Part shown: positions 1 through 64,000 of the stretch, one piece after another
Layout: every line of letters starts with the position of its first letter
Position numbering within the stretch: position 1 is the stretch's first letter
Source of the DNA: a virus
Length of the DNA: 64,000 nucleotides
Direction: 5' to 3' (one strand)
IMG/VR virus record: IMGVR_UViG_3300042484_000873
Span: 25,585-89,584 of that record
Program-made: the position numbers and the translations under genes
The notes under the pieces: generated by a model
Told to the model about the DNA's origin: nothing
Seen by the model: the letters and a program-made list of their open reading frames with translations, nothing else
The model's database searches: none

Positions 1-6
1 TTAGCA

Positions 7-3000
7 ATGATTAACGATAAGTTAGACATTGTTACACTAAGTGGCAATGCATTATATGAGTTAGGTATTTCAAAATATACATTAACACAAGTTATCACAG
101 ACCCGCATCCTGCAAGCAGAACTCAATTTGGCACTGTTATTAAATTCAATGACAATGGTTCATTTGTAGCAAGTGCTCCTGTAGTACCTCGCTATGAAGC
201 GACTACATTTGATTCAACCGATGATGACAATTATAACAATGATACATTGTTTGACAACAATACAACTCAATTTGTAGACACATTAGTAAATGCTGGTGCA
301 GTTTATATGTTTGACTATGCAGAAAACTACAATGAGAACCTATTAAATGTTGGACAATATATCTATGCTCAAAGTGTAAACGCATTGAACAGCAATTACG
401 GGGCTCAACCATACTATGGTACTGCACTAGACTTTAATGACAATACTGTTGTAGTTGGTACACCGGGCTTTAGACCTGGATACGAAAACGGTCAAGTGAT
501 TATATATACAAATCCTTCTGGTCAAGCAGATTGGTCAGTATTCCGTCAGCCTCAAATGGCAGTAGATGTTAATGGAATTACAAATGCACAATTATATAGT
601 GCATCAACTAATAATACACTAATCAATTTAGATTATATTGATCCATTACAAGGTAAGATACTAGGTGTAGTTGCAGAAAACTTAGACATTGTTTCTAATG
701 CAGACCCTGCATCATACAATAGTCCTAACACAACCGTATCTGGCTCCGCTGTTTGGGGCACTAAACATTTAGGCAAATTATGGTTTAACACAAGTACAAC
801 TAAGTTTGTTAATTATCATCAAAATGATGAAGTAGTTTATAATAGCAAATGGTGGGGCCGTGTATTCCCAGGTAGTCAAGTTACAATTTATAGCTGGATT
901 ACTAGTAATGTAGTTCCTGCAGAATATACAGGTCCAGGTACACCGTTAACCTTAACAGACTACTCAGTTGAGTATGTATTAAACTCTACAGGTGCAATTA
1001 CTCCTGTATACTTCTTCTGGGCAAGAAACACTAACATCATCTTTAATCAAATAGGTAAAACACTAAGTGATACTATCTGTGAATCATATATTAGTGCTCC
1101 GCAAGCATCAGGTATTGCATACTTTGCACCTATTCAATCTAATGTAATGGGATTGTATAATACAAGTGAGTATGTTAATAGCAACGATACAGTAATGCAT
1201 ATTGGATTTGAAACTGGAACAAATGAAGATGATTCACATAGCATTTATAGTTTGATTCGTGCAAATTATCCAGATGATTTTTTACCTGGATTACCTGCAC
1301 TAACAAGTCTACCTCCTCTATCATTGTATGATAGAATGCTAGACAGCATGAGTGGTGTCGATGAATCAGGTGCGATTGTTCCTGATCCATACTTACCTAA
1401 ACCGGTACAGAGTGGTGTATTAGTACGTCCTCGTCAAAGCTTCTTCTATTCACGTTTTGGTGCACTAAAGAATTATTTAACACTTGCTAATCAAGAATTA
1501 GCAAAGATTCCATTCACAGAAACACAATCTAGTAAGTTCTTGTATACAACTGGACCTATCAATCCAAGCACAGGACTTCCATTCTATGAAACAACAGACT
1601 ATTGGGATCCTGTAAATTGGTGGGCAACTGGCTATAACGATAATACAAAATCTGCTGTTCTAGTAGAGTCATATTATCAACTAGCAACTATCAATGCACA
1701 GAATGGTTTGATTGTTACTGTTAATAAGAACGGCGCCGGCTTCCAAGAGACATATCGGTATGATAGCGGATTAGATACGTGGGAACGAATTGGATTACAG
1801 GCTGGTACCATTCAATTTAAAACTGACTTATGGGATTATGCATCAGCACGATTAGGCTTTGGTGATAATTTCTTTGATACAACACCTTTCGATACTTACC
1901 CAAGTGAAGAAACTCGTAGTATCACACGATTCTTAAACGAAGAATTACCAAGTGAGATATTTGCATTTAGAAATCAAGGTTTGATTCTATTGTTCAATTA
2001 TATTATAAGTGAGACAATTGAATCACAAAACTATCTGCCATGGTTAAACAAGACTTCATTCATTGATGTTGCACACACTATACGTGAATTGCTTCCACTA
2101 GAAGTATTCCAAAGTGATAACCAAGAATTCTTAGCTGGTTATATTAATGAAGTAAAACCATATCACGTTGTTGTTAAAGACTTCTTGTTTGAGTATACTG
2201 GTATTGATGTATGGCCCGGTGATATCACTGACTTTGACTTACCTGCACAGTACAACACCAGTTTACAACAATACATAACACCCGAATTAGTGTATGCTAA
2301 TCCAAGTGGTGACAATCAATTTGTACCTACTGATGATATTTGGCAAGACCCCGCATACAATAATTGGTTCAATAATTATGGCGTAAGCATCACTGGTGTC
2401 AATGGATATCCTATAACAGTATTGTCATCATATTTGACATTGAACAGTAATTCAATGGCAGTTGATAATATATTTGGTTTCCCAATCAATGGCGTAATTA
2501 AAGTTTATGATCCTACTGATCCGGAAACAGATTTGAGCAAGAAAGCATTTGAATTAATTGCTTACTCAAGTGTTGACAAAGCATATGGAACATTGAATGG
2601 ATTGACACGTGGTGTAAATGAAACACCTATTTCTAATCACTTACCGGGTCAACAAATCTATATTGATTTACCTGCTGTATTAGTATTAGACGGTGGTCGT
2701 GGGTACGCAAATCCCCCTGTAATTACTGCATATATTGATACAACAATTTATCCTGCGCCAAGACGTGAGGCAATATTACAACCGGTAATGAATTTGGATC
2801 AATTATTGCGTGTTGATGTAATTGATCCAGGCGATGGATATGTCGTATTGCCACAGATTTTGATTGAACCTAGCTCAATTATTACTTTTGCAAGCATTGA
2901 TGTGGATCTTGTTACTAATACAATTACTATACAAAATCAATTAGTGCAAACTGGTGATCTAGTTCGCTATTATACAGGAAGTGACACTACTGCAATAAGC

Positions 3001-6000
3001 GGTGTAAAAGAAGGGCAGTATTACTACGTTGGAGTATTAGAAAATGTACCTACGTATGTAGTTGCATTGTATACAACTTATGCTGATGCATTACAAGACC
3101 ATGATAGAGTAGTATTCTTGGGCACCGGCTCCGGGACAAATAATAATCTAGCTATTAGTGCTAGAGCAAGTTGTGTAACCAGCTCAAGACCAATTCGTGA
3201 AAATATCACTACATTACGTTATGATAGAACTACCTATGATTCTCAAGTAACAGAATGGGCTCAGGGTAATTTTTATGGTAGTTTCTATGCAGGAGCCTTC
3301 CAAAATACTGAACAAGTTGCAAGTTCATCATTAACATTGTTTAACGAAACTCCTGCAATTGACACTATATTAGCAAGTGCTCAAGGTGCAACTTTTGAAA
3401 TTCAAAATGTTAGAAATAATGAAGTAATTGAATGGTCATCACGCACTAGAATTGTTACAACTACGACTGGTACTACAAATGTGATAACAATTTCACCTAG
3501 TGTTGGTGGAACGCCTCTATCACTAGATCAACCAATCGGCCCTACTACTGGATTCTATGTTGGCATGCCAATTAAATTTATTGGAGCTGCCTTTGGAAAT
3601 CTAGCAGTAGACACCGTTTATTACGTAAGAGAAATAGTAAGTCTAACTCAGTTCACTATTAGTGCTACTTTAGGCGGAGCAGAAGTTACATTAACAACTG
3701 GTACTACTACTGCAGGTCTAGACGCAATAATTGGAGAAGTAACAAATACAGCAGTAATTACTATTCAATATCCAGGTATATTAAATGCAACCGCAACTGA
3801 AAAGACAACTAACTTTGTAACAATCCCATTAAATCCAAGTGGTATATGTGGAACTACTGGTTTCTATACAGGATTACCAATCTTCTTTACGGGTGATGTA
3901 TTTGGTGGTGTCATTGAAAATGAAAATTACTATGTAACAACTGTAATTAACGACCAAACATTTACAATGTCAACAACTAATACTCCTACTATAGTAACAG
4001 TTGAATCAACTGAAAATGCAGGTGATTATGTAGTATTAAGTGACATTGGTGATTTAGAAGTTAACACTCCCGTAATCATTACTGGAACAACGTTTGGTGG
4101 AATTGTTGCTGGACAATTATATTATATTGCATCCATTGATTACAGCACTAATAAAGTTACATTGTCTATCACAATTAACGGCGGTGCAATTGCACTAACG
4201 GACGCATCAGGATCAGCAACACTAACAAGTCAAGCAGACGTAATTCAATTAACAACTGTTACTGGAACAATGACATGTAACGTTGGTCTACCAATCAGTC
4301 CAGGCCAAATTACTGGGCAAGCATTTACATTTTATAATACATCAGGTGAATTTACTAATGGTGGTGCTGGGTATTCAGGTACACCTAGTAACTTAATTAA
4401 TAAAAGCACAGTTGCAACTGTTGCTACCTCAAATTATTTGTATTTGAACTCCTTGTTAGGTGGCACAACTAATATGTATGTTAATATGCCATTCAGATTA
4501 TCTGCGGCAATTGGCGGATTGTCAGCAGCTACGACATATTATGTTAAAACTATAGGAAGTGTCGTAGTAGATGTTATTAGTTCAAATGCAGGAACAGACG
4601 CATATACCTGTACATCTACCACTGGATTTTATTCAGGTATGCCGATATCATTTACCGGAGGTGTCTTTGGTGGAGTTATTGAATTAGTGACATATTATGT
4701 CAAGACTGTCCCAAGTTCAACTACCTTTACTATAAGTGAAACTCCAGGTGGTGCAACATTTGATTTGTCAGGCAACAATGGACTAATGACGTTGACTGCT
4801 GACAACCCGTACATAACAGTTAGTACATCAATTGGCGGCAGTGTAGTAGCATTGACTGATAATTTTTCAGCGTCATCTACACTAACGCAATACCCAACAG
4901 CAGTTCCTACGTTCTTTGTCAGCTATATTTTAGGTGGCTATTCTGTATTCATTAACACTGCAGGATCAGGATTTGCGTACAATAATGATATTACAATTCT
5001 TGGATCTTCAATCTCAGGCGGAACAAATGGACTAAATGACATTACTATTAATGTAAGTGGTATAAATGAACCTGGATTGAATTATAATCCATCACTACCG
5101 TACGGAGCAATAACATCTACTATTGTTTCTGGTACCCCACCTGGATTAACAGAACAGTATTACTTAAAAGTTATCAGCCCAACCGAATTAGAAGTATACG
5201 CTAATCCTAACTTGACAGTACCAGTTGACGGTGATGCATTGGGAGCAATATACACAGGTGTTAAATCAACAACTGTAACAGATGTTACAGCATCTACCGA
5301 TCAATTGACAGTTACAAGTTCTGCTGACTTTGAATTGAACGATCCTGTAGTGTTTACCGGTGATGTATACAGTGAGTTGACATTGGGTCAAACTTATTAT
5401 ATTAAATCAAAACCATCATCAACTACTGTTACATTGTCAGCCACAATAGCCGGCGGCACATTGAACTTTACTGGAACTACTACCGGTTTATCATTCACTA
5501 TGGCTAAGTCAGGTGATTATGTATTCTTACCAGAACCATTCTACTTCAATCAAAGTATTGTTCGTTATAACAATAGACTATATCAATGTATTGTAAGTAA
5601 CAATGACACTAGTTTCATATTAGGTAAGTGGGAAGTGTTAGACAGTGGCGACAGAAGATTGAATGAGTTGGATCGTATTATTGGATACTATAATCCAACA
5701 GTTAATATGCCAGGCAGAGATTTGACTCAATTAGTTACCGGGATAACTTATCCGGGTTCAGTCTACATGGACAATGCATTTCCTCCTGCTGATGAGTTTA
5801 TATTAGATACTATATTACAGGATCAACCATTCTATCCCACTGACATTGATAATGTTGCAGTCTTATACGATGGGTTAAGGTATATAGGAGTTTCTAATAC
5901 TCCGGAATATTCAGCATCAATAACAAGCACATTAGGAGACGCATGGTCAATTAACAAAATTGCAAATAGTCCCTTAAATACAACTAATATTAGCTTTGCT

Positions 6001-9000
6001 GATGGTTGGTATGTAATAACTACTGTCAACTCAGCTACCCCAATTTTTATAAGTGCCGACGGCGTCAATTGGATTACTTCAGGTGGTACATACACACCTT
6101 ACGACTCTACGCCTTATGACACAACTTCATATGATTTTACATCACTTTTAGTCGAATCTAACTTATTAAATGCTAGTGATTATAACGATAATAAATGGGT
6201 AGCAGTAGGTGAAAATATCGTATTAAGTACAGACAGGTTCTTCTGGGAAGAAGTGTTTGTGTTACCTTATGCAGGGCAATTAAAAGATGTAAAATATATT
6301 GACATACCAATTTATAACAATTGGTTAGCAGTAGGTAATTGGACTGTAAGTGGGGTCGATCGGGCCGTATTGTTACGAAGCAGTGATGGCATAACTTGGA
6401 TAGAGATTAATGCTGGAATTACCACAGGTATTACAAATGCAACATTAAATGCAGTCGCCCCCGGGGATAATTTACTGGTATATGTGGCTGATAATGGTAG
6501 AATATTTACAACTACAAACAATATATCATTTACTGAACAAACGTCAGGAGTTGGTGAAAATCTATTAGACGTACTGTACGTGGATAGCACTTACATTGTA
6601 GTAGGTGAAGCTGGTACTATATTAACAAGTACAGACGCAGTTACATGGAATATAGATACCTCAGGTACTACAGAAAACTTAAATGGAATTACATCCGATG
6701 GTGCAGGAAAGTATTTAGTTGTTGGCAACAATAATATTATATTAACTAGTATAGATTCAGGTATTGATAAAACTTGGGAACTTTCAAGTATTTTTATACA
6801 AGAACCTGCTGTATATAATGTTCAGGGTCCTGCATTTAATGAAGGTTATGGCCCAGAAGAATTGGTTCCAGGCGTAGTCACTGACAACCTAACTATGATT
6901 GTAACAACTCGTCCGGGTACTAACTGGTCAGTTGGACAATACGGCCATGCTGGATTCACAATAGTTTCAACTGAAATTACCCCCTCATATCCACAAGTTA
7001 ATTATTCATTCTTAAATATTGTACAAAATCCTGCATTCTTGGCATTATATGATATAACTCCTGTCAGTGGAACAAGTCGTAGAATTTATGAACATTATGA
7101 TTATACGATTGATTGGGTATTAAAAACAATCACATTGACTACTACACTAGCTCCAAATCATATTTTAGGTATTGAATTGTATGAAGTGGGTAACGGAGAT
7201 CAATTACAGCGTTCAAATTCACAGACGGTGCCTTTTATTAATAATTTAAATACTGGCTTTACTGAAATTCCATTAAACTGTAATTACTCAGCTAATAAAT
7301 TTAACGGTAATGGATTAATAAGACCAGGCACAGAACCTATTGAAACAGAATGTACCCGCACAGAAGCAATTATTGATTCTATTACATGTGATGATGTATC
7401 TAACTTTACACTTAATGAGCCAATTAAATTCCAAGGTGCTGTATTTGGTGGAATTGATTTGGATCAGATTTACTATATTAAAACTATCAGTTATGTAACC
7501 AATAAAATTACTGTTGCATTAGGTCCATTGATAGATGGTATTGCAGGACCCACGTACCAATTAACTGATGGTACAGGTTCTATGCAAACAATTATTCAAC
7601 AAGGAACGGGTATTGTTTGGACTGATCCATTAGTTGCACATAACGGCAATAAGTTGGTGTTAGGTGAAACTAGCACAGTAACTCAGACTAAGAGTTCTAC
7701 TAATTCAATAGTGGTTAATACTGCATTAACTATGGATGTGAACGATCCAATCGTGTTTAGTGATTATATGTTTGGTGGACCAATACCCCACACTACCTAT
7801 TATATTGCTTCAATAGTAGATGACAATGAGTTCACGATAAAAGCAACACCTACCGGAAGCACAGTTGTATTGACCGATGCTACTGGTCTTGTAAGTTGTA
7901 TCACCAATGATTTTGCTATTTCCCGTGCAGATGTAGGCCCTACAGCAAAATTAATGTTTGCTGAAAATTATAATCAAACTGATGATTTTATAACGTTTGC
8001 AGTATTTGGAGAAACAGATCCTATACAGTATTCATATAGTATTCCGATTACCCAGATTTATCAATCAACTGGTGGTGAGACACAATTACTATTGACTAAC
8101 TATATTGGAGGAACCAATCCAGAAAATGCAATAGTAGAAGTTAACGGCTTACGTTTAACACCAACTTCAGATTATACTATTGATTTAACTACACAGCTAT
8201 TATACTTAACCTTCAGTCTAACTAATAATGATATTTTAGCAGTTACTACTTATAATAGTACAGATCGTCAATACTTAAATACAACATTGGGTGGAACATA
8301 TAGCGGTTCAGAAAGTGTGACATTACACATTGGATCATCAACCCACTTGTCAGGATGGAGTGAAGAAGTTATTGCAGGCGGATTTATTATTGGAGTATCA
8401 TATCAAATTACAAATTTAGGGACTACTGATTTTACATTGATTGGTGCCACAAGCAATACAGTAGGTGAAATATTCACTGCTACTGGAGCAGGTACAGGAA
8501 CAGGCACTGCTGGTATAGGTTGGGGCGAGAATGAGTGGTCACCTAGTCCAGACTATTTCACTTTGTCCTCGGGCGATACAACAGGATTAGTTGTAGGAAC
8601 TGGTATCATATTTACATCACCGATCGGCGGTGTTGTTAGCAACACTACTTACTATATTGTAGACATATTAAGCTCAACAACATTCTCTGTGTCAGAAACA
8701 CCGGGCGGCTTACCGTTACTGTTAACATCTGCTACAGGCGCAATGCTTGGCTTTATTAATCCTTCTAGAGTTTCTAATATTACTGCAATTAATAATGTAA
8801 TTACTTCACCAATTGCAGTTGCCAATGTATCAACATCTACTGCACCTAATACATTGACCGCTAATAGCACCTCCGGATTTATTTCAGCAAGCCCTGGTAT
8901 ATATCAACCTATCATATTTAAAAATACAACCGCTACTCCTGGCCCAGGCGGCGTGTTAACGGACGGCACTGTATACTGGGTTGATACGGTTGACATTAAT

Positions 9001-10395
9001 GGCATTGATTTTACTATTTCAGAAACACCAGGGGGTCCTGCATTTGTAGTTGACGGCTCATCGGGCGCAATGATTGCTTATGCAGGAGGTAACCCAACTG
9101 TAACAATCACTACCGGGGTTCCACACAATTTAGAAACAAACGACATAGTACGCATTGATGGTGTTAACGGATCAACTCAATTAAACAATAACGCATATTA
9201 TGTACATGTAATATCTGAAAATCAAATTGGTTTGTACTTATCAGATTATCTACCTGAAAGTTTTCAGGCTAACGAAATAGTCGCCGGAGTAACAAATTGG
9301 ACTGGTGGTGGTTATGTATGGTTAGACAAACAGTTTACAATAATTGATGCAACAGCAACAGAAACATTCCTTGCTGATAATACGATTCAGTTGGATAGTG
9401 TTGCTAATATCGTTATTGATACTCCTGTATATTTCTCAGGAAATACATTTGGTAACATCGTTGAAGGTACTCGTTACTATGTTAAATCTGTTGATAATCT
9501 AAACGTAAAAATTACTATATCTACAACATATCAAGGTGTAGAATTTACATTGATAGATGATACAGGTGAAATGGGTGTTTCAATGTGGGAGCAAACTAAT
9601 GTTGATAGAGTTTGGGTAACAGTCAACGGATATACGGTTCCATCAAGTGCATTATACTTAAATCCTAATAATAATTTAAGTATTTTAACTACGATTGTTC
9701 CTGGAGATATTGTTATTATTACTCATATGATACCTACTTCTACACCAGATGAATTGACATATATTAATAATGTCAATAAATCGCACATACCTACAGTTTA
9801 TCGTGCAACATCATTAAGTACAACTTGGTTAACTCAACCACTATCATATACTGATAGTACAATTTATGTTCAAGATGTAACTAAGATTACGACCAATGTA
9901 GTTCAAAATGAGGTAACTCCTACATCGGTAAATGGTGTTTATACTATCGGGTTAGATGTAGATAAGAGAATTATCAGTCAGGTTGTTGTAGTAAATAATA
10001 CGACTTCTACTACGCTACCAAGCTCTGCTTATAGTGTTCAGATTGTAAATACTGCCCCGATATTAGAAATTACATCAGGGGTGTCAGTAGGTCAAAGCTT
10101 AACAGTTACTATAATTTTAGGTAATTTGATTTATGTTGCAGGAGAGCAAATTAAGTTCACAACTGTAGATTTTGTCAATAATACATTGTCTGGATTACAG
10201 CGCGGCACTAACGGTACTGGAGAAAGATTCTATATTCCAGCATATGAAAAAGTATACGGAATATTGTCTACAAACCAACTGCCAGCAGTTAACTATAATT
10301 TAACATGGAATTCATATAATTATAATCCTATTATAGGTGATCCTCTACAGATTAGCGACACAGTGGCTGCAAATTTCTTAAATGCGGAGTTCTGA
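7..10395 (+). CDS. Giant repetitive tail/baseplate-type structural protein (possibly 5'-partial)
   Basis: A 3,462-residue acidic, Thr/Ser/Asn/Gly-rich protein with no enzymatic motif. Residues about 35-170 carry FG-GAP-like repeats (for example YGTALDFNDNTVVVGTP). A long unique region follows, then about 11 copies of a beta-rich unit with the pattern F-T-G-x-x-F-G-G ... YYVKTI ... TFTISETPGG, at about nt 3500-5510 and 7390-9580. Between them (nt 5840-6800) is a BNR/YCF48-like propeller stretch with repeats such as LRSSDGITW and LTSTDAVTW. Near nt 8360-8520 is a segment of the TDFTLIGATSNTVG type, ending in a Gly-Thr repeat, that is common in phage tail proteins. It precedes other structural genes, so a tail fibre or baseplate role is inferred. 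The reading frame is open to the window edge, so the true start may lie upstream. Confidence 0.75.
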   Translation: MINDKLDIVTLSGNALYELGISKYTLTQVITDPHPASRTQFGTVIKFNDNGSFVASAPVVPRYEATTFDSTDDDNYNNDTLFDNNTTQFVDTLVNAGAVYMFDYAENYNENLLNVGQYIYAQSVNALNSNYGAQPYYGTALDFNDNTVVVGTPGFRPGYENGQVIIYTNPSGQADWSVFRQPQMAVDVNGITNAQLYSASTNNTLINLDYIDPLQGKILGVVAENLDIVSNADPASYNSPNTTVSGSAVWGTKHLGKLWFNTSTTKFVNYHQNDEVVYNSKWWGRVFPGSQVTIYSWITSNVVPAEYTGPGTPLTLTDYSVEYVLNSTGAITPVYFFWARNTNIIFNQIGKTLSDTICESYISAPQASGIAYFAPIQSNVMGLYNTSEYVNSNDTVMHIGFETGTNEDDSHSIYSLIRANYPDDFLPGLPALTSLPPLSLYDRMLDSMSGVDESGAIVPDPYLPKPVQSGVLVRPRQSFFYSRFGALKNYLTLANQELAKIPFTETQSSKFLYTTGPINPSTGLPFYETTDYWDPVNWWATGYNDNTKSAVLVESYYQLATINAQNGLIVTVNKNGAGFQETYRYDSGLDTWERIGLQAGTIQFKTDLWDYASARLGFGDNFFDTTPFDTYPSEETRSITRFLNEELPSEIFAFRNQGLILLFNYIISETIESQNYLPWLNKTSFIDVAHTIRELLPLEVFQSDNQEFLAGYINEVKPYHVVVKDFLFEYTGIDVWPGDITDFDLPAQYNTSLQQYITPELVYANPSGDNQFVPTDDIWQDPAYNNWFNNYGVSITGVNGYPITVLSSYLTLNSNSMAVDNIFGFPINGVIKVYDPTDPETDLSKKAFELIAYSSVDKAYGTLNGLTRGVNETPISNHLPGQQIYIDLPAVLVLDGGRGYANPPVITAYIDTTIYPAPRREAILQPVMNLDQLLRVDVIDPGDGYVVLPQILIEPSSIITFASIDVDLVTNTITIQNQLVQTGDLVRYYTGSDTTAISGVKEGQYYYVGVLENVPTYVVALYTTYADALQDHDRVVFLGTGSGTNNNLAISARASCVTSSRPIRENITTLRYDRTTYDSQVTEWAQGNFYGSFYAGAFQNTEQVASSSLTLFNETPAIDTILASAQGATFEIQNVRNNEVIEWSSRTRIVTTTTGTTNVITISPSVGGTPLSLDQPIGPTTGFYVGMPIKFIGAAFGNLAVDTVYYVREIVSLTQFTISATLGGAEVTLTTGTTTAGLDAIIGEVTNTAVITIQYPGILNATATEKTTNFVTIPLNPSGICGTTGFYTGLPIFFTGDVFGGVIENENYYVTTVINDQTFTMSTTNTPTIVTVESTENAGDYVVLSDIGDLEVNTPVIITGTTFGGIVAGQLYYIASIDYSTNKVTLSITINGGAIALTDASGSATLTSQADVIQLTTVTGTMTCNVGLPISPGQITGQAFTFYNTSGEFTNGGAGYSGTPSNLINKSTVATVATSNYLYLNSLLGGTTNMYVNMPFRLSAAIGGLSAATTYYVKTIGSVVVDVISSNAGTDAYTCTSTTGFYSGMPISFTGGVFGGVIELVTYYVKTVPSSTTFTISETPGGATFDLSGNNGLMTLTADNPYITVSTSIGGSVVALTDNFSASSTLTQYPTAVPTFFVSYILGGYSVFINTAGSGFAYNNDITILGSSISGGTNGLNDITINVSGINEPGLNYNPSLPYGAITSTIVSGTPPGLTEQYYLKVISPTELEVYANPNLTVPVDGDALGAIYTGVKSTTVTDVTASTDQLTVTSSADFELNDPVVFTGDVYSELTLGQTYYIKSKPSSTTVTLSATIAGGTLNFTGTTTGLSFTMAKSGDYVFLPEPFYFNQSIVRYNNRLYQCIVSNNDTSFILGKWEVLDSGDRRLNELDRIIGYYNPTVNMPGRDLTQLVTGITYPGSVYMDNAFPPADEFILDTILQDQPFYPTDIDNVAVLYDGLRYIGVSNTPEYSASITSTLGDAWSINKIANSPLNTTNISFADGWYVITTVNSATPIFISADGVNWITSGGTYTPYDSTPYDTTSYDFTSLLVESNLLNASDYNDNKWVAVGENIVLSTDRFFWEEVFVLPYAGQLKDVKYIDIPIYNNWLAVGNWTVSGVDRAVLLRSSDGITWIEINAGITTGITNATLNAVAPGDNLLVYVADNGRIFTTTNNISFTEQTSGVGENLLDVLYVDSTYIVVGEAGTILTSTDAVTWNIDTSGTTENLNGITSDGAGKYLVVGNNNIILTSIDSGIDKTWELSSIFIQEPAVYNVQGPAFNEGYGPEELVPGVVTDNLTMIVTTRPGTNWSVGQYGHAGFTIVSTEITPSYPQVNYSFLNIVQNPAFLALYDITPVSGTSRRIYEHYDYTIDWVLKTITLTTTLAPNHILGIELYEVGNGDQLQRSNSQTVPFINNLNTGFTEIPLNCNYSANKFNGNGLIRPGTEPIETECTRTEAIIDSITCDDVSNFTLNEPIKFQGAVFGGIDLDQIYYIKTISYVTNKITVALGPLIDGIAGPTYQLTDGTGSMQTIIQQGTGIVWTDPLVAHNGNKLVLGETSTVTQTKSSTNSIVVNTALTMDVNDPIVFSDYMFGGPIPHTTYYIASIVDDNEFTIKATPTGSTVVLTDATGLVSCITNDFAISRADVGPTAKLMFAENYNQTDDFITFAVFGETDPIQYSYSIPITQIYQSTGGETQLLLTNYIGGTNPENAIVEVNGLRLTPTSDYTIDLTTQLLYLTFSLTNNDILAVTTYNSTDRQYLNTTLGGTYSGSESVTLHIGSSTHLSGWSEEVIAGGFIIGVSYQITNLGTTDFTLIGATSNTVGEIFTATGAGTGTGTAGIGWGENEWSPSPDYFTLSSGDTTGLVVGTGIIFTSPIGGVVSNTTYYIVDILSSTTFSVSETPGGLPLLLTSATGAMLGFINPSRVSNITAINNVITSPIAVANVSTSTAPNTLTANSTSGFISASPGIYQPIIFKNTTATPGPGGVLTDGTVYWVDTVDINGIDFTISETPGGPAFVVDGSSGAMIAYAGGNPTVTITTGVPHNLETNDIVRIDGVNGSTQLNNNAYYVHVISENQIGLYLSDYLPESFQANEIVAGVTNWTGGGYVWLDKQFTIIDATATETFLADNTIQLDSVANIVIDTPVYFSGNTFGNIVEGTRYYVKSVDNLNVKITISTTYQGVEFTLIDDTGEMGVSMWEQTNVDRVWVTVNGYTVPSSALYLNPNNNLSILTTIVPGDIVIITHMIPTSTPDELTYINNVNKSHIPTVYRATSLSTTWLTQPLSYTDSTIYVQDVTKITTNVVQNEVTPTSVNGVYTIGLDVDKRIISQVVVVNNTTSTTLPSSAYSVQIVNTAPILEITSGVSVGQSLTVTIILGNLIYVAGEQIKFTTVDFVNNTLSGLQRGTNGTGERFYIPAYEKVYGILSTNQLPAVNYNLTWNSYNYNPIIGDPLQISDTVAANFLNAEF
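3500..9580 (+). repeat. Degenerate protein-level tandem repeats (about 11 units)
   Basis: Within the giant structural gene a unit of roughly 70-110 codons recurs in two blocks, interrupted by the propeller segment. Recognisable cores are FTGDVFGG...YYVTTV, ITGTTFGG...YYIASI, FTGGVFGG...YYVKTV, FQGAVFGG...YYIKTI, FSDYMFGG...YYIASI and FSGNTFGN...YYVKSV. The DNA has diverged, so the repetition is clear only in translation. It probably forms a string of similar small beta domains. Confidence 0.7.
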
Positions 10396-10400
10396 TAAAT

Positions 10401-10408
10401 GATAAATA
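10401..10408 (+). promoter_or_regulatory. Candidate T4-type late promoter box (GATAAATA)
   Basis: GATAAATA lies 5 bases before the ATG at 10414. It matches the T4 late consensus TATAAATA except at the first base. Transcription would start at or next to the ATG, giving a leaderless message. Inferred by motif and position only. Confidence 0.45.
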
Positions 10409-10413
10409 ATACT

Positions 10414-10566
10414 ATGAATAATCAGGAAAATAATATAAAACCACAATTAACAGAAGAATATGGCCCAACGCCGGAAGAGACTGGTGGTTTCTATTTTTCG
10501 TCTTTTTTGAAAATAACTGATCCAAATACCAAAGAAGTTTTGGTCGAAACACGAGGCGATATCTAA
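10414..10566 (+). CDS. Small structural-region protein, 50 aa
   Basis: A short gene squeezed between the giant structural gene and the next one, ending in TAATG so that its stop overlaps the next start. An upstream in-frame ATG at 10399 would give 55 residues; 10414 is preferred because it sits 5 bases after a late-type box. Its C-terminal half (FLKITDPNTKEVLVETRGD) resembles the N-terminus of the downstream protein (FLKVYDPNNGEVFVDKHNA). It is therefore probably a split-off or duplicated N-terminal module of the same virion component. No known family was recognised. Confidence 0.65.
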   Translation: MNNQENNIKPQLTEEYGPTPEETGGFYFSSFLKITDPNTKEVLVETRGDI

Positions 10567-11186
10567 TGTCAGGAATACAATTAACATACAAAATTGAGGG
10601 CTTTTTGAAAGTCTACGATCCCAATAATGGGGAAGTTTTCGTAGATAAACATAATGCTATCAACTATGAAAACATGTCAGAAGCTATTGCTGACACATTA
10701 AGCAGTCGTGGTTATGGCGAAATCTTTCAGATGGCGTTTGGGAACGGTGGTGCAAGCGTAGATGAAACAGGTGTTATCACATATCTACCCCCAAACACAA
10801 CTGGTCAGAATGCGGCTCTTTATAACCAAACCTACGCTAAAATCGTTGACGATACCAGCGTTTTCAACTTAGATCCTACACGCAACAAGATGACAGTTTC
10901 ACACACTACTGGTCGTGTCTATACTGATATCTTAGTTCAATGTTTATTAGACTACGGTGAGCCTTCTGGCCAAGATGCGTTTGATAACAGCACACAAACT
11001 GATTCTAGTTATATTTTTGATGAATTAGGATTATTAGCAAATTACGGAACAGACGAGAACGGAAATGTCATTACTAGACTATTGACACATGTAATTTTCC
11101 ACCCTGTCCAAAAGTCTTTAAATAGACAAATACAAATAGATTATACAGTCAGAATCCAAGCTCTGACGAACTTAGTCACAATTTAA
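10566..11186 (+). CDS. Virion structural protein, unknown, 206 aa
   Basis: An acidic 206-residue protein without signal peptide or membrane segment. The N-terminal about 35 residues are related to the tiny gene just upstream, with which it is translationally coupled by TAATG. Later segments (MSEAIADTLSSRGYGEIFQMAFGNGG and the C-terminal LTHVIFHPVQKSLNR) look like a globular baseplate or tail-fibre connector, but I recognise no named family. The position between the giant repeat protein and fibre-like genes supports a tail role. Function is inferred from context only. Confidence 0.7.
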   Translation: MSGIQLTYKIEGFLKVYDPNNGEVFVDKHNAINYENMSEAIADTLSSRGYGEIFQMAFGNGGASVDETGVITYLPPNTTGQNAALYNQTYAKIVDDTSVFNLDPTRNKMTVSHTTGRVYTDILVQCLLDYGEPSGQDAFDNSTQTDSSYIFDELGLLANYGTDENGNVITRLLTHVIFHPVQKSLNRQIQIDYTVRIQALTNLVTI

Positions 11187-11194
11187 GATAAATA
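11187..11194 (+). promoter_or_regulatory. Late promoter box (GATAAATA)
   Basis: GATAAATA lies 23 bases upstream of the ATG at 11218, in the 31-base gap between genes. A ribosome binding site (GGAG, 11205-11208) lies between box and start, so the expected transcript has a short normal leader. One mismatch to the T4 late consensus TATAAATA. Confidence 0.6.
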
Positions 11195-11217
11195 AAGAAT
11201 ACTCGGAGTGATTTGAA

Positions 11218-12432
11218 ATGGCATACACAATTATTAAAAGCGATGGTACAGTACTAACAACCATTGCTGATGGAACTATTAATACTACTAGTACAAGTTT
11301 AGGCTTGCCTGGTAGAAACTTTGCAGGATATGGACAAACTGTAGACACAAACTTTGTGCACCAGCTTGAAAATTATGCGTCAAACACACCACCGGCTAAC
11401 CCACTACGTGGTCAGTTGTGGTATGATATTAACAATAGTTCGTTAAAAGTATGTCCTACTGATAATCAAACAAACGCAAATGCTTGGGTTACACTTGCAA
11501 CTAGTTCAGGTACATCTGTGACAACATTTGGCTCAGTTTCGGTAACTGGTAACTTACAATCAAATAATATCACATCAGTAAATGCTATTGTTGGGGATAC
11601 AATTACCGTTCGTTTAGCTACAGTAACTGCAAATGCTACTATTGCTAATGCCGCAGTTACAACAGGTAACATTGGTACATTAAACACTCAAGTTATCACA
11701 ACTGGTTCAAACAGTACGGGTGGCACAATTACTGGTACTTGGACAGCTAACGGCGGATCAGCTGGCAACACTATGATTATTACTAACGGTAACTTAGTTG
11801 CTGTTACTGGTATAAAGACAGATAATTATTACTATGCTAACGGTAGTCCATTCAATCCAACTGGTACGTATAATAATGGTAATGTTTTTGACTATTTAAC
11901 TGGATCAAATGCAATTGTTCAATTCAGTGGTAACATTGCACCCGGCAGAGTTACGACACAAGTTATCACTGCTGGTGCAAACACAACAGCAGGCAACATT
12001 ACTGGTAATTGGACATTGACTTCAGGTTCACGATTAAATGCAACATACGCTGACTTGGCAGAACGCTTTGAAGCAGATGCTTATTACGATGCCGGAACAG
12101 TTGTTGAAATGGGCGGAGATAAAGAAATTACTGCGGTTCAATATGAATTGTCAGAAGATGTATTTGGTGTTGTTTCGGAGACAGCCGGTTATTTAATGAA
12201 TGCTATGGCAGGAGATGATTCTACGCACCCTCCAATCGCTGTAGGTGGTCGTGTAAAAGTTAAAGTGGACGGTGTAGTTAAAAAAGGTCAACGTCTTGTT
12301 TCTGCTGGTAATGGCATTGCACGTGCAGCCAAATCAGGAGAAGCAACTGCTTTCAACATCATAGGTCGTGCTTTAGAAAATAAAACAACAACTGGCGCGG
12401 GTGTAGTAGAAGCATTCGTTAAAATTAATTAA
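11218..12432 (+). CDS. Tail-fibre-like structural protein, 404 aa
   Basis: The N-terminus (SDGTVLTTIADGTINTTSTS, then LPGRNFAGYGQ and RGQLWYD at about residues 35-75) is of a type seen in T4-like phage fibre proteins. The middle is a Thr/Asn/Gly-rich beta-repetitive stretch with repeated NITGNWT and GGTITGTWT motifs. The C-terminus from about residue 280 (YADLAERFEADAYYDAGTVVEMGG, later GGRVKVKVDG and KGQRLVSAGNG) is a compact domain recurrent at the ends of phage fibre or appendage proteins. It is downstream of a late promoter box and has a GGAG ribosome binding site. Likely a tail fibre or baseplate appendage; host receptor unknown. Confidence 0.75.
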   Translation: MAYTIIKSDGTVLTTIADGTINTTSTSLGLPGRNFAGYGQTVDTNFVHQLENYASNTPPANPLRGQLWYDINNSSLKVCPTDNQTNANAWVTLATSSGTSVTTFGSVSVTGNLQSNNITSVNAIVGDTITVRLATVTANATIANAAVTTGNIGTLNTQVITTGSNSTGGTITGTWTANGGSAGNTMIITNGNLVAVTGIKTDNYYYANGSPFNPTGTYNNGNVFDYLTGSNAIVQFSGNIAPGRVTTQVITAGANTTAGNITGNWTLTSGSRLNATYADLAERFEADAYYDAGTVVEMGGDKEITAVQYELSEDVFGVVSETAGYLMNAMAGDDSTHPPIAVGGRVKVKVDGVVKKGQRLVSAGNGIARAAKSGEATAFNIIGRALENKTTTGAGVVEAFVKIN

Positions 12433-12441
12433 GGATAAAAA

Positions 12442-13392
12442 ATGACTTACGCACAATATGGACTAATACAAGCCGCAGATTATAACACTCTAGTGGGCAC
12501 TAATCCGAATACAACATCCGGCACACTAAACACGGTTTGGTCCACTGGCGGCTCATTAACTGGTTACGGTCAAACCGCTGAGGGTACTGTTGCGGCTGGT
12601 GATTTAGTAACCGCCGCTAAGTGGGCTAACTTAATCACCAAAACAGCAAACTCCGCAACACACCAAGGTACCTCAATTACATCAGTAACGGCGCCCGTCA
12701 GTGGCGGAACAGTTACTTATTTGTCTGCTGTTCCTACAAATTTAACGACTATTTACACTAGTAGATTAAATGCTGCCACGCAAGGAGCAACTACTGCTAA
12801 CTCAGTGGCACAGGCCACAACATGGTCGACTCTCTTAACATTTACTCACACTGTTACATTTGCTAACGGTGATGCCGCACGATACTTTTTTAATTCCGGT
12901 GGTCAATTAAAAATTACATGTTCACATGCTAACGTAACTGGCGCAGGAAATCAGTTGTTTAACGGTCTAGCTAGTAACGTAGGTACTATTGTAATGTCAG
13001 CACCTACCTCAGGTACAATCACAGTTGCATCTACATCATACAATGGTATCACTAAAATTGGCGGTGGAGGTAGTGCTCCTACTGTCAGCACCAATTCTGG
13101 TTATTACGCAATGACAACAAGTAACGCTAACGTGTTTACTCAATTAGCAGGCGGCGCAACAGCTTATTTGAATTCATTCATTCGTGTTATTGCTAAGAGT
13201 AATGGCACAGTTGGTTCGAACGGCGACGTCGGTAACGTTGTTACATTATTCACACTTTGGGATGAAGTACCCGACGGTTTAACAGTAGGTTCTGGATCGA
13301 CGGTAACAGTTACTGCGGTAGCTCCGGAAACAACTAATTTGGCTAATACTTGGGGCACCATCACTATTGCCGGATCAGTATCAGGTTCATAA
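12442..13392 (+). CDS. Fibre-like structural protein, 316 aa
   Basis: A Thr/Ser/Gly/Ala-rich 316-residue protein nine bases after the preceding fibre-like gene, preceded by AAGGATAAAA as ribosome binding site. The N-terminal GLIQAADYNTLVG and the GYGQ motif echo the fibre gene upstream (NFAGYGQ). The middle and C-terminus (VTAAKWANLITK, FNSGGQLKITCSH, WGTITIAGS) have the alternating polar/hydrophobic texture of beta-rich virion proteins. No enzyme motif, signal peptide or membrane segment. Likely an appendage or neck-associated structural protein; family not recognised. Confidence 0.65.
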   Translation: MTYAQYGLIQAADYNTLVGTNPNTTSGTLNTVWSTGGSLTGYGQTAEGTVAAGDLVTAAKWANLITKTANSATHQGTSITSVTAPVSGGTVTYLSAVPTNLTTIYTSRLNAATQGATTANSVAQATTWSTLLTFTHTVTFANGDAARYFFNSGGQLKITCSHANVTGAGNQLFNGLASNVGTIVMSAPTSGTITVASTSYNGITKIGGGGSAPTVSTNSGYYAMTTSNANVFTQLAGGATAYLNSFIRVIAKSNGTVGSNGDVGNVVTLFTLWDEVPDGLTVGSGSTVTVTAVAPETTNLANTWGTITIAGSVSGS

Positions 13393-13416
13393 TTTTTTCT
13401 GAGGTCTTTGTATCCA

Positions 13417-13424
13417 TCTAAATA
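13417..13424 (+). promoter_or_regulatory. Late promoter box (TCTAAATA)
   Basis: TCTAAATA sits 15 bases upstream of the ATG at 13440. The ribosome binding site TTAGGAG (13429-13435) lies between them. Two mismatches to TATAAATA, but the same variant occurs upstream of the porin gene. Confidence 0.5.
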
Positions 13425-13439
13425 CTCTTAGGAGATTAC

Positions 13440-13748
13440 ATGGATACAAAGATTTTAATTACTGAAGCCAAAGCCCGCTTCAATCACAATTCCGCAAAAG
13501 CCTATTTAAAAGACAAATATAGTAGCAAGTTAATTGTTGCTGACCAGGGCGGCCTTTGGTGCGCTGACCAAACCACTATTTCTTTTCTAAACACAATGGA
13601 TGATGACAACTATGTCATTATGATTGATACCTTCAATAATCCAGTTCAAGTTAACCGTACACAACTATTAGAAGTATTGAAAACTACATACAATACAGTT
13701 ATGTTGGCATGGTATAAAGAATGGAAAGAGTTAGAAAGTAAGAGATGA
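13440..13748 (+). CDS. Conserved phage-type hypothetical protein, 102 aa
   Basis: A 102-residue soluble protein with a strong ribosome binding site (TTAGGAG) and a late-type box upstream. It contains VADQGGLWCADQTTISFLN and VIMIDTFNNPVQVNR, and ends in an aromatic, charged helix (WYKEWKELE). No motif identifies a function. It overlaps the next glycosyltransferase-like gene by 4 bases (ATGA), so it heads the accessory operon from 13.4 to 23.4 kb. It could be a small structural protein or a regulator; unassigned. Confidence 0.65.
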   Translation: MDTKILITEAKARFNHNSAKAYLKDKYSSKLIVADQGGLWCADQTTISFLNTMDDDNYVIMIDTFNNPVQVNRTQLLEVLKTTYNTVMLAWYKEWKELESKR

Positions 13749-14545
13749 ATAGGGGCGTAATATTATTTGCGTTTAACTCTCCCAAATTCAATTACTATGA
13801 TATGGCTGTAGCTACAGCTAAACGCATCAATCATTTCTTAAACTTACCTGTAACACTTGTTACGGATGAAAATTCTATACCTACTCAGCCTGAGTATACA
13901 TTTGATAAGACAGTCATAGTTACTCCGGACAAAAACAACAAACGTGATTGGGGTATATGGATCAACAAAGGTAGATATCAGGCATTCGAGTTGAGTCCAT
14001 ACGATGACACTATTTTATTAGATACCGATTACTTGGTCAATTCAAATAAGCTATTACATACATTTGATTTGCCTACTGATTTTTGTTGCCATGACAACAC
14101 GCATTTTTTGATGTATCCTGATATTCCGCAAGAACTATTAAGTAACTATGGCTTCAAAACACTATGGGCTACTGTAGTAAGATTCAACAAAACTAAACGT
14201 GCTGAACAAATATTCCATTCAATGGAAATGATTCAAAATAATTTTGAACACTACGCAAATCTACATAGTTTCATTCATTCAACATTCCGTAATGATTATG
14301 CGTTAACACTAGCAACACGCATTGTTAATGGACATACTACGCCTGTCAGTGATTACATACCGTGGAATCTAGTCCATATAGGCAAGAATACTTCAATACA
14401 TAAAAACACGGATGATCCTTTTAATACTGAATATACTGTAATGTTTGATAACTGGAACAAAGGTAAAATTCGTAAAGAATACAACATAATTAAAGACATG
14501 GATTTCCATGTGTTGAACAAAGAAAACTTTTTGGAGTTGATATAA
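13745..14545 (+). CDS. GT-A-type glycosyltransferase, 266 aa
   Basis: Begins with a Rossmann-like strand (GVILFAFNSPKF) followed by an N-terminal nucleotide-binding segment and the motif LLDTDYL at about residues 92-98. DTD is a DxD-type metal/nucleotide-sugar site typical of GT-A glycosyltransferases (GT8-like or phage orphan families). The phrase AFELSPYDDTILLDTD is closely matched in the next gene (YEASPYDETIKLEAD), so the two are tandem paralogs. Expected to transfer a sugar from a nucleotide donor to an unknown acceptor in the cytoplasm. Overlaps neighbours by 4 bases and 1 base, indicating coupled translation. Confidence 0.7.
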   Translation: MNRGVILFAFNSPKFNYYDMAVATAKRINHFLNLPVTLVTDENSIPTQPEYTFDKTVIVTPDKNNKRDWGIWINKGRYQAFELSPYDDTILLDTDYLVNSNKLLHTFDLPTDFCCHDNTHFLMYPDIPQELLSNYGFKTLWATVVRFNKTKRAEQIFHSMEMIQNNFEHYANLHSFIHSTFRNDYALTLATRIVNGHTTPVSDYIPWNLVHIGKNTSIHKNTDDPFNTEYTVMFDNWNKGKIRKEYNIIKDMDFHVLNKENFLELI

Positions 14546-15309
14546 TGTCTAAGGGTTTTGTAATTATGGCACAAGACACATCAAGTGTGAAATACACAAC
14601 TTGTGCGGAAGCGTTAAAGAAAAGCATATTGCGAGTCATGCCAAATGCTAACATAACTATTATCACAACTGATATGTTACCATACGGTGATTTAGCCCCA
14701 ACTAACGAGTGGAAATTAATAAACGACTGGCAAGTATATGAAGCAAGCCCGTATGATGAGACTATCAAGTTAGAAGCAGATATGTATATTCCACGCAATA
14801 TTGACCATTGGTGGGATGTATTATCGCAACAGGATGTAGTAGTGTCTAGTTCAATCAGAAATTTTAGACAAGAAATATCAGACAATAGATTCTACCGTAG
14901 ATTTATTGACGATAACAACTTACCTGACGCATACAATGCTATCACTTATTTTAAAAAATCTGATACAGCCAAGCAATTTTTTGATATTGTAAAAGATGTT
15001 TTTGAAAATTGGAATGACTACAAAGCATCATTGAAGTGCAATTCGGAAGAAATTGTAACAACAGATTGGGCATATGCTATTGCTTGCCATATTATGGGTA
15101 TTGAAAACACAATGATGCCTATGTTTAAAGAAATGGCAATGGTTCATATGAAACAATACATTAATGGTTGTCCCACTGAGAACTGGACAGATACGTTTGT
15201 TTATGAATGTTTTTCGGATCATATTAGAGTTCAAACTGTACCACAGCAATACCCGTTCCACTATCATGTAAAAAACTTTAGTGATAAAATATTAGAAAGT
15301 ATGAAATGA
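14545..15309 (+). CDS. GT-A-type glycosyltransferase, 254 aa (tandem paralog)
   Basis: Paralog of the preceding gene: N-terminal strand GFVIMAQDTSS, then YEASPYDETIKLEADMYI at about residues 69-86, where EAD replaces DTD at the DxD position. The remainder (FDIVKDVFENWNDY, TTDWAYAIACHIMG) fits the acceptor-side half of a GT-A fold. Start overlaps the previous stop (TAATG). The change from DxD to ExD may alter metal or donor binding, so activity is less certain than for its neighbour. Acceptor unknown; the operon context suggests glycan assembly. Confidence 0.65.
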   Translation: MSKGFVIMAQDTSSVKYTTCAEALKKSILRVMPNANITIITTDMLPYGDLAPTNEWKLINDWQVYEASPYDETIKLEADMYIPRNIDHWWDVLSQQDVVVSSSIRNFRQEISDNRFYRRFIDDNNLPDAYNAITYFKKSDTAKQFFDIVKDVFENWNDYKASLKCNSEEIVTTDWAYAIACHIMGIENTMMPMFKEMAMVHMKQYINGCPTENWTDTFVYECFSDHIRVQTVPQQYPFHYHVKNFSDKILESMK

Positions 15310-15665
15310 GTACGGACGACAACCAACAAGATTATATTATCATCTGGGAACAAGCTAAACTAGAACCACCTGAATTTAGATTGTACTACGATGATAAAGG
15401 ATCGGTAATATGCTACACAGGTGACAAGTCAATGACCGGAAATTATATTGTCATTGATGCGTTAACATTCGCTGCCGCTAGACCAGATTTAAGAGTTATT
15501 GATGGTAGGATATCTACAGCAAGCCCCAAGTCAGTAGTTTATAAACTAATGCCTGATGCCGCAGAAGGGGTAGAATGTCATCCTGATGATGTAAGCGTGG
15601 TAGTCAATAGTACACATGTAGGTGAAAGGCAGAAATGGAAATTAAACATATATGAACTCGACTGA
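15306..15665 (+). CDS. Hypothetical protein, 119 aa
   Basis: An acidic 119-residue soluble protein with no recognised family. Visible features are an N-terminal DYIIIWEQAKLEPPEFRLYYDD segment, a central GNYIVIDALTFAAARPDLRVIDG segment and a C-terminal strand-rich tail. It overlaps the upstream glycosyltransferase by 4 bases (ATGA) and the downstream glycosyltransferase-like gene by 14 bases, so it is cotranslated with sugar-modifying genes. A small accessory subunit is possible, but nothing in the sequence shows it. Confidence 0.65.
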   Translation: MSTDDNQQDYIIIWEQAKLEPPEFRLYYDDKGSVICYTGDKSMTGNYIVIDALTFAAARPDLRVIDGRISTASPKSVVYKLMPDAAEGVECHPDDVSVVVNSTHVGERQKWKLNIYELD

Positions 15666-16605
15666 TATTATTGATGTAGCTGATTTAGACTGCATTTATC
15701 TAAGTTATGACGAGCCACAGAAGGAAGAATTTTGGCTCAAGATCAAGAACATGGTGCCATGGGCTAAACGTGTAGACGGAGTTAAAGGTTCAGACGCCGC
15801 ACACAAAGCCGCAGGTGAAGCCAGCGATACAGAACGTTTCATTCTTATTGATGGCGACAACATGCCAGAAGAAAGTTTCTTTAATATTCAATTAGATTTC
15901 ACGGGTAAAGACGAGTCATTTAAACGAGCACAGTTTCGTTGGAAAGCTATCAATAACATTAACGGGTTGAGATACGGTAATGGCGGCATGAGTTCTTGGA
16001 CTAAAGAATATGTCGCCAACATGAAAACACACGAACATCAAAAAGATGGTGATGTATCACGTATTGCTGATTTCTGTATGGGCGGAGATGATAACTTGTA
16101 TTGGGCTATGTGGGATTGCTATTCAACCACATATCCAAATATGACACCATTTCAAGCATGGCGTGCAGGATTCCGCGAAGGTGTTAAGATGAGTTTAGAT
16201 AGAGGTGCTCGACCCACAGTAGATCAATTCAAAGAAACTGTGGCAAGTCGCAACTTAGATAACTTGACTATCTGGCATAACATAGGTGCAGATGTAGAGA
16301 ATGGTGACTGGGCTATATATGGTGCCCGACTTGGTACATATATGACGTTATTGACTACATGGGATCATGCAAATGTTCAATGGTTTGATAACTACATTCA
16401 AATGTGGGAAGAACAAGAACTCAGAAACCCGGTTGTCGAGGCTGCACAAATTGGTCAACAACTCAACGACAAGTTAGGTTTGCCTATGTGCAGATTAGAT
16501 GAAGCACAGAGTAAGTTCTTCAAGCGTCATTATCTTGCTGATAAATATAATCTCGGACCATTAGTAAAAGAGATGGACGTTATTAGAAAAATAGAAGGAT
16601 GGTAA
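15652..16605 (+). CDS. GT-A-like glycosyltransferase domain protein, 317 aa
   Basis: Contains RVDGVKGSDAAHKAAGEAS followed by FILIDGDNMP (about residues 64-73), where DGD fits a DxD metal/nucleotide-sugar site. Later segments NNINGLRYGNGGM, AWRAGFREGVKMSLDRG and WAIYGARLGTYM are all mirrored in the last 240 residues of the 1,234-residue protein at 36677, so both share this domain. The length and single-domain layout suggest a complete soluble enzyme. Substrate unknown. Its stop overlaps the following radical SAM gene (TAATG), implying the two act in one pathway. Confidence 0.65.
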   Translation: MNSTDIIDVADLDCIYLSYDEPQKEEFWLKIKNMVPWAKRVDGVKGSDAAHKAAGEASDTERFILIDGDNMPEESFFNIQLDFTGKDESFKRAQFRWKAINNINGLRYGNGGMSSWTKEYVANMKTHEHQKDGDVSRIADFCMGGDDNLYWAMWDCYSTTYPNMTPFQAWRAGFREGVKMSLDRGARPTVDQFKETVASRNLDNLTIWHNIGADVENGDWAIYGARLGTYMTLLTTWDHANVQWFDNYIQMWEEQELRNPVVEAAQIGQQLNDKLGLPMCRLDEAQSKFFKRHYLADKYNLGPLVKEMDVIRKIEGW

Positions 16606-17549
16606 TGCAACACGAATATATTAAATTAGCACACAGTAATCCCGCACATGAGGATTGGTTCGTAGTTAACTGGTGCTTAGGTAACACATGTAATTTCGAA
16701 TGTAGTTACTGTCCAGATGATCTTCATTCAGGTAGCATTAAGTGGCCTGAGATAGAACAAATTAAACAATTTATGACTAGAGTAGCTGAACAAGTTGCTC
16801 CTAGAAAAGTATATTATGAATTAACTGGTGGTGAAGTTACACTATACAAGCATTTTACTGAAATTTGCCAACACGCCACCGCACTTGGCGCCAAAGTTGG
16901 ATTGATTAGTAATGGTAGCAGAACACTGCGTTGGTGGGAAGATAATAAACAATATTTTGACCATGTGTGTTTAAGCTTTCATCCTGAGTTTGCTGACCCT
17001 GATCACTTTGTTCAAGTTGTAAAATTATTAAACAATGATGTAAGAACACATGTAAACATTATGATGAGTCCTGAGAAGTTTGACTTCTGTTATGCTATCG
17101 CAAACAAAGTTAAAACATTAGGTAATATCAGTATGGCACTTCAGCCATTGATTCATGACTTCGGTGATACATTGTTTGACTATGATGATTTTCAGAAAAA
17201 GATTTTTGATAAACAACATGAGTTGATTGTTAAACACATCAAGCATACTAAATCATTTGATTACTATCGAGGTGCTATGAAGATGGTTAAAGAAGATGGA
17301 ACTGAAATCGTATCTAGCGCACATAGATTCATTAGTCAAAAGACAAATGATTGGAGTGGTTGGAAATGCTACAGTGGAGCAGAACAAATTGTAGTTGACT
17401 TATCTGGAGATGTGTTTAGAGGATGGTGTAAAGTTGGCGGCAAGATTGGCAATATATTTGAAAATTTTGAAGTAACCAAAACACCTGTTATTTGTAATAA
17501 AACAATGTGCCACTGTAACTTTGATATTATGAGCACGAAAGAACTATGA
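16605..17549 (+). CDS. Radical SAM protein with C-terminal SPASM/twitch-type domain, 314 aa
   Basis: The radical SAM 4Fe-4S motif CNFECSYC is at residues 29-36 (CX3CX2C), followed by a GGE-type SAM-binding motif (LTGGEVTLY) and NGSRTLRWWE. The C-terminal 65 residues carry a second cysteine set (WKCYSG, WCKVGG, CNKTMCHCN), a SPASM/twitch-like auxiliary cluster domain. The start at 16605 is chosen over an in-frame ATG at 16599 because GAAGG (16594-16598) then sits 6 bases upstream. Such enzymes use SAM cleavage to start radical chemistry, often on peptides or sugars. Shares the NGSRTxRWWE block with genes at 51483 and 53484. Substrate unknown. Confidence 0.85.
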   Translation: MQHEYIKLAHSNPAHEDWFVVNWCLGNTCNFECSYCPDDLHSGSIKWPEIEQIKQFMTRVAEQVAPRKVYYELTGGEVTLYKHFTEICQHATALGAKVGLISNGSRTLRWWEDNKQYFDHVCLSFHPEFADPDHFVQVVKLLNNDVRTHVNIMMSPEKFDFCYAIANKVKTLGNISMALQPLIHDFGDTLFDYDDFQKKIFDKQHELIVKHIKHTKSFDYYRGAMKMVKEDGTEIVSSAHRFISQKTNDWSGWKCYSGAEQIVVDLSGDVFRGWCKVGGKIGNIFENFEVTKTPVICNKTMCHCNFDIMSTKEL

Positions 17550-18907
17550 GTAATCCACTAGACACAATATGCGATTTAAAATGGAACTACCCTATCTTTG
17601 GTATGGATAGAGGTGAATTCAGAAGTTGCTGTAGGACTCCTACTAATTTAGTAACAGAGAACGAGTTACAAGAATTTGGCGTTGATGCTTTCTTGAATTC
17701 ACCTAAACAAAGACAAGAACGCTTGGACTTAATTCAGGGTCGTAGAACTGAATCATGTGTTAGTTGCTGGAAACTAGAAGATTCTGGCATACAGAGTCCT
17801 CGTCATCACCCTAAACAAATGTGGTGGCAGTTAATAAAATCTAAACAAGTCACACCCAGTGAATACTCTGATGAAAAACTATCATTGGAATTAAGTAAGA
17901 TTAATGATATCAATCATCCGGCATTGTATAGTTATAAGCCATACATGTTAGAAATCAGCATGGGTAATACCTGTGATTTGAAATGCATGTACTGTAGTCA
18001 TCACTATTCTACTCAGTGGGCAACGGAACGTATCAAGTACCATGAAATAACACAAGAACAGTATGATAGAGAATTTCCCAAAGCACCACCGAGCTTTGAC
18101 GGTAAATTTTGGGAATGGTTCAATGAGACCGGAAGACATAGTATCACACGACTTGGATTGATTGGTGGCGAACCATTAATCATGCCAGAGTTCTATACTT
18201 TCATGGATAAAGTCATTGCCAGTGTTGAAGAAATCAACGACCAGCGTAAAGAAAAGATTACATTATGGATAGTAAGTAACTTTAACACACCGTCAAATTA
18301 TCTACAAAAGGTAATGCAGTATCTACCCAAGATATCCAAAGTATTCAACTTAGAGATATTGGGCAGTATGGAAAGCGTTGGTGAAAAATCAGAGTACATT
18401 CGCAACGGCGTTAGCTGGGAACGATTCACTAAAAACATTGACACTATCTTAAGTAACAAAGAACTAGAGTTTGATTTTGGCTTCATCATGAGTGTTAACG
18501 CATTGAATATAACCAGTAACAAAGACTTTATTGCTTATACAAAAGCATTGTATGAAAAGCATGGTAGACCAGTGATATTGAAGCAAAACTTAGTTAGTTT
18601 TCCTAGCTGGCAAAGTCCAATGATACTGTCACAAGACTTCATCCCCTACATAGAAGATACTATTCAATATCTAAATGACAATGCTGAATCTATGCCAACG
18701 GTAAAAGACTCACTTGGAACATGGTCAGCATATGCTAAATTCCTACAAACTATTATTGATGGTATCAACAATCAATCAATTGATAGATTAAATGACAGAA
18801 AGAAATTCGCTGAGTGGTTCGATACGTATGATTCACGCAGGGGACTAAAGTTAACTGGCACATTCCCGGAATACACTGATTTCTATAACATGTGTAAGGG
18901 TTTATAA
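17546..18907 (+). CDS. Twitch-type radical SAM protein (N-terminal auxiliary domain), 453 aa
   Basis: An N-terminal cysteine-rich segment (C9, SCC at about 28-29, SCVSCW at about 72) precedes the radical SAM core, whose CDLKCMYC motif is at about residues 143-150 and whose SAM-binding LIGGEP follows. This arrangement matches twitch domain-containing radical SAM proteins with the auxiliary domain at the N-terminus. Its closest relative in the window is the gene at 33710 (shared FRSCCRTP/IRTCCKTP and SCWKLEDSG/SCWSLEEAG). Overlaps both neighbours by 1-4 bases inside a run of five radical SAM genes. Chemistry and substrate cannot be read from the sequence. Confidence 0.85.
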   Translation: MSNPLDTICDLKWNYPIFGMDRGEFRSCCRTPTNLVTENELQEFGVDAFLNSPKQRQERLDLIQGRRTESCVSCWKLEDSGIQSPRHHPKQMWWQLIKSKQVTPSEYSDEKLSLELSKINDINHPALYSYKPYMLEISMGNTCDLKCMYCSHHYSTQWATERIKYHEITQEQYDREFPKAPPSFDGKFWEWFNETGRHSITRLGLIGGEPLIMPEFYTFMDKVIASVEEINDQRKEKITLWIVSNFNTPSNYLQKVMQYLPKISKVFNLEILGSMESVGEKSEYIRNGVSWERFTKNIDTILSNKELEFDFGFIMSVNALNITSNKDFIAYTKALYEKHGRPVILKQNLVSFPSWQSPMILSQDFIPYIEDTIQYLNDNAESMPTVKDSLGTWSAYAKFLQTIIDGINNQSIDRLNDRKKFAEWFDTYDSRRGLKLTGTFPEYTDFYNMCKGL

Positions 18908-20304
18908 TGGATAAGAAACAATTTATTCCTATCTTTTCCGGCGATGACGGCAAGGGTTCTAAAATTTGGTATACTTCTAAGTTATTAGACGAACAGTATG
19001 GATTTGATCTTGTTGAAATCATCAAGAAAACTTCTCCCACATCAACACATAGAGCAACAGATAGTGAATATACAGAACTTGTGCGAGATCAAGTTCCTGA
19101 TAACTTTTGTTTATATCCATTTACACATTTTCAATTAGATCCAGATGGTAGAGCACGTCCTTGTTGTAAGTATAAGGTAGGTGATCCTACATGGCAGAAA
19201 GATGTTCCTAAACTACCTGATGTAAACATAGGTGATCTCTGGGAGCAAGAAGAATTTCAAAATATACGTAGTCAGTTTTTAAGAAACGAAAGACCATCTG
19301 GGTGTAAAGCATGTTGGGATGAAGAAGCAGCAGGAGTACCTAGTATGAGATTGACTAGAGAAAAGGGCGGCAAAGAGCACCCACATGCAACTTTCTTCCA
19401 TCATATTCCTAGACTTTATCCAAAGAGCCTAGACTTAAAACTAAGCAACTTGTGCAATCTCAAGTGTAGAATATGTACTCCTTTTCTAAGCACACAATGG
19501 ATGAAAGAAATCATCGATTTGGGTGTACATGATATGGGAGATGTTAGAACATTCACTAGCAATGCTAAAGAAAAGTTTTCTGCTGATCCTGCAAACGAAG
19601 AAATATTAAAACAGTGGGCACCTACTATTGACTACTTAGAATTCTATGGTGGTGAACCATTAATGCAACAAGAACATGATAAAATTTTGCGTATCATGAA
19701 TGAGCACGGTAAGCCAGAACACACTGGATTATACTATAACACTAATAGCACTATATGTGACGAAGAATTCTTTAAATTGTGGGCTCCTTTCAAGGAAGTA
19801 ACTATAAATTTCAGCATAGACGATGTTGGTACTAGATTCGAATATCAAAGAAAAAATGCTATTTGGGCTGAGACACTAGATAACATGAACAAATATAAAG
19901 AATTAGCATTAAAATACAACGTCAATATGATAGTGAGACTCTATACTACAGTAGGGATTTTGAATGTATTGTATCTGCCGGAATTTTTTGAGTTTGTTAA
20001 ACAACATGAAATGAAAGTGGTATTGAACCTAGTTCATTACCCTCATCATTATTCTATTGTCAATCTACCGGCTGAAGTTAAAGATATCGTAAAAGAAAAA
20101 TTGCTATCACTTGACACTGGAAAGTACTTAACTGAATGGTCTCCTACAATTGATAACATCATAAATTTCATGTATGGATCAGAGTGTAATACGGAGTTAC
20201 TTAAAACGTTCTTTCATAAAACACATATACATGATGAATATAGAAATGAGTCGTTTAACAATACTTTCCCTGAATTATATGAGATGTTAAAGAAGTATGA
20301 ATAA
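18907..20304 (+). CDS. Twitch-type radical SAM protein, 465 aa
   Basis: N-terminal auxiliary segment (FCLYPFTHFQLDPDGRARPCC, then CKACWDEEAAGVPSMR) followed by the radical SAM motif CNLKCRIC at about residues 183-190 and the SAM-binding YGGEP. The first about 60 residues form an extra N-terminal extension compared with its neighbour at 20297, with which it shares LSNLCNLKCRIC / LNNVCNLKCRIC, SIDD and WDEEAAG. The two are therefore tandem paralogs. One-base overlap upstream and 8-base overlap downstream show tight coupling. Expected to bind two Fe-S clusters; substrate unknown. Confidence 0.85.
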   Translation: MDKKQFIPIFSGDDGKGSKIWYTSKLLDEQYGFDLVEIIKKTSPTSTHRATDSEYTELVRDQVPDNFCLYPFTHFQLDPDGRARPCCKYKVGDPTWQKDVPKLPDVNIGDLWEQEEFQNIRSQFLRNERPSGCKACWDEEAAGVPSMRLTREKGGKEHPHATFFHHIPRLYPKSLDLKLSNLCNLKCRICTPFLSTQWMKEIIDLGVHDMGDVRTFTSNAKEKFSADPANEEILKQWAPTIDYLEFYGGEPLMQQEHDKILRIMNEHGKPEHTGLYYNTNSTICDEEFFKLWAPFKEVTINFSIDDVGTRFEYQRKNAIWAETLDNMNKYKELALKYNVNMIVRLYTTVGILNVLYLPEFFEFVKQHEMKVVLNLVHYPHHYSIVNLPAEVKDIVKEKLLSLDTGKYLTEWSPTIDNIINFMYGSECNTELLKTFFHKTHIHDEYRNESFNNTFPELYEMLKKYE

Positions 20305-21478
20305 TAATTTACCCAAATCATTTTGTTCATTGCCGTGGGTTAATATATCTACCGATGTGAATGGGTCATTGCGCCCTTGTTGTAAGTTTGCACAACCTGA
20401 TATATCTAATGAGTATCAACTACCTAATATGAAAGAAGGTAGATTAGATGTATTATGGAATGACCAGCGTTTTCAAAATCTTAGACAAGCATTTTTGGAT
20501 GGTAAGAAACCAAAAGAATGTCAAAGTTGCTGGGATGAAGAAGCTGCCGGAATCAAGAGTTTTAGAGTTCAATGGGAAATTGACAAAAAGGTAGACACCA
20601 CTGGTATGATTTTCGAACCTGTTGCTACTAGCGGTCCACGTGCAATGGACTTAAAACTAAACAACGTATGTAATCTCAAATGTAGAATCTGTGGTCCACA
20701 AGCAAGTTCAACTTTCTTGAAAGAACATCAAGAACGATTGAATATAACATTGGAAGGAAGCGAATATTGGATTAGCAATAAGATTCTTGGTACAGCCAAT
20801 GAAGAAGTTATTAACAAATGGGCAGAAGATTTAATTCACCTTGAAGTTACTGGGGGCGAGCCAATGGCAAGTCCGGAGAACATAAAAATTTTAGACTTAC
20901 TAATTAAGTCAGGTAAAGCCAAGAACATATCAGTATTGTTGAACACCAATGGCACCTTGTACAATAAGAAATTTTTAGATAACATACTTCAGTTCAAAGA
21001 AATAACACTGTGTCTATCAATTGATGATTTAGATGCTAGGCTAGAGTACGAACGCTATCCCACAGAATGGAACGTAATACAAGAAAATATAACAAAATTT
21101 ATTGAATTACGAAAGACACATAGTAATCTGTTTCTAACGTTATGTCCTACTGTTAGTTCTTTTAACGTGTACTATCTACCAGATTACTTAGAGTGGGCAA
21201 AGACACTGGATATATACACCTATTATAACATATTACATTACCCTCCTAGTCATAGTGTGAAGAACTTACCGGATAAGTTAAAAGAAATAGTATCTGCCCG
21301 TTTAACACATGAAGATTTTGCTATCGTCAAAAACTTCTTGCATTTATCCAGAGATAATGATACACTTATCAATGAATTTATTAATAAGAATGAAGAATTA
21401 GACCAATACAGACAGCAAGATTTTAAAACCACATTCGGTGAATGGGGGAACTTAGTTATGGAATACAACGATGAATAA
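20297..21478 (+). CDS. Twitch-type radical SAM protein, 393 aa
   Basis: N-terminal segment FCSLPWVNISTDVNGSLRPCC and CQSCWDEEAAGIKSFR, then radical SAM motif CNLKCRIC at about residues 125-132 and a GGEP SAM-binding motif. Same subfamily as the preceding gene but lacking its N-terminal extension, so this is close to the minimal length. The conserved order DLKLNNVCNLKC ... VTGGEP ... CLSIDD fits an intact TIM-barrel core. Overlaps by 8 bases with both neighbours. Probably works on the same or a related substrate as its paralogs. Confidence 0.85.
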   Translation: MNNNLPKSFCSLPWVNISTDVNGSLRPCCKFAQPDISNEYQLPNMKEGRLDVLWNDQRFQNLRQAFLDGKKPKECQSCWDEEAAGIKSFRVQWEIDKKVDTTGMIFEPVATSGPRAMDLKLNNVCNLKCRICGPQASSTFLKEHQERLNITLEGSEYWISNKILGTANEEVINKWAEDLIHLEVTGGEPMASPENIKILDLLIKSGKAKNISVLLNTNGTLYNKKFLDNILQFKEITLCLSIDDLDARLEYERYPTEWNVIQENITKFIELRKTHSNLFLTLCPTVSSFNVYYLPDYLEWAKTLDIYTYYNILHYPPSHSVKNLPDKLKEIVSARLTHEDFAIVKNFLHLSRDNDTLINEFINKNEELDQYRQQDFKTTFGEWGNLVMEYNDE

Positions 21479-22619
21479 ATTAACACCAGAGCAAATTGAC
21501 GCATATAATGTTAAACGTAAAGAGTTTGACCAAAGCAGAGAAATAAACACAATAAGTCCGTGTGTTGCCCCGTTAAACAATATGTATTTTACTGTTGAAG
21601 GTAATGTAGCTCCTTGCTGGTTATTAGTTGGACGTGTTGATAAATGGTCAACTACTCGGTCAATCAAAGATATATGGTTTGGTGAGAATTTTACTCAATA
21701 CAGAAATCAATTAAAAGAAGGTATATTCAATAGTGAATGTAGAGTATGTAAGCAGAAAATAGAAGCAGACACTTGGCCATTGGCATTAGCTTATGATGGT
21801 TTTAGTGTGAAAGAATATCCAACTGTATTAGAATTAGAGTTAAGTAATCAGTGTAATTTAGAATGTGTAATGTGTGATGGTAGATTAAGTTCTGGTATTA
21901 GAAAAAACAGAGATAAACTACCACCTATGACAATGGTGTATGATGATAGTTTTGTTGAACAATTGAAAGAATTCATACCTCATTTAGAAGAACTTAGATT
22001 CAACGGTGGTGAGCCCTTCGCACAAAAAATTGTTTATGATATTTGTATGGTTGTAGCACAAATTAATCCATCATTGAGAATCAACATTGCCACTAACGGT
22101 ACTGTATATAACAAGCAGGTTCGTGAAATATTAGACAAGTGTAATATTCACTTGAACATTAGTATTGATAGCTTAGATAAACAAAACTATGAATCAATTA
22201 GAATCAACGGAAACTTTGATGATCTGATGGAAAACTTCCTAACATTTAAAAAGTACTGTAAAGATAACAATCGCGGACTTAGCGTTATGGTTAATCCCAT
22301 GAACAACAACTGGTGGGAAATGCCTGAATTTGTTCGCTTCACAACTGAGAATGAGGTTAACTTATGGTACAACACGATACACCACCCAGAACATCTAAGT
22401 ATTTGGAAATTACCTAGTCAAAATTTAGGAGTTATTCTACAAACATTAGAACCACAAGTTGAAGAACTAAAACCAGTTGACTACTCAAATTATGTAGCAC
22501 ACGGTAACTGGGAAAAACTAAATCATTTTGTCAATAAGCAGATAGCAAATTGGTACAACAAGCAGGCGGCAAGAGAACAAGAAACAAATAAAAAAGTATT
22601 TGAAATTAAAGCAATATGA
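21471..22619 (+). CDS. Twitch-type radical SAM protein, 382 aa
   Basis: N-terminal segment CVAPLNNMYFTVEGNVAPCW and CRVCKQKIEAD is followed by LELSNQCNLECVMC with radical SAM cysteines at about 128, 132 and 135, then FNGGEPF and the conserved NISIDS strand. The N-terminal part has one Cys followed by Trp (CW) where paralogs have CC, so ligands of the auxiliary cluster may differ. Overlaps the SGNH gene downstream by 4 bases. Last of five consecutive radical SAM genes on the plus strand. Confidence 0.85.
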   Translation: MNKLTPEQIDAYNVKRKEFDQSREINTISPCVAPLNNMYFTVEGNVAPCWLLVGRVDKWSTTRSIKDIWFGENFTQYRNQLKEGIFNSECRVCKQKIEADTWPLALAYDGFSVKEYPTVLELELSNQCNLECVMCDGRLSSGIRKNRDKLPPMTMVYDDSFVEQLKEFIPHLEELRFNGGEPFAQKIVYDICMVVAQINPSLRINIATNGTVYNKQVREILDKCNIHLNISIDSLDKQNYESIRINGNFDDLMENFLTFKKYCKDNNRGLSVMVNPMNNNWWEMPEFVRFTTENEVNLWYNTIHHPEHLSIWKLPSQNLGVILQTLEPQVEELKPVDYSNYVAHGNWEKLNHFVNKQIANWYNKQAAREQETNKKVFEIKAI

Positions 22620-23449
22620 AAAAGTTAATATTTAACGGTTGTAGTTTTATGGCAGGTGATGAACTTGTATGGGAGAAATATCAAAAAGAACAAGGTAGAG
22701 AATTTCAACCTTGGCACTGGAAACAACCAAATTACGATGACTCACTGTTTAGACTTGAGTATAGAAAGTATCGTAAACAATTTAATTTGCCAGCAGTAGT
22801 CAGTCGTAAATTGGGATGTGAATGGGACGATCTATCAGCCGACGGAACAAGTAATACAAATATTGTAATAAACACGATAGCATATTTAAATGATTATTCA
22901 AAAGAGGAAAGACAAAAGTGTCATGTTATTATAGGATGGACTTGTATTAGTAGAATTCTCAAATACTCACCAACACGAAATATTTTTCTTAATTTGACAG
23001 CCCAACATTATTCAGAGCATACCGAAGACTTGGCTAAAACAGAACTCAAAGAACATATAAAAATACAAATATTGGGGGCAGATGATCAGGATTTCATTTT
23101 AGATTATGTGAAAAATGTAATGCTTTTAGAAAATTATCTAATATCTAATAATATTACTTATACATTTTATAGGGCTATTGATGACGGATTGTATAAATTT
23201 AAAAATATAGGTCCATTTGACTATGATTCCACCATTACATTAAACGTAGAAGATTGTACCAATCATAATAATTGGTATCCTTTTTCTGGCGCACCAATAG
23301 CCCCGATTTATGAATATGGGTGGAATATGGTATTTCTTAATAAGCCAAATCTAGTGATATCACAAACAAATGGCCACCCGGGGTTTTCTGCAATAAATGC
23401 CTTTTCTACTAAACTATCAGAGTTTGTTCAAAAACAAAATGTCCTTTAA
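22616..23449 (+). CDS. SGNH/GDSL-type hydrolase, 277 aa
   Basis: The N-terminus KLIFNGCSFMAGDEL carries the block I nucleophile Ser (residue 10) in a G-C-S-F context seen in phage SGNH-type families. Near the C-terminus TNGHPGFSAIN supplies a plausible catalytic His in block V. SGNH enzymes hydrolyse or transfer acyl groups, for example O-acetyl esters on glycans, which would suit the sugar-modification context. No signal peptide is present, so it should act in the cytoplasm. Its stop codon overlaps the stop of the minus-strand gene that follows (shared TTAA), a tail-to-tail junction. Confidence 0.65.
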   Translation: MKKLIFNGCSFMAGDELVWEKYQKEQGREFQPWHWKQPNYDDSLFRLEYRKYRKQFNLPAVVSRKLGCEWDDLSADGTSNTNIVINTIAYLNDYSKEERQKCHVIIGWTCISRILKYSPTRNIFLNLTAQHYSEHTEDLAKTELKEHIKIQILGADDQDFILDYVKNVMLLENYLISNNITYTFYRAIDDGLYKFKNIGPFDYDSTITLNVEDCTNHNNWYPFSGAPIAPIYEYGWNMVFLNKPNLVISQTNGHPGFSAINAFSTKLSEFVQKQNVL

Positions 23450-26031
23450 GGCTTTTGTATCAAAATCATTGTATCTTCTTTATTTACCACTTTCCATCCC
23501 TGAGAAATTAAGTTATTGATTTCTTTATAAACATCTGGTCCCATATTCTCATCATATAAGTGTGCCATAATACAACCGTCATCTTTAAGATGTTGAATCC
23601 AAAAGTTTAAATTTTTAATAAATTCAGGGTTGTGATGAATATTAATTAACACCAGATCTACTGGTGTAGTCCAATCATTGAATCTAGGGGTAGAACGTTC
23701 ATGTAGAGTTATGTTTGTGCATTTATTAGTAATTCGTTTCCATGCTAATTTACCACTAGTGTCGGCTTCAAAATCTTGAGATAATCCTTCAAGTAAACTT
23801 GGGCCCATTTTTTTATCTACGCCGTTGTCGCTACACATATCAAGCAACTGTTCTCGTATCCAAGGCTTTACCGATTCGAATTCAGTTAATAAAGAACGTT
23901 CATTAAATGCTTCTATACTATGAATGTTAAGATATTTGTTTCCACGTGCTAAAATTGCGGCTCTACCACCTAATCCGGAATTTACTTCTACCACCACACA
24001 ATTAGGGTCTAACTGTTTTGCTGTTCTTAATAACATAAAACGTTCAGCTACCGATATCGATGAAAAACAACTTTCTAATGGTAACACATTAGAATTACCA
24101 AATTCTGATTTAATATAAAATACTCTATTTGCTCTAGTTTTTGTTGATTCCGACCATTTACCAGATTCTTCAAAAGTGTGTGCAAATCCATCTATATCAA
24201 CTATATCTTTGTAATTGTTTTTAAATTTAAAATCACACTTAGTAACATAATTACCATCATCGTCAATTTTAAAATATAGATTGGCTATGTAGGTATGTGA
24301 GTCCGGTGCAATAGTAAATATAAAATCTCTATGGTCTAGTTCAGGATTAAAGTTTAGTGTCATTTCAAATCCACCACGAACTCTCCATAGCATTCTAAAG
24401 AAACCAAAAGCCTCATTCATTACGCTATTAGCAAAATCACCCTTATCAGATTTAATGATAGACATGAAATCAAAATTTTCGTATTCTACATGCTCATTTA
24501 TATATTCACTATCAAATTTTAGTTCATAATGATCGGTTATATCTCCTTCTGAACTGTGAACATTGGTTATAGTTCCACCGTATTCTTTGCATAGATGCAA
24601 CCATATATGTATTAATTTAATTCTGATATGCCTATGTAATTTTGTATTCATTAAATCTAATGAATACCATCCACCTAACCAAGGTGAATTTCTAGGGTTG
24701 ATATTGAATTTTTCTCTGTCATCATACGCCGAACCCATATTGTCGCCTAGACCAGGCCCCGGGCTACTTGCAATAATTCTATTTCTATGATTCCATAACA
24801 TATTAAATGTATGTGTCAATGCTTCAATATCCTCACCGGGGGCACCAATCACCAAACAAGCAGATACTTTCATGCCCACTTTATCAGAATCAATGATGTT
24901 TTGATTAATCTCTGCTACAGTATTTTTCTTATTGATTGCTTTTAATACTTTATCACTACCAGTTTCAATGCCATAGTTAAAGCCTTGACAACCTGCTGCC
25001 TTCATTAACTTATAGAATTCTAAATCCATTCTACCATCAGCACGTGCATAACCCCACCAATTAAGATTTAGTTTTCTATCTACTAGCTCTTGACAAAAAC
25101 TTCTAAACTCTTTTAAATTACCATTCATCAAACTATCAACAAATGATATAAAACTAATACCGTATTTTTTAACTTGATATTCTAATTCATCAACAACTGT
25201 TTGTGCACCTCTGTCACGGAATTTCCAATAATATACTTCTGTGCAGTAACTACATTTGGCTATACAGCCTCTACTAATTTCAGCACAGATAGAATTTTTA
25301 CCCCAATATCTGGTTAAGTCAAAATCACTATAATCAGGATAAGGTAGACTATCAATGTCAATGCGTGTATCACTATATAACCCACCTATTGCCGGTTGTA
25401 AAGGTTTGATACCGTTTTCCCAATTCTCTAAGAAATCTAATATGTTCTGCTCACTCTCACCGATGAAGTAATAATCAACGTTGGCTGGTTTTTTATAATA
25501 TTCTTCATGGCATTCAGGTCCACCCATAACAATAGTGATATCAGGTCTTCTTTTACGGATCTGATTAATCATCCACTTAGTGGGTAACAAGTTAGTATAA
25601 TAAGAACTGAAGCCTATAATATCAGGGTTTTCATCTAATAGTATTTCTAAATATTCTTTTAATATCGGTTCATATGTAGGATGAATACGTTTATAATATT
25701 CATCACCTTGCCACCACCAATAATTTGCACCATTCCATGCATCATCTAAACTTGGATTAGCTTCTTTTATAAGATAATGTGAATCAACATTGAAATCATG
25801 CACAATAGTTGGATAACCAGCTTCACGCATCAGTGCTGATAACCTAGCCAAATTATATGGAGGCATGTATATAGCCCAACTACCTAACACACATAATGTC
25901 ATTTTTGTTTTACGAGTACCTACATTAACTCCCACTGATTTTACATTCGATCTAGCCTTTCGTGCAGGTTTGAATGTAATATCAGTGTTTTTTGGAAATA
26001 AGTTTTGTGCTATCCAGGTGTCTTTATCCAT
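23446..26031 (-). CDS. B12-binding-type radical SAM / methyltransferase fusion, 861 aa
   Basis: Three parts are visible. Residues about 45-200 (TLCVLGSWAIYMPPYNLARL, PDIIGFSSYYTN, ITIVMGGPECH) look like the Rossmann B12-binding domain of class B radical SAM methylases. The radical SAM motif CIAKCSYC is at about residues 256-263, with FNYGIETGS and VIGAPGED further on. A unique linker follows, and the last about 200 residues are a class I methyltransferase-like domain (VVEVNSGLGGRAAILA, IHSIEAF, DLVLINIHHNP). That domain is related to the stand-alone gene at 31916, including the shared ending ILIQKP/IILQKP. It probably methylates or rearranges an unactivated carbon. Terminal gene of the minus-strand operon. 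Confidence 0.8.
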   Translation of the reverse strand: MDKDTWIAQNLFPKNTDITFKPARKARSNVKSVGVNVGTRKTKMTLCVLGSWAIYMPPYNLARLSALMREAGYPTIVHDFNVDSHYLIKEANPSLDDAWNGANYWWWQGDEYYKRIHPTYEPILKEYLEILLDENPDIIGFSSYYTNLLPTKWMINQIRKRRPDITIVMGGPECHEEYYKKPANVDYYFIGESEQNILDFLENWENGIKPLQPAIGGLYSDTRIDIDSLPYPDYSDFDLTRYWGKNSICAEISRGCIAKCSYCTEVYYWKFRDRGAQTVVDELEYQVKKYGISFISFVDSLMNGNLKEFRSFCQELVDRKLNLNWWGYARADGRMDLEFYKLMKAAGCQGFNYGIETGSDKVLKAINKKNTVAEINQNIIDSDKVGMKVSACLVIGAPGEDIEALTHTFNMLWNHRNRIIASSPGPGLGDNMGSAYDDREKFNINPRNSPWLGGWYSLDLMNTKLHRHIRIKLIHIWLHLCKEYGGTITNVHSSEGDITDHYELKFDSEYINEHVEYENFDFMSIIKSDKGDFANSVMNEAFGFFRMLWRVRGGFEMTLNFNPELDHRDFIFTIAPDSHTYIANLYFKIDDDGNYVTKCDFKFKNNYKDIVDIDGFAHTFEESGKWSESTKTRANRVFYIKSEFGNSNVLPLESCFSSISVAERFMLLRTAKQLDPNCVVVEVNSGLGGRAAILARGNKYLNIHSIEAFNERSLLTEFESVKPWIREQLLDMCSDNGVDKKMGPSLLEGLSQDFEADTSGKLAWKRITNKCTNITLHERSTPRFNDWTTPVDLVLINIHHNPEFIKNLNFWIQHLKDDGCIMAHLYDENMGPDVYKEINNLISQGWKVVNKEDTMILIQKP

Positions 26032-26040
26032 AAAATCTCT

Positions 26041-27615
26041 TTATTCTGTAGGGTATACCCAATTAATTGAATTGCCATCAACTCTGAATGATAGCAATGT
26101 ATTGTCATCTCTATATGTATGCTCAATGGCACTCTCGGGAAAAAAACTAACAACTTCAGAAAAAGGTCTTGAAGTAGTTGATGTAGTTAAACCATTTGAA
26201 ACTTTTTTAAGTATGACTGCCATTTCATTATTGTTAATAAGAATATGTACGTCCCTGCAATCAAACCCAGAACTTACTAAATGGTATAATAATGTGCTAA
26301 TTACAAATTTATTAATATGACTATCTACAACTGCTTCCGGGTGACCACCGTCATTATACGGAACAGTTAATGCTAGAGTGCCGCCTTCGTTTAAGTCATT
26401 AAATATTTTATCTAAAAACATAGCTGGATTTCTAATATGTTCTAAAACGTGAGAACACCATATAACATCAAATTTTTCTTTAAAATCTAGTGTCAAGTAA
26501 TCTTCTGTATGATCTATTTTAATAGGATCAAATTCAGGGAGTCTAGGTTTACTCTCACCTGGTTCTATTGTTGTAACCTTCTTATCTAAAAATTTAAACA
26601 CATTGCTTACAAGACCTTCCCCGCAACCAATATCTAATACTGTTTTAAATTTAGTGCTATGTAATAATCCTAATAGGGTAGCATGTGCAAACCATATGGG
26701 AAAATTTTTGGATGTATCATTTTTTTGTATATTGAATTGATATGCACTTCCTGTCCAAGGCAATCTATTTAATCTTCTGCATTCTACTGGTAACTCATCT
26801 ATTGTTTTAAATTTATATTCAATCTCCTCAGAGGGGATAAGTTTTGGCTTTATTGACCAACCCACTAATGCTCGTTTTTCTAAAATATAATTATTGAGAT
26901 AGTTATCACTGGCATGAAGTGCATGTCGGCTAGCCACTAATAAATCGCCTTTTTTCCAATTATATATTTTTTCAATAGATAAACGTTTAATAATATCTCT
27001 TTCGCAGTGTGTCAAATATTTCTCATAAGTATCATCATCAATTTCGTCTAACAATTCAGGTTCATCAAACTTTATCCAATTGTGTCCACCCTTGTGGTTA
27101 TAGGATTCTTGATCAAATATTATAGTGTTAGTGTCATAAGTTTCTAATGGAATTAAAAATGTGTATGCATACTCCCAACCTTCTGGTAAATGAGTTCCTG
27201 TATTATTTAAATCTAATGCGTCGGAATGAACATCATATGGTTGAAAAGAATTTAAAATATGCCAATCACGGCATACTATTTCTCTAGAAAAATATTGTGA
27301 TAATTTATCTGAAAGTATTTTTGCTATTTTACCTTCACTACTAGGCCCCGGGTACCAATAATGTGCTCTAGCTTCAGGGTTAGTCCTACCCTGCTCGTTT
27401 CCTAATTCAACACCCATTTTTTCTATGTGTATTATAGTATCTGAGTTTTGTCTAAAAATCTTTTCAATTTGAAATAGTTCACTGTTATTAAAAAAGTTAG
27501 GAATTACTTGTGTTTGTAAATTATCCTTACGTTGTATTTTTTTTACTTTAGTAACAGGTTGAGTTTTAGTAACAGGTTGTGATATTGTATTACTGTTTTT
27601 TTGTGTTTTTTTCAA
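26041..27615 (-). CDS. 2OG-Fe(II) oxygenase / class I methyltransferase fusion, 524 aa
   Basis: After a Lys/Thr-rich leader, residues about 35-260 form a dioxygenase-like domain: HSD at 130-132 (HxD iron ligands), distal His in HALHASDNY (about 234) and Arg in EKRALVGW (about 249, 2-oxoglutarate binding). The C-terminal half is a SAM-dependent methyltransferase with VLDIGCGEG at about 326-334 and CSHVLEH. The oxygenase half is a paralog of the separate gene at 31236, sharing AHYWYPGPS, THLPEGW-type text, YTFLIPL and KRALVGW. Lies nine bases upstream of the B12 radical SAM gene. Substrate unknown; hydroxylation plus methylation of one molecule is inferred. Confidence 0.8.
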   Translation of the reverse strand: MKKTQKNSNTISQPVTKTQPVTKVKKIQRKDNLQTQVIPNFFNNSELFQIEKIFRQNSDTIIHIEKMGVELGNEQGRTNPEARAHYWYPGPSSEGKIAKILSDKLSQYFSREIVCRDWHILNSFQPYDVHSDALDLNNTGTHLPEGWEYAYTFLIPLETYDTNTIIFDQESYNHKGGHNWIKFDEPELLDEIDDDTYEKYLTHCERDIIKRLSIEKIYNWKKGDLLVASRHALHASDNYLNNYILEKRALVGWSIKPKLIPSEEIEYKFKTIDELPVECRRLNRLPWTGSAYQFNIQKNDTSKNFPIWFAHATLLGLLHSTKFKTVLDIGCGEGLVSNVFKFLDKKVTTIEPGESKPRLPEFDPIKIDHTEDYLTLDFKEKFDVIWCSHVLEHIRNPAMFLDKIFNDLNEGGTLALTVPYNDGGHPEAVVDSHINKFVISTLLYHLVSSGFDCRDVHILINNNEMAVILKKVSNGLTTSTTSRPFSEVVSFFPESAIEHTYRDDNTLLSFRVDGNSINWVYPTE

Positions 27616-27629
27616 TTTATATCCTTAAA

Positions 27630-28775
27630 TTAATTTAAAGTGGGTGCAAACATTTTAGGATAACGCTTAATCTCAGGTAATGTTAAAATTTCTTTAGCAC
27701 GATTGTAATTAGGTGAACCTGCAAACCATACTGCTTTTTTATCAAATTCGGACTGAGAATAAGTGCCCCAATTTAACATATTTACTATGTATATGTCTGG
27801 TAGATTTTTTGGATAATTATATGCTAACTTAACTAAATCAACTATTGATTCAAAGTTATCTTCTTGTAATATAACGTTCCATGCCCAAGTCTTTTTATTA
27901 TCATGCTGTAATGTATTTTCATATAGATAATTCATGTTTTGCCACAACAGATCCCAATCACCACCGCATCTGACTTTCTCGTAACTTTCTTTATTTCCAG
28001 CATCAATACTTAATCTAACACCGATTGATCTTTCAAACAATATACTATATTTTTGTTGTATCTTTTCAGTCATCATTGTACCATTGGTACACAATACTGT
28101 TTTGAAATTAGGCCACTTCTCTGGATGCTTAAATACTTCCTCAGTTTCAAATATTTCTCTATAAACTGGACTAAAGAATATCTCACCTACACCATCAAAC
28201 GTAAGTGTAATGTGTTGATCGTGTGGCTCTTTAAATACTGAACTAAATGCAGTTCTTAATATTTTTAAAGCACGTTGATGAGCATCTGCTTCTAATGTTA
28301 TTATTTTATATGTTCTACAGCTAGGGCAAACTAGATTACAAGTGTTATCCACTGAGAATGCTATGTTTTTAGGAAACTTAAGTTTAGGATCAACGAACGT
28401 AGATTTTGGAACTATCCTACCGCCACCACCGGCAATCATAGCCGGGCATGTTTTTGCATTACAATAACGATATGATCCATCTAGTATTGATTCTCTTACT
28501 ACTCTAGCTTTCTCACCATTCCAAATTGAATGCATATCTTCTTCTAAAAGATTTCCAATAGATGCAGGATTCCAACCCGGGCAACACATATATACGCTGC
28601 CGTTAGCTTGTATTTCTACATCGCCAAATGGTAAATCACATACATTTTCATTTTTATCAAAATTGCATGTTTCACCGGAATCATATTCTTCATAATTTAA
28701 TTCTCCTAAAACGGGATCATCAATTATTTTTCTTTTCAGATGCATTGCAAATTCTCTGCGATTGGTAAGTGCCAT
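27630..28775 (-). CDS. Twitch-type radical SAM protein, 381 aa
   Basis: N-terminal auxiliary-type segment (CDLPFGDVEIQANGSVYMCCPGW, YCNAKTCPAM) precedes the radical SAM core with CNLVCPSC at about residues 146-153. The GGEP position is degenerate: the expected SAM-binding stretch reads LTFDGVGEIFF, so SAM binding may differ from its paralogs. IGVRLSIDAGN is the usual post-core strand. Two-base gap to the upstream twitch gene and 14 bases to the downstream oxygenase/methyltransferase fusion. Likely active on the same substrate set, but the altered SAM motif is worth noting. Confidence 0.8.
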   Translation of the reverse strand: MALTNRREFAMHLKRKIIDDPVLGELNYEEYDSGETCNFDKNENVCDLPFGDVEIQANGSVYMCCPGWNPASIGNLLEEDMHSIWNGEKARVVRESILDGSYRYCNAKTCPAMIAGGGGRIVPKSTFVDPKLKFPKNIAFSVDNTCNLVCPSCRTYKIITLEADAHQRALKILRTAFSSVFKEPHDQHITLTFDGVGEIFFSPVYREIFETEEVFKHPEKWPNFKTVLCTNGTMMTEKIQQKYSILFERSIGVRLSIDAGNKESYEKVRCGGDWDLLWQNMNYLYENTLQHDNKKTWAWNVILQEDNFESIVDLVKLAYNYPKNLPDIYIVNMLNWGTYSQSEFDKKAVWFAGSPNYNRAKEILTLPEIKRYPKMFAPTLN

Positions 28776-28777
28776 AT

Positions 28778-30001
28778 TTACTTCTTTTTCAATTCATTTT
28801 TTAATTGTGGAACAATACTCACTATACTGTTACCGCGCCCAGTTTCAAGTAGTTCGGTATATTCAACCCAGTGAGTGTGAAGTTCTTCCCCTAGGAAATC
28901 ATTGGATAATAGATTAATCACGTATTGAAATTCATTGTCAATGCTATTCTTGGTATAAAATTCAATTAAATGTTTTCTAGTGTCATCCGATAGTGTCGCT
29001 AATGACAAATAACTTGGACTGACTACACAATTGTTGAATCCTGCTAATCGTTTAACCTTGTTATATTTTTCTGACATTTCTATAGTCCAATCACGGATCT
29101 CTAGTAAGTTGAAAGCATTGTAATTCATTGAAGCAACACTTATCAATATAGTTACATTGGGTATTTCATTTAATTTTGCTAAGTTGGGTTCAATAGTTTC
29201 AAACTTTGCATCACCGTATCTGATATAATTGAATAGTTCACCTATCCCGTCTATGGACATATTAATGTGAACTGTTTTACATTTTTTTAATAATTCTATT
29301 ACAGCATCATCAACGTATGTTCCGTTAGTAGTTACGCTTACATTTACTTTGTTTAATAAACCTTGCGTATCAGCATATTCTAAAATTGTTTGTGTTTCTG
29401 AATTAAGGAAAGGCTCACCTCCCCTAAAACTTAAAGTTCTTAGGTTACTTAAATCTAATTGTTTTACATTCTCTAAAACTAAATCTGGGTTAGGTAAATG
29501 CATCTTGTCTAACGTAGTACCATCAGAATCTGAATATGACCCAACTTCTATTGGACGAGAGGAAAAAACCCGCTTCTGTTTAGTTGGCTCGTATGTGTCA
29601 ATTATTTTGATTAGTTTCTTACGTTCAATATGCCATTTACTACTATACAATGAATGGCAGTGAACACATGCTAAGTTGCAAATATTACTACCATTAAATT
29701 CTAAATAAGTTAACTTTTCATTGTCAATATCGTCTGCTGTAGAATTTTCAAAATAGTTTTGTCTAAGACTATTACCCATTGTTTCTTCATTTTTTTTACA
29801 AAGTAGACAACCAGTGGGCCACTCATTAGCATACATCTGCTTTTTTAATTGTTGCCACTTTTCATTAGTGATGATTTCAGATATAGTATTGTCATTGACA
29901 TTACCTAAGAATCCGTCTTGATAATAACAGCAAGGCCTAATTCCCTTATTAGTATCAACTAATATTGATGTTAATGGTGCGGTGCAGGTTACAGTTGTCA
30001 T
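28778..30001 (-). CDS. Twitch-type radical SAM protein, 407 aa
   Basis: N-terminal CTAPLTSILVDTNKGIRPCC and GCLLCKKNEE are followed by ICNLACVHC (Cys about 108, 112, 115), FRGGEPFLNSET and VHINMSIDGIGELFNYIRYG. It is a tandem duplicate of the next gene upstream on this strand (30002), with identical stretches such as CKKxxEE-type CXXC and LEFNGSNICNL. The stop of that gene is directly followed by this ATG (TAAATG), so translation is coupled. Duplication of a whole 1.2-kb gene inside one operon suggests two similar modification steps. Confidence 0.85.
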   Translation of the reverse strand: MTTVTCTAPLTSILVDTNKGIRPCCYYQDGFLGNVNDNTISEIITNEKWQQLKKQMYANEWPTGCLLCKKNEETMGNSLRQNYFENSTADDIDNEKLTYLEFNGSNICNLACVHCHSLYSSKWHIERKKLIKIIDTYEPTKQKRVFSSRPIEVGSYSDSDGTTLDKMHLPNPDLVLENVKQLDLSNLRTLSFRGGEPFLNSETQTILEYADTQGLLNKVNVSVTTNGTYVDDAVIELLKKCKTVHINMSIDGIGELFNYIRYGDAKFETIEPNLAKLNEIPNVTILISVASMNYNAFNLLEIRDWTIEMSEKYNKVKRLAGFNNCVVSPSYLSLATLSDDTRKHLIEFYTKNSIDNEFQYVINLLSNDFLGEELHTHWVEYTELLETGRGNSIVSIVPQLKNELKKK

Positions 30002-31243
30002 TTAATAATTTCTGTTAATATATACCAACTCTTTTTCAAGTTGAGGAACAACATCCAAAATATTGTTTTTTCTACTAGTTTGCATCAACGTTGTATAATC
30101 GATCCAAAAATTGTGTATCTCATCACCGGAATATTTATTAGACAACGTGGCAATTACATGATTGAAATCACCTTGCTTAGAGTTGTTTGCTGTATAATAT
30201 ACAACTAACTCTTTTCTAGTTTCATCTGACAATGTTAATAATGAAAGATATGTTGGATGTGTGAGACAATTTGAAAATCCACAACGTTTATTGACTTTAT
30301 CGTATTTGGTTGACATGTCTAATACCCAACTTCTTATTTCAACTAAGTTAAATGCATTATAATTCATCACGGTCACACTAACTTGAATATCAATTGATGG
30401 TATTGTATTTAATTTGACAATAGTTGGTTCTATATCTTCAAACTTGGCATCACCGTAACGTATATAATTAAACAAATCACCCACACCGTCGACTGATATG
30501 TATAGATTGATAAACTTACATTTTTTTAATAGTTCTACTGTTTCGTCATTAATGTATGTTCCATTTGTAGAAACAGTAATTGAGACTTGGGGTAATATAT
30601 TTTGCTCATCTAAGTATTTTAAAATTGCAGTAGTTTCTGAGTTAAGAAACGGCTCACCGCCTTTGAAGTTAATCGTGCGTAGATTGGATAAATCTAATTC
30701 TTTTAAATTTGCAATAACTAAGTCTGGATTTGGTAAATGCATCTTGGTTGACCTACCATTTTCATCATCTGTATACTTGATGACTGCATCAAACCAGGAC
30801 ATATTTTCTCTCTTAGTTTTTTCATATGTGTTGTGTATCTCTATTGCTTTATTAGTTTCAGTTACCCATCTACTACTAAAACCAGCATTACAATGTAAAC
30901 ATGATAAGTTACATATATTACTGCCGTTAAATTCAAGATATGTTAATTTTTCTTCTTCCCAACCAGTAACATCAAACGCACCATCATTAAATAAATGTCG
31001 AACACTCCAACCACCGGATACCTCCTCACGTTCTTTACACGGTAAACATGGCTTTGGCCACTCATTTGCATACATTTGTTCTTTTAATTTTTTCCATTCT
31101 TGGCTGCTAATAATCTGTAATAAACTATTTTCTTTTATATTTCCTATGTATGTGTTATCATACACACAGCATGGTCTAACACCCTTATTGGTGTCTATCA
31201 ATGCCGCAGTTAACGGTGCCTTACATAAAACTTTTTTATTCAT
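30002..31243 (-). CDS. Twitch-type radical SAM protein, 413 aa (tandem duplicate)
   Basis: Starts NKKVLCKAPLTAALIDTNKG, with radical SAM motif CNLSCLHC at about residues 111-118 and GGEPFLNSET after it. The start at 31243 is chosen because AGAAGGG lies 7 bases upstream; the longer frame to 31276 would begin inside the preceding gene without a ribosome binding site. The start overlaps the end of the oxygenase gene by 8 bases. Sequence closely parallels the gene at 28778 through its whole length, including SIDG/SVDGVGDLFNYIRYGDAKFE, showing a recent gene duplication. Confidence 0.85.
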   Translation of the reverse strand: MNKKVLCKAPLTAALIDTNKGVRPCCVYDNTYIGNIKENSLLQIISSQEWKKLKEQMYANEWPKPCLPCKEREEVSGGWSVRHLFNDGAFDVTGWEEEKLTYLEFNGSNICNLSCLHCNAGFSSRWVTETNKAIEIHNTYEKTKRENMSWFDAVIKYTDDENGRSTKMHLPNPDLVIANLKELDLSNLRTINFKGGEPFLNSETTAILKYLDEQNILPQVSITVSTNGTYINDETVELLKKCKFINLYISVDGVGDLFNYIRYGDAKFEDIEPTIVKLNTIPSIDIQVSVTVMNYNAFNLVEIRSWVLDMSTKYDKVNKRCGFSNCLTHPTYLSLLTLSDETRKELVVYYTANNSKQGDFNHVIATLSNKYSGDEIHNFWIDYTTLMQTSRKNNILDVVPQLEKELVYINRNY

Positions 31244-31907
31244 TATTCGACCCTTCTGGCATGAGTGACCAGCCAATCAATGCTCGTTTTTCAAACATAC
31301 GCTTTTTTGTAAAGTTATCACTACAATGAAATGATCTTCTAGGCATTATTAATAAGGATCCTTTTTTCCACGGGAAAATAGTTTCAATTGAGAAATGATC
31401 TACTAGGTCTTTCCCTTGATGTGTCAAATACTTTTCATGCACTTCATCAGATATTAATCCTTGAGGTGATCTATTTTCACGCTCAATCCAATTAGTTGAA
31501 ACTTTCATTATATCGCTGCCTTCATTGAATACAATTGTATGTGTGTTATAGTCACTTAATGGAATCAAGAATGTCCAACCAAATTTATAACCTTCGGGTA
31601 AACTATGTGTGTATGAGCTACCGTATTCATCAAGTGAATCGGTGTGTATACCATATGGTTTATATGCATTCAATATATGCCAATTATCACATATGTTATC
31701 TTTAACGTATGTTTGCATTTTGTTATTTACAAATGAACAAAGCTTTTCTTGGTAACTTGGTCCTGGATACCAATAAAGAGCATGAGCTATTGTTTCATGC
31801 TCAGTGGGTTCTTTCCATATCATGGTATCATAATTAAGACGCATTGTTTGTTCAATGTCAAAAATCTCATCTTCACTTAAAAAGTTTTCAATAACGGTTG
31901 TTTTCAT
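31236..31907 (-). CDS. 2OG-Fe(II) oxygenase-like protein, 223 aa
   Basis: Carries the facial triad of a 2-oxoglutarate/iron dioxygenase: HTD at 88-90, distal His in SFHCSDNF (about 194) and Arg in EKRALIGW near the C-terminus. It is a single-domain paralog of the N-terminal half of the 524-residue fusion at 26041, sharing ALYWYPGPS, LPEGYKFGWTFLIPL and YLTH. Expected to hydroxylate, desaturate or epimerise a small molecule, sugar or peptide side chain. Located between a methyltransferase-like gene and tandem radical SAM genes on the same strand. Confidence 0.75.
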   Translation of the reverse strand: MKTTVIENFLSEDEIFDIEQTMRLNYDTMIWKEPTEHETIAHALYWYPGPSYQEKLCSFVNNKMQTYVKDNICDNWHILNAYKPYGIHTDSLDEYGSSYTHSLPEGYKFGWTFLIPLSDYNTHTIVFNEGSDIMKVSTNWIERENRSPQGLISDEVHEKYLTHQGKDLVDHFSIETIFPWKKGSLLIMPRRSFHCSDNFTKKRMFEKRALIGWSLMPEGSNNE

Positions 31908-31915
31908 AATATTAT

Positions 31916-32578
31916 TTAATTTAAAGGTTTTTGTAAAATAATTAAAGTTTCGGTTAACGACATTTTTGTCCAGCCTTGCTGTATAAGATTGTTAAATTCA
32001 TTTACAACATCAGGAAACAACTCTAAATTATAATCGTGTCCTACTATATATCCGCCTGGCTTAATATGTCCACCCCAAAAATTAATATTTGTAAGTAGAA
32101 AAGGATTGGTATGTAGTGCATCTTCAAAAAACACATCAATGGATTGATTCCAATTTAAAAAATCAACAGGTGATGTTCCTGAATGTACACTAATATTAGA
32201 ATATTTACTAGTCACGTATCTTAATGCCGCCTCGCTAGAAGGGTCACTTATAAAACAATTATTAATATCTGTTGCTAAATCTAATCGATCCTCATTTGGT
32301 ATATCATGTATATTATACCAGTTATTTGTCATTTGACTTATGTAGGATCTTTGTAATTCCCATTGAATAATATTATCAGGGTGATGCATATCTATACAAT
32401 GTACCGCAATAGTGGGATTCACTGACGCCATCAAACAAGCTGACCCTCCAATATGTGACCCCACTTCAACTATAATACTATTATTATCTAATGTAGATAT
32501 TAAATTATATAATACAGTTCTTTCATCGGAAGACATTAACGCTAGGTTACTTTCAATTGGCATCAATGATTCAATCAT
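31916..32578 (-). CDS. Class I SAM methyltransferase-like protein, 220 aa
   Basis: Rossmann-type methyltransferase pattern: IIVEVGSHIGGSACLMA (glycine-rich loop), AVHCIDMH (acidic residue after strand 2) and IDVFFEDALHTNPFLLTNINFW, then GGYIVGHDYN. This resembles the Methyltransf_24-type family found next to glycan genes. It is a stand-alone paralog of the C-terminal domain of the B12 radical SAM fusion at 23446 (shared QGW, EINNLI/EFNNLI and QKP ending). Start overlaps the stop of the preceding gene by one base. Methyl acceptor unknown. Confidence 0.7.
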   Translation of the reverse strand: MIESLMPIESNLALMSSDERTVLYNLISTLDNNSIIVEVGSHIGGSACLMASVNPTIAVHCIDMHHPDNIIQWELQRSYISQMTNNWYNIHDIPNEDRLDLATDINNCFISDPSSEAALRYVTSKYSNISVHSGTSPVDFLNWNQSIDVFFEDALHTNPFLLTNINFWGGHIKPGGYIVGHDYNLELFPDVVNEFNNLIQQGWTKMSLTETLIILQKPLN

Positions 32579-33621
32579 TATTTTCTATCTCCAAATAAGA
32601 TGTAATCTTCTTTAGTATAGCCTTCCATTACTTCACTACCTGAACCCATGTCAGGAGTACTAGTTTTGTTATTCAAATCACCGCGAATAGGAACGACAGC
32701 CCAAGTACAATAATCTGCAAAATGAGGTAATGCTTTTAGTTCTTCTTCCAAACTTAATGTCTCATCACGGTTGTGCGGCGCCATCATAAACTTAACTTCT
32801 AAATGACCACAATCACCGTGCTCTGCTTTTTCTTTTGCAATAGCTTCAACTACTTTAACAAACTTCTTACGGTCATAGAACTCATAATGAACACTTAAAT
32901 TCAAGTCACCATAATGAATAACTTCTTTGTAATAGTCAGGTAAACGACTACCATTACTGTGCAGACTAACATGATGCCCACATGCGTTTAAATAACGTAA
33001 CCAATCTAAGAAATCTTTGTTAACAGTTGGCTCACCGCCGCTGATAATAAAATTAACACTCTCACCTTTGGTGAACTTAGTTTCAATCAAATGAGTAGCT
33101 CTCATTAAATCTTCTAAGGGCTTATGGGGGTCAGTATTATTATGAATCCAGGGCCAGCAATAACTACAATCGTAGTTACATCTACGACCTATTTCCCAGT
33201 ATATTTGTTTTTGTGTGCTAGCATGAGTGCGCTCCATACCAACAAATTCTGTCAATTCATCATTTCGTAATTCGTGCTGGGCAGGTAAATCTTGACCTTT
33301 ACGTAGTAATGGCTTATATTCTAATTTACTGGTTTTGGGAATGAACAAATCAGCACCGCAACTACATACATTTTTAGTACAATTAATCCAATCTTCAGGT
33401 ACACTAAAGTCATCCCAAACACTGCCCAACTTACCGCCCACTCTACAGCTAGCGGTCCAAACACCACCGTCCATATCGATGAATAAGCTATCGACTCCGG
33501 CGCCACATTTCCAATCAGTTAAGTAGTTTAATTTTGCTCCAACTAGTTCGTCAGTTGACCAGTCTCTCCATGATCCGTTTATGCCATATGTTCTTATGGG
33601 CTTTCCAGGGGTTATATCCAT
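32578..33621 (-). CDS. Radical SAM protein with auxiliary domain moved to the N-terminus, 347 aa
   Basis: The first about 100 residues (WKCGAGVDSLFIDMDGGVWTAS, CRVGGKLGS, CTKNVCSCG) match the C-terminal SPASM/twitch domain of the genes at 16605, 51483 and 53484, but here lie before the core. The radical SAM motif CNYDCSYC is at about residues 148-155, followed by ISGGEPTVN and LHSNGSRLP. The ATG at 33621 is preferred over GTG at 33624 because AAAGGA then has normal spacing. It is the first gene of the minus-strand operon. Two-cluster radical chemistry is expected; substrate unknown. Confidence 0.85.
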   Translation of the reverse strand: MDITPGKPIRTYGINGSWRDWSTDELVGAKLNYLTDWKCGAGVDSLFIDMDGGVWTASCRVGGKLGSVWDDFSVPEDWINCTKNVCSCGADLFIPKTSKLEYKPLLRKGQDLPAQHELRNDELTEFVGMERTHASTQKQIYWEIGRRCNYDCSYCWPWIHNNTDPHKPLEDLMRATHLIETKFTKGESVNFIISGGEPTVNKDFLDWLRYLNACGHHVSLHSNGSRLPDYYKEVIHYGDLNLSVHYEFYDRKKFVKVVEAIAKEKAEHGDCGHLEVKFMMAPHNRDETLSLEEELKALPHFADYCTWAVVPIRGDLNNKTSTPDMGSGSEVMEGYTKEDYILFGDRK

Positions 33622-33639
33622 CACAAATCCTTTATATGA

Positions 33640-33647
33640 TATTTATC
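33640..33647 (-). promoter_or_regulatory. Late promoter box on minus strand (GATAAATA)
   Basis: The minus strand reads GATAAATA, ending 18 bases before the ATG at 33621, with AAAGGA as ribosome binding site in between. It would drive the eight-gene minus-strand operon (33.6 to 23.4 kb). It lies in an 88-base divergent intergenic region together with an opposite-facing box at 33697. Confidence 0.5.
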
Positions 33648-33696
33648 AGGATCTATTTTCAGGCATAAATTAATAATTTTTACAAAGGATAGGATT

Positions 33697-33704
33697 ACTA
33701 AATA
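33697..33704 (+). promoter_or_regulatory. Late promoter box (ACTAAATA), 5 bases before the ATG
   Basis: ACTAAATA is followed by TAAGC and then the ATG at 33710. No ribosome binding site lies between box and start, so a leaderless transcript is predicted. AGGATAGG (33685-33693) lies upstream of the box and could only act if transcription starts further upstream. Confidence 0.4.
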
Positions 33705-33709
33705 TAAGC

Positions 33710-35053
33710 ATGATAAACAACGAAGATACCGTATGCCACTTGCGTTGGGGATATCCCAACTTTAGTCTCTCCCGCAATGAAATTCGCACCTGCTGCAAGA
33801 CACCATTTCAAACCATCAATGATGGTATGATGGACAAGTACGGTACAGATATTTTTCTGAACACTGATTATCAGAAAAAAAGAAGAATGGAAATGCTTCA
33901 GGGAGTTAAACATAGTGACTGCAAAAGTTGCTGGAGTTTAGAAGAAGCCGGAGCAAAAAGTTTGCGTGGTAACAACCCATACGGGTTTATAGATTATGCC
34001 AACAGACATCAGATGTTTCAGGAATTTACGCTTCCTACGCTAGTAGAGATAGCTAATCAAGTTACAATAGACAGTAAAATACTAGAAAGCAATAATCCAT
34101 TCATGCTTGAGGTAAGTCTAGGTAATACATGTGATATGAAGTGTATGTACTGTAATCATGTATATAGTAGCCAGTGGGCATCAGAAAGTTTAAAGAACAA
34201 TACCATCAACATAGAAATCTATAAACAAGTACAAACAAATCCCAATGAAAGATTCATTAATTTGTTTTGGAATTGGGTAGATACAAAAGCAAAACATTCA
34301 TTAGACAGAATTGGTATCATCGGCGGTGAACCATTGATTACTCCTGAGTTCTATGATTTCTTAGATAAGCTAATAGAAGTCTATGCTGATAAAGAAGGTT
34401 CTAAAACTAGAATCTGGGTAGTTACTAATTTAAATGCCACAGACAATTACTATAACAAGTTTTTAGAATACATTCCTAAACTATCAGATAAATTCATATT
34501 AGAAGTTCACATCAGTATGGAAGCATTGAGTGACCAAGCTGAATATATTCGCAATGGACTTGAGTGGAGTCGATTTGAAAGTAATGTAAATAAAATATTT
34601 GCTAGTGATGCTGACATTGAATTAGCATTTTTACCAAGTGTCACTGCGTTGGCTATACCAAGATTTCCTAAGTTTCTCAAATGGGTCTATGATTTATCTA
34701 AGACACATGACAAGGCAGTCATGCTTAAACAAAACATAGTGACACATCCCGATGTTCAATCACCGTTTATATTGCCTCCAGAATTTGCTGACTACTTAGA
34801 TCCTGCGATTGATTGGATGCAAAGTATATCAGTAGATATGCCAGATGTTAGTGACAAATTTGGCACATGGCCCGGCTATACTGATTTTTTAATTAAACTA
34901 CGTGATGGTATTAGATTCAACAAGAATGACAACACTATGCTTAAACAAAGATTTGCTACATGGTTTGATGACTTTGATAAAAAAAGAAATTTGAATTTTG
35001 TTAACACGTTCCCTGAACTAGCAAAATTCTACGATGAATGTAAAACACAATAA
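33710..35053 (+). CDS. Twitch-type radical SAM protein, 447 aa
   Basis: N-terminal auxiliary segment (C9, IRTCCKTP, DCKSCWSLEEAG) followed by LGNTCDMKCMYC, with radical SAM cysteines at about 141, 145 and 148, then IGIIGGEPLI and EVHISMEAL. It is the close paralog of the gene at 17546, on the same strand but 16 kb away and on the other side of the minus-strand block. Length and motif order are the same, so it appears intact. Followed after nine bases by a 33-residue gene and then the carbamoyltransferase. Confidence 0.85.
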   Translation: MINNEDTVCHLRWGYPNFSLSRNEIRTCCKTPFQTINDGMMDKYGTDIFLNTDYQKKRRMEMLQGVKHSDCKSCWSLEEAGAKSLRGNNPYGFIDYANRHQMFQEFTLPTLVEIANQVTIDSKILESNNPFMLEVSLGNTCDMKCMYCNHVYSSQWASESLKNNTINIEIYKQVQTNPNERFINLFWNWVDTKAKHSLDRIGIIGGEPLITPEFYDFLDKLIEVYADKEGSKTRIWVVTNLNATDNYYNKFLEYIPKLSDKFILEVHISMEALSDQAEYIRNGLEWSRFESNVNKIFASDADIELAFLPSVTALAIPRFPKFLKWVYDLSKTHDKAVMLKQNIVTHPDVQSPFILPPEFADYLDPAIDWMQSISVDMPDVSDKFGTWPGYTDFLIKLRDGIRFNKNDNTMLKQRFATWFDDFDKKRNLNFVNTFPELAKFYDECKTQ

Positions 35054-35062
35054 GGAGTTAGT

Positions 35063-35164
35063 ATGAAATGGATTAAAAATTTAATAGATAAAATTCGAAT
35101 GGAAATTTACTATCGAAAACGTCTTAAAGAACTTAAAAAACGAGACCCATTCATCTACAAATAA
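35063..35164 (+). CDS. Very small basic protein, 33 aa
   Basis: A 34-codon ORF with a strong ribosome binding site (AAGGAG, 35052-35057) filling the gap between two larger genes. It is highly basic and probably one amphipathic helix (KWIKNLIDKIRMEIYYRK, then LKELKKRDPFIYK). Spacing and ribosome binding site make it a credible gene although it is too short for most gene finders. The ending RDPFIYK is reminiscent of small conserved proteins of T4-like phages, from memory only. Possible nucleic-acid or membrane-surface binding. Confidence 0.6.
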   Translation: MKWIKNLIDKIRMEIYYRKRLKELKKRDPFIYK

Positions 35165-35166
35165 GC

Positions 35167-36666
35167 ATGAACTATATTGGAATATCATGCGGCTTCCATG
35201 ATGCCGCAGTAAGTGTTATAGATGACAACGGTAACATTTTGTTTGCGGGTCACAGTGAACGATACAGTAAAAACAAACATGATTCACACCTATGTCTCCC
35301 TTTAATCACTGATGCCAAATCATACATGGATAGTGATGAATATCAAGTTCACTACTATGAAAGACCTTGGGTTAAGTATTTAAGACAACTGCGTTCCGGA
35401 GAACCACGCTCATTGCGTAACTTATCAGCTAAGAATGTGATAGGGTCATCTATAGTTAAGCATCAGCTAGATAACAAAACTATACACACTCACAATCATC
35501 ATTTAAGTCATGCTGCCGCAGGCTTTCAGACAAGTCCCTACGATGATGCTACTGTAGTTGTTATTGACGCTATTGGCGAGTTTGATACTATAAGCATTTA
35601 CAACGCATGGTATGATAAGAATGGCAAAGCACAGTATAAGAAGTTATGGGGGCAACATTATCCGCATAGTATAGGATTATTCTATAGTGCTATGACACAA
35701 CGTGTAGGACTACGCCCATTAGACGAAGAATATATTCTCATGGGTATGGCAGCTTATGGTAAACCAAACTTAAAAAAAGAATTAAAAGAAATGTCTGACA
35801 CATTAGTAAAATCATACAAAGACATTACTTTCAAACATAACTTGCACATGGGTGTAACTGATACTTTCTTAGAAGGTGCAGATGACATGGATATCGCATG
35901 TAGCGCACAACTAATTGCTGAACAGTTAATTACTAATGTTATCAGTAAAGCAAAAATGTTGGGTGGTAGTAAGAATCTTGTATATAGTGGCGGCGTAGCA
36001 TTAAATTGTTTAGCAAATAGATTATTAGGAAATTTTTATGAAAACATTTGGATTATGCCTAATCCTGGCGATGCTGGTTCTAGTCTTGGAGCGGCCTGTC
36101 TTGGCTATAGTAAACGTGTTAATTGGACTAACGCTTTTCTCGGCTATGACATTAGTGGGCCTTATCCTACTAATCGTATACTTGATAGCCTACTCACTGA
36201 TAAAATTGTGGGAGTCGCTAACGGACGAGCAGAGTTTGGCCCAAGGGCCTTGGGAAATAGAAGCTTACTTGCAGACCCTAGAGGAACAGAAATCAAGGAC
36301 GCAGTAAATGAAATCAAACGAAGACAAAAATTTAGACCTTTTGCGCCAGTCATTTTGGAGGAATATGCTGATACTTATTTTGATATGCCTCGTGGTTTCA
36401 ATAATAGTAGGTATATGCAGTCAATCGCCCGTTGTAGGGTTCCTGACTTATTTCCTGCTATCGTTCACCACGACGGCACTAGTCGTGTCCAGACTGTCCC
36501 AAAAGATGGAAGTGGAATACGAGAACTCCTTGAAAAATGGTACGTCTTGACTGGTTGTCCAATGTTATTGAACACATCATTGAACATCAGGGGCGAGCCA
36601 ATGGTAAATGACCAAAAAGATGCGGATCGTTTTGAATTAATGTATAATGTTAAAGTTATATCATAA
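35167..36666 (+). CDS. Carbamoyltransferase (NodU/TobZ family), 499 aa
   Basis: The N-terminal Kae1-like part has YIGISCGFHDAAVSVID and HHLSHAAAGFQTSPYDDATVVVIDA, with paired His residues for metal binding. The centre has LVYSGGVALNC, and the C-terminal YrdC-like part has RAEFGPRALGNRSLLADPR and RRQKFRPFAPVILEE. These are hallmark motifs of O-carbamoyltransferases that move a carbamoyl group from carbamoyl phosphate to a sugar or antibiotic hydroxyl. At 499 residues it is shorter than typical members (about 550-600) but keeps both domains. The accessory context suggests carbamoylation of the same glycan or peptide handled by neighbouring enzymes. Confidence 0.9.
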   Translation: MNYIGISCGFHDAAVSVIDDNGNILFAGHSERYSKNKHDSHLCLPLITDAKSYMDSDEYQVHYYERPWVKYLRQLRSGEPRSLRNLSAKNVIGSSIVKHQLDNKTIHTHNHHLSHAAAGFQTSPYDDATVVVIDAIGEFDTISIYNAWYDKNGKAQYKKLWGQHYPHSIGLFYSAMTQRVGLRPLDEEYILMGMAAYGKPNLKKELKEMSDTLVKSYKDITFKHNLHMGVTDTFLEGADDMDIACSAQLIAEQLITNVISKAKMLGGSKNLVYSGGVALNCLANRLLGNFYENIWIMPNPGDAGSSLGAACLGYSKRVNWTNAFLGYDISGPYPTNRILDSLLTDKIVGVANGRAEFGPRALGNRSLLADPRGTEIKDAVNEIKRRQKFRPFAPVILEEYADTYFDMPRGFNNSRYMQSIARCRVPDLFPAIVHHDGTSRVQTVPKDGSGIRELLEKWYVLTGCPMLLNTSLNIRGEPMVNDQKDADRFELMYNVKVIS

Positions 36667-36676
36667 GTAAGTATCT

Positions 36677-39600
36677 ATGTTAAGAGATGTATTTTATTAC
36701 GGTAAAAAACCGAATGCCCACCCAAGAGAACAACACGCAATTGATTTAGCTGATGCTAGACAACAATCTACCACAGAACATTTTTGGATAATTAACGAAC
36801 TATGTGATTATCGAAATTTTGACTGGGACTTTGATTTTGATTTCTTGCCTGACGAAGATGTGTGGGCACAAGAGCATAACAATGTATGGCCTAGTCAGCA
36901 TCAAAAAGATAGCGGCACCTGGTTATGTAACACGGATAATACACACGCATTAACAATCTACCGCAATGATGTAGAACCGGTGATTCGCCGTAGAGAAAAA
37001 TCAGACGCTTGGATATTAGTTGACTTGATTGATGAAACTAAGTTTGATTTATCATGGCATCCAGACCCAACGGATCCCCCATTCATTTACAAATGGGGTA
37101 GTAAGTTTATACCAGCACAAGTTCAAGCCTGCTTAGAATATCATACTCCTAAGGCTACTCAAGTTAAGTACATGGATCAGAATATTGAACTATTACCTAA
37201 CATTGAATGCTGGAAAGAATATTATTCAATTGATAAAACTACATTTGACATGAGTTGGAGACCAGATCCAACAAGCCCTCCCTACATATATGTATGGGGT
37301 AACAAGTATATTCCCGGTGAATTAGAAGCAACTATTGAGTATCATTGTCCCGGTGCAACAGAACGCAAGTATGTGGATACTCTTGTTGACGTATTACCGC
37401 AGCAAGAACGATGGAATATAGTACAACAACCAAAATACTTTGATTACAGTTGGAGACCTGATCCACGTGAACCGGCATACATCTATGTATGGGGTAATAA
37501 ACACATTGCCGGAGAACTAAAGTCCACGATTGAATATCACTGCCCCGGTGCAACAGAACGCAAATACATGGGTGACATTGAAGTAGAACCTGAAATGGAT
37601 CGATGGAAAGTAATACAGGACATTGACAAAACTAAGTTTGACATGAGTTGGAGACCGGATCCGCGTGAACCGGCATACATCTATGTATGGGGTAACAAAT
37701 ATGACCCTGCTGAAGTTAAGCCTACTTTAGAATATACAGTACCGGGTGCTACTGATAAAAAGTACATGGGTATTGTAGATTTAGAACCAGAGTGGGATAG
37801 ATGGAAAGAACATATACTTGTAGATAGAAACTCATTTGATTTTAGTTGGAGACCAGACCCCAACTTACATGAACTACCTTATATCTATGTATGGGGTAAT
37901 AAATTTCACCCAGCTGAAGAAAAACCCACTGTTGAATATCACGTGCCGGGTGCTACTGAGTACAAGTACATGGGTATTGTTGATTTAGAACCTGAATGGG
38001 ATAGATGGAATATAGTTATTCCTATTGATATGAATAGTTTTGATTTTAGATGGAGACCTGATCCTAATCTATATGAACCACCGATGATATATGTTTTTGG
38101 TAACAAGTGGAATGATAGTGCGACTGAACCAACAATAGAGTATATTGTTCCCGGCGCCACTGTTAAAAAATATATGGACTATCCTCTTGCTATACCTAAG
38201 ATTGATATGTCACTATGGACAGTAAGCAACAACGATGACTTAGAAACATTTGACTTTAGTTGGAGACCTAATCCACATAGTCCACCTCAAATATATCAGT
38301 GGGCTGATAATGGTCCTCGCTATACTGTACCTGATGCGACAGAAGTAGTATTGATGGAACGTATTGAAAATACACAGAAATCAGAAGTTAATCGTTATAA
38401 AATTAAAACAACATTAGAAGAATTGATATTAGAACACCAAGATGAAGTGTTCTGGGCTATTAATCCTGACTTAAGTTATAGTAGATTTGATTTCAACTGG
38501 AGACCAAATGAAGAAAACTTTAGACACATAAATGTATTTGGTAACGAATATAGTAAGAACACACAAACTTACTATGTTAACGCACCATTGTACATGATGG
38601 GTCATAGAGAGTTTAACTATGTTGAGGATCAAAAAGTTGAAGTTGATAGTAACTTGAGCATGTTCTTTGTTGATAAGAGCAATGTAGAAAGCAAATATCG
38701 TTTTGAAGAACTACAAAAGCGTTATCCCAAGATCCAAAAGACAAGATACTTGAACAGTTGGGTTGACACTATCAATCGTTGTATCAATAAATCTGAGACA
38801 GAATTGTGTTGGATATTGAACAGCGAGCTAGATTACACTGGCTTTACATTTGATTATTATCCTAGCCCATGGCAACAGAAAATGGTTCATGTGTTTGGCA
38901 CACAATGGAGTCACTGGGGAACTACATTCATGGTTAACAAAGAATCATTCCCTGAAGATACAAAGTATGTAAAAATTATAGAACACTTGAATAACCTCAA
39001 TTTTGTCAAAACAAAACGAGCATTCGCAAGCAATTGTATATATGATGTGTACTTGATTGACTACGGTAACGACAGCACAGCTAACATTACTTCATTAATT
39101 GAAAACAAAACAAAGAAGAATGTCTACACCATTGAGTATGCTGGAGATTATTTGTCTACATTGAAAAATATGTTGTATGAGTTAGGTATCAAAAAGGATC
39201 ACTATATCTGGGTATGTAGTTCTATTTGTGACTACACTAATTTTGACTTCACTTACATATGTGACCCCTTCTCATTAGAACAATTACATGTATTCCCCAG
39301 TGATAAACAAAAATACGGAGACACATTCTTTGTAAATGTAAATCGATTACGTACATTGGTTGAAGATTTAGATACATTAGAAAATATCGATAAGATTAAC
39401 TTTAATCAACATCAGCAAGTAAAACGTTTACCTGCTCCTAGCTTTATAATTGAAAGTGATACACATGTCTCTGTTACTAATACTGATTTTGATTGGCCTT
39501 ATGCTACGTTTGTTACGGCTGACAACAAAGAAATAAAAGTTGTTGACAATGAACCAATTAGCTTATGGTCAAAAGAATCTAAGAACATATTAATTACTAG

Positions 39601-40381
39601 CACCGGCGGAACACATATTATTGTTCCAAAAGAAGCTAAAGAGTATGTTAAAAATGAATTGTATGATTACCCATACATTGCTAAATCTAACAAACTAGCA
39701 ACATCCCAGCCACTGGATATAGTCTTCCTAAGCAACGGCGAAACCGATGCCGACGAGAATTATGAACATTTACTGAACGTGACTAGGGGATTACCTAATA
39801 GAGTTGTTAGAGTTGATGGTATCAATGGTCGTGTACAAGCCTATCATGCCGCAGCAAAAGCAAGTAACACACCCTGGATGTTTACCGTGTTTGCTAAGTT
39901 GCGTATCAACAGTAAGTTTGATTTCTCATGGCAACCAGACAGACTGCAAGTTCCTAAGCATTACATTTTCTACGCAAGTAACCCAGTCAATGGTTTAGTA
40001 TATGGTCACCAGGCTATGATTGCGTACAATAAACAGATTACATTAGGTAACATAGGTAAAGGTCTTGACTTTACATTGGATAGCGAACACGAAGTTGTTG
40101 AATTGAATAGTGGTGTAGCAAGATACAACACTGATGAATTTAGCACATGGCGTACTAGCTTCCGTGAAGTAATTAAGTTAAGACTAGATGATAGCCCGGT
40201 AAGCAAAGAAAGATTGAAAACGTGGTCGACCGTGGGTGTAGGTGACTTTGCTCAATATAGCATTCAGGGTGCCAAAGATGCTGTAGAATACTATGTCGAA
40301 GTTAACGGTGACATGGATAAACTTAAATTAAGTTATGAATGGTCATGGCTCAAAGATAAATTTTTATCCTCGACTAAATAA
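36677..40381 (+). CDS. Aromatic repeat protein with C-terminal glycosyltransferase-like domain, 1,234 aa
   Basis: At least seven consecutive 60-70-residue repeats (about residues 120-560) contain FDxSWRPDP, then YIYVWGNK, then EYxxPGATxxKYM. Three or four degenerate copies follow (FDFNWRPN, FTFDYYPS, FDFTYICD). The last about 240 residues (VVRVDGINGRVQAYHAAAKAS, NPVNGLVYGHQAM, WRTSFREVIKLRL) are a paralog of the glycosyltransferase-like protein at 15652, but its DGD is absent (MFTVFAKL). That domain itself includes FDFSWQPD, so the repeats seem derived from it. No signal peptide. Could be a degenerate multi-domain glycosyltransferase, a scaffold or a substrate of the modification genes. Confidence 0.75.
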   Translation: MLRDVFYYGKKPNAHPREQHAIDLADARQQSTTEHFWIINELCDYRNFDWDFDFDFLPDEDVWAQEHNNVWPSQHQKDSGTWLCNTDNTHALTIYRNDVEPVIRRREKSDAWILVDLIDETKFDLSWHPDPTDPPFIYKWGSKFIPAQVQACLEYHTPKATQVKYMDQNIELLPNIECWKEYYSIDKTTFDMSWRPDPTSPPYIYVWGNKYIPGELEATIEYHCPGATERKYVDTLVDVLPQQERWNIVQQPKYFDYSWRPDPREPAYIYVWGNKHIAGELKSTIEYHCPGATERKYMGDIEVEPEMDRWKVIQDIDKTKFDMSWRPDPREPAYIYVWGNKYDPAEVKPTLEYTVPGATDKKYMGIVDLEPEWDRWKEHILVDRNSFDFSWRPDPNLHELPYIYVWGNKFHPAEEKPTVEYHVPGATEYKYMGIVDLEPEWDRWNIVIPIDMNSFDFRWRPDPNLYEPPMIYVFGNKWNDSATEPTIEYIVPGATVKKYMDYPLAIPKIDMSLWTVSNNDDLETFDFSWRPNPHSPPQIYQWADNGPRYTVPDATEVVLMERIENTQKSEVNRYKIKTTLEELILEHQDEVFWAINPDLSYSRFDFNWRPNEENFRHINVFGNEYSKNTQTYYVNAPLYMMGHREFNYVEDQKVEVDSNLSMFFVDKSNVESKYRFEELQKRYPKIQKTRYLNSWVDTINRCINKSETELCWILNSELDYTGFTFDYYPSPWQQKMVHVFGTQWSHWGTTFMVNKESFPEDTKYVKIIEHLNNLNFVKTKRAFASNCIYDVYLIDYGNDSTANITSLIENKTKKNVYTIEYAGDYLSTLKNMLYELGIKKDHYIWVCSSICDYTNFDFTYICDPFSLEQLHVFPSDKQKYGDTFFVNVNRLRTLVEDLDTLENIDKINFNQHQQVKRLPAPSFIIESDTHVSVTNTDFDWPYATFVTADNKEIKVVDNEPISLWSKESKNILITSTGGTHIIVPKEAKEYVKNELYDYPYIAKSNKLATSQPLDIVFLSNGETDADENYEHLLNVTRGLPNRVVRVDGINGRVQAYHAAAKASNTPWMFTVFAKLRINSKFDFSWQPDRLQVPKHYIFYASNPVNGLVYGHQAMIAYNKQITLGNIGKGLDFTLDSEHEVVELNSGVARYNTDEFSTWRTSFREVIKLRLDDSPVSKERLKTWSTVGVGDFAQYSIQGAKDAVEYYVEVNGDMDKLKLSYEWSWLKDKFLSSTK
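37035..38350 (+). repeat. Tandem repeat array encoding FDxSWRPDP units
   Basis: About seven repeats of roughly 190-200 bases. At DNA level the words agTTGGAGACC(A/T/G)GATCC and ATCTATGTATGGGGTAA recur nearly unchanged, most strongly between 37240 and 37900. Homogeneity between neighbouring units suggests recent expansion or gene conversion. Confidence 0.75.
40373..40380 (+). promoter_or_regulatory. Late promoter box (ACTAAATA)
   Basis: ACTAAATA overlaps the end of the repeat-protein gene and lies 24 bases before the lipoprotein ATG at 40405. The ribosome binding site AGGAG is at 40394-40398. A short leader of normal structure is predicted. Confidence 0.5.
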
Positions 40382-40404
40382 TTACATCTACTCAGGAGAA
40401 ACGT

Positions 40405-41121
40405 ATGATAAAAAATATAGCAATTGCACTTACCGTAGCTGTCATGACAGTTGGTTGTGCTACCAACAAAGACTACCAGTTGTATGCCGAGACACAACAA
40501 AAAATTGCACAGGCACAGGCTATGTCTGACACAGCAAGATATGCGGCACTGGCAGAAATCGCCAAAACCGGTGATTCCGGCGCACGTGTTGCTGCCGTTA
40601 TGAGCATCAATTTTGGATCACAGTCTGGAAATAGCCCTAGAGTTCAACAAGTTAATCCTCCAAAAACGTTTGGAGACACAGCACTACAATGGACCAGTGT
40701 ATTATTGCCTAGCTTGACCAATATCTACGGTATCACTGCCAATCGTCAGGTTGCTGTTACACAAAGCAACAACGCGGCTGCTGTCGCAAAAAGCACTAAT
40801 GACACATTTGCCACAATGAACGGCAACATGGCAACCTCTAACACTGCTATTGCTAATTCAGGATTTACAGCCGTTACCAACGTGGCTAACAGTGGACTAA
40901 CTGCTGTAACTAATGTAGCCAACACAGGTATTGGACAAGTAGGTACCACTGCGGCGGCTGGATTAACTGCGGTGACTGCGGTAAATGCTAGTAGCAATAC
41001 TGCTATTACTAATGTAGCCAATGCAGCCAATGCCAGTATCAAAGCAGTAGCAGACATTATTCCGCAGTTACAACCAAATGTAACTACAACGACTACAACG
41101 ACAAATAACACTACACCGTAA
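40405..41121 (+). CDS. Predicted lipoprotein with Ala/Asn/Thr-rich repeats, 238 aa
   Basis: A signal peptide with hydrophobic core (IAIALTVAVM) and a lipobox VGC at residues 16-18 predict lipid attachment at Cys18. Residues 20-100 are helical and Ala/Gln-rich. From about 135 there are repeats of the type (G)FTAVTNVANSG, followed by a poly-Thr tail near the C-terminus. It should be exported and anchored in a host membrane. It has its own late box and AGGAG site. A role in envelope alteration, lysis or superinfection exclusion is conceivable; none is shown by the sequence. Confidence 0.7.
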   Translation: MIKNIAIALTVAVMTVGCATNKDYQLYAETQQKIAQAQAMSDTARYAALAEIAKTGDSGARVAAVMSINFGSQSGNSPRVQQVNPPKTFGDTALQWTSVLLPSLTNIYGITANRQVAVTQSNNAAAVAKSTNDTFATMNGNMATSNTAIANSGFTAVTNVANSGLTAVTNVANTGIGQVGTTAAAGLTAVTAVNASSNTAITNVANAANASIKAVADIIPQLQPNVTTTTTTTNNTTP

Positions 41122-41169
41122 CATATCCAAAATAGTTGCAATCAACCATGTGTTATAGTATAATGTAAG

Positions 41170-41235
41170 TTAAGACTGTATGAAGTAGATAGAAACGGAT
41201 TCAAGACGCGGGGGCAGTGCCCGCCAGGTCCACCA
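41170..41235 (+). ncRNA. ssrA: tmRNA acceptor piece (3' half with encoded CCA)
   Basis: Ends with the encoded CCACCA after the acceptor strand CAGGTCC. The T-stem GCGGG/CCCGC is intact, but the 7-base loop is GGCAGTG instead of the usual TTCRANN, an odd departure. GACTGT at 41174-41179 can pair with ACAGTC at 41374-41379 of the coding piece, a possible inter-piece helix. The 5' boundary is approximate. Confidence 0.75.
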
Positions 41236-41331
41236 AAAGCATACTGGCATCTGGATGATGGGCCCGACGGGGTCAGTGGTTCAATTCCACTACAGGCAAT
41301 GAGGTTCGAATCCTCACAGTGTGCTTTTGAT
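41236..41331 (+). other. Internal spacer of the permuted tmRNA precursor
   Basis: A 96-base segment between the CCA end and the coding-piece 5' end. It is closed by an 11-bp helix, 41236-41246 with 41317-41327 (AAAGCATACTG/CAGTGTGCTTT, one G-U), which would stack on the acceptor stem. Inside are two T-arm-like hairpins: GTGG-TTCAATT-CCAC (41276-41290) and GAGG-TTCGAAT-CCTC (41301-41315). I could not fold a complete tRNA cloverleaf from them. Presumably removed by host RNases. Confidence 0.65.
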
Positions 41332-41517
41332 GGGCCTGACACAGGATCGATTGGGTCAAGAGTATTGAAATGGACAGTCCGGCAATGTAGAAGCCGTTAG
41401 GATTGGGGGAACCCGGTCGAAGACACTAAAAAAGTAACCGCAAACGACTCACAGTTCGCATTAGCTGCCTAAACTCAGCTTAGGGTAAGACATACCTCGT
41501 AACAGAAACTCAAAATT
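41332..41517 (+). ncRNA. ssrA: tmRNA coding piece with proteolysis tag ANDSQFALAA
   Basis: Starts GGGCCTGAC at 41332 and contains the resume region GTAACC-GCA, with the resume codon at 41440-41442. The tag ends at TAA (41470-41472), and AGCTG...CAGCT flanks the stop as a short hairpin. The tag ends in ALAA, the usual ClpXP signal; the ANDxxFALAA pattern is that of betaproteobacterial tags. Confidence 0.8.
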
Positions 41518-41537
41518 GGCTCTTCGGAGCCTTTTTT
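41518..41537 (+). terminator. Rho-independent terminator after tmRNA
   Basis: GGCTC-TTCG-GAGCC hairpin followed by six T residues. The same hairpin sequence recurs after the porin gene. Confidence 0.85.
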
Positions 41538-41592
41538 CATGGATTTCTCACCAAGGATGTGATCCGGATCACAACCTTAGCCGGTATTAACC

Positions 41593-41622
41593 TTGACAGG
41601 GGTAGCAAAAATGCTATATACT
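41593..41622 (+). promoter_or_regulatory. Sigma70-type promoter upstream of the DUF4214 gene
   Basis: TTGACA (41593-41598) and TATACT (41617-41622) are separated by 18 bases. A 5' leader of about 28 bases carries the AAAGGAAA ribosome binding site before the ATG at 41657. Strong match to the host housekeeping consensus, so host polymerase should transcribe it early. Confidence 0.75.
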
Positions 41623-41656
41623 TATTGAGTTATTTTTTATATATAAAAGGAAATTT

Positions 41657-42556
41657 ATGACAACAACAATTACAATTAAAGATAAGCCGGTCAATGCGAC
41701 ATATCAAAATGTCACAGGCTTGACAGGTGGTTCAGGTGACGGCGCCGCATTTGATGTGACAAAGACTGACGGAGTTTACTCTGTAGTACTCGACTCATTA
41801 GCGGCAAGTGCAGGAACAGGTTATGTAGCAGGTGACACAATCACACTAGCTGGCACAGCATTGGGCGGCACAAGTACAAACAACTTAATCGTCACAGTTG
41901 CAACAGTTGGTACATTGGGTAAAGTTGCTACATTTGGTGTAGTAGGTACTGGTCGAATTGGTGATGGCACAGTTGACGTTCAAGTTGACGTTACTGGCAC
42001 AACCGGCATCGATACTTACACAGCAGGTGGTGCTAGCACAGAATTTACAGTTACTAAAACTGCTACCGAAGTAAAATTAGCAAGCACATTAGTTTCTAAT
42101 TTAGAAATTAAACTTGCTGACCATGAGCGTGTTGTATTCACAAACAAAGCTATTGCGTATGATGCCGCAGGTCGTGCAGGTGATGTATATGCATTATTAG
42201 CTGCCGCGCTTGGTACTAGTGATGTTACTAACGCATACAAAGGTATTGGTATTCATCTTGCAGATGCAGGTTGGACAAACAAAGAATTGGCAACAGCGTT
42301 ACTTGCTACTGACACTTATAAAACTGATGCAGGCGGTGTTAGCAATGAAACATTCATTAAGCACGTTTACAAAAACGTATTTGGTACTGATGCTACATTG
42401 ACACAAGTTACAGAATATACAACTTGGATGACTAATAGTAATCTAAGTCAATCTGATGTTCTAGTAGCCGCAAGTGAATTAGCCGCGTTTGAAACAACTA
42501 TTGGTTTAGTTGGTTTAGCAACAACTGGTATTGAATACACTCCGTTCGTTGCGTAA
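41657..42556 (+). CDS. DUF4214-type secreted/surface protein, 299 aa
   Basis: The N-terminal about 165 residues are Thr/Gly/Val-rich and beta-like (GTGYVAGDTITLAG, VGTGRIGDGTVDVQ). The C-terminal about 120 residues fit DUF4214: AYDAAGRAGDVYALLAAALG, then TFIKHVYKNVFGTDATLTQVTEY and VLVAASELAAFE. In bacteria DUF4214 occurs in RTX/S-layer-like and adhesin proteins that are often exported. No N-terminal signal peptide is present, so export, if any, would need a type I-like route. Own sigma70 promoter and terminator make it a single-gene unit between tmRNA and porin. It may be host-derived. Confidence 0.7.
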   Translation: MTTTITIKDKPVNATYQNVTGLTGGSGDGAAFDVTKTDGVYSVVLDSLAASAGTGYVAGDTITLAGTALGGTSTNNLIVTVATVGTLGKVATFGVVGTGRIGDGTVDVQVDVTGTTGIDTYTAGGASTEFTVTKTATEVKLASTLVSNLEIKLADHERVVFTNKAIAYDAAGRAGDVYALLAAALGTSDVTNAYKGIGIHLADAGWTNKELATALLATDTYKTDAGGVSNETFIKHVYKNVFGTDATLTQVTEYTTWMTNSNLSQSDVLVAASELAAFETTIGLVGLATTGIEYTPFVA

Positions 42557-42574
42557 TCTATACTACTATAAAGA

Positions 42575-42594
42575 GGCACTTCGGTGCCTTTTTT
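42575..42594 (+). terminator. Rho-independent terminator
   Basis: GGCAC-TTCG-GTGCC hairpin followed by six T residues, 18 bases after the stop of the DUF4214 gene. Confidence 0.85.
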
Positions 42595-42651
42595 GCCATG
42601 AAGCATATGTTATTGCGTAAACAACTAAATTATATGGGTAGTAAAAATCAA

Positions 42652-42687
42652 TCTAAATATTAGTCTAGCCTGAGAAATCAGGCTTTT
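42652..42687 (+). promoter_or_regulatory. Late promoter box (TCTAAATA) followed by a 5'-leader hairpin
   Basis: TCTAAATA (42652-42659) is followed at 42667-42684 by AGCCTGA-GAAA-TCAGGCT, a 7-bp stem with a GNRA tetraloop, then TTTT. Transcription from the box would begin about at the hairpin, which could stabilise the porin mRNA 5' end. Alternatively it is a weak terminator for upstream transcripts. AAAGGAAA precedes the ATG at 42705. Confidence 0.5.
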
Positions 42688-42704
42688 ATTTAAAGGAAAA
42701 TTAT

Positions 42705-43589
42705 ATGAAGAAAATCGCATTAGCGACATTATTAGCCGCAACAACATTGGTTGCAACTGCACAAGTATCAGTATCTGGTAAAATCAGCACATTCGTTGAC
42801 AATACTAAAGTTGGTATTGTAAGCGCAACAAGTCTTGCTACTGATCCAACAAGCAACATCACATTTTCTGCCACAGAAAACATTGGTAATGGTTTGAAGG
42901 CACGTGTAGTATTAGACACTAGCTTGGCAGCTAATGATCCAACTGGTGGTGCTGATACTAAATTGGGCAACCGTCAATCTACGATTGGCTTGGCAAACAG
43001 TTTAGGCAGTGTTGACCTAGGTCGCAACCTACATAGTCACTTCTTAGCAATTACTAACAATGATGCATTTGGTACATTGTATGGTTCTGTTGCAGGTGAC
43101 GTACACAATTTGCGTGGTCTACGTATCAGCAATGGTACATTCTTTGCATTGACACCAATCAAAGGTGTTACAGCAACATATGACCGTACCCAAACTGGTG
43201 CAGGTACAGAAGCAACTAGTTATAGCGCAAGCGCAAAATTACTAGGTGTTAATGCTGTAGTTGCTCAATACACCCAAGGTGTTGAGAAAAGCACGGTATA
43301 TGGCGCAAGCGCAAAGTTGGGAAGCACACAAGTATTTTACACACGTAGTAATGATGAAGGTGCTGTAGCAAGTACGGGTGATTTGTTTGGTGCAAGCAAA
43401 GCATTTGGTCCAGTAACTGCAAAAGCTAGCTATGGTAAAACAAATACTAATGTTAAAGCTTATGCATTAGGTGCTGATTATAATTTTAGCAAGCGTACTC
43501 TTGTTGGAGTTAATTATCGTAATGTTGATGTTGCTGGTACAGCACATGACGTTAAACAAGTTGGAGTTGGTGTAACACACCGGTTCTAA
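42705..43589 (+). CDS. Outer-membrane porin (Gram-negative porin type), 294 aa
   Basis: A classical signal peptide (KKIALATLLAATTLVATA, then QVSVSGK, cleavage after about residue 19) precedes a Gly/Ser/Thr/Ala-rich sequence. Alternating beta strands such as GLKARVVLDTSL, RQSTIGLANSLGSVDLGRN and KAYALGADYNFSKRTLVGVNYR are visible, with the final VGVGVTHRF ending in the Phe needed for outer-membrane assembly. This is the pattern of betaproteobacterial general porins, though shorter than the usual about 350 residues. It would form a trimeric channel in the host outer membrane. Preceded by a late-type box and leader hairpin and followed by a strong terminator. Probably acquired from a host. Confidence 0.85.
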   Translation: MKKIALATLLAATTLVATAQVSVSGKISTFVDNTKVGIVSATSLATDPTSNITFSATENIGNGLKARVVLDTSLAANDPTGGADTKLGNRQSTIGLANSLGSVDLGRNLHSHFLAITNNDAFGTLYGSVAGDVHNLRGLRISNGTFFALTPIKGVTATYDRTQTGAGTEATSYSASAKLLGVNAVVAQYTQGVEKSTVYGASAKLGSTQVFYTRSNDEGAVASTGDLFGASKAFGPVTAKASYGKTNTNVKAYALGADYNFSKRTLVGVNYRNVDVAGTAHDVKQVGVGVTHRF

Positions 43590-43611
43590 TCTCAATGAGA
43601 TAAAAACAAAA

Positions 43612-43632
43612 GGCTCTTCGGAGCCTTTTTTT
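43612..43632 (+). terminator. Rho-independent terminator after porin
   Basis: GGCTC-TTCG-GAGCC hairpin followed by seven T residues, identical in stem and loop to the tmRNA terminator. Confidence 0.9.
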
Positions 43633-43633
43633 A

Positions 43634-43662
43634 TTGACATAAATATCATACTATGTTACAAT
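43634..43662 (+). promoter_or_regulatory. Sigma70 promoter with predicted leaderless start
   Basis: TTGACA (43634-43639), a 17-base spacer and TACAAT (43657-43662). The ATG at 43669 begins only 6 bases after the -10 box, so transcription should start at or next to the start codon. CATAAATA (43638-43645) overlaps the -35 and resembles a late box. Confidence 0.75.
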
Positions 43663-43668
43663 AACAAT

Positions 43669-43923
43669 ATGAAAATTCAACATGCAATCGATTGGAATCA
43701 AGTTAGTATTGACTTAAGTAGTCAAATGAAAGACATTGGATACAACCCGGACTTAGTTCGAATGCATTTGAATATTGGTAAAATGGTGACCGAGTTGAGT
43801 AAACTTGAGGTAACTATGCGTAGGACCGGCAAATACTCTATGATAGACGACAAAGTTATTGCAATAAACAAAGCAATCGATCACTTTGAAAAGCTACTGT
43901 TGATGGCAAATTTAATGAAATAA
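43669..43923 (+). CDS. Early-type hypothetical protein, 84 aa
   Basis: A small soluble, mostly helical protein (DWNQVSIDLSSQMKDIGYN, MVTELSKLEVTMRRTGKYS, KAIDHFEKLLLMANLMK). No motif identifies function. It starts 6 bases after a strong sigma70 -10 box, with no ribosome binding site, so leaderless expression directly after infection is likely. First of a run of small genes each with its own strong host-type promoter, a pattern typical of phage early host-takeover genes. Confidence 0.7.
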   Translation: MKIQHAIDWNQVSIDLSSQMKDIGYNPDLVRMHLNIGKMVTELSKLEVTMRRTGKYSMIDDKVIAINKAIDHFEKLLLMANLMK

Positions 43924-43925
43924 AT

Positions 43926-43954
43926 TTGACAATAAATCACTTTGGGTATATAAT
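43926..43954 (+). promoter_or_regulatory. Consensus sigma70 promoter
   Basis: TTGACA (43926-43931), 17-base spacer, TATAAT (43949-43954): a perfect match to consensus at both boxes and spacing. Drives the 84-residue gene at 43982. Confidence 0.9.
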
Positions 43955-43981
43955 AGAGTCTTATTCAGTTGAAAGGCATCT

Positions 43982-44236
43982 ATGAAATTCAGTGCAAACG
44001 CAGTGAGTACTTTATACTTCAAAGTTTCAGTTAAGAAACGGCCCTATAGTAATGAAGAAATTTCACTACTGATTAGTGCAAGTGATTTCACTAAAACAAA
44101 CGAAAAAGGTAAAGTAATGCTAGGTAAAACTCTTTATTTTAGAGAGTTGCCGCTAACGACAGAACAGTCTAGCATTGATGCAAATATCGCAAGTATTTGC
44201 AAAATCAACAACTTTTCAGTAGCCCAAGTGTTGTAA
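43982..44236 (+). CDS. Early-type hypothetical protein, 84 aa
   Basis: A small protein behind a perfect-consensus sigma70 promoter, with GAAAGG as ribosome binding site. Visible segments are TLYFKVSVKKRPYSNEEISLLISASDF, GKVMLGKTLYFRELPLT and a C-terminal helix. No family recognised. Strong promoter and small size suggest an early protein that acts on a host target; this is inference from context. Confidence 0.7.
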   Translation: MKFSANAVSTLYFKVSVKKRPYSNEEISLLISASDFTKTNEKGKVMLGKTLYFRELPLTTEQSSIDANIASICKINNFSVAQVL

Positions 44237-44254
44237 GAATACAACAACACAAAT

Positions 44255-44283
44255 TTGACAATAAATCCAATGTCTGCTACAAT
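44255..44283 (+). promoter_or_regulatory. Sigma70 promoter (TTGACAATAAA class)
   Basis: TTGACA (44255-44260), 17-base spacer, TACAAT (44278-44283). The about 50 bases between this promoter and the next one (44290-44340) contain no ORF longer than a few codons. Confidence 0.75.
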
Positions 44284-44340
44284 ACATGTATTGTTACACT
44301 TAACTCAAGGCGTATATAAGCACACATTGGGTCAGTTGAT

Positions 44341-44369
44341 TTGACAATAAATCAATAATAGTGTACAAT
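44341..44369 (+). promoter_or_regulatory. Sigma70 promoter (TTGACAATAAA class)
   Basis: TTGACA (44341-44346), 17-base spacer, TACAAT (44364-44369), just upstream of the MoxR-type gene at 44404 with TAGGAG as ribosome binding site. Tandem with the promoter 86 bases upstream. Confidence 0.8.
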
Positions 44370-44403
44370 TCATCATCTTAACTTTTTTTACTAGGAGCAT
44401 CTA

Positions 44404-45507
44404 ATGGCATCGCAAGTTTCTGACAATCTGACAATCACCTCTGTACAAGCACGTAAAGCAATGCTTGCCGCATTCAAAGCAAAACGTCCCGTGTTTCTCT
44501 GGGGCCCTCCCGGCATCGGCAAATCTGAGGTCGTGCAAGAAGTTGCAGACGAACTCAAGGGTCACGTAATTGATTTGCGTATGGCTCAAATGGAACCTAC
44601 TGATATTCGAGGTATCCCTTTCTTCAACAAAGATATCAACAAGATGGATTGGGCGGCACCTGTTGACTTGCCTGACAATGATTTTGCTTCACAATTCCCT
44701 ATCGTTGTATTGTTCCTCGATGAAATGAACTCGGCTCCCCCAGCTGTTCAGGCAGCAGGTTATCAGTTGATTCTGAACCGTCGAGTTGGTAAGTATGTAC
44801 TGCCCGATAACGTTGTTATCGTTGCGGCAGGTAATCGTGATTCTGACAAAGGTGTTACATATCGTATGCCGATGCCCCTAGCTAATCGTTTCTTGCACTT
44901 GGAAATGCGAGCCGACTTTACTGCATGGCAGAACTGGGCTGTGAACAAAGGCATTCACAAGGACGTTGTTGGTTACTTGAGTTTTGCTAAACAAGACCTG
45001 TACGACTTTGATAGTAAATCTGCATCACGTGCATTTGCTACACCACGTAGCTGGTGTTTCGTTAGTGACTTGCTTGATGATGAAGATGGTGTTGATACTG
45101 ATACATTGTTCAACTTGGTAGCAGGTGCAGTTGGTGAGGGCCTTGCAGTTAAGTTTGCGGCTCACCGCAAGATTGCAGGTCGTATGCCCGAACCCTCTGA
45201 TATCTTGTCAGGTAAAGTTAAGGACCTTGCAGTCAAGGAAATCTCGGCAATGTACTCATTGACTATTTCAATGTGCTATGAATTGCGTGATGCACTTGAA
45301 AACAAGAAAGTGGATAGTAAGAAGTTCCATGAAATGGCTGACAACTTCTTTAACTACATCATGGCAAACTTTGAGACTGAGTTGGTTGTGATGGGTGCTA
45401 AGATTGCGCTTAAGACTTACAAGTTGCCGATCGAGCCAAGTCAGTTGAAAAACTTTGACGAGTTTCACAAGAAATACGGCAAGTACATTGTACAAGCAGG
45501 CGAGTGA
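44404..45507 (+). CDS. MoxR-type AAA+ ATPase, 367 aa
   Basis: Walker A GPPGIGKS at residues 34-41, Walker B LFLDEMN at about 103-109 and sensor 1 IVAAGNRD at about 139-146, with PMPLANRF further on, fit the MoxR branch of AAA+ proteins. MoxR ATPases act as chaperones with a partner carrying a von Willebrand factor A domain; such a partner is the next gene. Two tandem strong sigma70 promoters precede it. Phage MoxR/VWA pairs have been seen but their role in infection is not established. Base composition looks slightly richer in G+C than neighbouring genes by eye. Confidence 0.9.
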   Translation: MASQVSDNLTITSVQARKAMLAAFKAKRPVFLWGPPGIGKSEVVQEVADELKGHVIDLRMAQMEPTDIRGIPFFNKDINKMDWAAPVDLPDNDFASQFPIVVLFLDEMNSAPPAVQAAGYQLILNRRVGKYVLPDNVVIVAAGNRDSDKGVTYRMPMPLANRFLHLEMRADFTAWQNWAVNKGIHKDVVGYLSFAKQDLYDFDSKSASRAFATPRSWCFVSDLLDDEDGVDTDTLFNLVAGAVGEGLAVKFAAHRKIAGRMPEPSDILSGKVKDLAVKEISAMYSLTISMCYELRDALENKKVDSKKFHEMADNFFNYIMANFETELVVMGAKIALKTYKLPIEPSQLKNFDEFHKKYGKYIVQAGE

Positions 45508-45540
45508 TGATAATGGGTGAGTGTAGCAATATGCTCACCC

Positions 45541-45569
45541 TTGACAATAAAGCAGAAGTGTGCTACAAT
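45541..45569 (+). promoter_or_regulatory. Sigma70 promoter (TTGACAATAAA class)
   Basis: TTGACA (45541-45546), 17-base spacer, TACAAT (45564-45569), with the VWA gene ATG at 45595. Confidence 0.8.
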
Positions 45570-45594
45570 AACACATAAACACTAAAGGACTAAT

Positions 45595-46875
45595 ATGAGC
45601 GAAGTACTGAATCCCACTAAAAAGCGTAAGCGTAGTAAGAAACTAGAAAATCTTATTGGACCTACAGACCCTAAGGTCGATCACCTAGCACGTGAACGTT
45701 TGGTAACAGCACGTATTGGTCTGTTATTGCGGCATTCGTTTTTCGGTAATCTTGCTACACGGTTGACACTTATCAATGCAGACGAATGGTGTGCTACAGC
45801 GGCAACTGACGGTCAGAAGTTCTATTACAATAGCCGCTTCATTATGATGTTGAAGACTAAGGAAGTTGAATTCTTAGTAGCGCATGAGGTCCTTCACGTT
45901 GTCTATGACCACATGGGTCGTAGAGGTGATCGTGACCCGCAAATCTGGAACATTGCCGATGACTATTGTGTTAATGCCGACTTGAAACGTCACAAGATTG
46001 GTCAATTCATTACTACAGTACCTTGCTTGTACGAATCAAAGTATGATGGTAAATCGGCAGAAGAAGTATATGATGACTTGATGAAAAACGCTAAGAAAAT
46101 CAGTATGGATGACTTGATTGATCAATTGCTTGACGATCACCTTGATAGCGAAGATGGTGAAGGCGACGGTGAAGATGGTACTGGTAATAAAAAAGGTAAG
46201 GGTCGACCACAACTTTCTGATGAAGAAAAAGAACGTATTCGTCAGGAAGTTAAGCAAGCAATTATCAATGCTTCAAGTACAGCCGAAGCTGGTTCATTGC
46301 CCGCAGGTGTTGAACGATTGATTCGTCAAGCTACTGACCCGGTCATGCCCTGGCGTGAACTGATTCAAACTAACTTGACAAGTGCAATTCGTACTGACTA
46401 TAGCTGGATGCGTCCCTCACGTAGAGGCTGGCACATGGATGCTATCATGCCCGGCATGACTCCCGGAGAAGAAATTGATGTTGTCGTTGCGATTGACATG
46501 AGTGGTTCTATCAGCGATAAACAAGCACAACAATTCTTAGGTGAGATTGGTGGCATGATGGATTCGTTTGATGGTTACAAGGTCCATGTGTTTTGCTTTG
46601 ATACTGAGGTGTATAACCCACAAGACTTCAATTCGGAGAACATGGATGGTATTGATACATATGAGCCTATGGGCGGTGGTGGTACTGACTTTGATGCTAT
46701 CTTTGAATACTTGAAGAAAGTAGGCAATGTACCTAAGCGACTGATTTGTTTCACTGATGGTTATCCCTGTGGTAGCTGGGGTGATGCAGATTACTGTGAT
46801 ACGACATGGGTCATTCATGGTGATAAGAATCCTAATCCCCCATTCGGTACTTACGCAATCTATGATGAAAGATAA
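45595..46875 (+). CDS. VWA-like / putative metallopeptidase-fold protein (DUF2201 type), 426 aa
   Basis: A basic N-terminus (KKRKRSKKLE) is followed by a zincin-like motif HEVLHVVYDH at residues 97-106 (HExxH plus a further His). An acidic linker (about 185-205) leads to a VWA domain with the MIDAS motif DMSGS at about 301-305, GGGGTDFD and CFTDGYP. This matches the DUF2201 layout of a metallopeptidase-like N-domain plus VWA-like C-domain. It is the expected partner of the MoxR ATPase upstream. Both have their own promoter rather than one shared transcript start. Possibly remodels a host or phage complex. Confidence 0.85.
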   Translation: MSEVLNPTKKRKRSKKLENLIGPTDPKVDHLARERLVTARIGLLLRHSFFGNLATRLTLINADEWCATAATDGQKFYYNSRFIMMLKTKEVEFLVAHEVLHVVYDHMGRRGDRDPQIWNIADDYCVNADLKRHKIGQFITTVPCLYESKYDGKSAEEVYDDLMKNAKKISMDDLIDQLLDDHLDSEDGEGDGEDGTGNKKGKGRPQLSDEEKERIRQEVKQAIINASSTAEAGSLPAGVERLIRQATDPVMPWRELIQTNLTSAIRTDYSWMRPSRRGWHMDAIMPGMTPGEEIDVVVAIDMSGSISDKQAQQFLGEIGGMMDSFDGYKVHVFCFDTEVYNPQDFNSENMDGIDTYEPMGGGGTDFDAIFEYLKKVGNVPKRLICFTDGYPCGSWGDADYCDTTWVIHGDKNPNPPFGTYAIYDER

Positions 46876-46881
46876 TATAGT

Positions 46882-46995
46882 ATGGTTGAAGTACTTGGAT
46901 ATGTGGTTTTAGGTATTATTTCACTTGGTGTGATTGGCGTTTTTGTTAAAATACTTGTATACGCCCTGGATACTGTTAATAAGAATGACGATTAA
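46882..46995 (+). CDS. Small single-span membrane protein, 37 aa
   Basis: A 38-codon ORF directly after the VWA gene. One hydrophobic helix (VLGYVVLGIISLGVIGVFVK, then ILVYAL) is followed by an acidic tail (DTVNKNDD). It overlaps the start of the next gene by 11 bases. The ribosome binding site is weak, but the clean membrane helix and tight packing make it plausible. Could be a small membrane effector; no family recognised. Confidence 0.5.
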   Translation: MVEVLGYVVLGIISLGVIGVFVKILVYALDTVNKNDD

Positions 46996-47230
46996 ATCAC
47001 ATGAAGAAATCGTAATATACGAAAGCCCAGACGGTGGTAAGACGGTCTACTCACGCAAGAGTGGATCGTCTGATAGAACTATGATTAAAGAAAATACTAA
47101 CCAACATTACATTGCTAAATGGTATGAGTGGAAAGAAATTCTTAAACTAGCAGAAACAGAACCTTCATTAGCAGACGCTATTAACAAAGCAGAGATAATA
47201 TATGCCCTCGTTAAGAAAGAACAAAACTAA
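46985..47230 (+). CDS. Hypothetical protein, 81 aa
   Basis: Starts TIKSHEEIVIYESPDGGKTVYSRK; this ATG is preferred to one at 46934, because that earlier start would read a hydrophobic stretch out of frame with the small membrane gene. Contains AKWYEWKEILKLAETEPSLADAINKAEIIYALVKK, a helical C-terminus. Overlaps the next gene by 29 bases. No function recognised. Confidence 0.6.
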   Translation: MTIKSHEEIVIYESPDGGKTVYSRKSGSSDRTMIKENTNQHYIAKWYEWKEILKLAETEPSLADAINKAEIIYALVKKEQN

Positions 47231-47576
47231 ACACTATCTCGCTATGTGGGATAATCAGGGCCTTGAATGCTTGTATGATGTTGATTTGCATATGAACAGG
47301 TATAATGAATGGGAAAAACTAAAAGTTGTTGCTATTCTTAAAGAAGAAAAACTTCCAGATAATCCACCTGCGATCCCATTACAAATGATGCTATTACGTG
47401 CTAGAGTCAACAGTCAACGTGTGTATGAGATTTATGAATTCAATAGCACAATGGGATATAAAGAACTCACAGAAGTTTTTAATGATGACCCTCAACCGAT
47501 TGTTGAATGGATTAGAGAAAACGGCAAAAAAGTTTACAGTGACTACGTTAAACAAAATAGAAAGATGATTGTATGA
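47202..47576 (+). CDS. Hypothetical protein, 124 aa
   Basis: Soluble protein in a compact early-type operon. Segments include YLAMWDNQGLECLYDVDLHMNRYNEWEKLKVV and MMLLRARVNSQRVYEIYEFNS. The latter part (ELTEVFNDDPQPIVEWIRENG) is helical. It overlaps both neighbours (29 and 4 bases). No family recognised; small phage-specific regulator or inhibitor is possible but unsupported. Confidence 0.65.
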   Translation: MPSLRKNKTKHYLAMWDNQGLECLYDVDLHMNRYNEWEKLKVVAILKEEKLPDNPPAIPLQMMLLRARVNSQRVYEIYEFNSTMGYKELTEVFNDDPQPIVEWIRENGKKVYSDYVKQNRKMIV

Positions 47577-47983
47577 TGCATATTGGAACTAGTTTAGGTA
47601 GATGTTTGCGTAGCATCCTATTAGGCGAAGTATCCGAGGATGATGTTTTATTGATTATTACTCGCACTATGACTGCTGATTTAGAAGAATTTATATTTAT
47701 AGTAAAACAATACTACGATGAAGGTAATTATACATCACGTAATCCACAGGATTATGACCTTTCAGTCAAACCTTGGGAAGAAGTAGAAGCACTAGCAACA
47801 CGATTGTACACTAGTGGCAAGATTCACCAACCTAGAAACTTTGCGACTTTGGGTAGTCAGTTCATCCACCCTGATCTAAACAATGATCTTTGGGTAGATG
47901 TATCTCCGAAGAATCGTAATAGCACGCCTATGGTTGTTGAAGCATATGAAAAGTATAAGATGTTGGATGCACTAACCAAATGA
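47573..47983 (+). CDS. Hypothetical protein, 136 aa
   Basis: Acidic soluble protein starting MMHIGTSLGRCLRSILLGEVSEDDVLLIITRT, with a C-terminal YEKYKMLDAL helix. It overlaps the upstream and downstream genes by 4 bases each (ATGA), so the three genes are translated together. Sequence gives no catalytic or binding motif. Conserved phage hypothetical type. Confidence 0.65.
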   Translation: MMHIGTSLGRCLRSILLGEVSEDDVLLIITRTMTADLEEFIFIVKQYYDEGNYTSRNPQDYDLSVKPWEEVEALATRLYTSGKIHQPRNFATLGSQFIHPDLNNDLWVDVSPKNRNSTPMVVEAYEKYKMLDALTK

Positions 47984-48228
47984 CAGACTATGAAATTGAT
48001 CCTGTCGTATGGTTTGCTGAACGACAACTAGATTATCCTCCAGTACATTTTGTTACAGTACATACTCCCTTGACCGAAGAATCAAGACAATGGGTACTGA
48101 ATAAATTGCGTGGTCGGTTCGCTGTCACAATAGACACAACTGACTTTTTGTTTAACTTGGAATCATTAGGGTGCATCAGTTTTGAAGATCCTAAAGAAGC
48201 CACACTCTTTGAATTAAAATGGTCTTAA
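47980..48228 (+). CDS. Hypothetical protein, 82 aa
   Basis: A small alpha/beta protein (WFAERQLDYPPVHFVTVHTPLTEESRQWVLNK, then RFAVTIDTTDFLFNLESLGCISFEDP) that looks like a compact single domain. Overlaps the previous gene by 4 bases and is the last gene of this run; an 83-base gap with a palindrome and a late-like box follows. Function not recognised. Confidence 0.65.
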   Translation: MTDYEIDPVVWFAERQLDYPPVHFVTVHTPLTEESRQWVLNKLRGRFAVTIDTTDFLFNLESLGCISFEDPKEATLFELKWS

Positions 48229-48275
48229 ATAGGGTATACTCACTGCAATAAAAAATATTTGATTGATGAATATCA

Positions 48276-48301
48276 GTTAAATATCTTTATCATATATGAT
48301 A
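48276..48301 (+). promoter_or_regulatory. Late-like box (GTTAAATA) and a 14-base perfect palindrome
   Basis: GTTAAATA at 48276-48283 is followed at 48288-48301 by TATCATATATGATA, which reads the same on both strands and touches the AGGAG ribosome binding site (48301-48305) of the next gene. It could be an operator or form a hairpin that affects translation. Weak evidence. Confidence 0.3.
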
Positions 48302-48311
48302 GGAGATTATT

Positions 48312-48971
48312 ATGTTTACACGACATGTAGGAAAACAAGGCGACCGCAAAGTTGCAGTAGTATTTCGGGAAGTGCCCGGAGAACCTCACATGTGTTTGGT
48401 TACCCATACCGAACTATTGAACCAGCACATACACGATCCATTAATTCAATGCATCGAAAGTGATATTGGGCAAAACAGCGAACACTTAGCAGATGCATTG
48501 AATCGTACTCACACTAAAGACGGTAGAATCATTCTTCAGGTATTACATGCCGAAGGTCAGTTGAAGAAAGTTCAAACAAGTCAAATTTTAATGACACCGT
48601 CACCAAATCAATCTATTCGTTTAGATGAATTGAATACAATTCTTGATGAAATGAAACAAGGTGAGAGTGCAGTTAAGCGTTTACAAGAACTAGACAATAG
48701 CCGCGGTATGCAAGACCCGGCTGACGTGGTTCGTAGAATGCGTGGCAATCAACCCGCACCAAAAGGTATACAAGCTTCAGGTGATGCGTTAGGTGATGCA
48801 ACAATTGCACAAAATCTACGTCAACAGGCAGCTAAGATGGATGCAGAAGCTAAGGGCTTGCTAGCAGAAGCACAACGATTACAAAAAGAAGCCGCACAGT
48901 TAGAAGGCGTTACTGCTGAGACAACTAAACCAAAGAAAACTACAGCAAAGAAAACTAAAGTTAGTGTCTAA
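48312..48971 (+). CDS. Hypothetical protein with coiled coil and basic tail, 219 aa
   Basis: The N-terminal about 110 residues form a globular domain (MFTRHVGKQGDRKVAVVFREVPGE, HTELLNQHIHDPLIQCIESDIG). Residues about 165-200 are an Ala/Gln/Glu-rich coiled coil (AAKMDAEAKGLLAEAQRLQKEAAQLE), and the C-terminus is a Lys/Thr tail (KPKKTTAKKTK) resembling histone-like tails. Strong AGGAG ribosome binding site. This layout would suit a DNA-associated or structural assembly protein. It overlaps the next gene by one base. No family name can be given. Confidence 0.65.
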   Translation: MFTRHVGKQGDRKVAVVFREVPGEPHMCLVTHTELLNQHIHDPLIQCIESDIGQNSEHLADALNRTHTKDGRIILQVLHAEGQLKKVQTSQILMTPSPNQSIRLDELNTILDEMKQGESAVKRLQELDNSRGMQDPADVVRRMRGNQPAPKGIQASGDALGDATIAQNLRQQAAKMDAEAKGLLAEAQRLQKEAAQLEGVTAETTKPKKTTAKKTKVSV

Positions 48972-49267
48972 TGTCACCAGAATTTATCGAAAAATGGGAA
49001 CACATCCTTGAAGATGTTGAAAAAAATAAGATTCCTGTTCAATTTATTAAGAAGTTAATTATTAAACTTCAAGGTAAAAAACAACAGACTATCAATATCG
49101 CAAAATTCTTAGAACAAGGATTGGACCCAGATGAAATAGAAAACGCTGTTAGTCGCAAACTAGATGAACTAGATGATATGATAGTGAGTGTAGAATTTGT
49201 TCTCAACGTTCAAAGTATTGCAGACACCGTACAGCCAGAGACAGATAGACTATTAGGTAAACTCTAA
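48971..49267 (+). CDS. Hypothetical protein, 98 aa
   Basis: A small helical acidic protein (EKWEHILEDVEKNKIPVQFIKKLIIKLQGKK, then FLEQGLDPDEIENAVSRKLDELDDMIVSVEFVLNV). Size and acidic helical nature are compatible with a phage RNA-polymerase-associated factor such as gp33, but I cannot support that identification from sequence. Coupled to the previous gene by TAATG and followed by a terminator. Confidence 0.6.
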   Translation: MSPEFIEKWEHILEDVEKNKIPVQFIKKLIIKLQGKKQQTINIAKFLEQGLDPDEIENAVSRKLDELDDMIVSVEFVLNVQSIADTVQPETDRLLGKL

Positions 49268-49276
49268 TATAGTCAA

Positions 49277-49300
49277 AAAGCCCTGATTACTCGGGGCTTT
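49277..49300 (+). terminator. Rho-independent terminator
   Basis: AAAGCCC (49277-49283) pairs with GGGCTTT (49294-49300) across a 10-base loop. The following T run is short (TTTCCT), so termination may be partial. Confidence 0.6.
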
Positions 49301-49311
49301 CCTCATTAATA

Positions 49312-49320
49312 TGATACAAT
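49312..49320 (+). promoter_or_regulatory. Extended -10 promoter for thymidylate synthase
   Basis: TGA-TACAAT: an extended -10 (TGn) with TACAAT at 49315-49320. No good -35 is visible. The thyA ATG at 49327 starts 6 bases after the box with no ribosome binding site between, so a leaderless transcript is predicted. Confidence 0.5.
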
Positions 49321-49326
49321 ATAGCT

Positions 49327-50226
49327 ATGAAACAATACTTAGATTTATTACAAGATATACTAGATAACGGAGAAATTAAAGATGACAGAACTGGTGTTGG
49401 CACACATAGTGTTTTTGGACGTCATATTCGCTTTGATTTGCGTAGGGGCTTTCCCGCAGTCACTACTAAGAAACTTGCTTGGAAATCTTGCGTCGGTGAG
49501 CTATTATGGTTTATTGAAGGCTCTAGTGATGAGCGTAGATTGGCAGAGATTACCCACGGTACAAGTGAAGGAAAGGTTACTATCTGGACCCCGAATGCAG
49601 AGGCATCGTATTGGAAGCCTAAAGCACAATTCGAAGGTGATCTTGGCCGAGTCTATGGTGTACAGTGGCGTCACTGGAACAAGTACTGTACAGAAAAAGA
49701 CATGGGTGCGGCACACAAAGGTGGCACCCGCCTCGCTGTTGACCAAACAGAAGTCGACCAATTGGCAAATCTCATTAAAGGATTAATTGAAGATCCTAAT
49801 GGGCGCAGGCATATTCTTAGTGCTTGGAACGTGAGCGAGTTAGACGAAATGGCATTGCCCCCTTGTCACGTTATGAGTCAATTCTATGTCAACAAAAATC
49901 GTGAACTTTCTTGCCATATGTATCAGCGTAGTGTTGATGTGTTCTTGGGCTTACCTTTTAATATTGCTAGTTATGCATTACTTACACATCTATTGGCACA
50001 TCACTGTGGTCTAAAAGTGGGTGAACTTGTTATTAGTACAGGTGATACACATATCTACAAAGACCACATCGAACAAGTAAAAGAACAATTAACACGTGAA
50101 ACATATCCATTGCCTACACTAATGTTGAATGCTTCAAAGACAAACATCTTTGAGATGACGATGGGTGACATACATTTAGAAAACTATCAAAGTCATGGCC
50201 CTATCAAAGCAACAATGGCAGTCTAA
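49327..50226 (+). CDS. thyA: Thymidylate synthase (ThyA type), 299 aa
   Basis: Converts dUMP to dTMP using methylene-tetrahydrofolate. DDRTGVGTHSVFG near the N-terminus is the phosphate/folate motif. LGRVYGVQWRHW follows, and the catalytic Cys is in ALPPCHV at residue 180. QRSVDVFLGLPFNIASYA and ISTGDTHIYKDH supply dUMP contacts. Length is near that of T4 Td and bacterial ThyA (264-286), with a small insertion around residue 125-140. It supplies thymidine for phage DNA synthesis. No td-type intron is present. Overlaps the next gene by 32 bases. Confidence 0.95.
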   Translation: MKQYLDLLQDILDNGEIKDDRTGVGTHSVFGRHIRFDLRRGFPAVTTKKLAWKSCVGELLWFIEGSSDERRLAEITHGTSEGKVTIWTPNAEASYWKPKAQFEGDLGRVYGVQWRHWNKYCTEKDMGAAHKGGTRLAVDQTEVDQLANLIKGLIEDPNGRRHILSAWNVSELDEMALPPCHVMSQFYVNKNRELSCHMYQRSVDVFLGLPFNIASYALLTHLLAHHCGLKVGELVISTGDTHIYKDHIEQVKEQLTRETYPLPTLMLNASKTNIFEMTMGDIHLENYQSHGPIKATMAV

Positions 50227-50527
50227 AGACGAATTTACTAGACCCAAGTATCAGGTACAACTATCTGATACAGGTGAAGAGATGGTAACTATCACTCACG
50301 TAGTTCAAACTATTAAAATGAGTGATGTAGAAGATCCTGATTTGTTGGTAGCACAACCTATATATGAGTGGCAACAAACAGAAGCGGGTAAGTGGATAAT
50401 GGAAAATTCTAATCCCTCTCCCAGTTGGCATCGTAACCATGATATATACAACTATGGATACACATATCAAATTAGAGCATATCTAACACCTAAACAATTA
50501 ACATTTTGGAAGTTGAAATACGAATGA
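50195..50527 (+). CDS. Hypothetical protein, 110 aa
   Basis: Begins inside the end of thyA and ends in the start of the epimerase gene (ATGA). Contains VQLSDTGEEMVTITHVVQTIKMSDVEDPDLLVAQPIYEW and HDIYNYGYTYQIRAYLTPKQ, a compact alpha/beta protein. No motif for function. The overlaps suggest it is translated with thyA and the sugar genes downstream, but pathway involvement is not shown. Confidence 0.65.
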   Translation: MALSKQQWQSKDEFTRPKYQVQLSDTGEEMVTITHVVQTIKMSDVEDPDLLVAQPIYEWQQTEAGKWIMENSNPSPSWHRNHDIYNYGYTYQIRAYLTPKQLTFWKLKYE

Positions 50528-51486
50528 AAATTTTAGTTACAGGCGGTCTCGGCCTTATCGGACACAACGTAGTAAATAAACTACAACAACAAGGTCACAA
50601 TGTTGTCATTACTGATACTCGCACTACTTATGGTATTATTCCACAAGATGAAATCGATTATTTAATGGCTGAACGGCTAAAAAAGATTCAGCCAGGACAA
50701 ATACATGCTATAGATATTGTTAGTGATAGTATTGATTGGTTGTTTGAAAGATATAAGTTTGATATGGTGATACATATGGCAAGCTTCCCTAGACAAAAAG
50801 TTGTTAATGCTAATCCTAGACTAGGAGCAAAAACAATGATGGAAGGCTTATTGAACTTATGCGAAGCAAGTAAAAAACATAATGTAAAGAAGTTCATTTA
50901 CATTAGTTCAAGTATGGTATACGGAGATTTTATTAATGATGTGACTGAGGACTATGATTGTAAACCTCAAGGTCAATATGGAATTATGAAATTAGCAGGT
51001 GAACATCTTGTTAAAGACTATAGCCGTCGTAATTGTTTTAGTCACACTATTATTCGACCTAGTGCAGTGTACGGAGAACTAGATGTTGAAGACCGTGTGA
51101 TTGCTAAGTTTATGCTGACAGCAATGCGCGGTGGTACATTGAATGTCAATGGTGCTAATGAAACATTAGATTTTACTTATGTAGAAGATGCCGCAGATGG
51201 TATCGTTGGTGCCGCACTATCTGATAATACAGAGAACAAAACATATAACATCACCAAGTCACACAGTAGAACATTACTTGATGCCGCAAACTTAGCAGTT
51301 AAGTGTGCAGGTAAAGGTACAATCAATGTCAGGGACAAAGACGCAGACTTCCCAAGTCGTGGTGCATTAAACATTGATGCGGCACGTAAAGACTTTGGAT
51401 ATGATCCTAAAGTAGATGTAGAAGAAGGCTTTGAAAGATATTATGAGTGGTTGTGTACCAGTATATATTGGAATTCAAAAATATGA
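50524..51486 (+). CDS. NAD-dependent sugar epimerase/dehydratase (extended SDR), 320 aa
   Basis: The Rossmann motif TGGLGLIG is at residues 6-13, followed by SSSMVYG at about 128-134 and the catalytic YGIMK (Tyr152, Lys156), with IIRPSAVYGE and FTYVEDAADG further on. This is an extended short-chain dehydrogenase such as UDP-/GDP-sugar 4-epimerase or dehydratase. Start 50524 is chosen because it gives an ATGA overlap with the previous gene and places the Rossmann strand at the N-terminus. First gene of a four-gene operon with radical SAM and aminotransferase genes. Confidence 0.9.
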   Translation: MKILVTGGLGLIGHNVVNKLQQQGHNVVITDTRTTYGIIPQDEIDYLMAERLKKIQPGQIHAIDIVSDSIDWLFERYKFDMVIHMASFPRQKVVNANPRLGAKTMMEGLLNLCEASKKHNVKKFIYISSSMVYGDFINDVTEDYDCKPQGQYGIMKLAGEHLVKDYSRRNCFSHTIIRPSAVYGELDVEDRVIAKFMLTAMRGGTLNVNGANETLDFTYVEDAADGIVGAALSDNTENKTYNITKSHSRTLLDAANLAVKCAGKGTINVRDKDADFPSRGALNIDAARKDFGYDPKVDVEEGFERYYEWLCTSIYWNSKI

Positions 51487-52439
51487 AAATCCCAATCAAA
51501 GTAGAAAGAGCCACTGCTACAAAACATAAATTTATTGAGTGGATGATCCATGATGTGTGCAACTATAATTGTAGTTTTTGCTGTAATGAAAATAAGGCAG
51601 GCATCAATCGGTGGACCACAATAGAAAAATACAAGGAATACGCCGACAAGATAATATCACAATGTGATGGTAATCCATTATGGATACAATTCACAGGAGG
51701 CGAACCAACATTATTTCCTGATCTATTGGAACTGATGCAATATGTAAAAAATAAAGGTGCGTATGTAAGTTTATTAACTAATGGATCACGAACATTAAGA
51801 TGGTGGGAAGAATTAAAACAAGGCAAATGTTTAGATAATTTAATGTTGACCTATCATCCTGAGCAAACTAATGACTATATACATGCCGCTAACGTGTTAA
51901 ACTTATTTCATTACGAAGAAACTAGTACATCATGTTTAATAACTCATACTTATTCAGTGTTTGATAAATCTATTATAGCCAGAGATTATATGCGACAACA
52001 CACCGGAGCTTACATTATTTACAAAGCAATGAAGACTGAGGACATGGAAGTGTTTTCTGAATATACAGTAGAGCAATTGAAAGAAGTAATGATTCCTAGT
52101 TTTGCGGGTGACAAAATTGATTCAAAGGTTAAACCTAAAATACCAAGTGACTGTAAATTAAGTGATTTTATGAAAATATCGTACAATAATGGAATTAAAG
52201 AAGTGGTTAGTACTCAACACTTACTGAAAACAAAACAAAACAATTTCAACGGATGGATGTGTAACGTAGGAATGAATACTATACGAATAGCTAATAATAA
52301 ATTTTATAGGGGAATTTGCGAAGAAGGTGGAATACAAGGGTCACTTGACGGTGAAATTAAATTTAGCACTCAGGAGATACGATGTACTAAAAATAGGTGT
52401 TATTGTGACACCGATTTGTTCACTACTAAAACACGATGA
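51483..52439 (+). CDS. Radical SAM protein with C-terminal SPASM/twitch-type domain, 318 aa
   Basis: Radical SAM motif CNYNCSFC at residues 26-33, then FTGGEPTLFPDL and NGSRTLRWWEELK. The C-terminal auxiliary segment has WMCNVG, ICEEGG and CTKNRCYCD. The start at 51483 gives an ATGA overlap with the epimerase; an upstream in-frame ATG at 51447 lies inside that gene. Closely related to the gene at 53484 and to 16605. It follows a nucleotide-sugar enzyme and precedes an aminotransferase, so radical chemistry on a sugar (for example dehydration or epimerisation) or on an amino-sugar conjugate is a reasonable inference. Confidence 0.85.
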   Translation: MKIPIKVERATATKHKFIEWMIHDVCNYNCSFCCNENKAGINRWTTIEKYKEYADKIISQCDGNPLWIQFTGGEPTLFPDLLELMQYVKNKGAYVSLLTNGSRTLRWWEELKQGKCLDNLMLTYHPEQTNDYIHAANVLNLFHYEETSTSCLITHTYSVFDKSIIARDYMRQHTGAYIIYKAMKTEDMEVFSEYTVEQLKEVMIPSFAGDKIDSKVKPKIPSDCKLSDFMKISYNNGIKEVVSTQHLLKTKQNNFNGWMCNVGMNTIRIANNKFYRGICEEGGIQGSLDGEIKFSTQEIRCTKNRCYCDTDLFTTKTR

Positions 52440-53497
52440 ATATACTTCATTTTGGTCTAATAAGACAGTATAAGAATATCGGTGAAGAGTTGCTAGATGC
52501 AACTCACCGTGTCCTTAAAGATGGACAACTTGTAGGTGGACATTATACACACTCGTTTGAAGAATGGTTAAGGCATCGCACTAAAACAAAGTATGCTGTC
52601 ACAGTTCATAGTGGTACACAAGCATTAGAGATTATTGCAAGATATAAGAAAAAGAAACACTTAGAGACATTTAAAAATACTCCCAAGATTCTAATCCCCA
52701 ATCTAACTTATCCTGCAACATTAAACTCAGTATTAAGTGCTGGATGGGATGTTGAATTAGTTGACACTGATAAGAATGGTATTATTGACGTAGAGAATAG
52801 TCTTAAAGGCTACACATGCGTTATGGGATATGCTGGCCGCAAGCCGTGGCCTATTGCAGGATATGCTAGCGCAAATGCAGTGATTGTAGACGGAGCACAA
52901 CACTGGTTAGTATGTGACGGTGATGTGGGTAGCGGTATGTCTATCAGCTTTGACCCTACAAAGAATCTACCTAGTTCAGGTAACGGTGGTGCTATTGTTA
53001 CAAATGACGAACAACTATACTTGTTTGCCGCAACACATAGAGATAATAACAAGCCTGCATTCCATGATGTAGGAACTAACAGTAAGATGAGTGAACAAGA
53101 TTGTGCTCAGATATTAGTTAGAGCAAAGTACATAGATGAATGGCAAAAGCGTAGAGGTGAGATAGCAAAGTATTGGTGTGATGCGTTCAGAGACTTACCA
53201 TTGACTTGCTTATCTGATACAAAAGACCCTCACGCACATCAAAAGTTTGTAATATACTTACCTGATCGCAATAGTTTACATACTCATTTACTGACTGATG
53301 GCATTAATAGTAAAATTCATTATAATTATGTACTAGGTGATTTACCAACTACAAAGAATTTATCAAAGCCTGACTTACTTTCTACTAGCGTAATGCTTTC
53401 TAGGGGTGTATTAAGTTTGCCTATTTACCCTGAATTGACTGATATAGAAGTGGACTATATAGTAGATAAGGTTAAAGGATTTTATGTTCCCGATTGA
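52436..53497 (+). CDS. DegT/DnrJ/EryC1/StrS-type PLP aminotransferase, 353 aa
   Basis: Shows the family order: HSGTQALEIIA (phosphate/PLP contact), PNLTYPATLNSVLSAGW, VDTDKNG, VIVDGAQHW (Asp for the PLP ring nitrogen), then SFDPTKNLPSSGNGGAIVT with the Schiff-base Lys at about residue 176. KMSEQDCAQILVR follows. These enzymes add an amino group to 3- or 4-keto nucleotide sugars, so with the epimerase it could make an amino sugar. Overlaps the flanking radical SAM genes by 4 and 14 bases. Confidence 0.9.
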   Translation: MNILHFGLIRQYKNIGEELLDATHRVLKDGQLVGGHYTHSFEEWLRHRTKTKYAVTVHSGTQALEIIARYKKKKHLETFKNTPKILIPNLTYPATLNSVLSAGWDVELVDTDKNGIIDVENSLKGYTCVMGYAGRKPWPIAGYASANAVIVDGAQHWLVCDGDVGSGMSISFDPTKNLPSSGNGGAIVTNDEQLYLFAATHRDNNKPAFHDVGTNSKMSEQDCAQILVRAKYIDEWQKRRGEIAKYWCDAFRDLPLTCLSDTKDPHAHQKFVIYLPDRNSLHTHLLTDGINSKIHYNYVLGDLPTTKNLSKPDLLSTSVMLSRGVLSLPIYPELTDIEVDYIVDKVKGFYVPD

Positions 53498-54437
53498 GGT
53501 AAAATTAGTCAACCCGCATACTTATAACTTAGTTGAATGGATGTTAGGTAACGTCTGTAACTATGATTGTAGTTTTTGTCATATTGATTCTAAGTCAGGT
53601 GATAAAAAATATTTAGATATTAATGTATACATCAACACTTGTAGGAAAATTATTGAAGAAAGCGGCGATAAGAAAGTTTGGTTCAAGATAACAGGTGGCG
53701 AACCTACATTATATCCAAATCTTATAGAACTACTATCTTATATAAAAAGTACAGGAAATTATACATATCTAGTGACAAACGGTTCTAGAACGGTACGTTG
53801 GTGGGAAGAACTTAAAGAAGCAAATTGTATTGATCTTATTGCTATTAGTGTTCATCCGGAACAACACGCCGATATATCACATATTATTGAAGTTGTTAAC
53901 ATGTTTGATGATACACCTACATTGACGATTGCTAATATAACATGCCCGGTAAAATATTTTGCCGATGCTGTTAATGCATTTGATGAAATCTACAAAAATT
54001 GTAAAGCAATAGTTAGCTTGATTCAGATAAACGACGGAACCAATATGTCGGCATATTCACCTGAACAGATAGAAATTTTGTTATCCCATAGTGTTAAAAA
54101 AACACCTACATTACACACTAAGCCTGTGAGTAAAATACCAGTAAAATATAGATATAATTCGGGTATGTTAGAATATACATATGATGATGGCTCTACTAAA
54201 AGAGACTATAGTATAAATTTTGTTAAAAGAGGTGAGGATAAATTTTACGGATATACATGTGATGCTGGGAAGAATTTTATACGAATATCACATGATACTA
54301 TCCAACGTGCAGTCTGTGGGGTAGGTGAAAGATGGTCTATATATGATGATAAAATGTTTATGTCAGAATCAGTAAAATGTTCAAAATTAATTTGTAGCTG
54401 TACTTTGGATTTAATACAGACTAAAAAGTATAAATAA
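53484..54437 (+). CDS. Radical SAM protein with C-terminal SPASM/twitch-type domain, 317 aa
   Basis: Radical SAM motif CNYDCSFC at residues 25-32, then KITGGEPTLYPNL and NGSRTVRWWEELKE. The C-terminal auxiliary segment is YTCDAG, AVCGVG, CSKLICSCT. Paralog of the gene at 51483, sharing length and text blocks. It ends the epimerase/aminotransferase operon. The middle region has diverged, so the two may act on different intermediates. A late-type box overlaps its last codons. Confidence 0.85.
   Translation: MFPIEVKLVNPHTYNLVEWMLGNVCNYDCSFCHIDSKSGDKKYLDINVYINTCRKIIEESGDKKVWFKITGGEPTLYPNLIELLSYIKSTGNYTYLVTNGSRTVRWWEELKEANCIDLIAISVHPEQHADISHIIEVVNMFDDTPTLTIANITCPVKYFADAVNAFDEIYKNCKAIVSLIQINDGTNMSAYSPEQIEILLSHSVKKTPTLHTKPVSKIPVKYRYNSGMLEYTYDDGSTKRDYSINFVKRGEDKFYGYTCDAGKNFIRISHDTIQRAVCGVGERWSIYDDKMFMSESVKCSKLICSCTLDLIQTKKYK
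54429..54436 (+). promoter_or_regulatory. Exact T4 late consensus box (TATAAATA)
   Basis: TATAAATA overlaps the last codons of the radical SAM gene and lies 8 bases before the spanin ATG at 54445. Because the sequence also encodes Tyr-Lys-stop it could be chance, but late expression of lysis genes would be expected. Confidence 0.45.
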
Positions 54438-54444
54438 GGGTACT

Positions 54445-54948
54445 ATGTGGATACTATCAATACTACCCGACGCCGCAATACATATAATCTTTGGATTAGG
54501 TATTTTGGGCACAATCGCAGGATTCGTCCTAGGATTCATTCCTTTTGTCAAAACCTATAAACTAGCAATACAAGTCATTAGTTTGCTTGTTCTAGTATTT
54601 GGTGTCTATCTTGAGGGAGGTCTAGCTGACTATAAAGAGTGGGAACTCAGAGTCAAAGAGATGGAAGCTAAAGTAGCCCAAGCCGAGGCTAAGTCTAGTG
54701 AAAAGAATATAGAAATACAAGAAAAGATTGTAGAAAAGACTAAAGTTGTCCGTGAAAAAGGTCGTGATATTATCAAGTATGTTGATAAATGGAATACAAA
54801 AGAAATAATTAAAGAAGTAGAAGGTCCTGAAAGAATTAGGAGAGAAGAAGTTATCAAGTACATTGAAAACTGCCCTGTACCTAAAGAATTCATAGATTTA
54901 CACAATCAGGCCGCTGAGTTGAATAAGGCTGCGGAGGCAAAGAAATGA
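54445..54948 (+). CDS. Inner-membrane spanin-like (Rz-type) protein, 167 aa
   Basis: Two N-terminal hydrophobic segments (about residues 10-33 and 40-58) are followed by a long charged coiled coil (ELRVKEMEAKVAQAEAKSSEKN, VEKTKVVREKGRDIIKYV). The C-terminus ends in KEFIDLHNQAAELNKAAEAKK. Membrane anchor plus periplasmic coiled coil, directly followed by a small overlapping lipoprotein gene, is the layout of two-component spanins that disrupt the outer membrane at lysis. Two rather than one membrane segment is a departure from lambda Rz. Assigned by architecture and context. Confidence 0.65.
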   Translation: MWILSILPDAAIHIIFGLGILGTIAGFVLGFIPFVKTYKLAIQVISLLVLVFGVYLEGGLADYKEWELRVKEMEAKVAQAEAKSSEKNIEIQEKIVEKTKVVREKGRDIIKYVDKWNTKEIIKEVEGPERIRREEVIKYIENCPVPKEFIDLHNQAAELNKAAEAKK

Positions 54949-55211
54949 AATATCTATTAATTTCATTATTTTTTATTGCAGGTTGTTCTACTACAGTTCC
55001 TGTCACTCAAAAGTTTCCTAATGCTACACCTGAACTTATGAAGAAGTGTGAAGACCTCAAGAAGATTGAGGGTAACACCGTGGCGATTACTGAGATGTTG
55101 AAAGTAATCGTTCATAACTATACATTATATTGGGAATGCAGTGCTAAAGTAGATGGGTGGCAAGATTGGTATAATGCACAAAAGAAAATTTATGATGGTA
55201 TTGCAAAATAG
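54945..55211 (+). CDS. Outer-membrane spanin-like lipoprotein (Rz1-type), 88 aa
   Basis: Starts KYLLISLFFIAGCSTT, a short signal peptide with lipobox AGC and lipidated Cys14. The mature part is small and helical (PELMKKCEDLKKIEGNTVAITEMLKVIVHN). Overlaps the coiled-coil membrane gene upstream by 4 bases. With that gene it forms a plausible inner/outer spanin pair. Unlike many Rz1 proteins it is not proline-rich, so the role stays inferred. Confidence 0.65.
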   Translation: MKYLLISLFFIAGCSTTVPVTQKFPNATPELMKKCEDLKKIEGNTVAITEMLKVIVHNYTLYWECSAKVDGWQDWYNAQKKIYDGIAK

Positions 55212-55230
55212 TAGCATATTATTAGCATTG

Positions 55231-55247
55231 TGCTATATCATATAGCA
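55231..55247. repeat. Short inverted repeat (8-base arms)
   Basis: TGCTATAT-C-ATATAGCA, perfect arms around one base, between the spanin genes and the late box at 55271. No T run follows, so a regulatory or protein-binding site is as likely as a terminator. Confidence 0.4.
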
Positions 55248-55270
55248 ACCTAACAGTTGGCTTGATAATA

Positions 55271-55278
55271 GATAAATA
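55271..55278 (+). promoter_or_regulatory. Late promoter box (GATAAATA)
   Basis: GATAAATA lies 18 bases before the ATG of the fibre-like gene at 55297, followed by CTAGGG as a possible ribosome binding site. Confidence 0.55.
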
Positions 55279-55296
55279 CTGTATCTAGGGATTTTT

Positions 55297-56133
55297 ATGA
55301 CACAGCAAATCATTGATACGGGTGCAGTACCAAACGACGGTTCAGGTGATCCGTTACGCCAAGCCTTTGATAAGATTAATAACAATTTTGCAAACTTGTT
55401 TGCGCTAGCTCCCACAGCCAGTGTCGAGTTAGTTGACCCCAACCAATTCTCTGACGGTGACTCAAACACTACTAGTTCAAATTTCTCTGGCAATATTACT
55501 ATTAATGCCAACAATATCTATTTAGGTTCACAGTTATCTACTATACAATCAGATCCTACTGCGTCAATGTTAACATTTACGCAACCAATTGGACCTTATT
55601 ACAACCAAGAATATATTAATGTAGGTGCTACACCTAACGATGGTCAAGGTGACCCACTACGCACTGCATTTGAGAAGATTAATAATAACTTTAGTAACTT
55701 GTTCTATGTTGGAACTGTTACATCTAGCACTTACAGTATTGGACTAACACCTAATCAAGTTATCTTTGAAACTCCTGCTAACATGTTTTCACAAGCAAGT
55801 TTTCAAATTAGATCCAGTGATACAGGAACCCCTGATAGTCAAGATATCACGATTACTGCACAAATATCTAATGACAGTGCGAATGTAAAGTATACAGGTT
55901 ACGGAACTACTTTCTTTGGTAACGCATTGACACGCTATAACATGGATGTGTTTGGTGGTAATGTTCGTCTAATGGTTAATCCTATTGTAGACCAAGTGTT
56001 ACTACACTTTATTTCAGCACAAATAACCTTTGTTGGTGATACCGAAAACGGATTAAATATTGCATTAGATGGATATACTGATTCAGTAATGGATACCGAA
56101 GATGAATTTGAAATAACCACTGAAGCAAGTTAA
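55297..56133 (+). CDS. Tail-fibre/appendage-like protein, 278 aa
   Basis: Two copies of a motif typical of T4-like phage fibre proteins are present: DTGAVPNDGSGDPLRQAFDKI (from residue 6) followed by NNNFANLF, and VGATPNDGQGDPLRTAFEKI followed by NNNFSNLF (about residues 108-136). The remainder is beta-rich (FQIRSSDTGTPDSQDITITAQ, VFGGNVRLMVNPIVDQVLLHF). No enzymatic motif. Preceded by a late box. Probably a virion adhesin, short fibre or decoration protein. Confidence 0.75.
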   Translation: MTQQIIDTGAVPNDGSGDPLRQAFDKINNNFANLFALAPTASVELVDPNQFSDGDSNTTSSNFSGNITINANNIYLGSQLSTIQSDPTASMLTFTQPIGPYYNQEYINVGATPNDGQGDPLRTAFEKINNNFSNLFYVGTVTSSTYSIGLTPNQVIFETPANMFSQASFQIRSSDTGTPDSQDITITAQISNDSANVKYTGYGTTFFGNALTRYNMDVFGGNVRLMVNPIVDQVLLHFISAQITFVGDTENGLNIALDGYTDSVMDTEDEFEITTEAS

Positions 56134-56134
56134 T

Positions 56135-56539
56135 ATGAGAGCTAAAGAATTTATAACCGAGCAAAAGCTACAGGATGTGCATGATGGATTAGACATAGCA
56201 GATAAGTCACTTCCTAATACTTATATTATACCCTCATTACAAAATCAAGATTTTTATGAGTTATATAGATTTGGTGTAGCAATTGCAGCCGTAAGAGGTG
56301 AGAGTGGAATTAAAGACGGAGTCCAAAATGGCAATGAACCAGAGTTTAGAGCGACTAGTAGTTGGGGTGAAAATCAAATTGTTAGTTCGATGGATTCTGG
56401 TGTAGGTGAATTAATTGATAAAGCATTGGCTAAGATAGGTAAGTCTGGTAAAAAATCAGTCAGTAGCCCTAGTAGTGATGAGATGGATGATACACTAACA
56501 CAATCACCTGTAAGAGCCTTTAAAGGATATAAAAGATAA
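56135..56539 (+). CDS. Candidate internal head protein with capsid-targeting-like N-terminus, 134 aa
   Basis: Begins MRAKEFITEQK, resembling the capsid-targeting peptide of T4 internal proteins (MKTYQEFIAEA type) with an I-x-E site that T4 gp21 protease would recognise. The body is Ser/Gly/Asp-rich and ends PVRAFKGYKR. The next gene has the same kind of beginning and end around a different middle, so the two are paralogs. Overlaps it by one base (TAATG). If correct, the protein is packed in the head, trimmed and injected with DNA. No body domain recognised. Confidence 0.55.
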   Translation: MRAKEFITEQKLQDVHDGLDIADKSLPNTYIIPSLQNQDFYELYRFGVAIAAVRGESGIKDGVQNGNEPEFRATSSWGENQIVSSMDSGVGELIDKALAKIGKSGKKSVSSPSSDEMDDTLTQSPVRAFKGYKR

Positions 56540-56916
56540 TGAGAGCAAGTGAATTTATATCCGAAGCTAAGGTTGGTAAAATATCTAAACAGCAACAACA
56601 ATCTACCCGCGGTTTAAATATTTTTTCAAAGAAAATAGACAGCTATGATAGACAATATGATTTAAATCGTTTAATGATGGCTGTAGCAAGTAGCGATGGA
56701 ATAAACCCAATCAACATGCCTGCTGAAAGTTGGGTAGGTAAACACAACACTGCACATCCTTACACTAAAGAAGAACAAGATATGCTTAAGCTAGCATATA
56801 AAGCTGCCGGTTTAGAATATATAGATGTAAATAATGGCGATATGGATAGTGAAGAACTATCTGATACAAATGCTCAAAGCATAGTTAAACCCTTCAAAGG
56901 TTACAAAAGAAAATAA
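56539..56916 (+). CDS. Candidate internal head protein with capsid-targeting-like N-terminus, 125 aa
   Basis: Begins MRASEFISEAKVGK, again an EFI-x-E targeting/cleavage-like leader, and ends IVKPFKGYKRK, the same tail as the preceding gene. The middle (RLMMAVASSDGINPINMPAESWVGK, LAYKAAGLEYIDVNNGDMD) is unrelated by eye to its paralog. Conserved ends with variable middle fit a cargo family carried by a shared packaging signal. Downstream is a methyltransferase gene and then the terminase. Confidence 0.55.
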   Translation: MRASEFISEAKVGKISKQQQQSTRGLNIFSKKIDSYDRQYDLNRLMMAVASSDGINPINMPAESWVGKHNTAHPYTKEEQDMLKLAYKAAGLEYIDVNNGDMDSEELSDTNAQSIVKPFKGYKRK

Positions 56917-56968
56917 TTTCATTGTCAGTTTTGAGAATAAGTAATTATATCAAATTACAGGAATCTCA

Positions 56969-57658
56969 ATGATTGACATTAACAACACCCTCGACTTAAT
57001 CAAATTAAAATTCTACAATGAATGGTTGTATACTGCTCATATCTATGATGAGGGCAATAGTCCGATGCATGAAAATCTCACTAAACAGGTTATTATAAAA
57101 TACATAGATCCGCTAAATTTACCCAAAGATGCTAAAATCTTAGATTTGGGTTGTGGCCCTGGCTATTTCTTAGATGGAATGAAAGAGCGTGAATATACAA
57201 ATGTTACCGGAGTTACATTAAGTCCTGGCGACATTCAAATCTGTGAAAGTAAGGGTCATAAAATTGCAAAATATGATTTGAGTTTTATCCCACAAAAAGA
57301 CGGATATTTTGATGAAAGCGTTGACTTCATTTTCTTACGTCACGCATTAGAACATAGCCCATATCCTATCTTTAGTTTAATGGAATACAATCGTCTATTG
57401 AAACAAGGCGGCAAACTTTATATTGAAGTTCCTGCTCCCGATTGCGACCGTAGACACGAATGGAATTTAAATCACTATAGCATTCTAGGACAAAATCAAT
57501 TGGCAGCATTGATAACACGATGTGGTTTTAATATTGATGTGTTCAATAATCTAGAGTTTGATATTCAAGGTAAGAATGAGCAGGGTGAGGACTATGTAGC
57601 AAAAGAGAAGTTCTACTGTATTATGGTCACTAAAGCTAGACCATTAGACATTAAATAA
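56969..57658 (+). CDS. Class I SAM-dependent methyltransferase, 229 aa
   Basis: AKILDLGCGPGYFLDGM is the glycine-rich SAM loop (about residues 47-62), VTGVTLSPGDI the post-strand-2 acidic/ribose region, and FIFLRHALEHSPYP the motif 4 area. GGKLYIEVPAPDCDR and the C-terminal YCIMVTKA complete the fold, as in Methyltransf_11/23 proteins. The N-terminal ADoMet fold starts after a about 40-residue helical segment. It is isolated from the large modification island and followed by a strong terminator. Substrate unknown. Confidence 0.8.
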   Translation: MIDINNTLDLIKLKFYNEWLYTAHIYDEGNSPMHENLTKQVIIKYIDPLNLPKDAKILDLGCGPGYFLDGMKEREYTNVTGVTLSPGDIQICESKGHKIAKYDLSFIPQKDGYFDESVDFIFLRHALEHSPYPIFSLMEYNRLLKQGGKLYIEVPAPDCDRRHEWNLNHYSILGQNQLAALITRCGFNIDVFNNLEFDIQGKNEQGEDYVAKEKFYCIMVTKARPLDIK

Positions 57659-57660
57659 TA

Positions 57661-57683
57661 AAAAACGGCTCTGCCGTTTTTTT
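57661..57683 (+). terminator. Rho-independent terminator
   Basis: AAAAACGGC-TCT-GCCGTTTTTTT: a tight hairpin with a T tract, just after the methyltransferase gene and before the terminase late box. Confidence 0.85.
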
Positions 57684-57688
57684 GTGGA

Positions 57689-57696
57689 TATAAATA
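57689..57696 (+). promoter_or_regulatory. Exact T4 late consensus box (TATAAATA), 6 bases before the terminase ATG
   Basis: TATAAATA is followed by CTCACT and the ATG at 57703. No ribosome binding site is present between a terminator and the start, so a leaderless late transcript is predicted. Confidence 0.7.
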
Positions 57697-57702
57697 CTCA
57701 CT

Positions 57703-59250
57703 ATGAGTAATGCACCTTCACTAGTAAAAAATCCTTATACTAAAACAGTTTTCAAAACTGACAAAGAACTACAGGATTTTATTAAATGCTGTGACCCAGA
57801 CACAGGTTATCTATACTTTATGGATAACTTCTTTATGATACAACACCCTACTAAAGGCAGTATGGTCTATCATCCGTGGGCTTATCAAAAACGATTGATT
57901 GAAACATATCACAACTATCGTTACTCTATTAGCTTGATGCCACGACAGAGTGGTAAATCAACATCAGCCGCAGGATACTTACTCTGGTACGCTATGTTTG
58001 TGCCAGACAGTACTATCTTAGTTGCGGCACATAAGTATACAGGTGCACAGGAGATTATGCAACGTATTCGTTATGCATACGAAAACTGTCCTGATTATAT
58101 TAAAGCAGGGGTTACAACATACAACAAAGGTTCATTAGACTTTGAGAATGGTAGCCGTATTGTTAGTGCTACAACAACTGAAAACACGGGTCGTGGTATG
58201 TCTATCACACTATTATACCTAGACGAGTTTGCGTTCGTTAGACCAAGTATTGCTAAAGAATTCTGGACAGCTATTACTCCTACATTATCAACTGGTGGTA
58301 AAGCAATTATAACAAGCACACCAAACAGCGATGAGGATCAGTTTGCGTTCATATGGAAAGGTGCTAACAAGACTGAAGATGATTTTGGTAACACCACTGA
58401 AGTGGGAGTTAATGGGTTCAGAGCATATAGAGCACATTGGAGTGAACAGCCCGGTAGAGATGACAAATGGGCAGCCGAGATGAAGTCACAACTTGGTGAG
58501 GATCGTTTCAACCGAGAGATTGGTTGTGAGTTCATTATTGCTGATGAGACATTGATTAATCCAAACACACTAATAGCTATGGAAGGCATTGAGCCGGTAA
58601 GTCGCATCGGACAAGTTCGGTGGTACGATAAGCCTACCAAAGGTAATATTTATTGTGTAGGATTAGATCCAAGTCTTGGTACAGGTGGCGATCCAGCCGC
58701 TATTCAAATCTTTGAAGCAAATACTACTAAACAGATCGGCGAATGGAAGCACAATAAAACCGACATTCCAAGTCAAATCAAATTATTGTCTCAGATTAAC
58801 AAATACATAGCAGAATGCACCGGAGAACCTAACAACATCTATTACAGCATTGAATGTAATGGTATCGGTGAAGCCGCAATCGTGTCATTAAACGAATATG
58901 GAGAGTCGGGTATTCCAGGCATCTTTATCAGTGAAACAGGCAAAGGTCGTAGAGGATTCAATACAACTAACAAGAGCAAATTAGCAAGCTGTGCCAAATT
59001 CAAAACGTTAGTTGAAAGTAAGAAAATGACCATAAATAGTCGTAGTCTTATCAGTGAATTAAAAGCTTTTGTAGCACACGGTGGCAGTTATGCGGCTAAA
59101 ATTGGTGATACAGATGACTTGATTATGGCTAGCTTATTAGTAACACGTATGTTACAGCAATTAAGCGATTACCACTTTGATTTAGAGAATCAGATACGTG
59201 ACCACGATGAATTTGTCGCTCCTTTACCGTTCTTTGCGGTGATGAGCTAA
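57703..59250 (+). CDS. Large terminase subunit, T4 gp17 type, 515 aa
   Basis: The DNA-packaging motor: an ATPase domain with Walker A MPRQSGKST (about residues 79-87) and Walker B LLYLDEFAFV (about 167-176), then ITSTPNS as coupling motif. It is followed by a RNase H-like nuclease domain starting at GLDPSLGTGGDPA (about 320) with metal-binding Asp residues and DTDDLIMASLLV near the end. Shorter than T4 gp17 (610 residues) but with both domains. Transcribed from its own exact late box after a terminator. Equivalent to T4 gene 17. Confidence 0.92.
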   Translation: MSNAPSLVKNPYTKTVFKTDKELQDFIKCCDPDTGYLYFMDNFFMIQHPTKGSMVYHPWAYQKRLIETYHNYRYSISLMPRQSGKSTSAAGYLLWYAMFVPDSTILVAAHKYTGAQEIMQRIRYAYENCPDYIKAGVTTYNKGSLDFENGSRIVSATTTENTGRGMSITLLYLDEFAFVRPSIAKEFWTAITPTLSTGGKAIITSTPNSDEDQFAFIWKGANKTEDDFGNTTEVGVNGFRAYRAHWSEQPGRDDKWAAEMKSQLGEDRFNREIGCEFIIADETLINPNTLIAMEGIEPVSRIGQVRWYDKPTKGNIYCVGLDPSLGTGGDPAAIQIFEANTTKQIGEWKHNKTDIPSQIKLLSQINKYIAECTGEPNNIYYSIECNGIGEAAIVSLNEYGESGIPGIFISETGKGRRGFNTTNKSKLASCAKFKTLVESKKMTINSRSLISELKAFVAHGGSYAAKIGDTDDLIMASLLVTRMLQQLSDYHFDLENQIRDHDEFVAPLPFFAVMS

Positions 59251-59259
59251 GACAAAAAA

Positions 59260-59267
59260 GATAAATA
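59260..59267 (+). promoter_or_regulatory. Late promoter box (GATAAATA), 5 bases before the ATG
   Basis: GATAAATA is followed by CTATT and the ATG at 59273, with no ribosome binding site between. Same leaderless layout as the terminase and the gene at 10414. Confidence 0.6.
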
Positions 59268-59272
59268 CTATT

Positions 59273-61528
59273 ATGCCAAAAAACACAGAATCATTAAACC
59301 GCACCTTATTTGAACTATTGCATAGTAAAGGTCTAGATCCTACTATGTTAAGCACTTCAGGTAAGGAAATTCCAACACCAGAAGAAGCAGAAGTTTTCCA
59401 ATTCAACTTTGTCAAAGACGGAGAAGATTATGGAACAGTCACTATTTCTATTGACGGTTTACACAAGTTAACAATCTATTTTAGTGATGAGGTTGCTAAT
59501 AGTGAAAAAGAAGAATCAGAGTCTGATGACGTATCTTGGTATCAATTATTAAATCAATTGAAGAAGTTTTCACAAAAATATCAATTGAGTTTTGAATTAC
59601 GTAATGTAAGCAACTTAAAGCATGACATGGCAAAGAGAGAATATATGAAGAAAAAAGAATCAATCGCAGAAGGTTACTACCCAATGGGTAAAAAAGCAAG
59701 CTACAGTGATGCTGTACCTAGCGTAAAGATTGTGTTACAACATAGTCGTCAAATTGAAGAAGGCGAACAACGTTATCGTAACGTAGAACGTATCTTCTTA
59801 GAGAATGAACAAGGTGAAAGATTCTTAGCACCAACTACAAGACCCGGCATTGCACGTGTATATGCTAGACATATTGCAGAAGGTGGTAAGCCACATGATG
59901 ATCGTTGGAATCATATTGGTAGCTTGTGTGAAGAATATTCAAAGATGGCAGGATTTGTTCGTGCTACTTGTAATGGTCAATTTACAGAATCAACACAGAA
60001 ATTGATTGCTGAAGGTATTAATCATTATCAAGCATTGCGTGAGAGTCTAGGTAAACTAGCTGGTCACCGTGGTTACAATGCATACTTTGAAAGTTGGACT
60101 CCTCCATTAATGGAAGATGACAGCGACATGAGCAATATCAATGAATTGTTTGTACAAGAAACAGTTGATCCACGCATTGAATCAGTAATGCCTATCTTAT
60201 CTAAACTACAGAAGAAGATTAGTGAAATGTCAGAAGTTAACGAATTGAGTGAATGGGCAGATAAGTTAATTGAAGGTGATGAAGATATTGCAGACAACGA
60301 AGCATCTGACGATATCGACAATGCCGAATCAGAGTTGACTGAAGAAGAAAGTCTAACAAGCAATAACCCACAAGGTGTACCTGAAGATGAGTTAGTGCAG
60401 GAAGGTAAACCGAGCAAAACAGTTTTAGCAATGGCATATCTAAAAGCAGTAGTCATGGCTCCTACTGGAACACCAGAGAATGAAAGAATAAGAAATTGGC
60501 AAGAGGAGCTAGAAGACGAATTTGATATCGAAATGGACACCGCTACTCTTGCTCAAATGCTGCCACAATTTGATAGTATGCTACAGGCAGGCAAACTTGA
60601 CAAATTACAAAATCGAATGGCTAGTCGTGGCGAACTTGAAATAGGCGAGAGTCAACACGGTGTAGAAGAAGGTATCTTGGATACAGTTAAGAAAGTCGGC
60701 GGTAAAGTGTTAGATAAATTAGGTCACGGAAGTGATGAAGATTTACTAAAAGACTTGCAAAAGAAAGCAGGAGTTCGTGGTCCTAACCACGGTAAGCCAA
60801 GTATGGCACATAGTGATGTTGAGAAGCGTACTGACGAAGTTGACATGGGTCAAGCCGACAGTTCATTGAGAAGTGAACCAAAACAAAGTAATGATAAAAT
60901 GGATCACTTCACTGCGTTAGGCAAAGCATCAAAGAAAATGGGACATGACCATTATATGGATGTACCTGATGACAAACTTGAAGCACTTAAAGCAATGGTT
61001 AAGAGATTCAGAGCCGGTGAAGAAGTTGACGAAAGCGCATTACAAGCATACATAGGTGACAAGAAGTACGGTAAAGATGGTATGGATGCACTACGCAAAG
61101 CTGGACAAGAAGATGCTAGCGAAAAAACAATGCAAAACATTCGTGCTGAGTATAGCAGTAAAGAAGAACCTGTAAAAGAAGATGAGTTTGCAGGTGACTA
61201 TGCTACCGGTGAAGCAGGTCAATGGCGCAACAAAGGACCTAAAGCTAACAAGCCAGCAACAATTGGTGACTTAGTTGGTGAGAGCGACGGTGAATCAACT
61301 ACACACAAAGGTGGCAAAGTTGCACACAAAGACGGTGTGACAAAACATCAATCGGGTCCGGGAACATACGGTGGATATGATGCTAGTACCCATCCTGACA
61401 GCCCGGAAGAAAAACATAAACAACGACCTGGAGCAAAAACTGGACACAGTACTGACCAAATTCAGAAATTTAAATTCAGTGAAGGTCAAGATGATTTAGA
61501 TACTATCAGAAGATTAGTGAGAAAATAA
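59273..61528 (+). CDS. Large acidic/Lys-rich protein, candidate internal virion or prohead component, 751 aa
   Basis: No known family recognised. Residues 1-120 form a globular domain (FQFNFVKDGEDYGTVTISIDG). Residues 120-280 contain three exact IAEG tetrapeptides (131-134, 201-204, 245-248), matching the I-x-E cleavage rule of T4 prohead protease gp21. One lies in a basic context, KKKESIAEGYYPMGKK. The second half is highly charged and disordered-looking, with many Lys-Gly-Gly-Lys and Glu-Glu stretches. It is flanked by terminase and a low-complexity gene and has a late box. A processed internal head protein is inferred; expression as one chain is uncertain. Confidence 0.65.
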   Translation: MPKNTESLNRTLFELLHSKGLDPTMLSTSGKEIPTPEEAEVFQFNFVKDGEDYGTVTISIDGLHKLTIYFSDEVANSEKEESESDDVSWYQLLNQLKKFSQKYQLSFELRNVSNLKHDMAKREYMKKKESIAEGYYPMGKKASYSDAVPSVKIVLQHSRQIEEGEQRYRNVERIFLENEQGERFLAPTTRPGIARVYARHIAEGGKPHDDRWNHIGSLCEEYSKMAGFVRATCNGQFTESTQKLIAEGINHYQALRESLGKLAGHRGYNAYFESWTPPLMEDDSDMSNINELFVQETVDPRIESVMPILSKLQKKISEMSEVNELSEWADKLIEGDEDIADNEASDDIDNAESELTEEESLTSNNPQGVPEDELVQEGKPSKTVLAMAYLKAVVMAPTGTPENERIRNWQEELEDEFDIEMDTATLAQMLPQFDSMLQAGKLDKLQNRMASRGELEIGESQHGVEEGILDTVKKVGGKVLDKLGHGSDEDLLKDLQKKAGVRGPNHGKPSMAHSDVEKRTDEVDMGQADSSLRSEPKQSNDKMDHFTALGKASKKMGHDHYMDVPDDKLEALKAMVKRFRAGEEVDESALQAYIGDKKYGKDGMDALRKAGQEDASEKTMQNIRAEYSSKEEPVKEDEFAGDYATGEAGQWRNKGPKANKPATIGDLVGESDGESTTHKGGKVAHKDGVTKHQSGPGTYGGYDASTHPDSPEEKHKQRPGAKTGHSTDQIQKFKFSEGQDDLDTIRRLVRK

Positions 61529-62337
61529 TGCGTATTGATGAAGTTGTTCGGGTACAGAATCCAATGGGTGGTGACTACAAGTCACAGCTTGATAGAGATC
61601 GTGCCGCAGCCGCAGTAAGGGCGCAACGTCAAGCAAATAGAGAAATTCCTAATCGAGGGCCTGTAGCTGGTGCAAAATCTGGTACTGACCCTCAAAGTGG
61701 TATGTTCACTCCAGGAGCAGTCACTACTAAATCTTATAACAATGCATTGACTAAACAGTTTGCAAGACCTGCAGGCCAGGGTAAGAGTTTAGATATAATG
61801 GGCAACCCATTAAAGCAACCTGCACAACGAAAAATTGAACCTGCAACACAACAACCACAACAACCAACAACGGCTTCTACTACACCAAATTGGGTAGGTC
61901 AGAATACTAATGTACCTGCTGTACAGCGTAAACAACAATCACAACCACCAGTACAACAAACTACACCACAACCGACAACGCAGCCAGCGGCCCAAACAAC
62001 TGCGACTGCTGGAACCAGCGCACCCGCAACTGCTCCTACTCCTACTTCTACTACTTCTGCGACTGTACCACAAACAACGGATCGCCCTAACCCATATATG
62101 ACGCCTCAGGCTAATACAACAAGTGAACCCGTACAACCAACTCAGACCGTACCAAGTGAGCCAGTTAAGATCGGTGGACAAAAATTAAATCCAAATGATC
62201 CTGCTGATGCAAAGATGTTGCAAATGATTCAAAAACAATTGCCGCAAATGCCCACACCACAAGTGGCTGCTGTAAAGCAAGTAGCAGACAAAACACTTGC
62301 TACACGCAGACGAAACAAGCCAAAGAAACGATTCTAA
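61528..62337 (+). CDS. Low-complexity Pro/Thr/Gln-rich protein, 269 aa
   Basis: Starts MRIDEVVRVQNPMGGDY, followed by an Arg/Ala-rich segment and a long Pro/Thr/Gln/Ala linker (about residues 110-215, PQQPTTAS, TTATAGTSAP, PTSTTSATVP). A basic C-terminus (TLATRRRNKPKKRF) follows a short conserved-looking segment (VKIGGQKLNPNDPADAKMLQMI). One-base overlap with the gene upstream. Part of its linker DNA is nearly identical to gp32 linker DNA 1.3 kb away. Possibly a DNA-binding internal virion protein; no family recognised. Confidence 0.6.
   Translation: MRIDEVVRVQNPMGGDYKSQLDRDRAAAAVRAQRQANREIPNRGPVAGAKSGTDPQSGMFTPGAVTTKSYNNALTKQFARPAGQGKSLDIMGNPLKQPAQRKIEPATQQPQQPTTASTTPNWVGQNTNVPAVQRKQQSQPPVQQTTPQPTTQPAAQTTATAGTSAPATAPTPTSTTSATVPQTTDRPNPYMTPQANTTSEPVQPTQTVPSEPVKIGGQKLNPNDPADAKMLQMIQKQLPQMPTPQVAAVKQVADKTLATRRRNKPKKRF
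61994..62026 (+). repeat. 33-base segment repeated in the gp32 gene (31/33 identical)
   Basis: Encodes TTATAGTSAP here and TTATTETSAP at 63315-63347, in the same reading frame in both genes. Differences are at the 15th and 19th base only. Confidence 0.8.
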
Positions 62338-62347
62338 AAGGGTAAAT

Positions 62348-62371
62348 AAACCGCATAAAAATACGCGGTTT
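62348..62371 (+). terminator. Weak terminator-like hairpin
   Basis: AAACCGC (62348-62354) pairs with GCGGTTT (62365-62371) over a 10-base AT-rich loop; only a short T run follows. Confidence 0.5.
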
Positions 62372-62382
62372 CCCATATAAGG

Positions 62383-62422
62383 CATAAATACTATTGACAT
62401 GAGAGTAAAGTACTGCTATACT
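62383..62422 (+). promoter_or_regulatory. Overlapping late box and sigma70 promoter for gp32
   Basis: CATAAATA (62383-62390) is a late-type box. It is followed at once by TTGACA (62394-62399), a 17-base spacer and TATACT (62417-62422), an excellent sigma70 promoter. The gp32 ATG is at 62501, leaving a leader of about 70 bases with the AAGGAAAA ribosome binding site. Dual promoters would allow early and late synthesis. Confidence 0.75.
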
Positions 62423-62500
62423 TACACTTGTGTTAGTCACTAATAGGTAGTGGCGAATATTAAACAGAGACCATCTCAATTTATATAAGGAAAATTAATC

Positions 62501-63496
62501 ATGGCATCATTAGCAGACATTCGTGCTCGTATCGCGGCACAAGAAAACAAAACAAACAACAAGGGTTCTAACACCCAATCTGATAACTCAGTTTACGCAC
62601 ACTGGAACATGGACGAAGGCACTACTGCTAGTATTCGTTTCTTGCCCGATGGTAACTCAAAGAATGATTTCTTCTGGGTTGAAAAACAAATTATCAAACT
62701 TCCATTCAATGGCGTTAAGGGTGATCCTAACGTTAAGCGTATTGAAGTACAAGTACCATGCGTAGAAATGTACGGTGACAACTGCCCTATCTTGGCAGAA
62801 GTCCGTCCTTGGTACAAAGATGAGTCATTGAAAGAAATGGCTAACAAGTATTGGAAGAAGCGTAGTTATCTATTCCAAGGTTTTGTTCGTCAGAACCCAC
62901 TTGGTGATGACAAGACTCCTGCGAATCCTATTCGTAGATTCATCATCAGCCCACAAATCATTCCAATCGTTAAAGCTGGTTTGATGGATCCAGAGATTGA
63001 AGAATTGCCAACAGACTTCTTGCGTGGTCTTGATTTCAATATTAAGAAAACAAGCAAAGGTGGTTATGCAGATTACTCTACAAGTAACTGGGCACGTAAA
63101 GAATCTCCTCTCACTGAAGCAGAACAAGCCGCTATTGAAGCACATGGTTTGTTTAACTTAGCTGACTTCTTGCCTAAGAAGCCCGGCGAAGCAGAATTGC
63201 GTATCATCAAGGAAATGTTTGAAGCATCAGTTGATGGTCAACCGTTCGACAACGAACGTTGGGGCGCATATTATCGTCCTTGGGGACTAGAAGCACCAGC
63301 AGGTGCTACGGCTAAAACAACTGCGACTACTGAAACCAGCGCACCCGTAGCAACACCCGTAGCAGAAACTTCTACAGCACCTTGGGATGATGAAGCATCT
63401 ACAACAGCATCGGCTCCGATTGAAGTTCCAAAAGCAACTTCAACGGATAAGGCACAAGACATCCTAGCGATGATTCGTGCTAGACAAACTAAGTAA
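62501..63496 (+). CDS. Single-stranded DNA-binding protein, T4 gp32 type, 331 aa
   Basis: The N-terminal ASLADIRARIAAQE is the cooperativity region. The OB-fold core (TASIRFLPDGNSKNDFFWVEKQ, VPCVEMYGDNCPIL, RSYLFQGFVRQNPL, FIISPQI, GLDFNIKKTSKGGYADYSTS) matches the gp32 pattern of T4-like phages. It coats ssDNA in replication and recombination. T4 uses His and three Cys for zinc; here only Cys87 and Cys95 are seen in that region, so the zinc site is probably lost or changed. The C-terminus has a Thr/Ala/Pro linker and ends in DKAQDILAMIRARQ, less acidic than T4. The leader of about 70 bases could permit self-regulation. Confidence 0.92.
   Translation: MASLADIRARIAAQENKTNNKGSNTQSDNSVYAHWNMDEGTTASIRFLPDGNSKNDFFWVEKQIIKLPFNGVKGDPNVKRIEVQVPCVEMYGDNCPILAEVRPWYKDESLKEMANKYWKKRSYLFQGFVRQNPLGDDKTPANPIRRFIISPQIIPIVKAGLMDPEIEELPTDFLRGLDFNIKKTSKGGYADYSTSNWARKESPLTEAEQAAIEAHGLFNLADFLPKKPGEAELRIIKEMFEASVDGQPFDNERWGAYYRPWGLEAPAGATAKTTATTETSAPVATPVAETSTAPWDDEASTTASAPIEVPKATSTDKAQDILAMIRARQTK
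63315..63347 (+). repeat. 33-base segment repeated from the upstream low-complexity gene
   Basis: Second copy of the 61994-62026 segment, coding for the linker of gp32; 31 of 33 bases identical. Confidence 0.8.
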
Positions 63497-63509
63497 TACT
63501 TATTGGATA

Positions 63510-63530
63510 GGGAGCAATGCTCCCTTCCTT
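63510..63530 (+). terminator. Terminator-like hairpin after gp32
   Basis: GGGAGC-AAT-GCTCCC (63510-63524) followed by TTCCTT. A perfect 6-bp stem with tight loop; the T run is interrupted, so read-through is likely. Confidence 0.6.
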
Positions 63531-63540
63531 AGGAACCACG

Positions 63541-63771
63541 ATGACACTACCAGACGAACGCTACCGCGCCATTAAGCAAGGTAAAAAATTGTTGGAGGAA
63601 CTATGCGACCCAGGTCGTACACCCAGAGTGCCTAGCATCATTAGAGATAGAGCTAGAGGCGCACTAAGACATTTCCCTCAAGATTGGGAAATCGATTCAA
63701 TGGCAGAAAAATGTCCAGACATGCTAGACAAGCAACCATTTAGCGTGTATACTAATGGTATGCACAAATAA
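63541..63771 (+). CDS. BPSL0761-like small protein, 76 aa
   Basis: Reads TLPDERYRAIKQGKKLLEELCDPGRTPRVPSIIRDRARGALRHFPQDWEI, resembling from memory the BPSL0761 family of betaproteobacteria (P-x-ER-x-x-A, then P-x-VP, then LRH-Y/F-P). Function of that family is unknown. The start at 63541 is chosen with AGGA six bases upstream; the earlier ATG at 63518 lies inside the terminator hairpin. A host-type gene in the phage supports a betaproteobacterial host. Confidence 0.6.
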   Translation: MTLPDERYRAIKQGKKLLEELCDPGRTPRVPSIIRDRARGALRHFPQDWEIDSMAEKCPDMLDKQPFSVYTNGMHK

Positions 63772-63784
63772 CAAGGAGAATAAC

Positions 63785-63979
63785 ATGGCAAAAAAATTAA
63801 ACAAACTATCAAAAGTAAATGAATCATTTACAATCAATCGTTACGATAACGGCTACATGATTGAAGTCGGTGGAAGAGACAAAGAAAATGATTGGAAGAA
63901 CTGCAAAGTTATGTGTGCTACTGAAGCAGAACTCTTTGAAGTAATCAAAGAAGCACTCAGCATGGAAGTGGATAATTAA
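63785..63979 (+). CDS. Small hypothetical protein, 64 aa
   Basis: A strong ribosome binding site (AAGGAG, 63773-63778) precedes MAKKLNKLSKVNESFTINRYDNGYMIEVGG, a small domain with beta strands and a C-terminal helix (ATEAELFEVIKEALSMEVDN). The fold pattern is common in small T4-like phage proteins, but no function is recognised. An upstream in-frame ATG at 63755 lies inside the previous gene and is less likely. Confidence 0.65.
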   Translation: MAKKLNKLSKVNESFTINRYDNGYMIEVGGRDKENDWKNCKVMCATEAELFEVIKEALSMEVDN

Positions 63980-63980
63980 A

Positions 63981-64000
63981 ATGGGAAAACCTTTTGACAT
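63981..64000 (+). CDS. Start of a further gene (cut by window end)
   Basis: An ATG one base after the previous stop reads MGKPFD and stays open to the window end. Only 20 bases are visible, so identity cannot be judged. No strong ribosome binding site is visible before it. Confidence 0.4.

Follow-up and report, generated by a model that had tools for sequence, protein, structure and literature searches.

Porin genes have been described in several groups of phages and viruses. The Lc/NmpC porins of the lambdoid phages PA-2 and DLP12 belong to the OmpC family and are thought to displace receptor porins, and we know of no exchangeable slot for them. Like the locus analyzed here, these phages carry a porin gene, but they are temperate and enterobacterial, whereas the present phage is T4-like and its porin matched only Porin_4, which places it outside the Lc/NmpC group. 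A review reports that a phage porin transcript yields the sRNA ipeX, a regulator of OmpC (PMC12197685). In viruses of oxygen-minimum zones, an OmpL porin gene with a predicted promoter and terminator lies beside glnK-amtB (PMC8115048). OmpL is likewise a phage-encoded porin with nutrient-transport neighbors, but it is of Bacteroidetes type, and the accessible part of that report presents one cassette and describes no clade-wide distribution or barrel exchange.

Further phage-borne porin folds of 285-612 aa are held in BFVD. The uncultured Caudovirales proteins A0A6J5L4P1 and A0A6J5LP82 (15-17% identity) and an OprO/P-like protein of ctBLh2 (11% identity) represent different families. These entries show that a porin in a phage is not in itself a novelty. 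T4-like cyanophages encode small barrels (Phage_OMP, PF24653), and pstS is present in such phages (PMC3686209). Among bacterial proteins, the closest are the general porins of betaproteobacteria (Porin_4), such as Omp32 of Comamonas/Delftia, Neisseria PorB, and BpsOmp38. The phage family shares their 16-strand barrel, L3 eyelet, charged residues, signal peptide, and C-terminal Phe, but it forms a separate clade with about 33% identity at best, has predicted phage late control, and has L4-L8 loops about one third as long. What is new is a clade-wide, loop-shaved porin family and a slot that exchanges unrelated barrels behind one late leader. In the open-access literature searched for porins encoded by T4-like phages, no description was found of this family or of an exchangeable barrel slot.

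Identity and predicted fold of the porin

The window, that is, the whole stretch of 64,000 nucleotides analyzed, lies within an 89,584-bp IMG/VR metagenome virus record. A reading of the sequence alone had proposed a betaproteobacterial-type outer-membrane porin with an intact signal peptide and terminal Phe. The gene and its parts are as follows.

42705..43589, + strand: porin gene, 294 aa, ATG start; a 16-strand outer-membrane beta-barrel according to Porin_4, AF2, and Foldseek
42705..42761, + strand: signal peptide MKKIALATLLAATTLVATA, predicted from sequence, with an AxA motif and cleavage before Q20
43032..43121, + strand: loop L3, the "eyelet", residues 110-139; the most conserved region of the protein

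The proposed identity is confirmed. The Pfam search that the sequence-only reading had recommended for Gram-negative porin families matched Porin_4 (PF13609) over residues 7-293 (E=1.1e-21; 78.4 bits against a cut-off of 27). Porin_4 was the sole Pfam family matched up to E=1, and the OprO/P phosphate-selective porin family was not matched. No PHROGs family was assigned. The PDB sequence match was Neisseria PorB (4aui, E=1.5e-8), and the score against the Neisseria PorB equivalog NF040479 was 36.8 bits, compared to the 480 needed. An AlphaFold2 model with 36 phage relatives in the input (pLDDT 85.7) has 16 barrel strands and an L1 hairpin. Foldseek comparison of this model with the PDB returned Omp32 first (2fgq, E 2e-16; 1e54, E 1.1e-15; TMq 0.80-0.82), and the top folds were Omp32, PorB, and BpsOmp38 (TMq about 0.72-0.82). 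The betaproteobacterial type is supported, and the bacterial porin relatives are Burkholderiales.

The protein begins with MKKIALATLLAATTLVATA followed by Q. This signal peptide has a Lys-Lys start (MKK...ATA, then Q) and appears as a low-confidence helix at residues 2-16 of the model. The C-terminus is VGVGVTHRF, with the terminal Phe. In the model, L3 (residues 110-139) carries short helices and folds inward as an eyelet. The residues H110, D120, H134, and R140 are invariant across 46 phage porins. In sum, this record of a T4-like phage encodes an intact porin of the Gram-negative type, and the gene is no stray from a host.

Genomic context and host

T4-like hallmark genes flank the porin in the record of this lake phage, including a terminase large subunit, a gp32-like SSB, SbcCD (gp46/47-like), and a baseplate wedge. 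These hallmarks suggest that the phage is virulent. Together with conserved neighbors and the occurrence of the gene on 57 viral contigs, they uphold the view that the gene is phage-borne. The porin is located in a variable cargo stretch that is bounded on the right by conserved genes for an 84-aa protein, an ATPase of MoxR type, and a VWA protein.

41657..42556, + strand: DUF4214-domain protein, 299 aa (Pfam E=1.2e-5); upstream neighbor of the slot
43669..43923, + strand: conserved 84-aa protein; closes the slot downstream, with a sigma-70-like promoter at 43634-43662
44404..45507, + strand: MoxR-like AAA ATPase (PHROG 1297, E=5e-98); conserved right flank
45595..46875, + strand: VWA/metallopeptidase-like protein (DUF2201_N, E=3e-42); conserved right flank

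The host is likely a betaproteobacterium, because the porin relatives are from Burkholderiales and tmRNAs of related phages match beta_tmRNA. A permuted two-piece tmRNA lies at 41174-41472 (+) of the window. It scores 102 bits with Rfam RF04321, for which the gathering score is 47, and its tag was read by eye as ANDSQFALAA. ARAGORN found no tRNA or tmRNA and thus missed the permuted form. The tmRNA also occurs in four relatives (L008, L009, L013, and L020), and in two of these it matches the Rfam beta_tmRNA model.

Expression unit

The porin gene is enclosed by a set of predicted control elements.

About 42570..42594, + strand: terminator that ends the upstream gene (42555-42600 folds with -13.1 kcal/mol, z=-3.7)
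42653..42662, + strand: late promoter box CTAAATATTA, of the T4 late TATAAATA type, 43-52 nt before the ATG
42667..42684, + strand: 5' UTR hairpin AGCCTGA-GAAA-TCAGGCT, predicted to lie near the start of the late transcript
42692..42697, + strand: ribosome binding site AAAGGA, from sequence and kept in relatives
43608..43629, + strand: porin gene terminator AAAAGGCTCTTCGGAGCCTTTT (stretch of -15.5 kcal/mol, z=-4.7)

Both the late box and the strong terminator had been noticed in the sequence-only reading, and both held up; the 5' hairpin and the upstream terminator had escaped it. A late-type box stands before 7 of the window's 51 ORFs, where 0.75 would be expected. The box is kept approximately 50 nt upstream of the porin in relatives, and in several of them it is TATAAATATTA, the T4 late box. 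The 5' hairpin (-11 kcal/mol, z=-2.7) follows directly after the late box and is succeeded by a T-rich stretch. In 20 sequences, all five consensus pairs of the hairpin show compensatory changes. A 5'-terminal hairpin is expected to stabilize a transcript, as established for ompA. The hairpin and T-rich stretch could also be an attenuator of read-through. The upstream terminator is given in its minus-strand reading in the terminator listing. Because this second terminator lies just upstream, the porin cistron is isolated and monocistronic. The gene downstream has its own sigma-70-like promoter. The porin thus appears to be a monocistronic late-type unit, and its expression is probably late and strong.

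Ancestry and selection

An alignment scan identified porin relatives on 57 IMG/VR contigs (43-94% identity), compared to 23 contigs with a single-protein scan alone. The reading frame is unbroken up to a terminal Phe in every relative that could be read to its end (56 translated; contig ends truncate 3 of the 57). The initial assumption that porins are rare in T4-like phages does not hold for this phage group, with its 57 contigs, though tblastn against 50,697 INPHARED phage records, from which those near the window's own may have been excluded, gave no porin match at E<=1.

With the phage alignment, a motif-based scan of the genomes of 84,980 bacterial and archaeal species detected no relative. 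A looser alignment matched porins of Burkholderiales and other betaproteobacteria, the best full-length match having about 33% identity. HMM searches of 13, 301 (family-level), and 399 (order-level) genomes yielded nothing closer than those bacterial porins, and the closest in the latter two sets was a Limnohabitans porin (E=4e-31). A phylogeny with bacterial porins, also recommended at the outset, placed the phage porins in a separate clade: in a maximum-likelihood tree, 33 phage and 31 bacterial porins are split with a support of 100/100 and a long stem. Because of this phage-only clade, its long stem, and the lack of anything closer in the bacteria searched, the porin is considered old in these phages. 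Recent pick-up from a host was ruled out by the genome scans, the HMM searches, and the long stem.

The phage porins are under purifying selection, with a median pairwise dN/dS of 0.27. Nonsynonymous change per site is 0.083 in the L3 eyelet, 0.198 in the strands, and 0.28 in L4-L8. This pattern is that of a working channel, and we judge the porin to be functional. Recombination may also occur within the gene. The porins of L018 and L021 (the same genes as in L047 and L054) are near-identical in the C-terminal part and different in the N-terminal part, and this mosaic is a sign of such an event.

Shaved surface loops

Loop lengths of 46 phage and 54 bacterial porins were mapped on the AF2 model. 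The total of L4-L8 has a median of 22 residues (18-35) in the phage porins versus 66.5 (31-113) in the bacterial ones, with a p value of 6e-18 that counts related sequences as independent and is therefore descriptive only. Strands and periplasmic turns are equal in length and L1-L3 are similar in the two groups. Two bacterial porins, L089 (Limnohabitans) and L114, overlap the phage range with 31 residues. From the sequences compared, loop shaving is thus extreme in the phage porins, not unique to them. Receptor avoidance would be consistent with the shaved loops, and a working channel with the conserved eyelet. The family keeps the bacterial barrel and eyelet and loses much of the phage-facing surface.

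Exchange of barrel genes

The leader of the gene can be used to look for related loci regardless of what they encode. In a search unbiased as to coding sequence, the noncoding leader pattern TAAATATTADTCTAGCCTG had 25 matches among 2.9 million viral contigs. All of them lie before outer-membrane barrel genes, with a signal-peptide gene beginning 50-60 nt after each. Twenty-two of these genes are porins according to the HMM, two of them running past the sequence end. The other three encode barrels of 181-183 aa that end in Phe and have no porin-HMM match at E<=10.

Small barrels occupy the same position as the porin. In L206, a 183-aa barrel is found at the porin position, with the same neighbors as those around the porin in L204. 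Its family is present on more than 20 contigs and is predicted to form a 10-strand barrel, with loose PDB matches only. In L298, a small barrel directly follows the DUF4214 gene, as the porin does in the window. Other small barrels are located at this locus in L214 and L217, and the former has a weak Phage_OMP match (E=0.013). The locus resembles T4-like cyanophages in carrying small barrels, but its main small occupant, the L206 family, is matched by neither Pfam nor PHROG and is predicted to fold with 10 strands. A 335-aa porin in L186/L187 groups with bacterial porins on a long branch and is probably a second, independent acquisition.

The window, L186, and L206 share the late box, the hairpin, and the core of the terminator, despite their unrelated barrel genes. 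Among 80 loci found via the neighboring ATPase, 21 have a porin, 31 have none, and 28 are too short; loci were counted as porin-lacking only where 6 kb or more lay upstream. Because 31 loci have none there, the idea that the porin belongs to the core genes of these phages was rejected. Taken at the sequence level, the porin gene occupies an exchangeable slot behind a fixed late leader and before a fixed terminator. Because the porin is swapped with a 10-strand barrel, the slot must serve more broadly than the word "porin" implies.

Possible roles of the slot

Our preferred reading, held with modest assurance, is that of a dedicated outer-membrane slot, in which the shaved, functional porin adds to or replaces host porins late in infection and likely keeps solutes entering. 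A fixed frame of late promoter, 5' hairpin, strong ribosome binding site, and terminator would drive a single exchangeable beta-barrel gene. Late in infection, the porin would be made in quantity, exported by Sec, and inserted by the host Bam machinery, where it may add to the host porins or replace them. The most likely net effect would be that solute entry is kept after host gene shut-off and that few holds are offered to rival phages. It is also plausible, and proposed tentatively, that a general slot for remodelling the outer membrane is carried by T4-like phages that infect freshwater betaproteobacteria. Shaved porins, independently captured porins, and 10-strand barrels would be exchanged in it, each phage installing a receptor-poor surface and its own permeability.

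Alternatively, the slot may serve receptor replacement or superinfection exclusion. The shaved porin would then displace host porins that serve other phages, or sister virions nearby, as receptors, and channel activity would merely keep the cell viable. Only the extracellular loops, which receptor-binding proteins contact, are shaved, and the acceptance of unrelated barrels is expected if surface occupancy outweighs transport. The regulation of OmpC by ipeX from a phage porin transcript (PMC12197685) is a precedent. However, late timing is late for exclusion, and the most conserved part is the eyelet rather than the surface, which leaves this explanation possible but on the unlikely side. If upkeep of the envelope were the purpose, barrels would protect the growing infected cell from leakage and premature lysis after host shut-off, and any small, fast-made barrel would suffice. 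The interchange of 10- and 16-strand barrels in one slot, the small protein that results from short loops, and the stable transcript suggested by the 5' hairpin are consistent with upkeep. A strictly constrained eyelet would be needless for it, however, and a phage-type porin is missing near the locus in many sister phages (the 31 loci above), so that we regard upkeep as improbable. A metagenomic virus contig such as this record could owe the gene to an assembly chimera or to chance host contamination. The presence of the gene on 57 contigs from many assemblies, the phage-only clade, and the T4-like genes on either side make this exceedingly improbable, and a chimera is ruled out by conserved synteny, with neighbors kept on both sides.

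Uptake of phosphate or another anion is a further candidate, in which the porin and phage PstS or TctC would form a relay from the outer membrane to the periplasm, feeding late DNA synthesis in phosphate-poor lakes. PstS is encoded less than 4 kb from the porin in L002, L008, L052, L065, and L071/L072, and pstS lies directly downstream on the same strand in L052 and L071/L072. It also follows a small barrel in L294 and L301/L302, and the barrels in such pairs are of two unrelated kinds. The adjacent same-strand porin-pstS pairs and the small-barrel pairs of L301/L302 favor uptake, as do PstS scores above the cut-off of two NCBIfam equivalog models, anion-selective Omp32 as the best PDB fold match, a porin net charge of +6 (pI 9.4), and the pstS genes of T4-like cyanophages described in PMC3686209. 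Co-occurrence is weak, however. In whole records, PstS is found in 6 of 26 porin-bearing versus 2 of 21 porin-lacking records, and a porin is within 5 kb of just 4 of 80 close pstS relatives, most phage pstS genes being elsewhere. These counts give no support to a phosphate operon, for which the gene pairs are suggestive at most. The window's record (89.6 kb, possibly incomplete) has no pstS, and a basic charge is common to the bacterial relatives. Because a 10-strand barrel is probably too narrow to serve for general diffusion, a pure uptake role leaves some occupants unexplained. In view of the counts, phosphate uptake is treated as a serious rival, possible but on the unlikely side, rather than as the main conclusion.

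Under the preferred reading of a dedicated slot, unrelated barrels that share one promoter and terminator suggest that these viruses may routinely rebuild the outer surface of the host late in infection. Phage porins have so far been viewed as odd cargo; here they form a family that has long persisted in a widespread group of freshwater phages. Should the slot have the proposed function, host outer-membrane remodelling would be a regular late step of T4-like phages. This would bear on superinfection, on nutrient supply in infection, and on how infected cells appear to other phages.

Other genes of the cargo stretch and related loci

The left edge of the cargo stretch is marked by a 1234-aa protein (window 36677-40381) with many WRPDP...IYVWGNK-type repeats and no Pfam match, which is conserved in porin-bearing phages. 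A 238-aa putative lipoprotein of no known family, with a lipobox-like VGCA, is encoded at 40405-41121, upstream of the tmRNA. Positions 17546-36666 and 51447-54437 contain several genes of the radical-SAM type together with one for a Nol-like carbamoyltransferase; these may act in glycan or DNA modification. In L204 (209-2810), a TctC solute-binding protein, a TauD dioxygenase, and a third protein stand in a row upstream of the porin and are apparent nutrient cargo. Approximately 125 nt after the phage pstS, L354 (6127-7353) and L376 (6123-7250) encode exported proteins of 376-409 aa that end in Phe; these have no Pfam match and may be further phage outer-membrane proteins.
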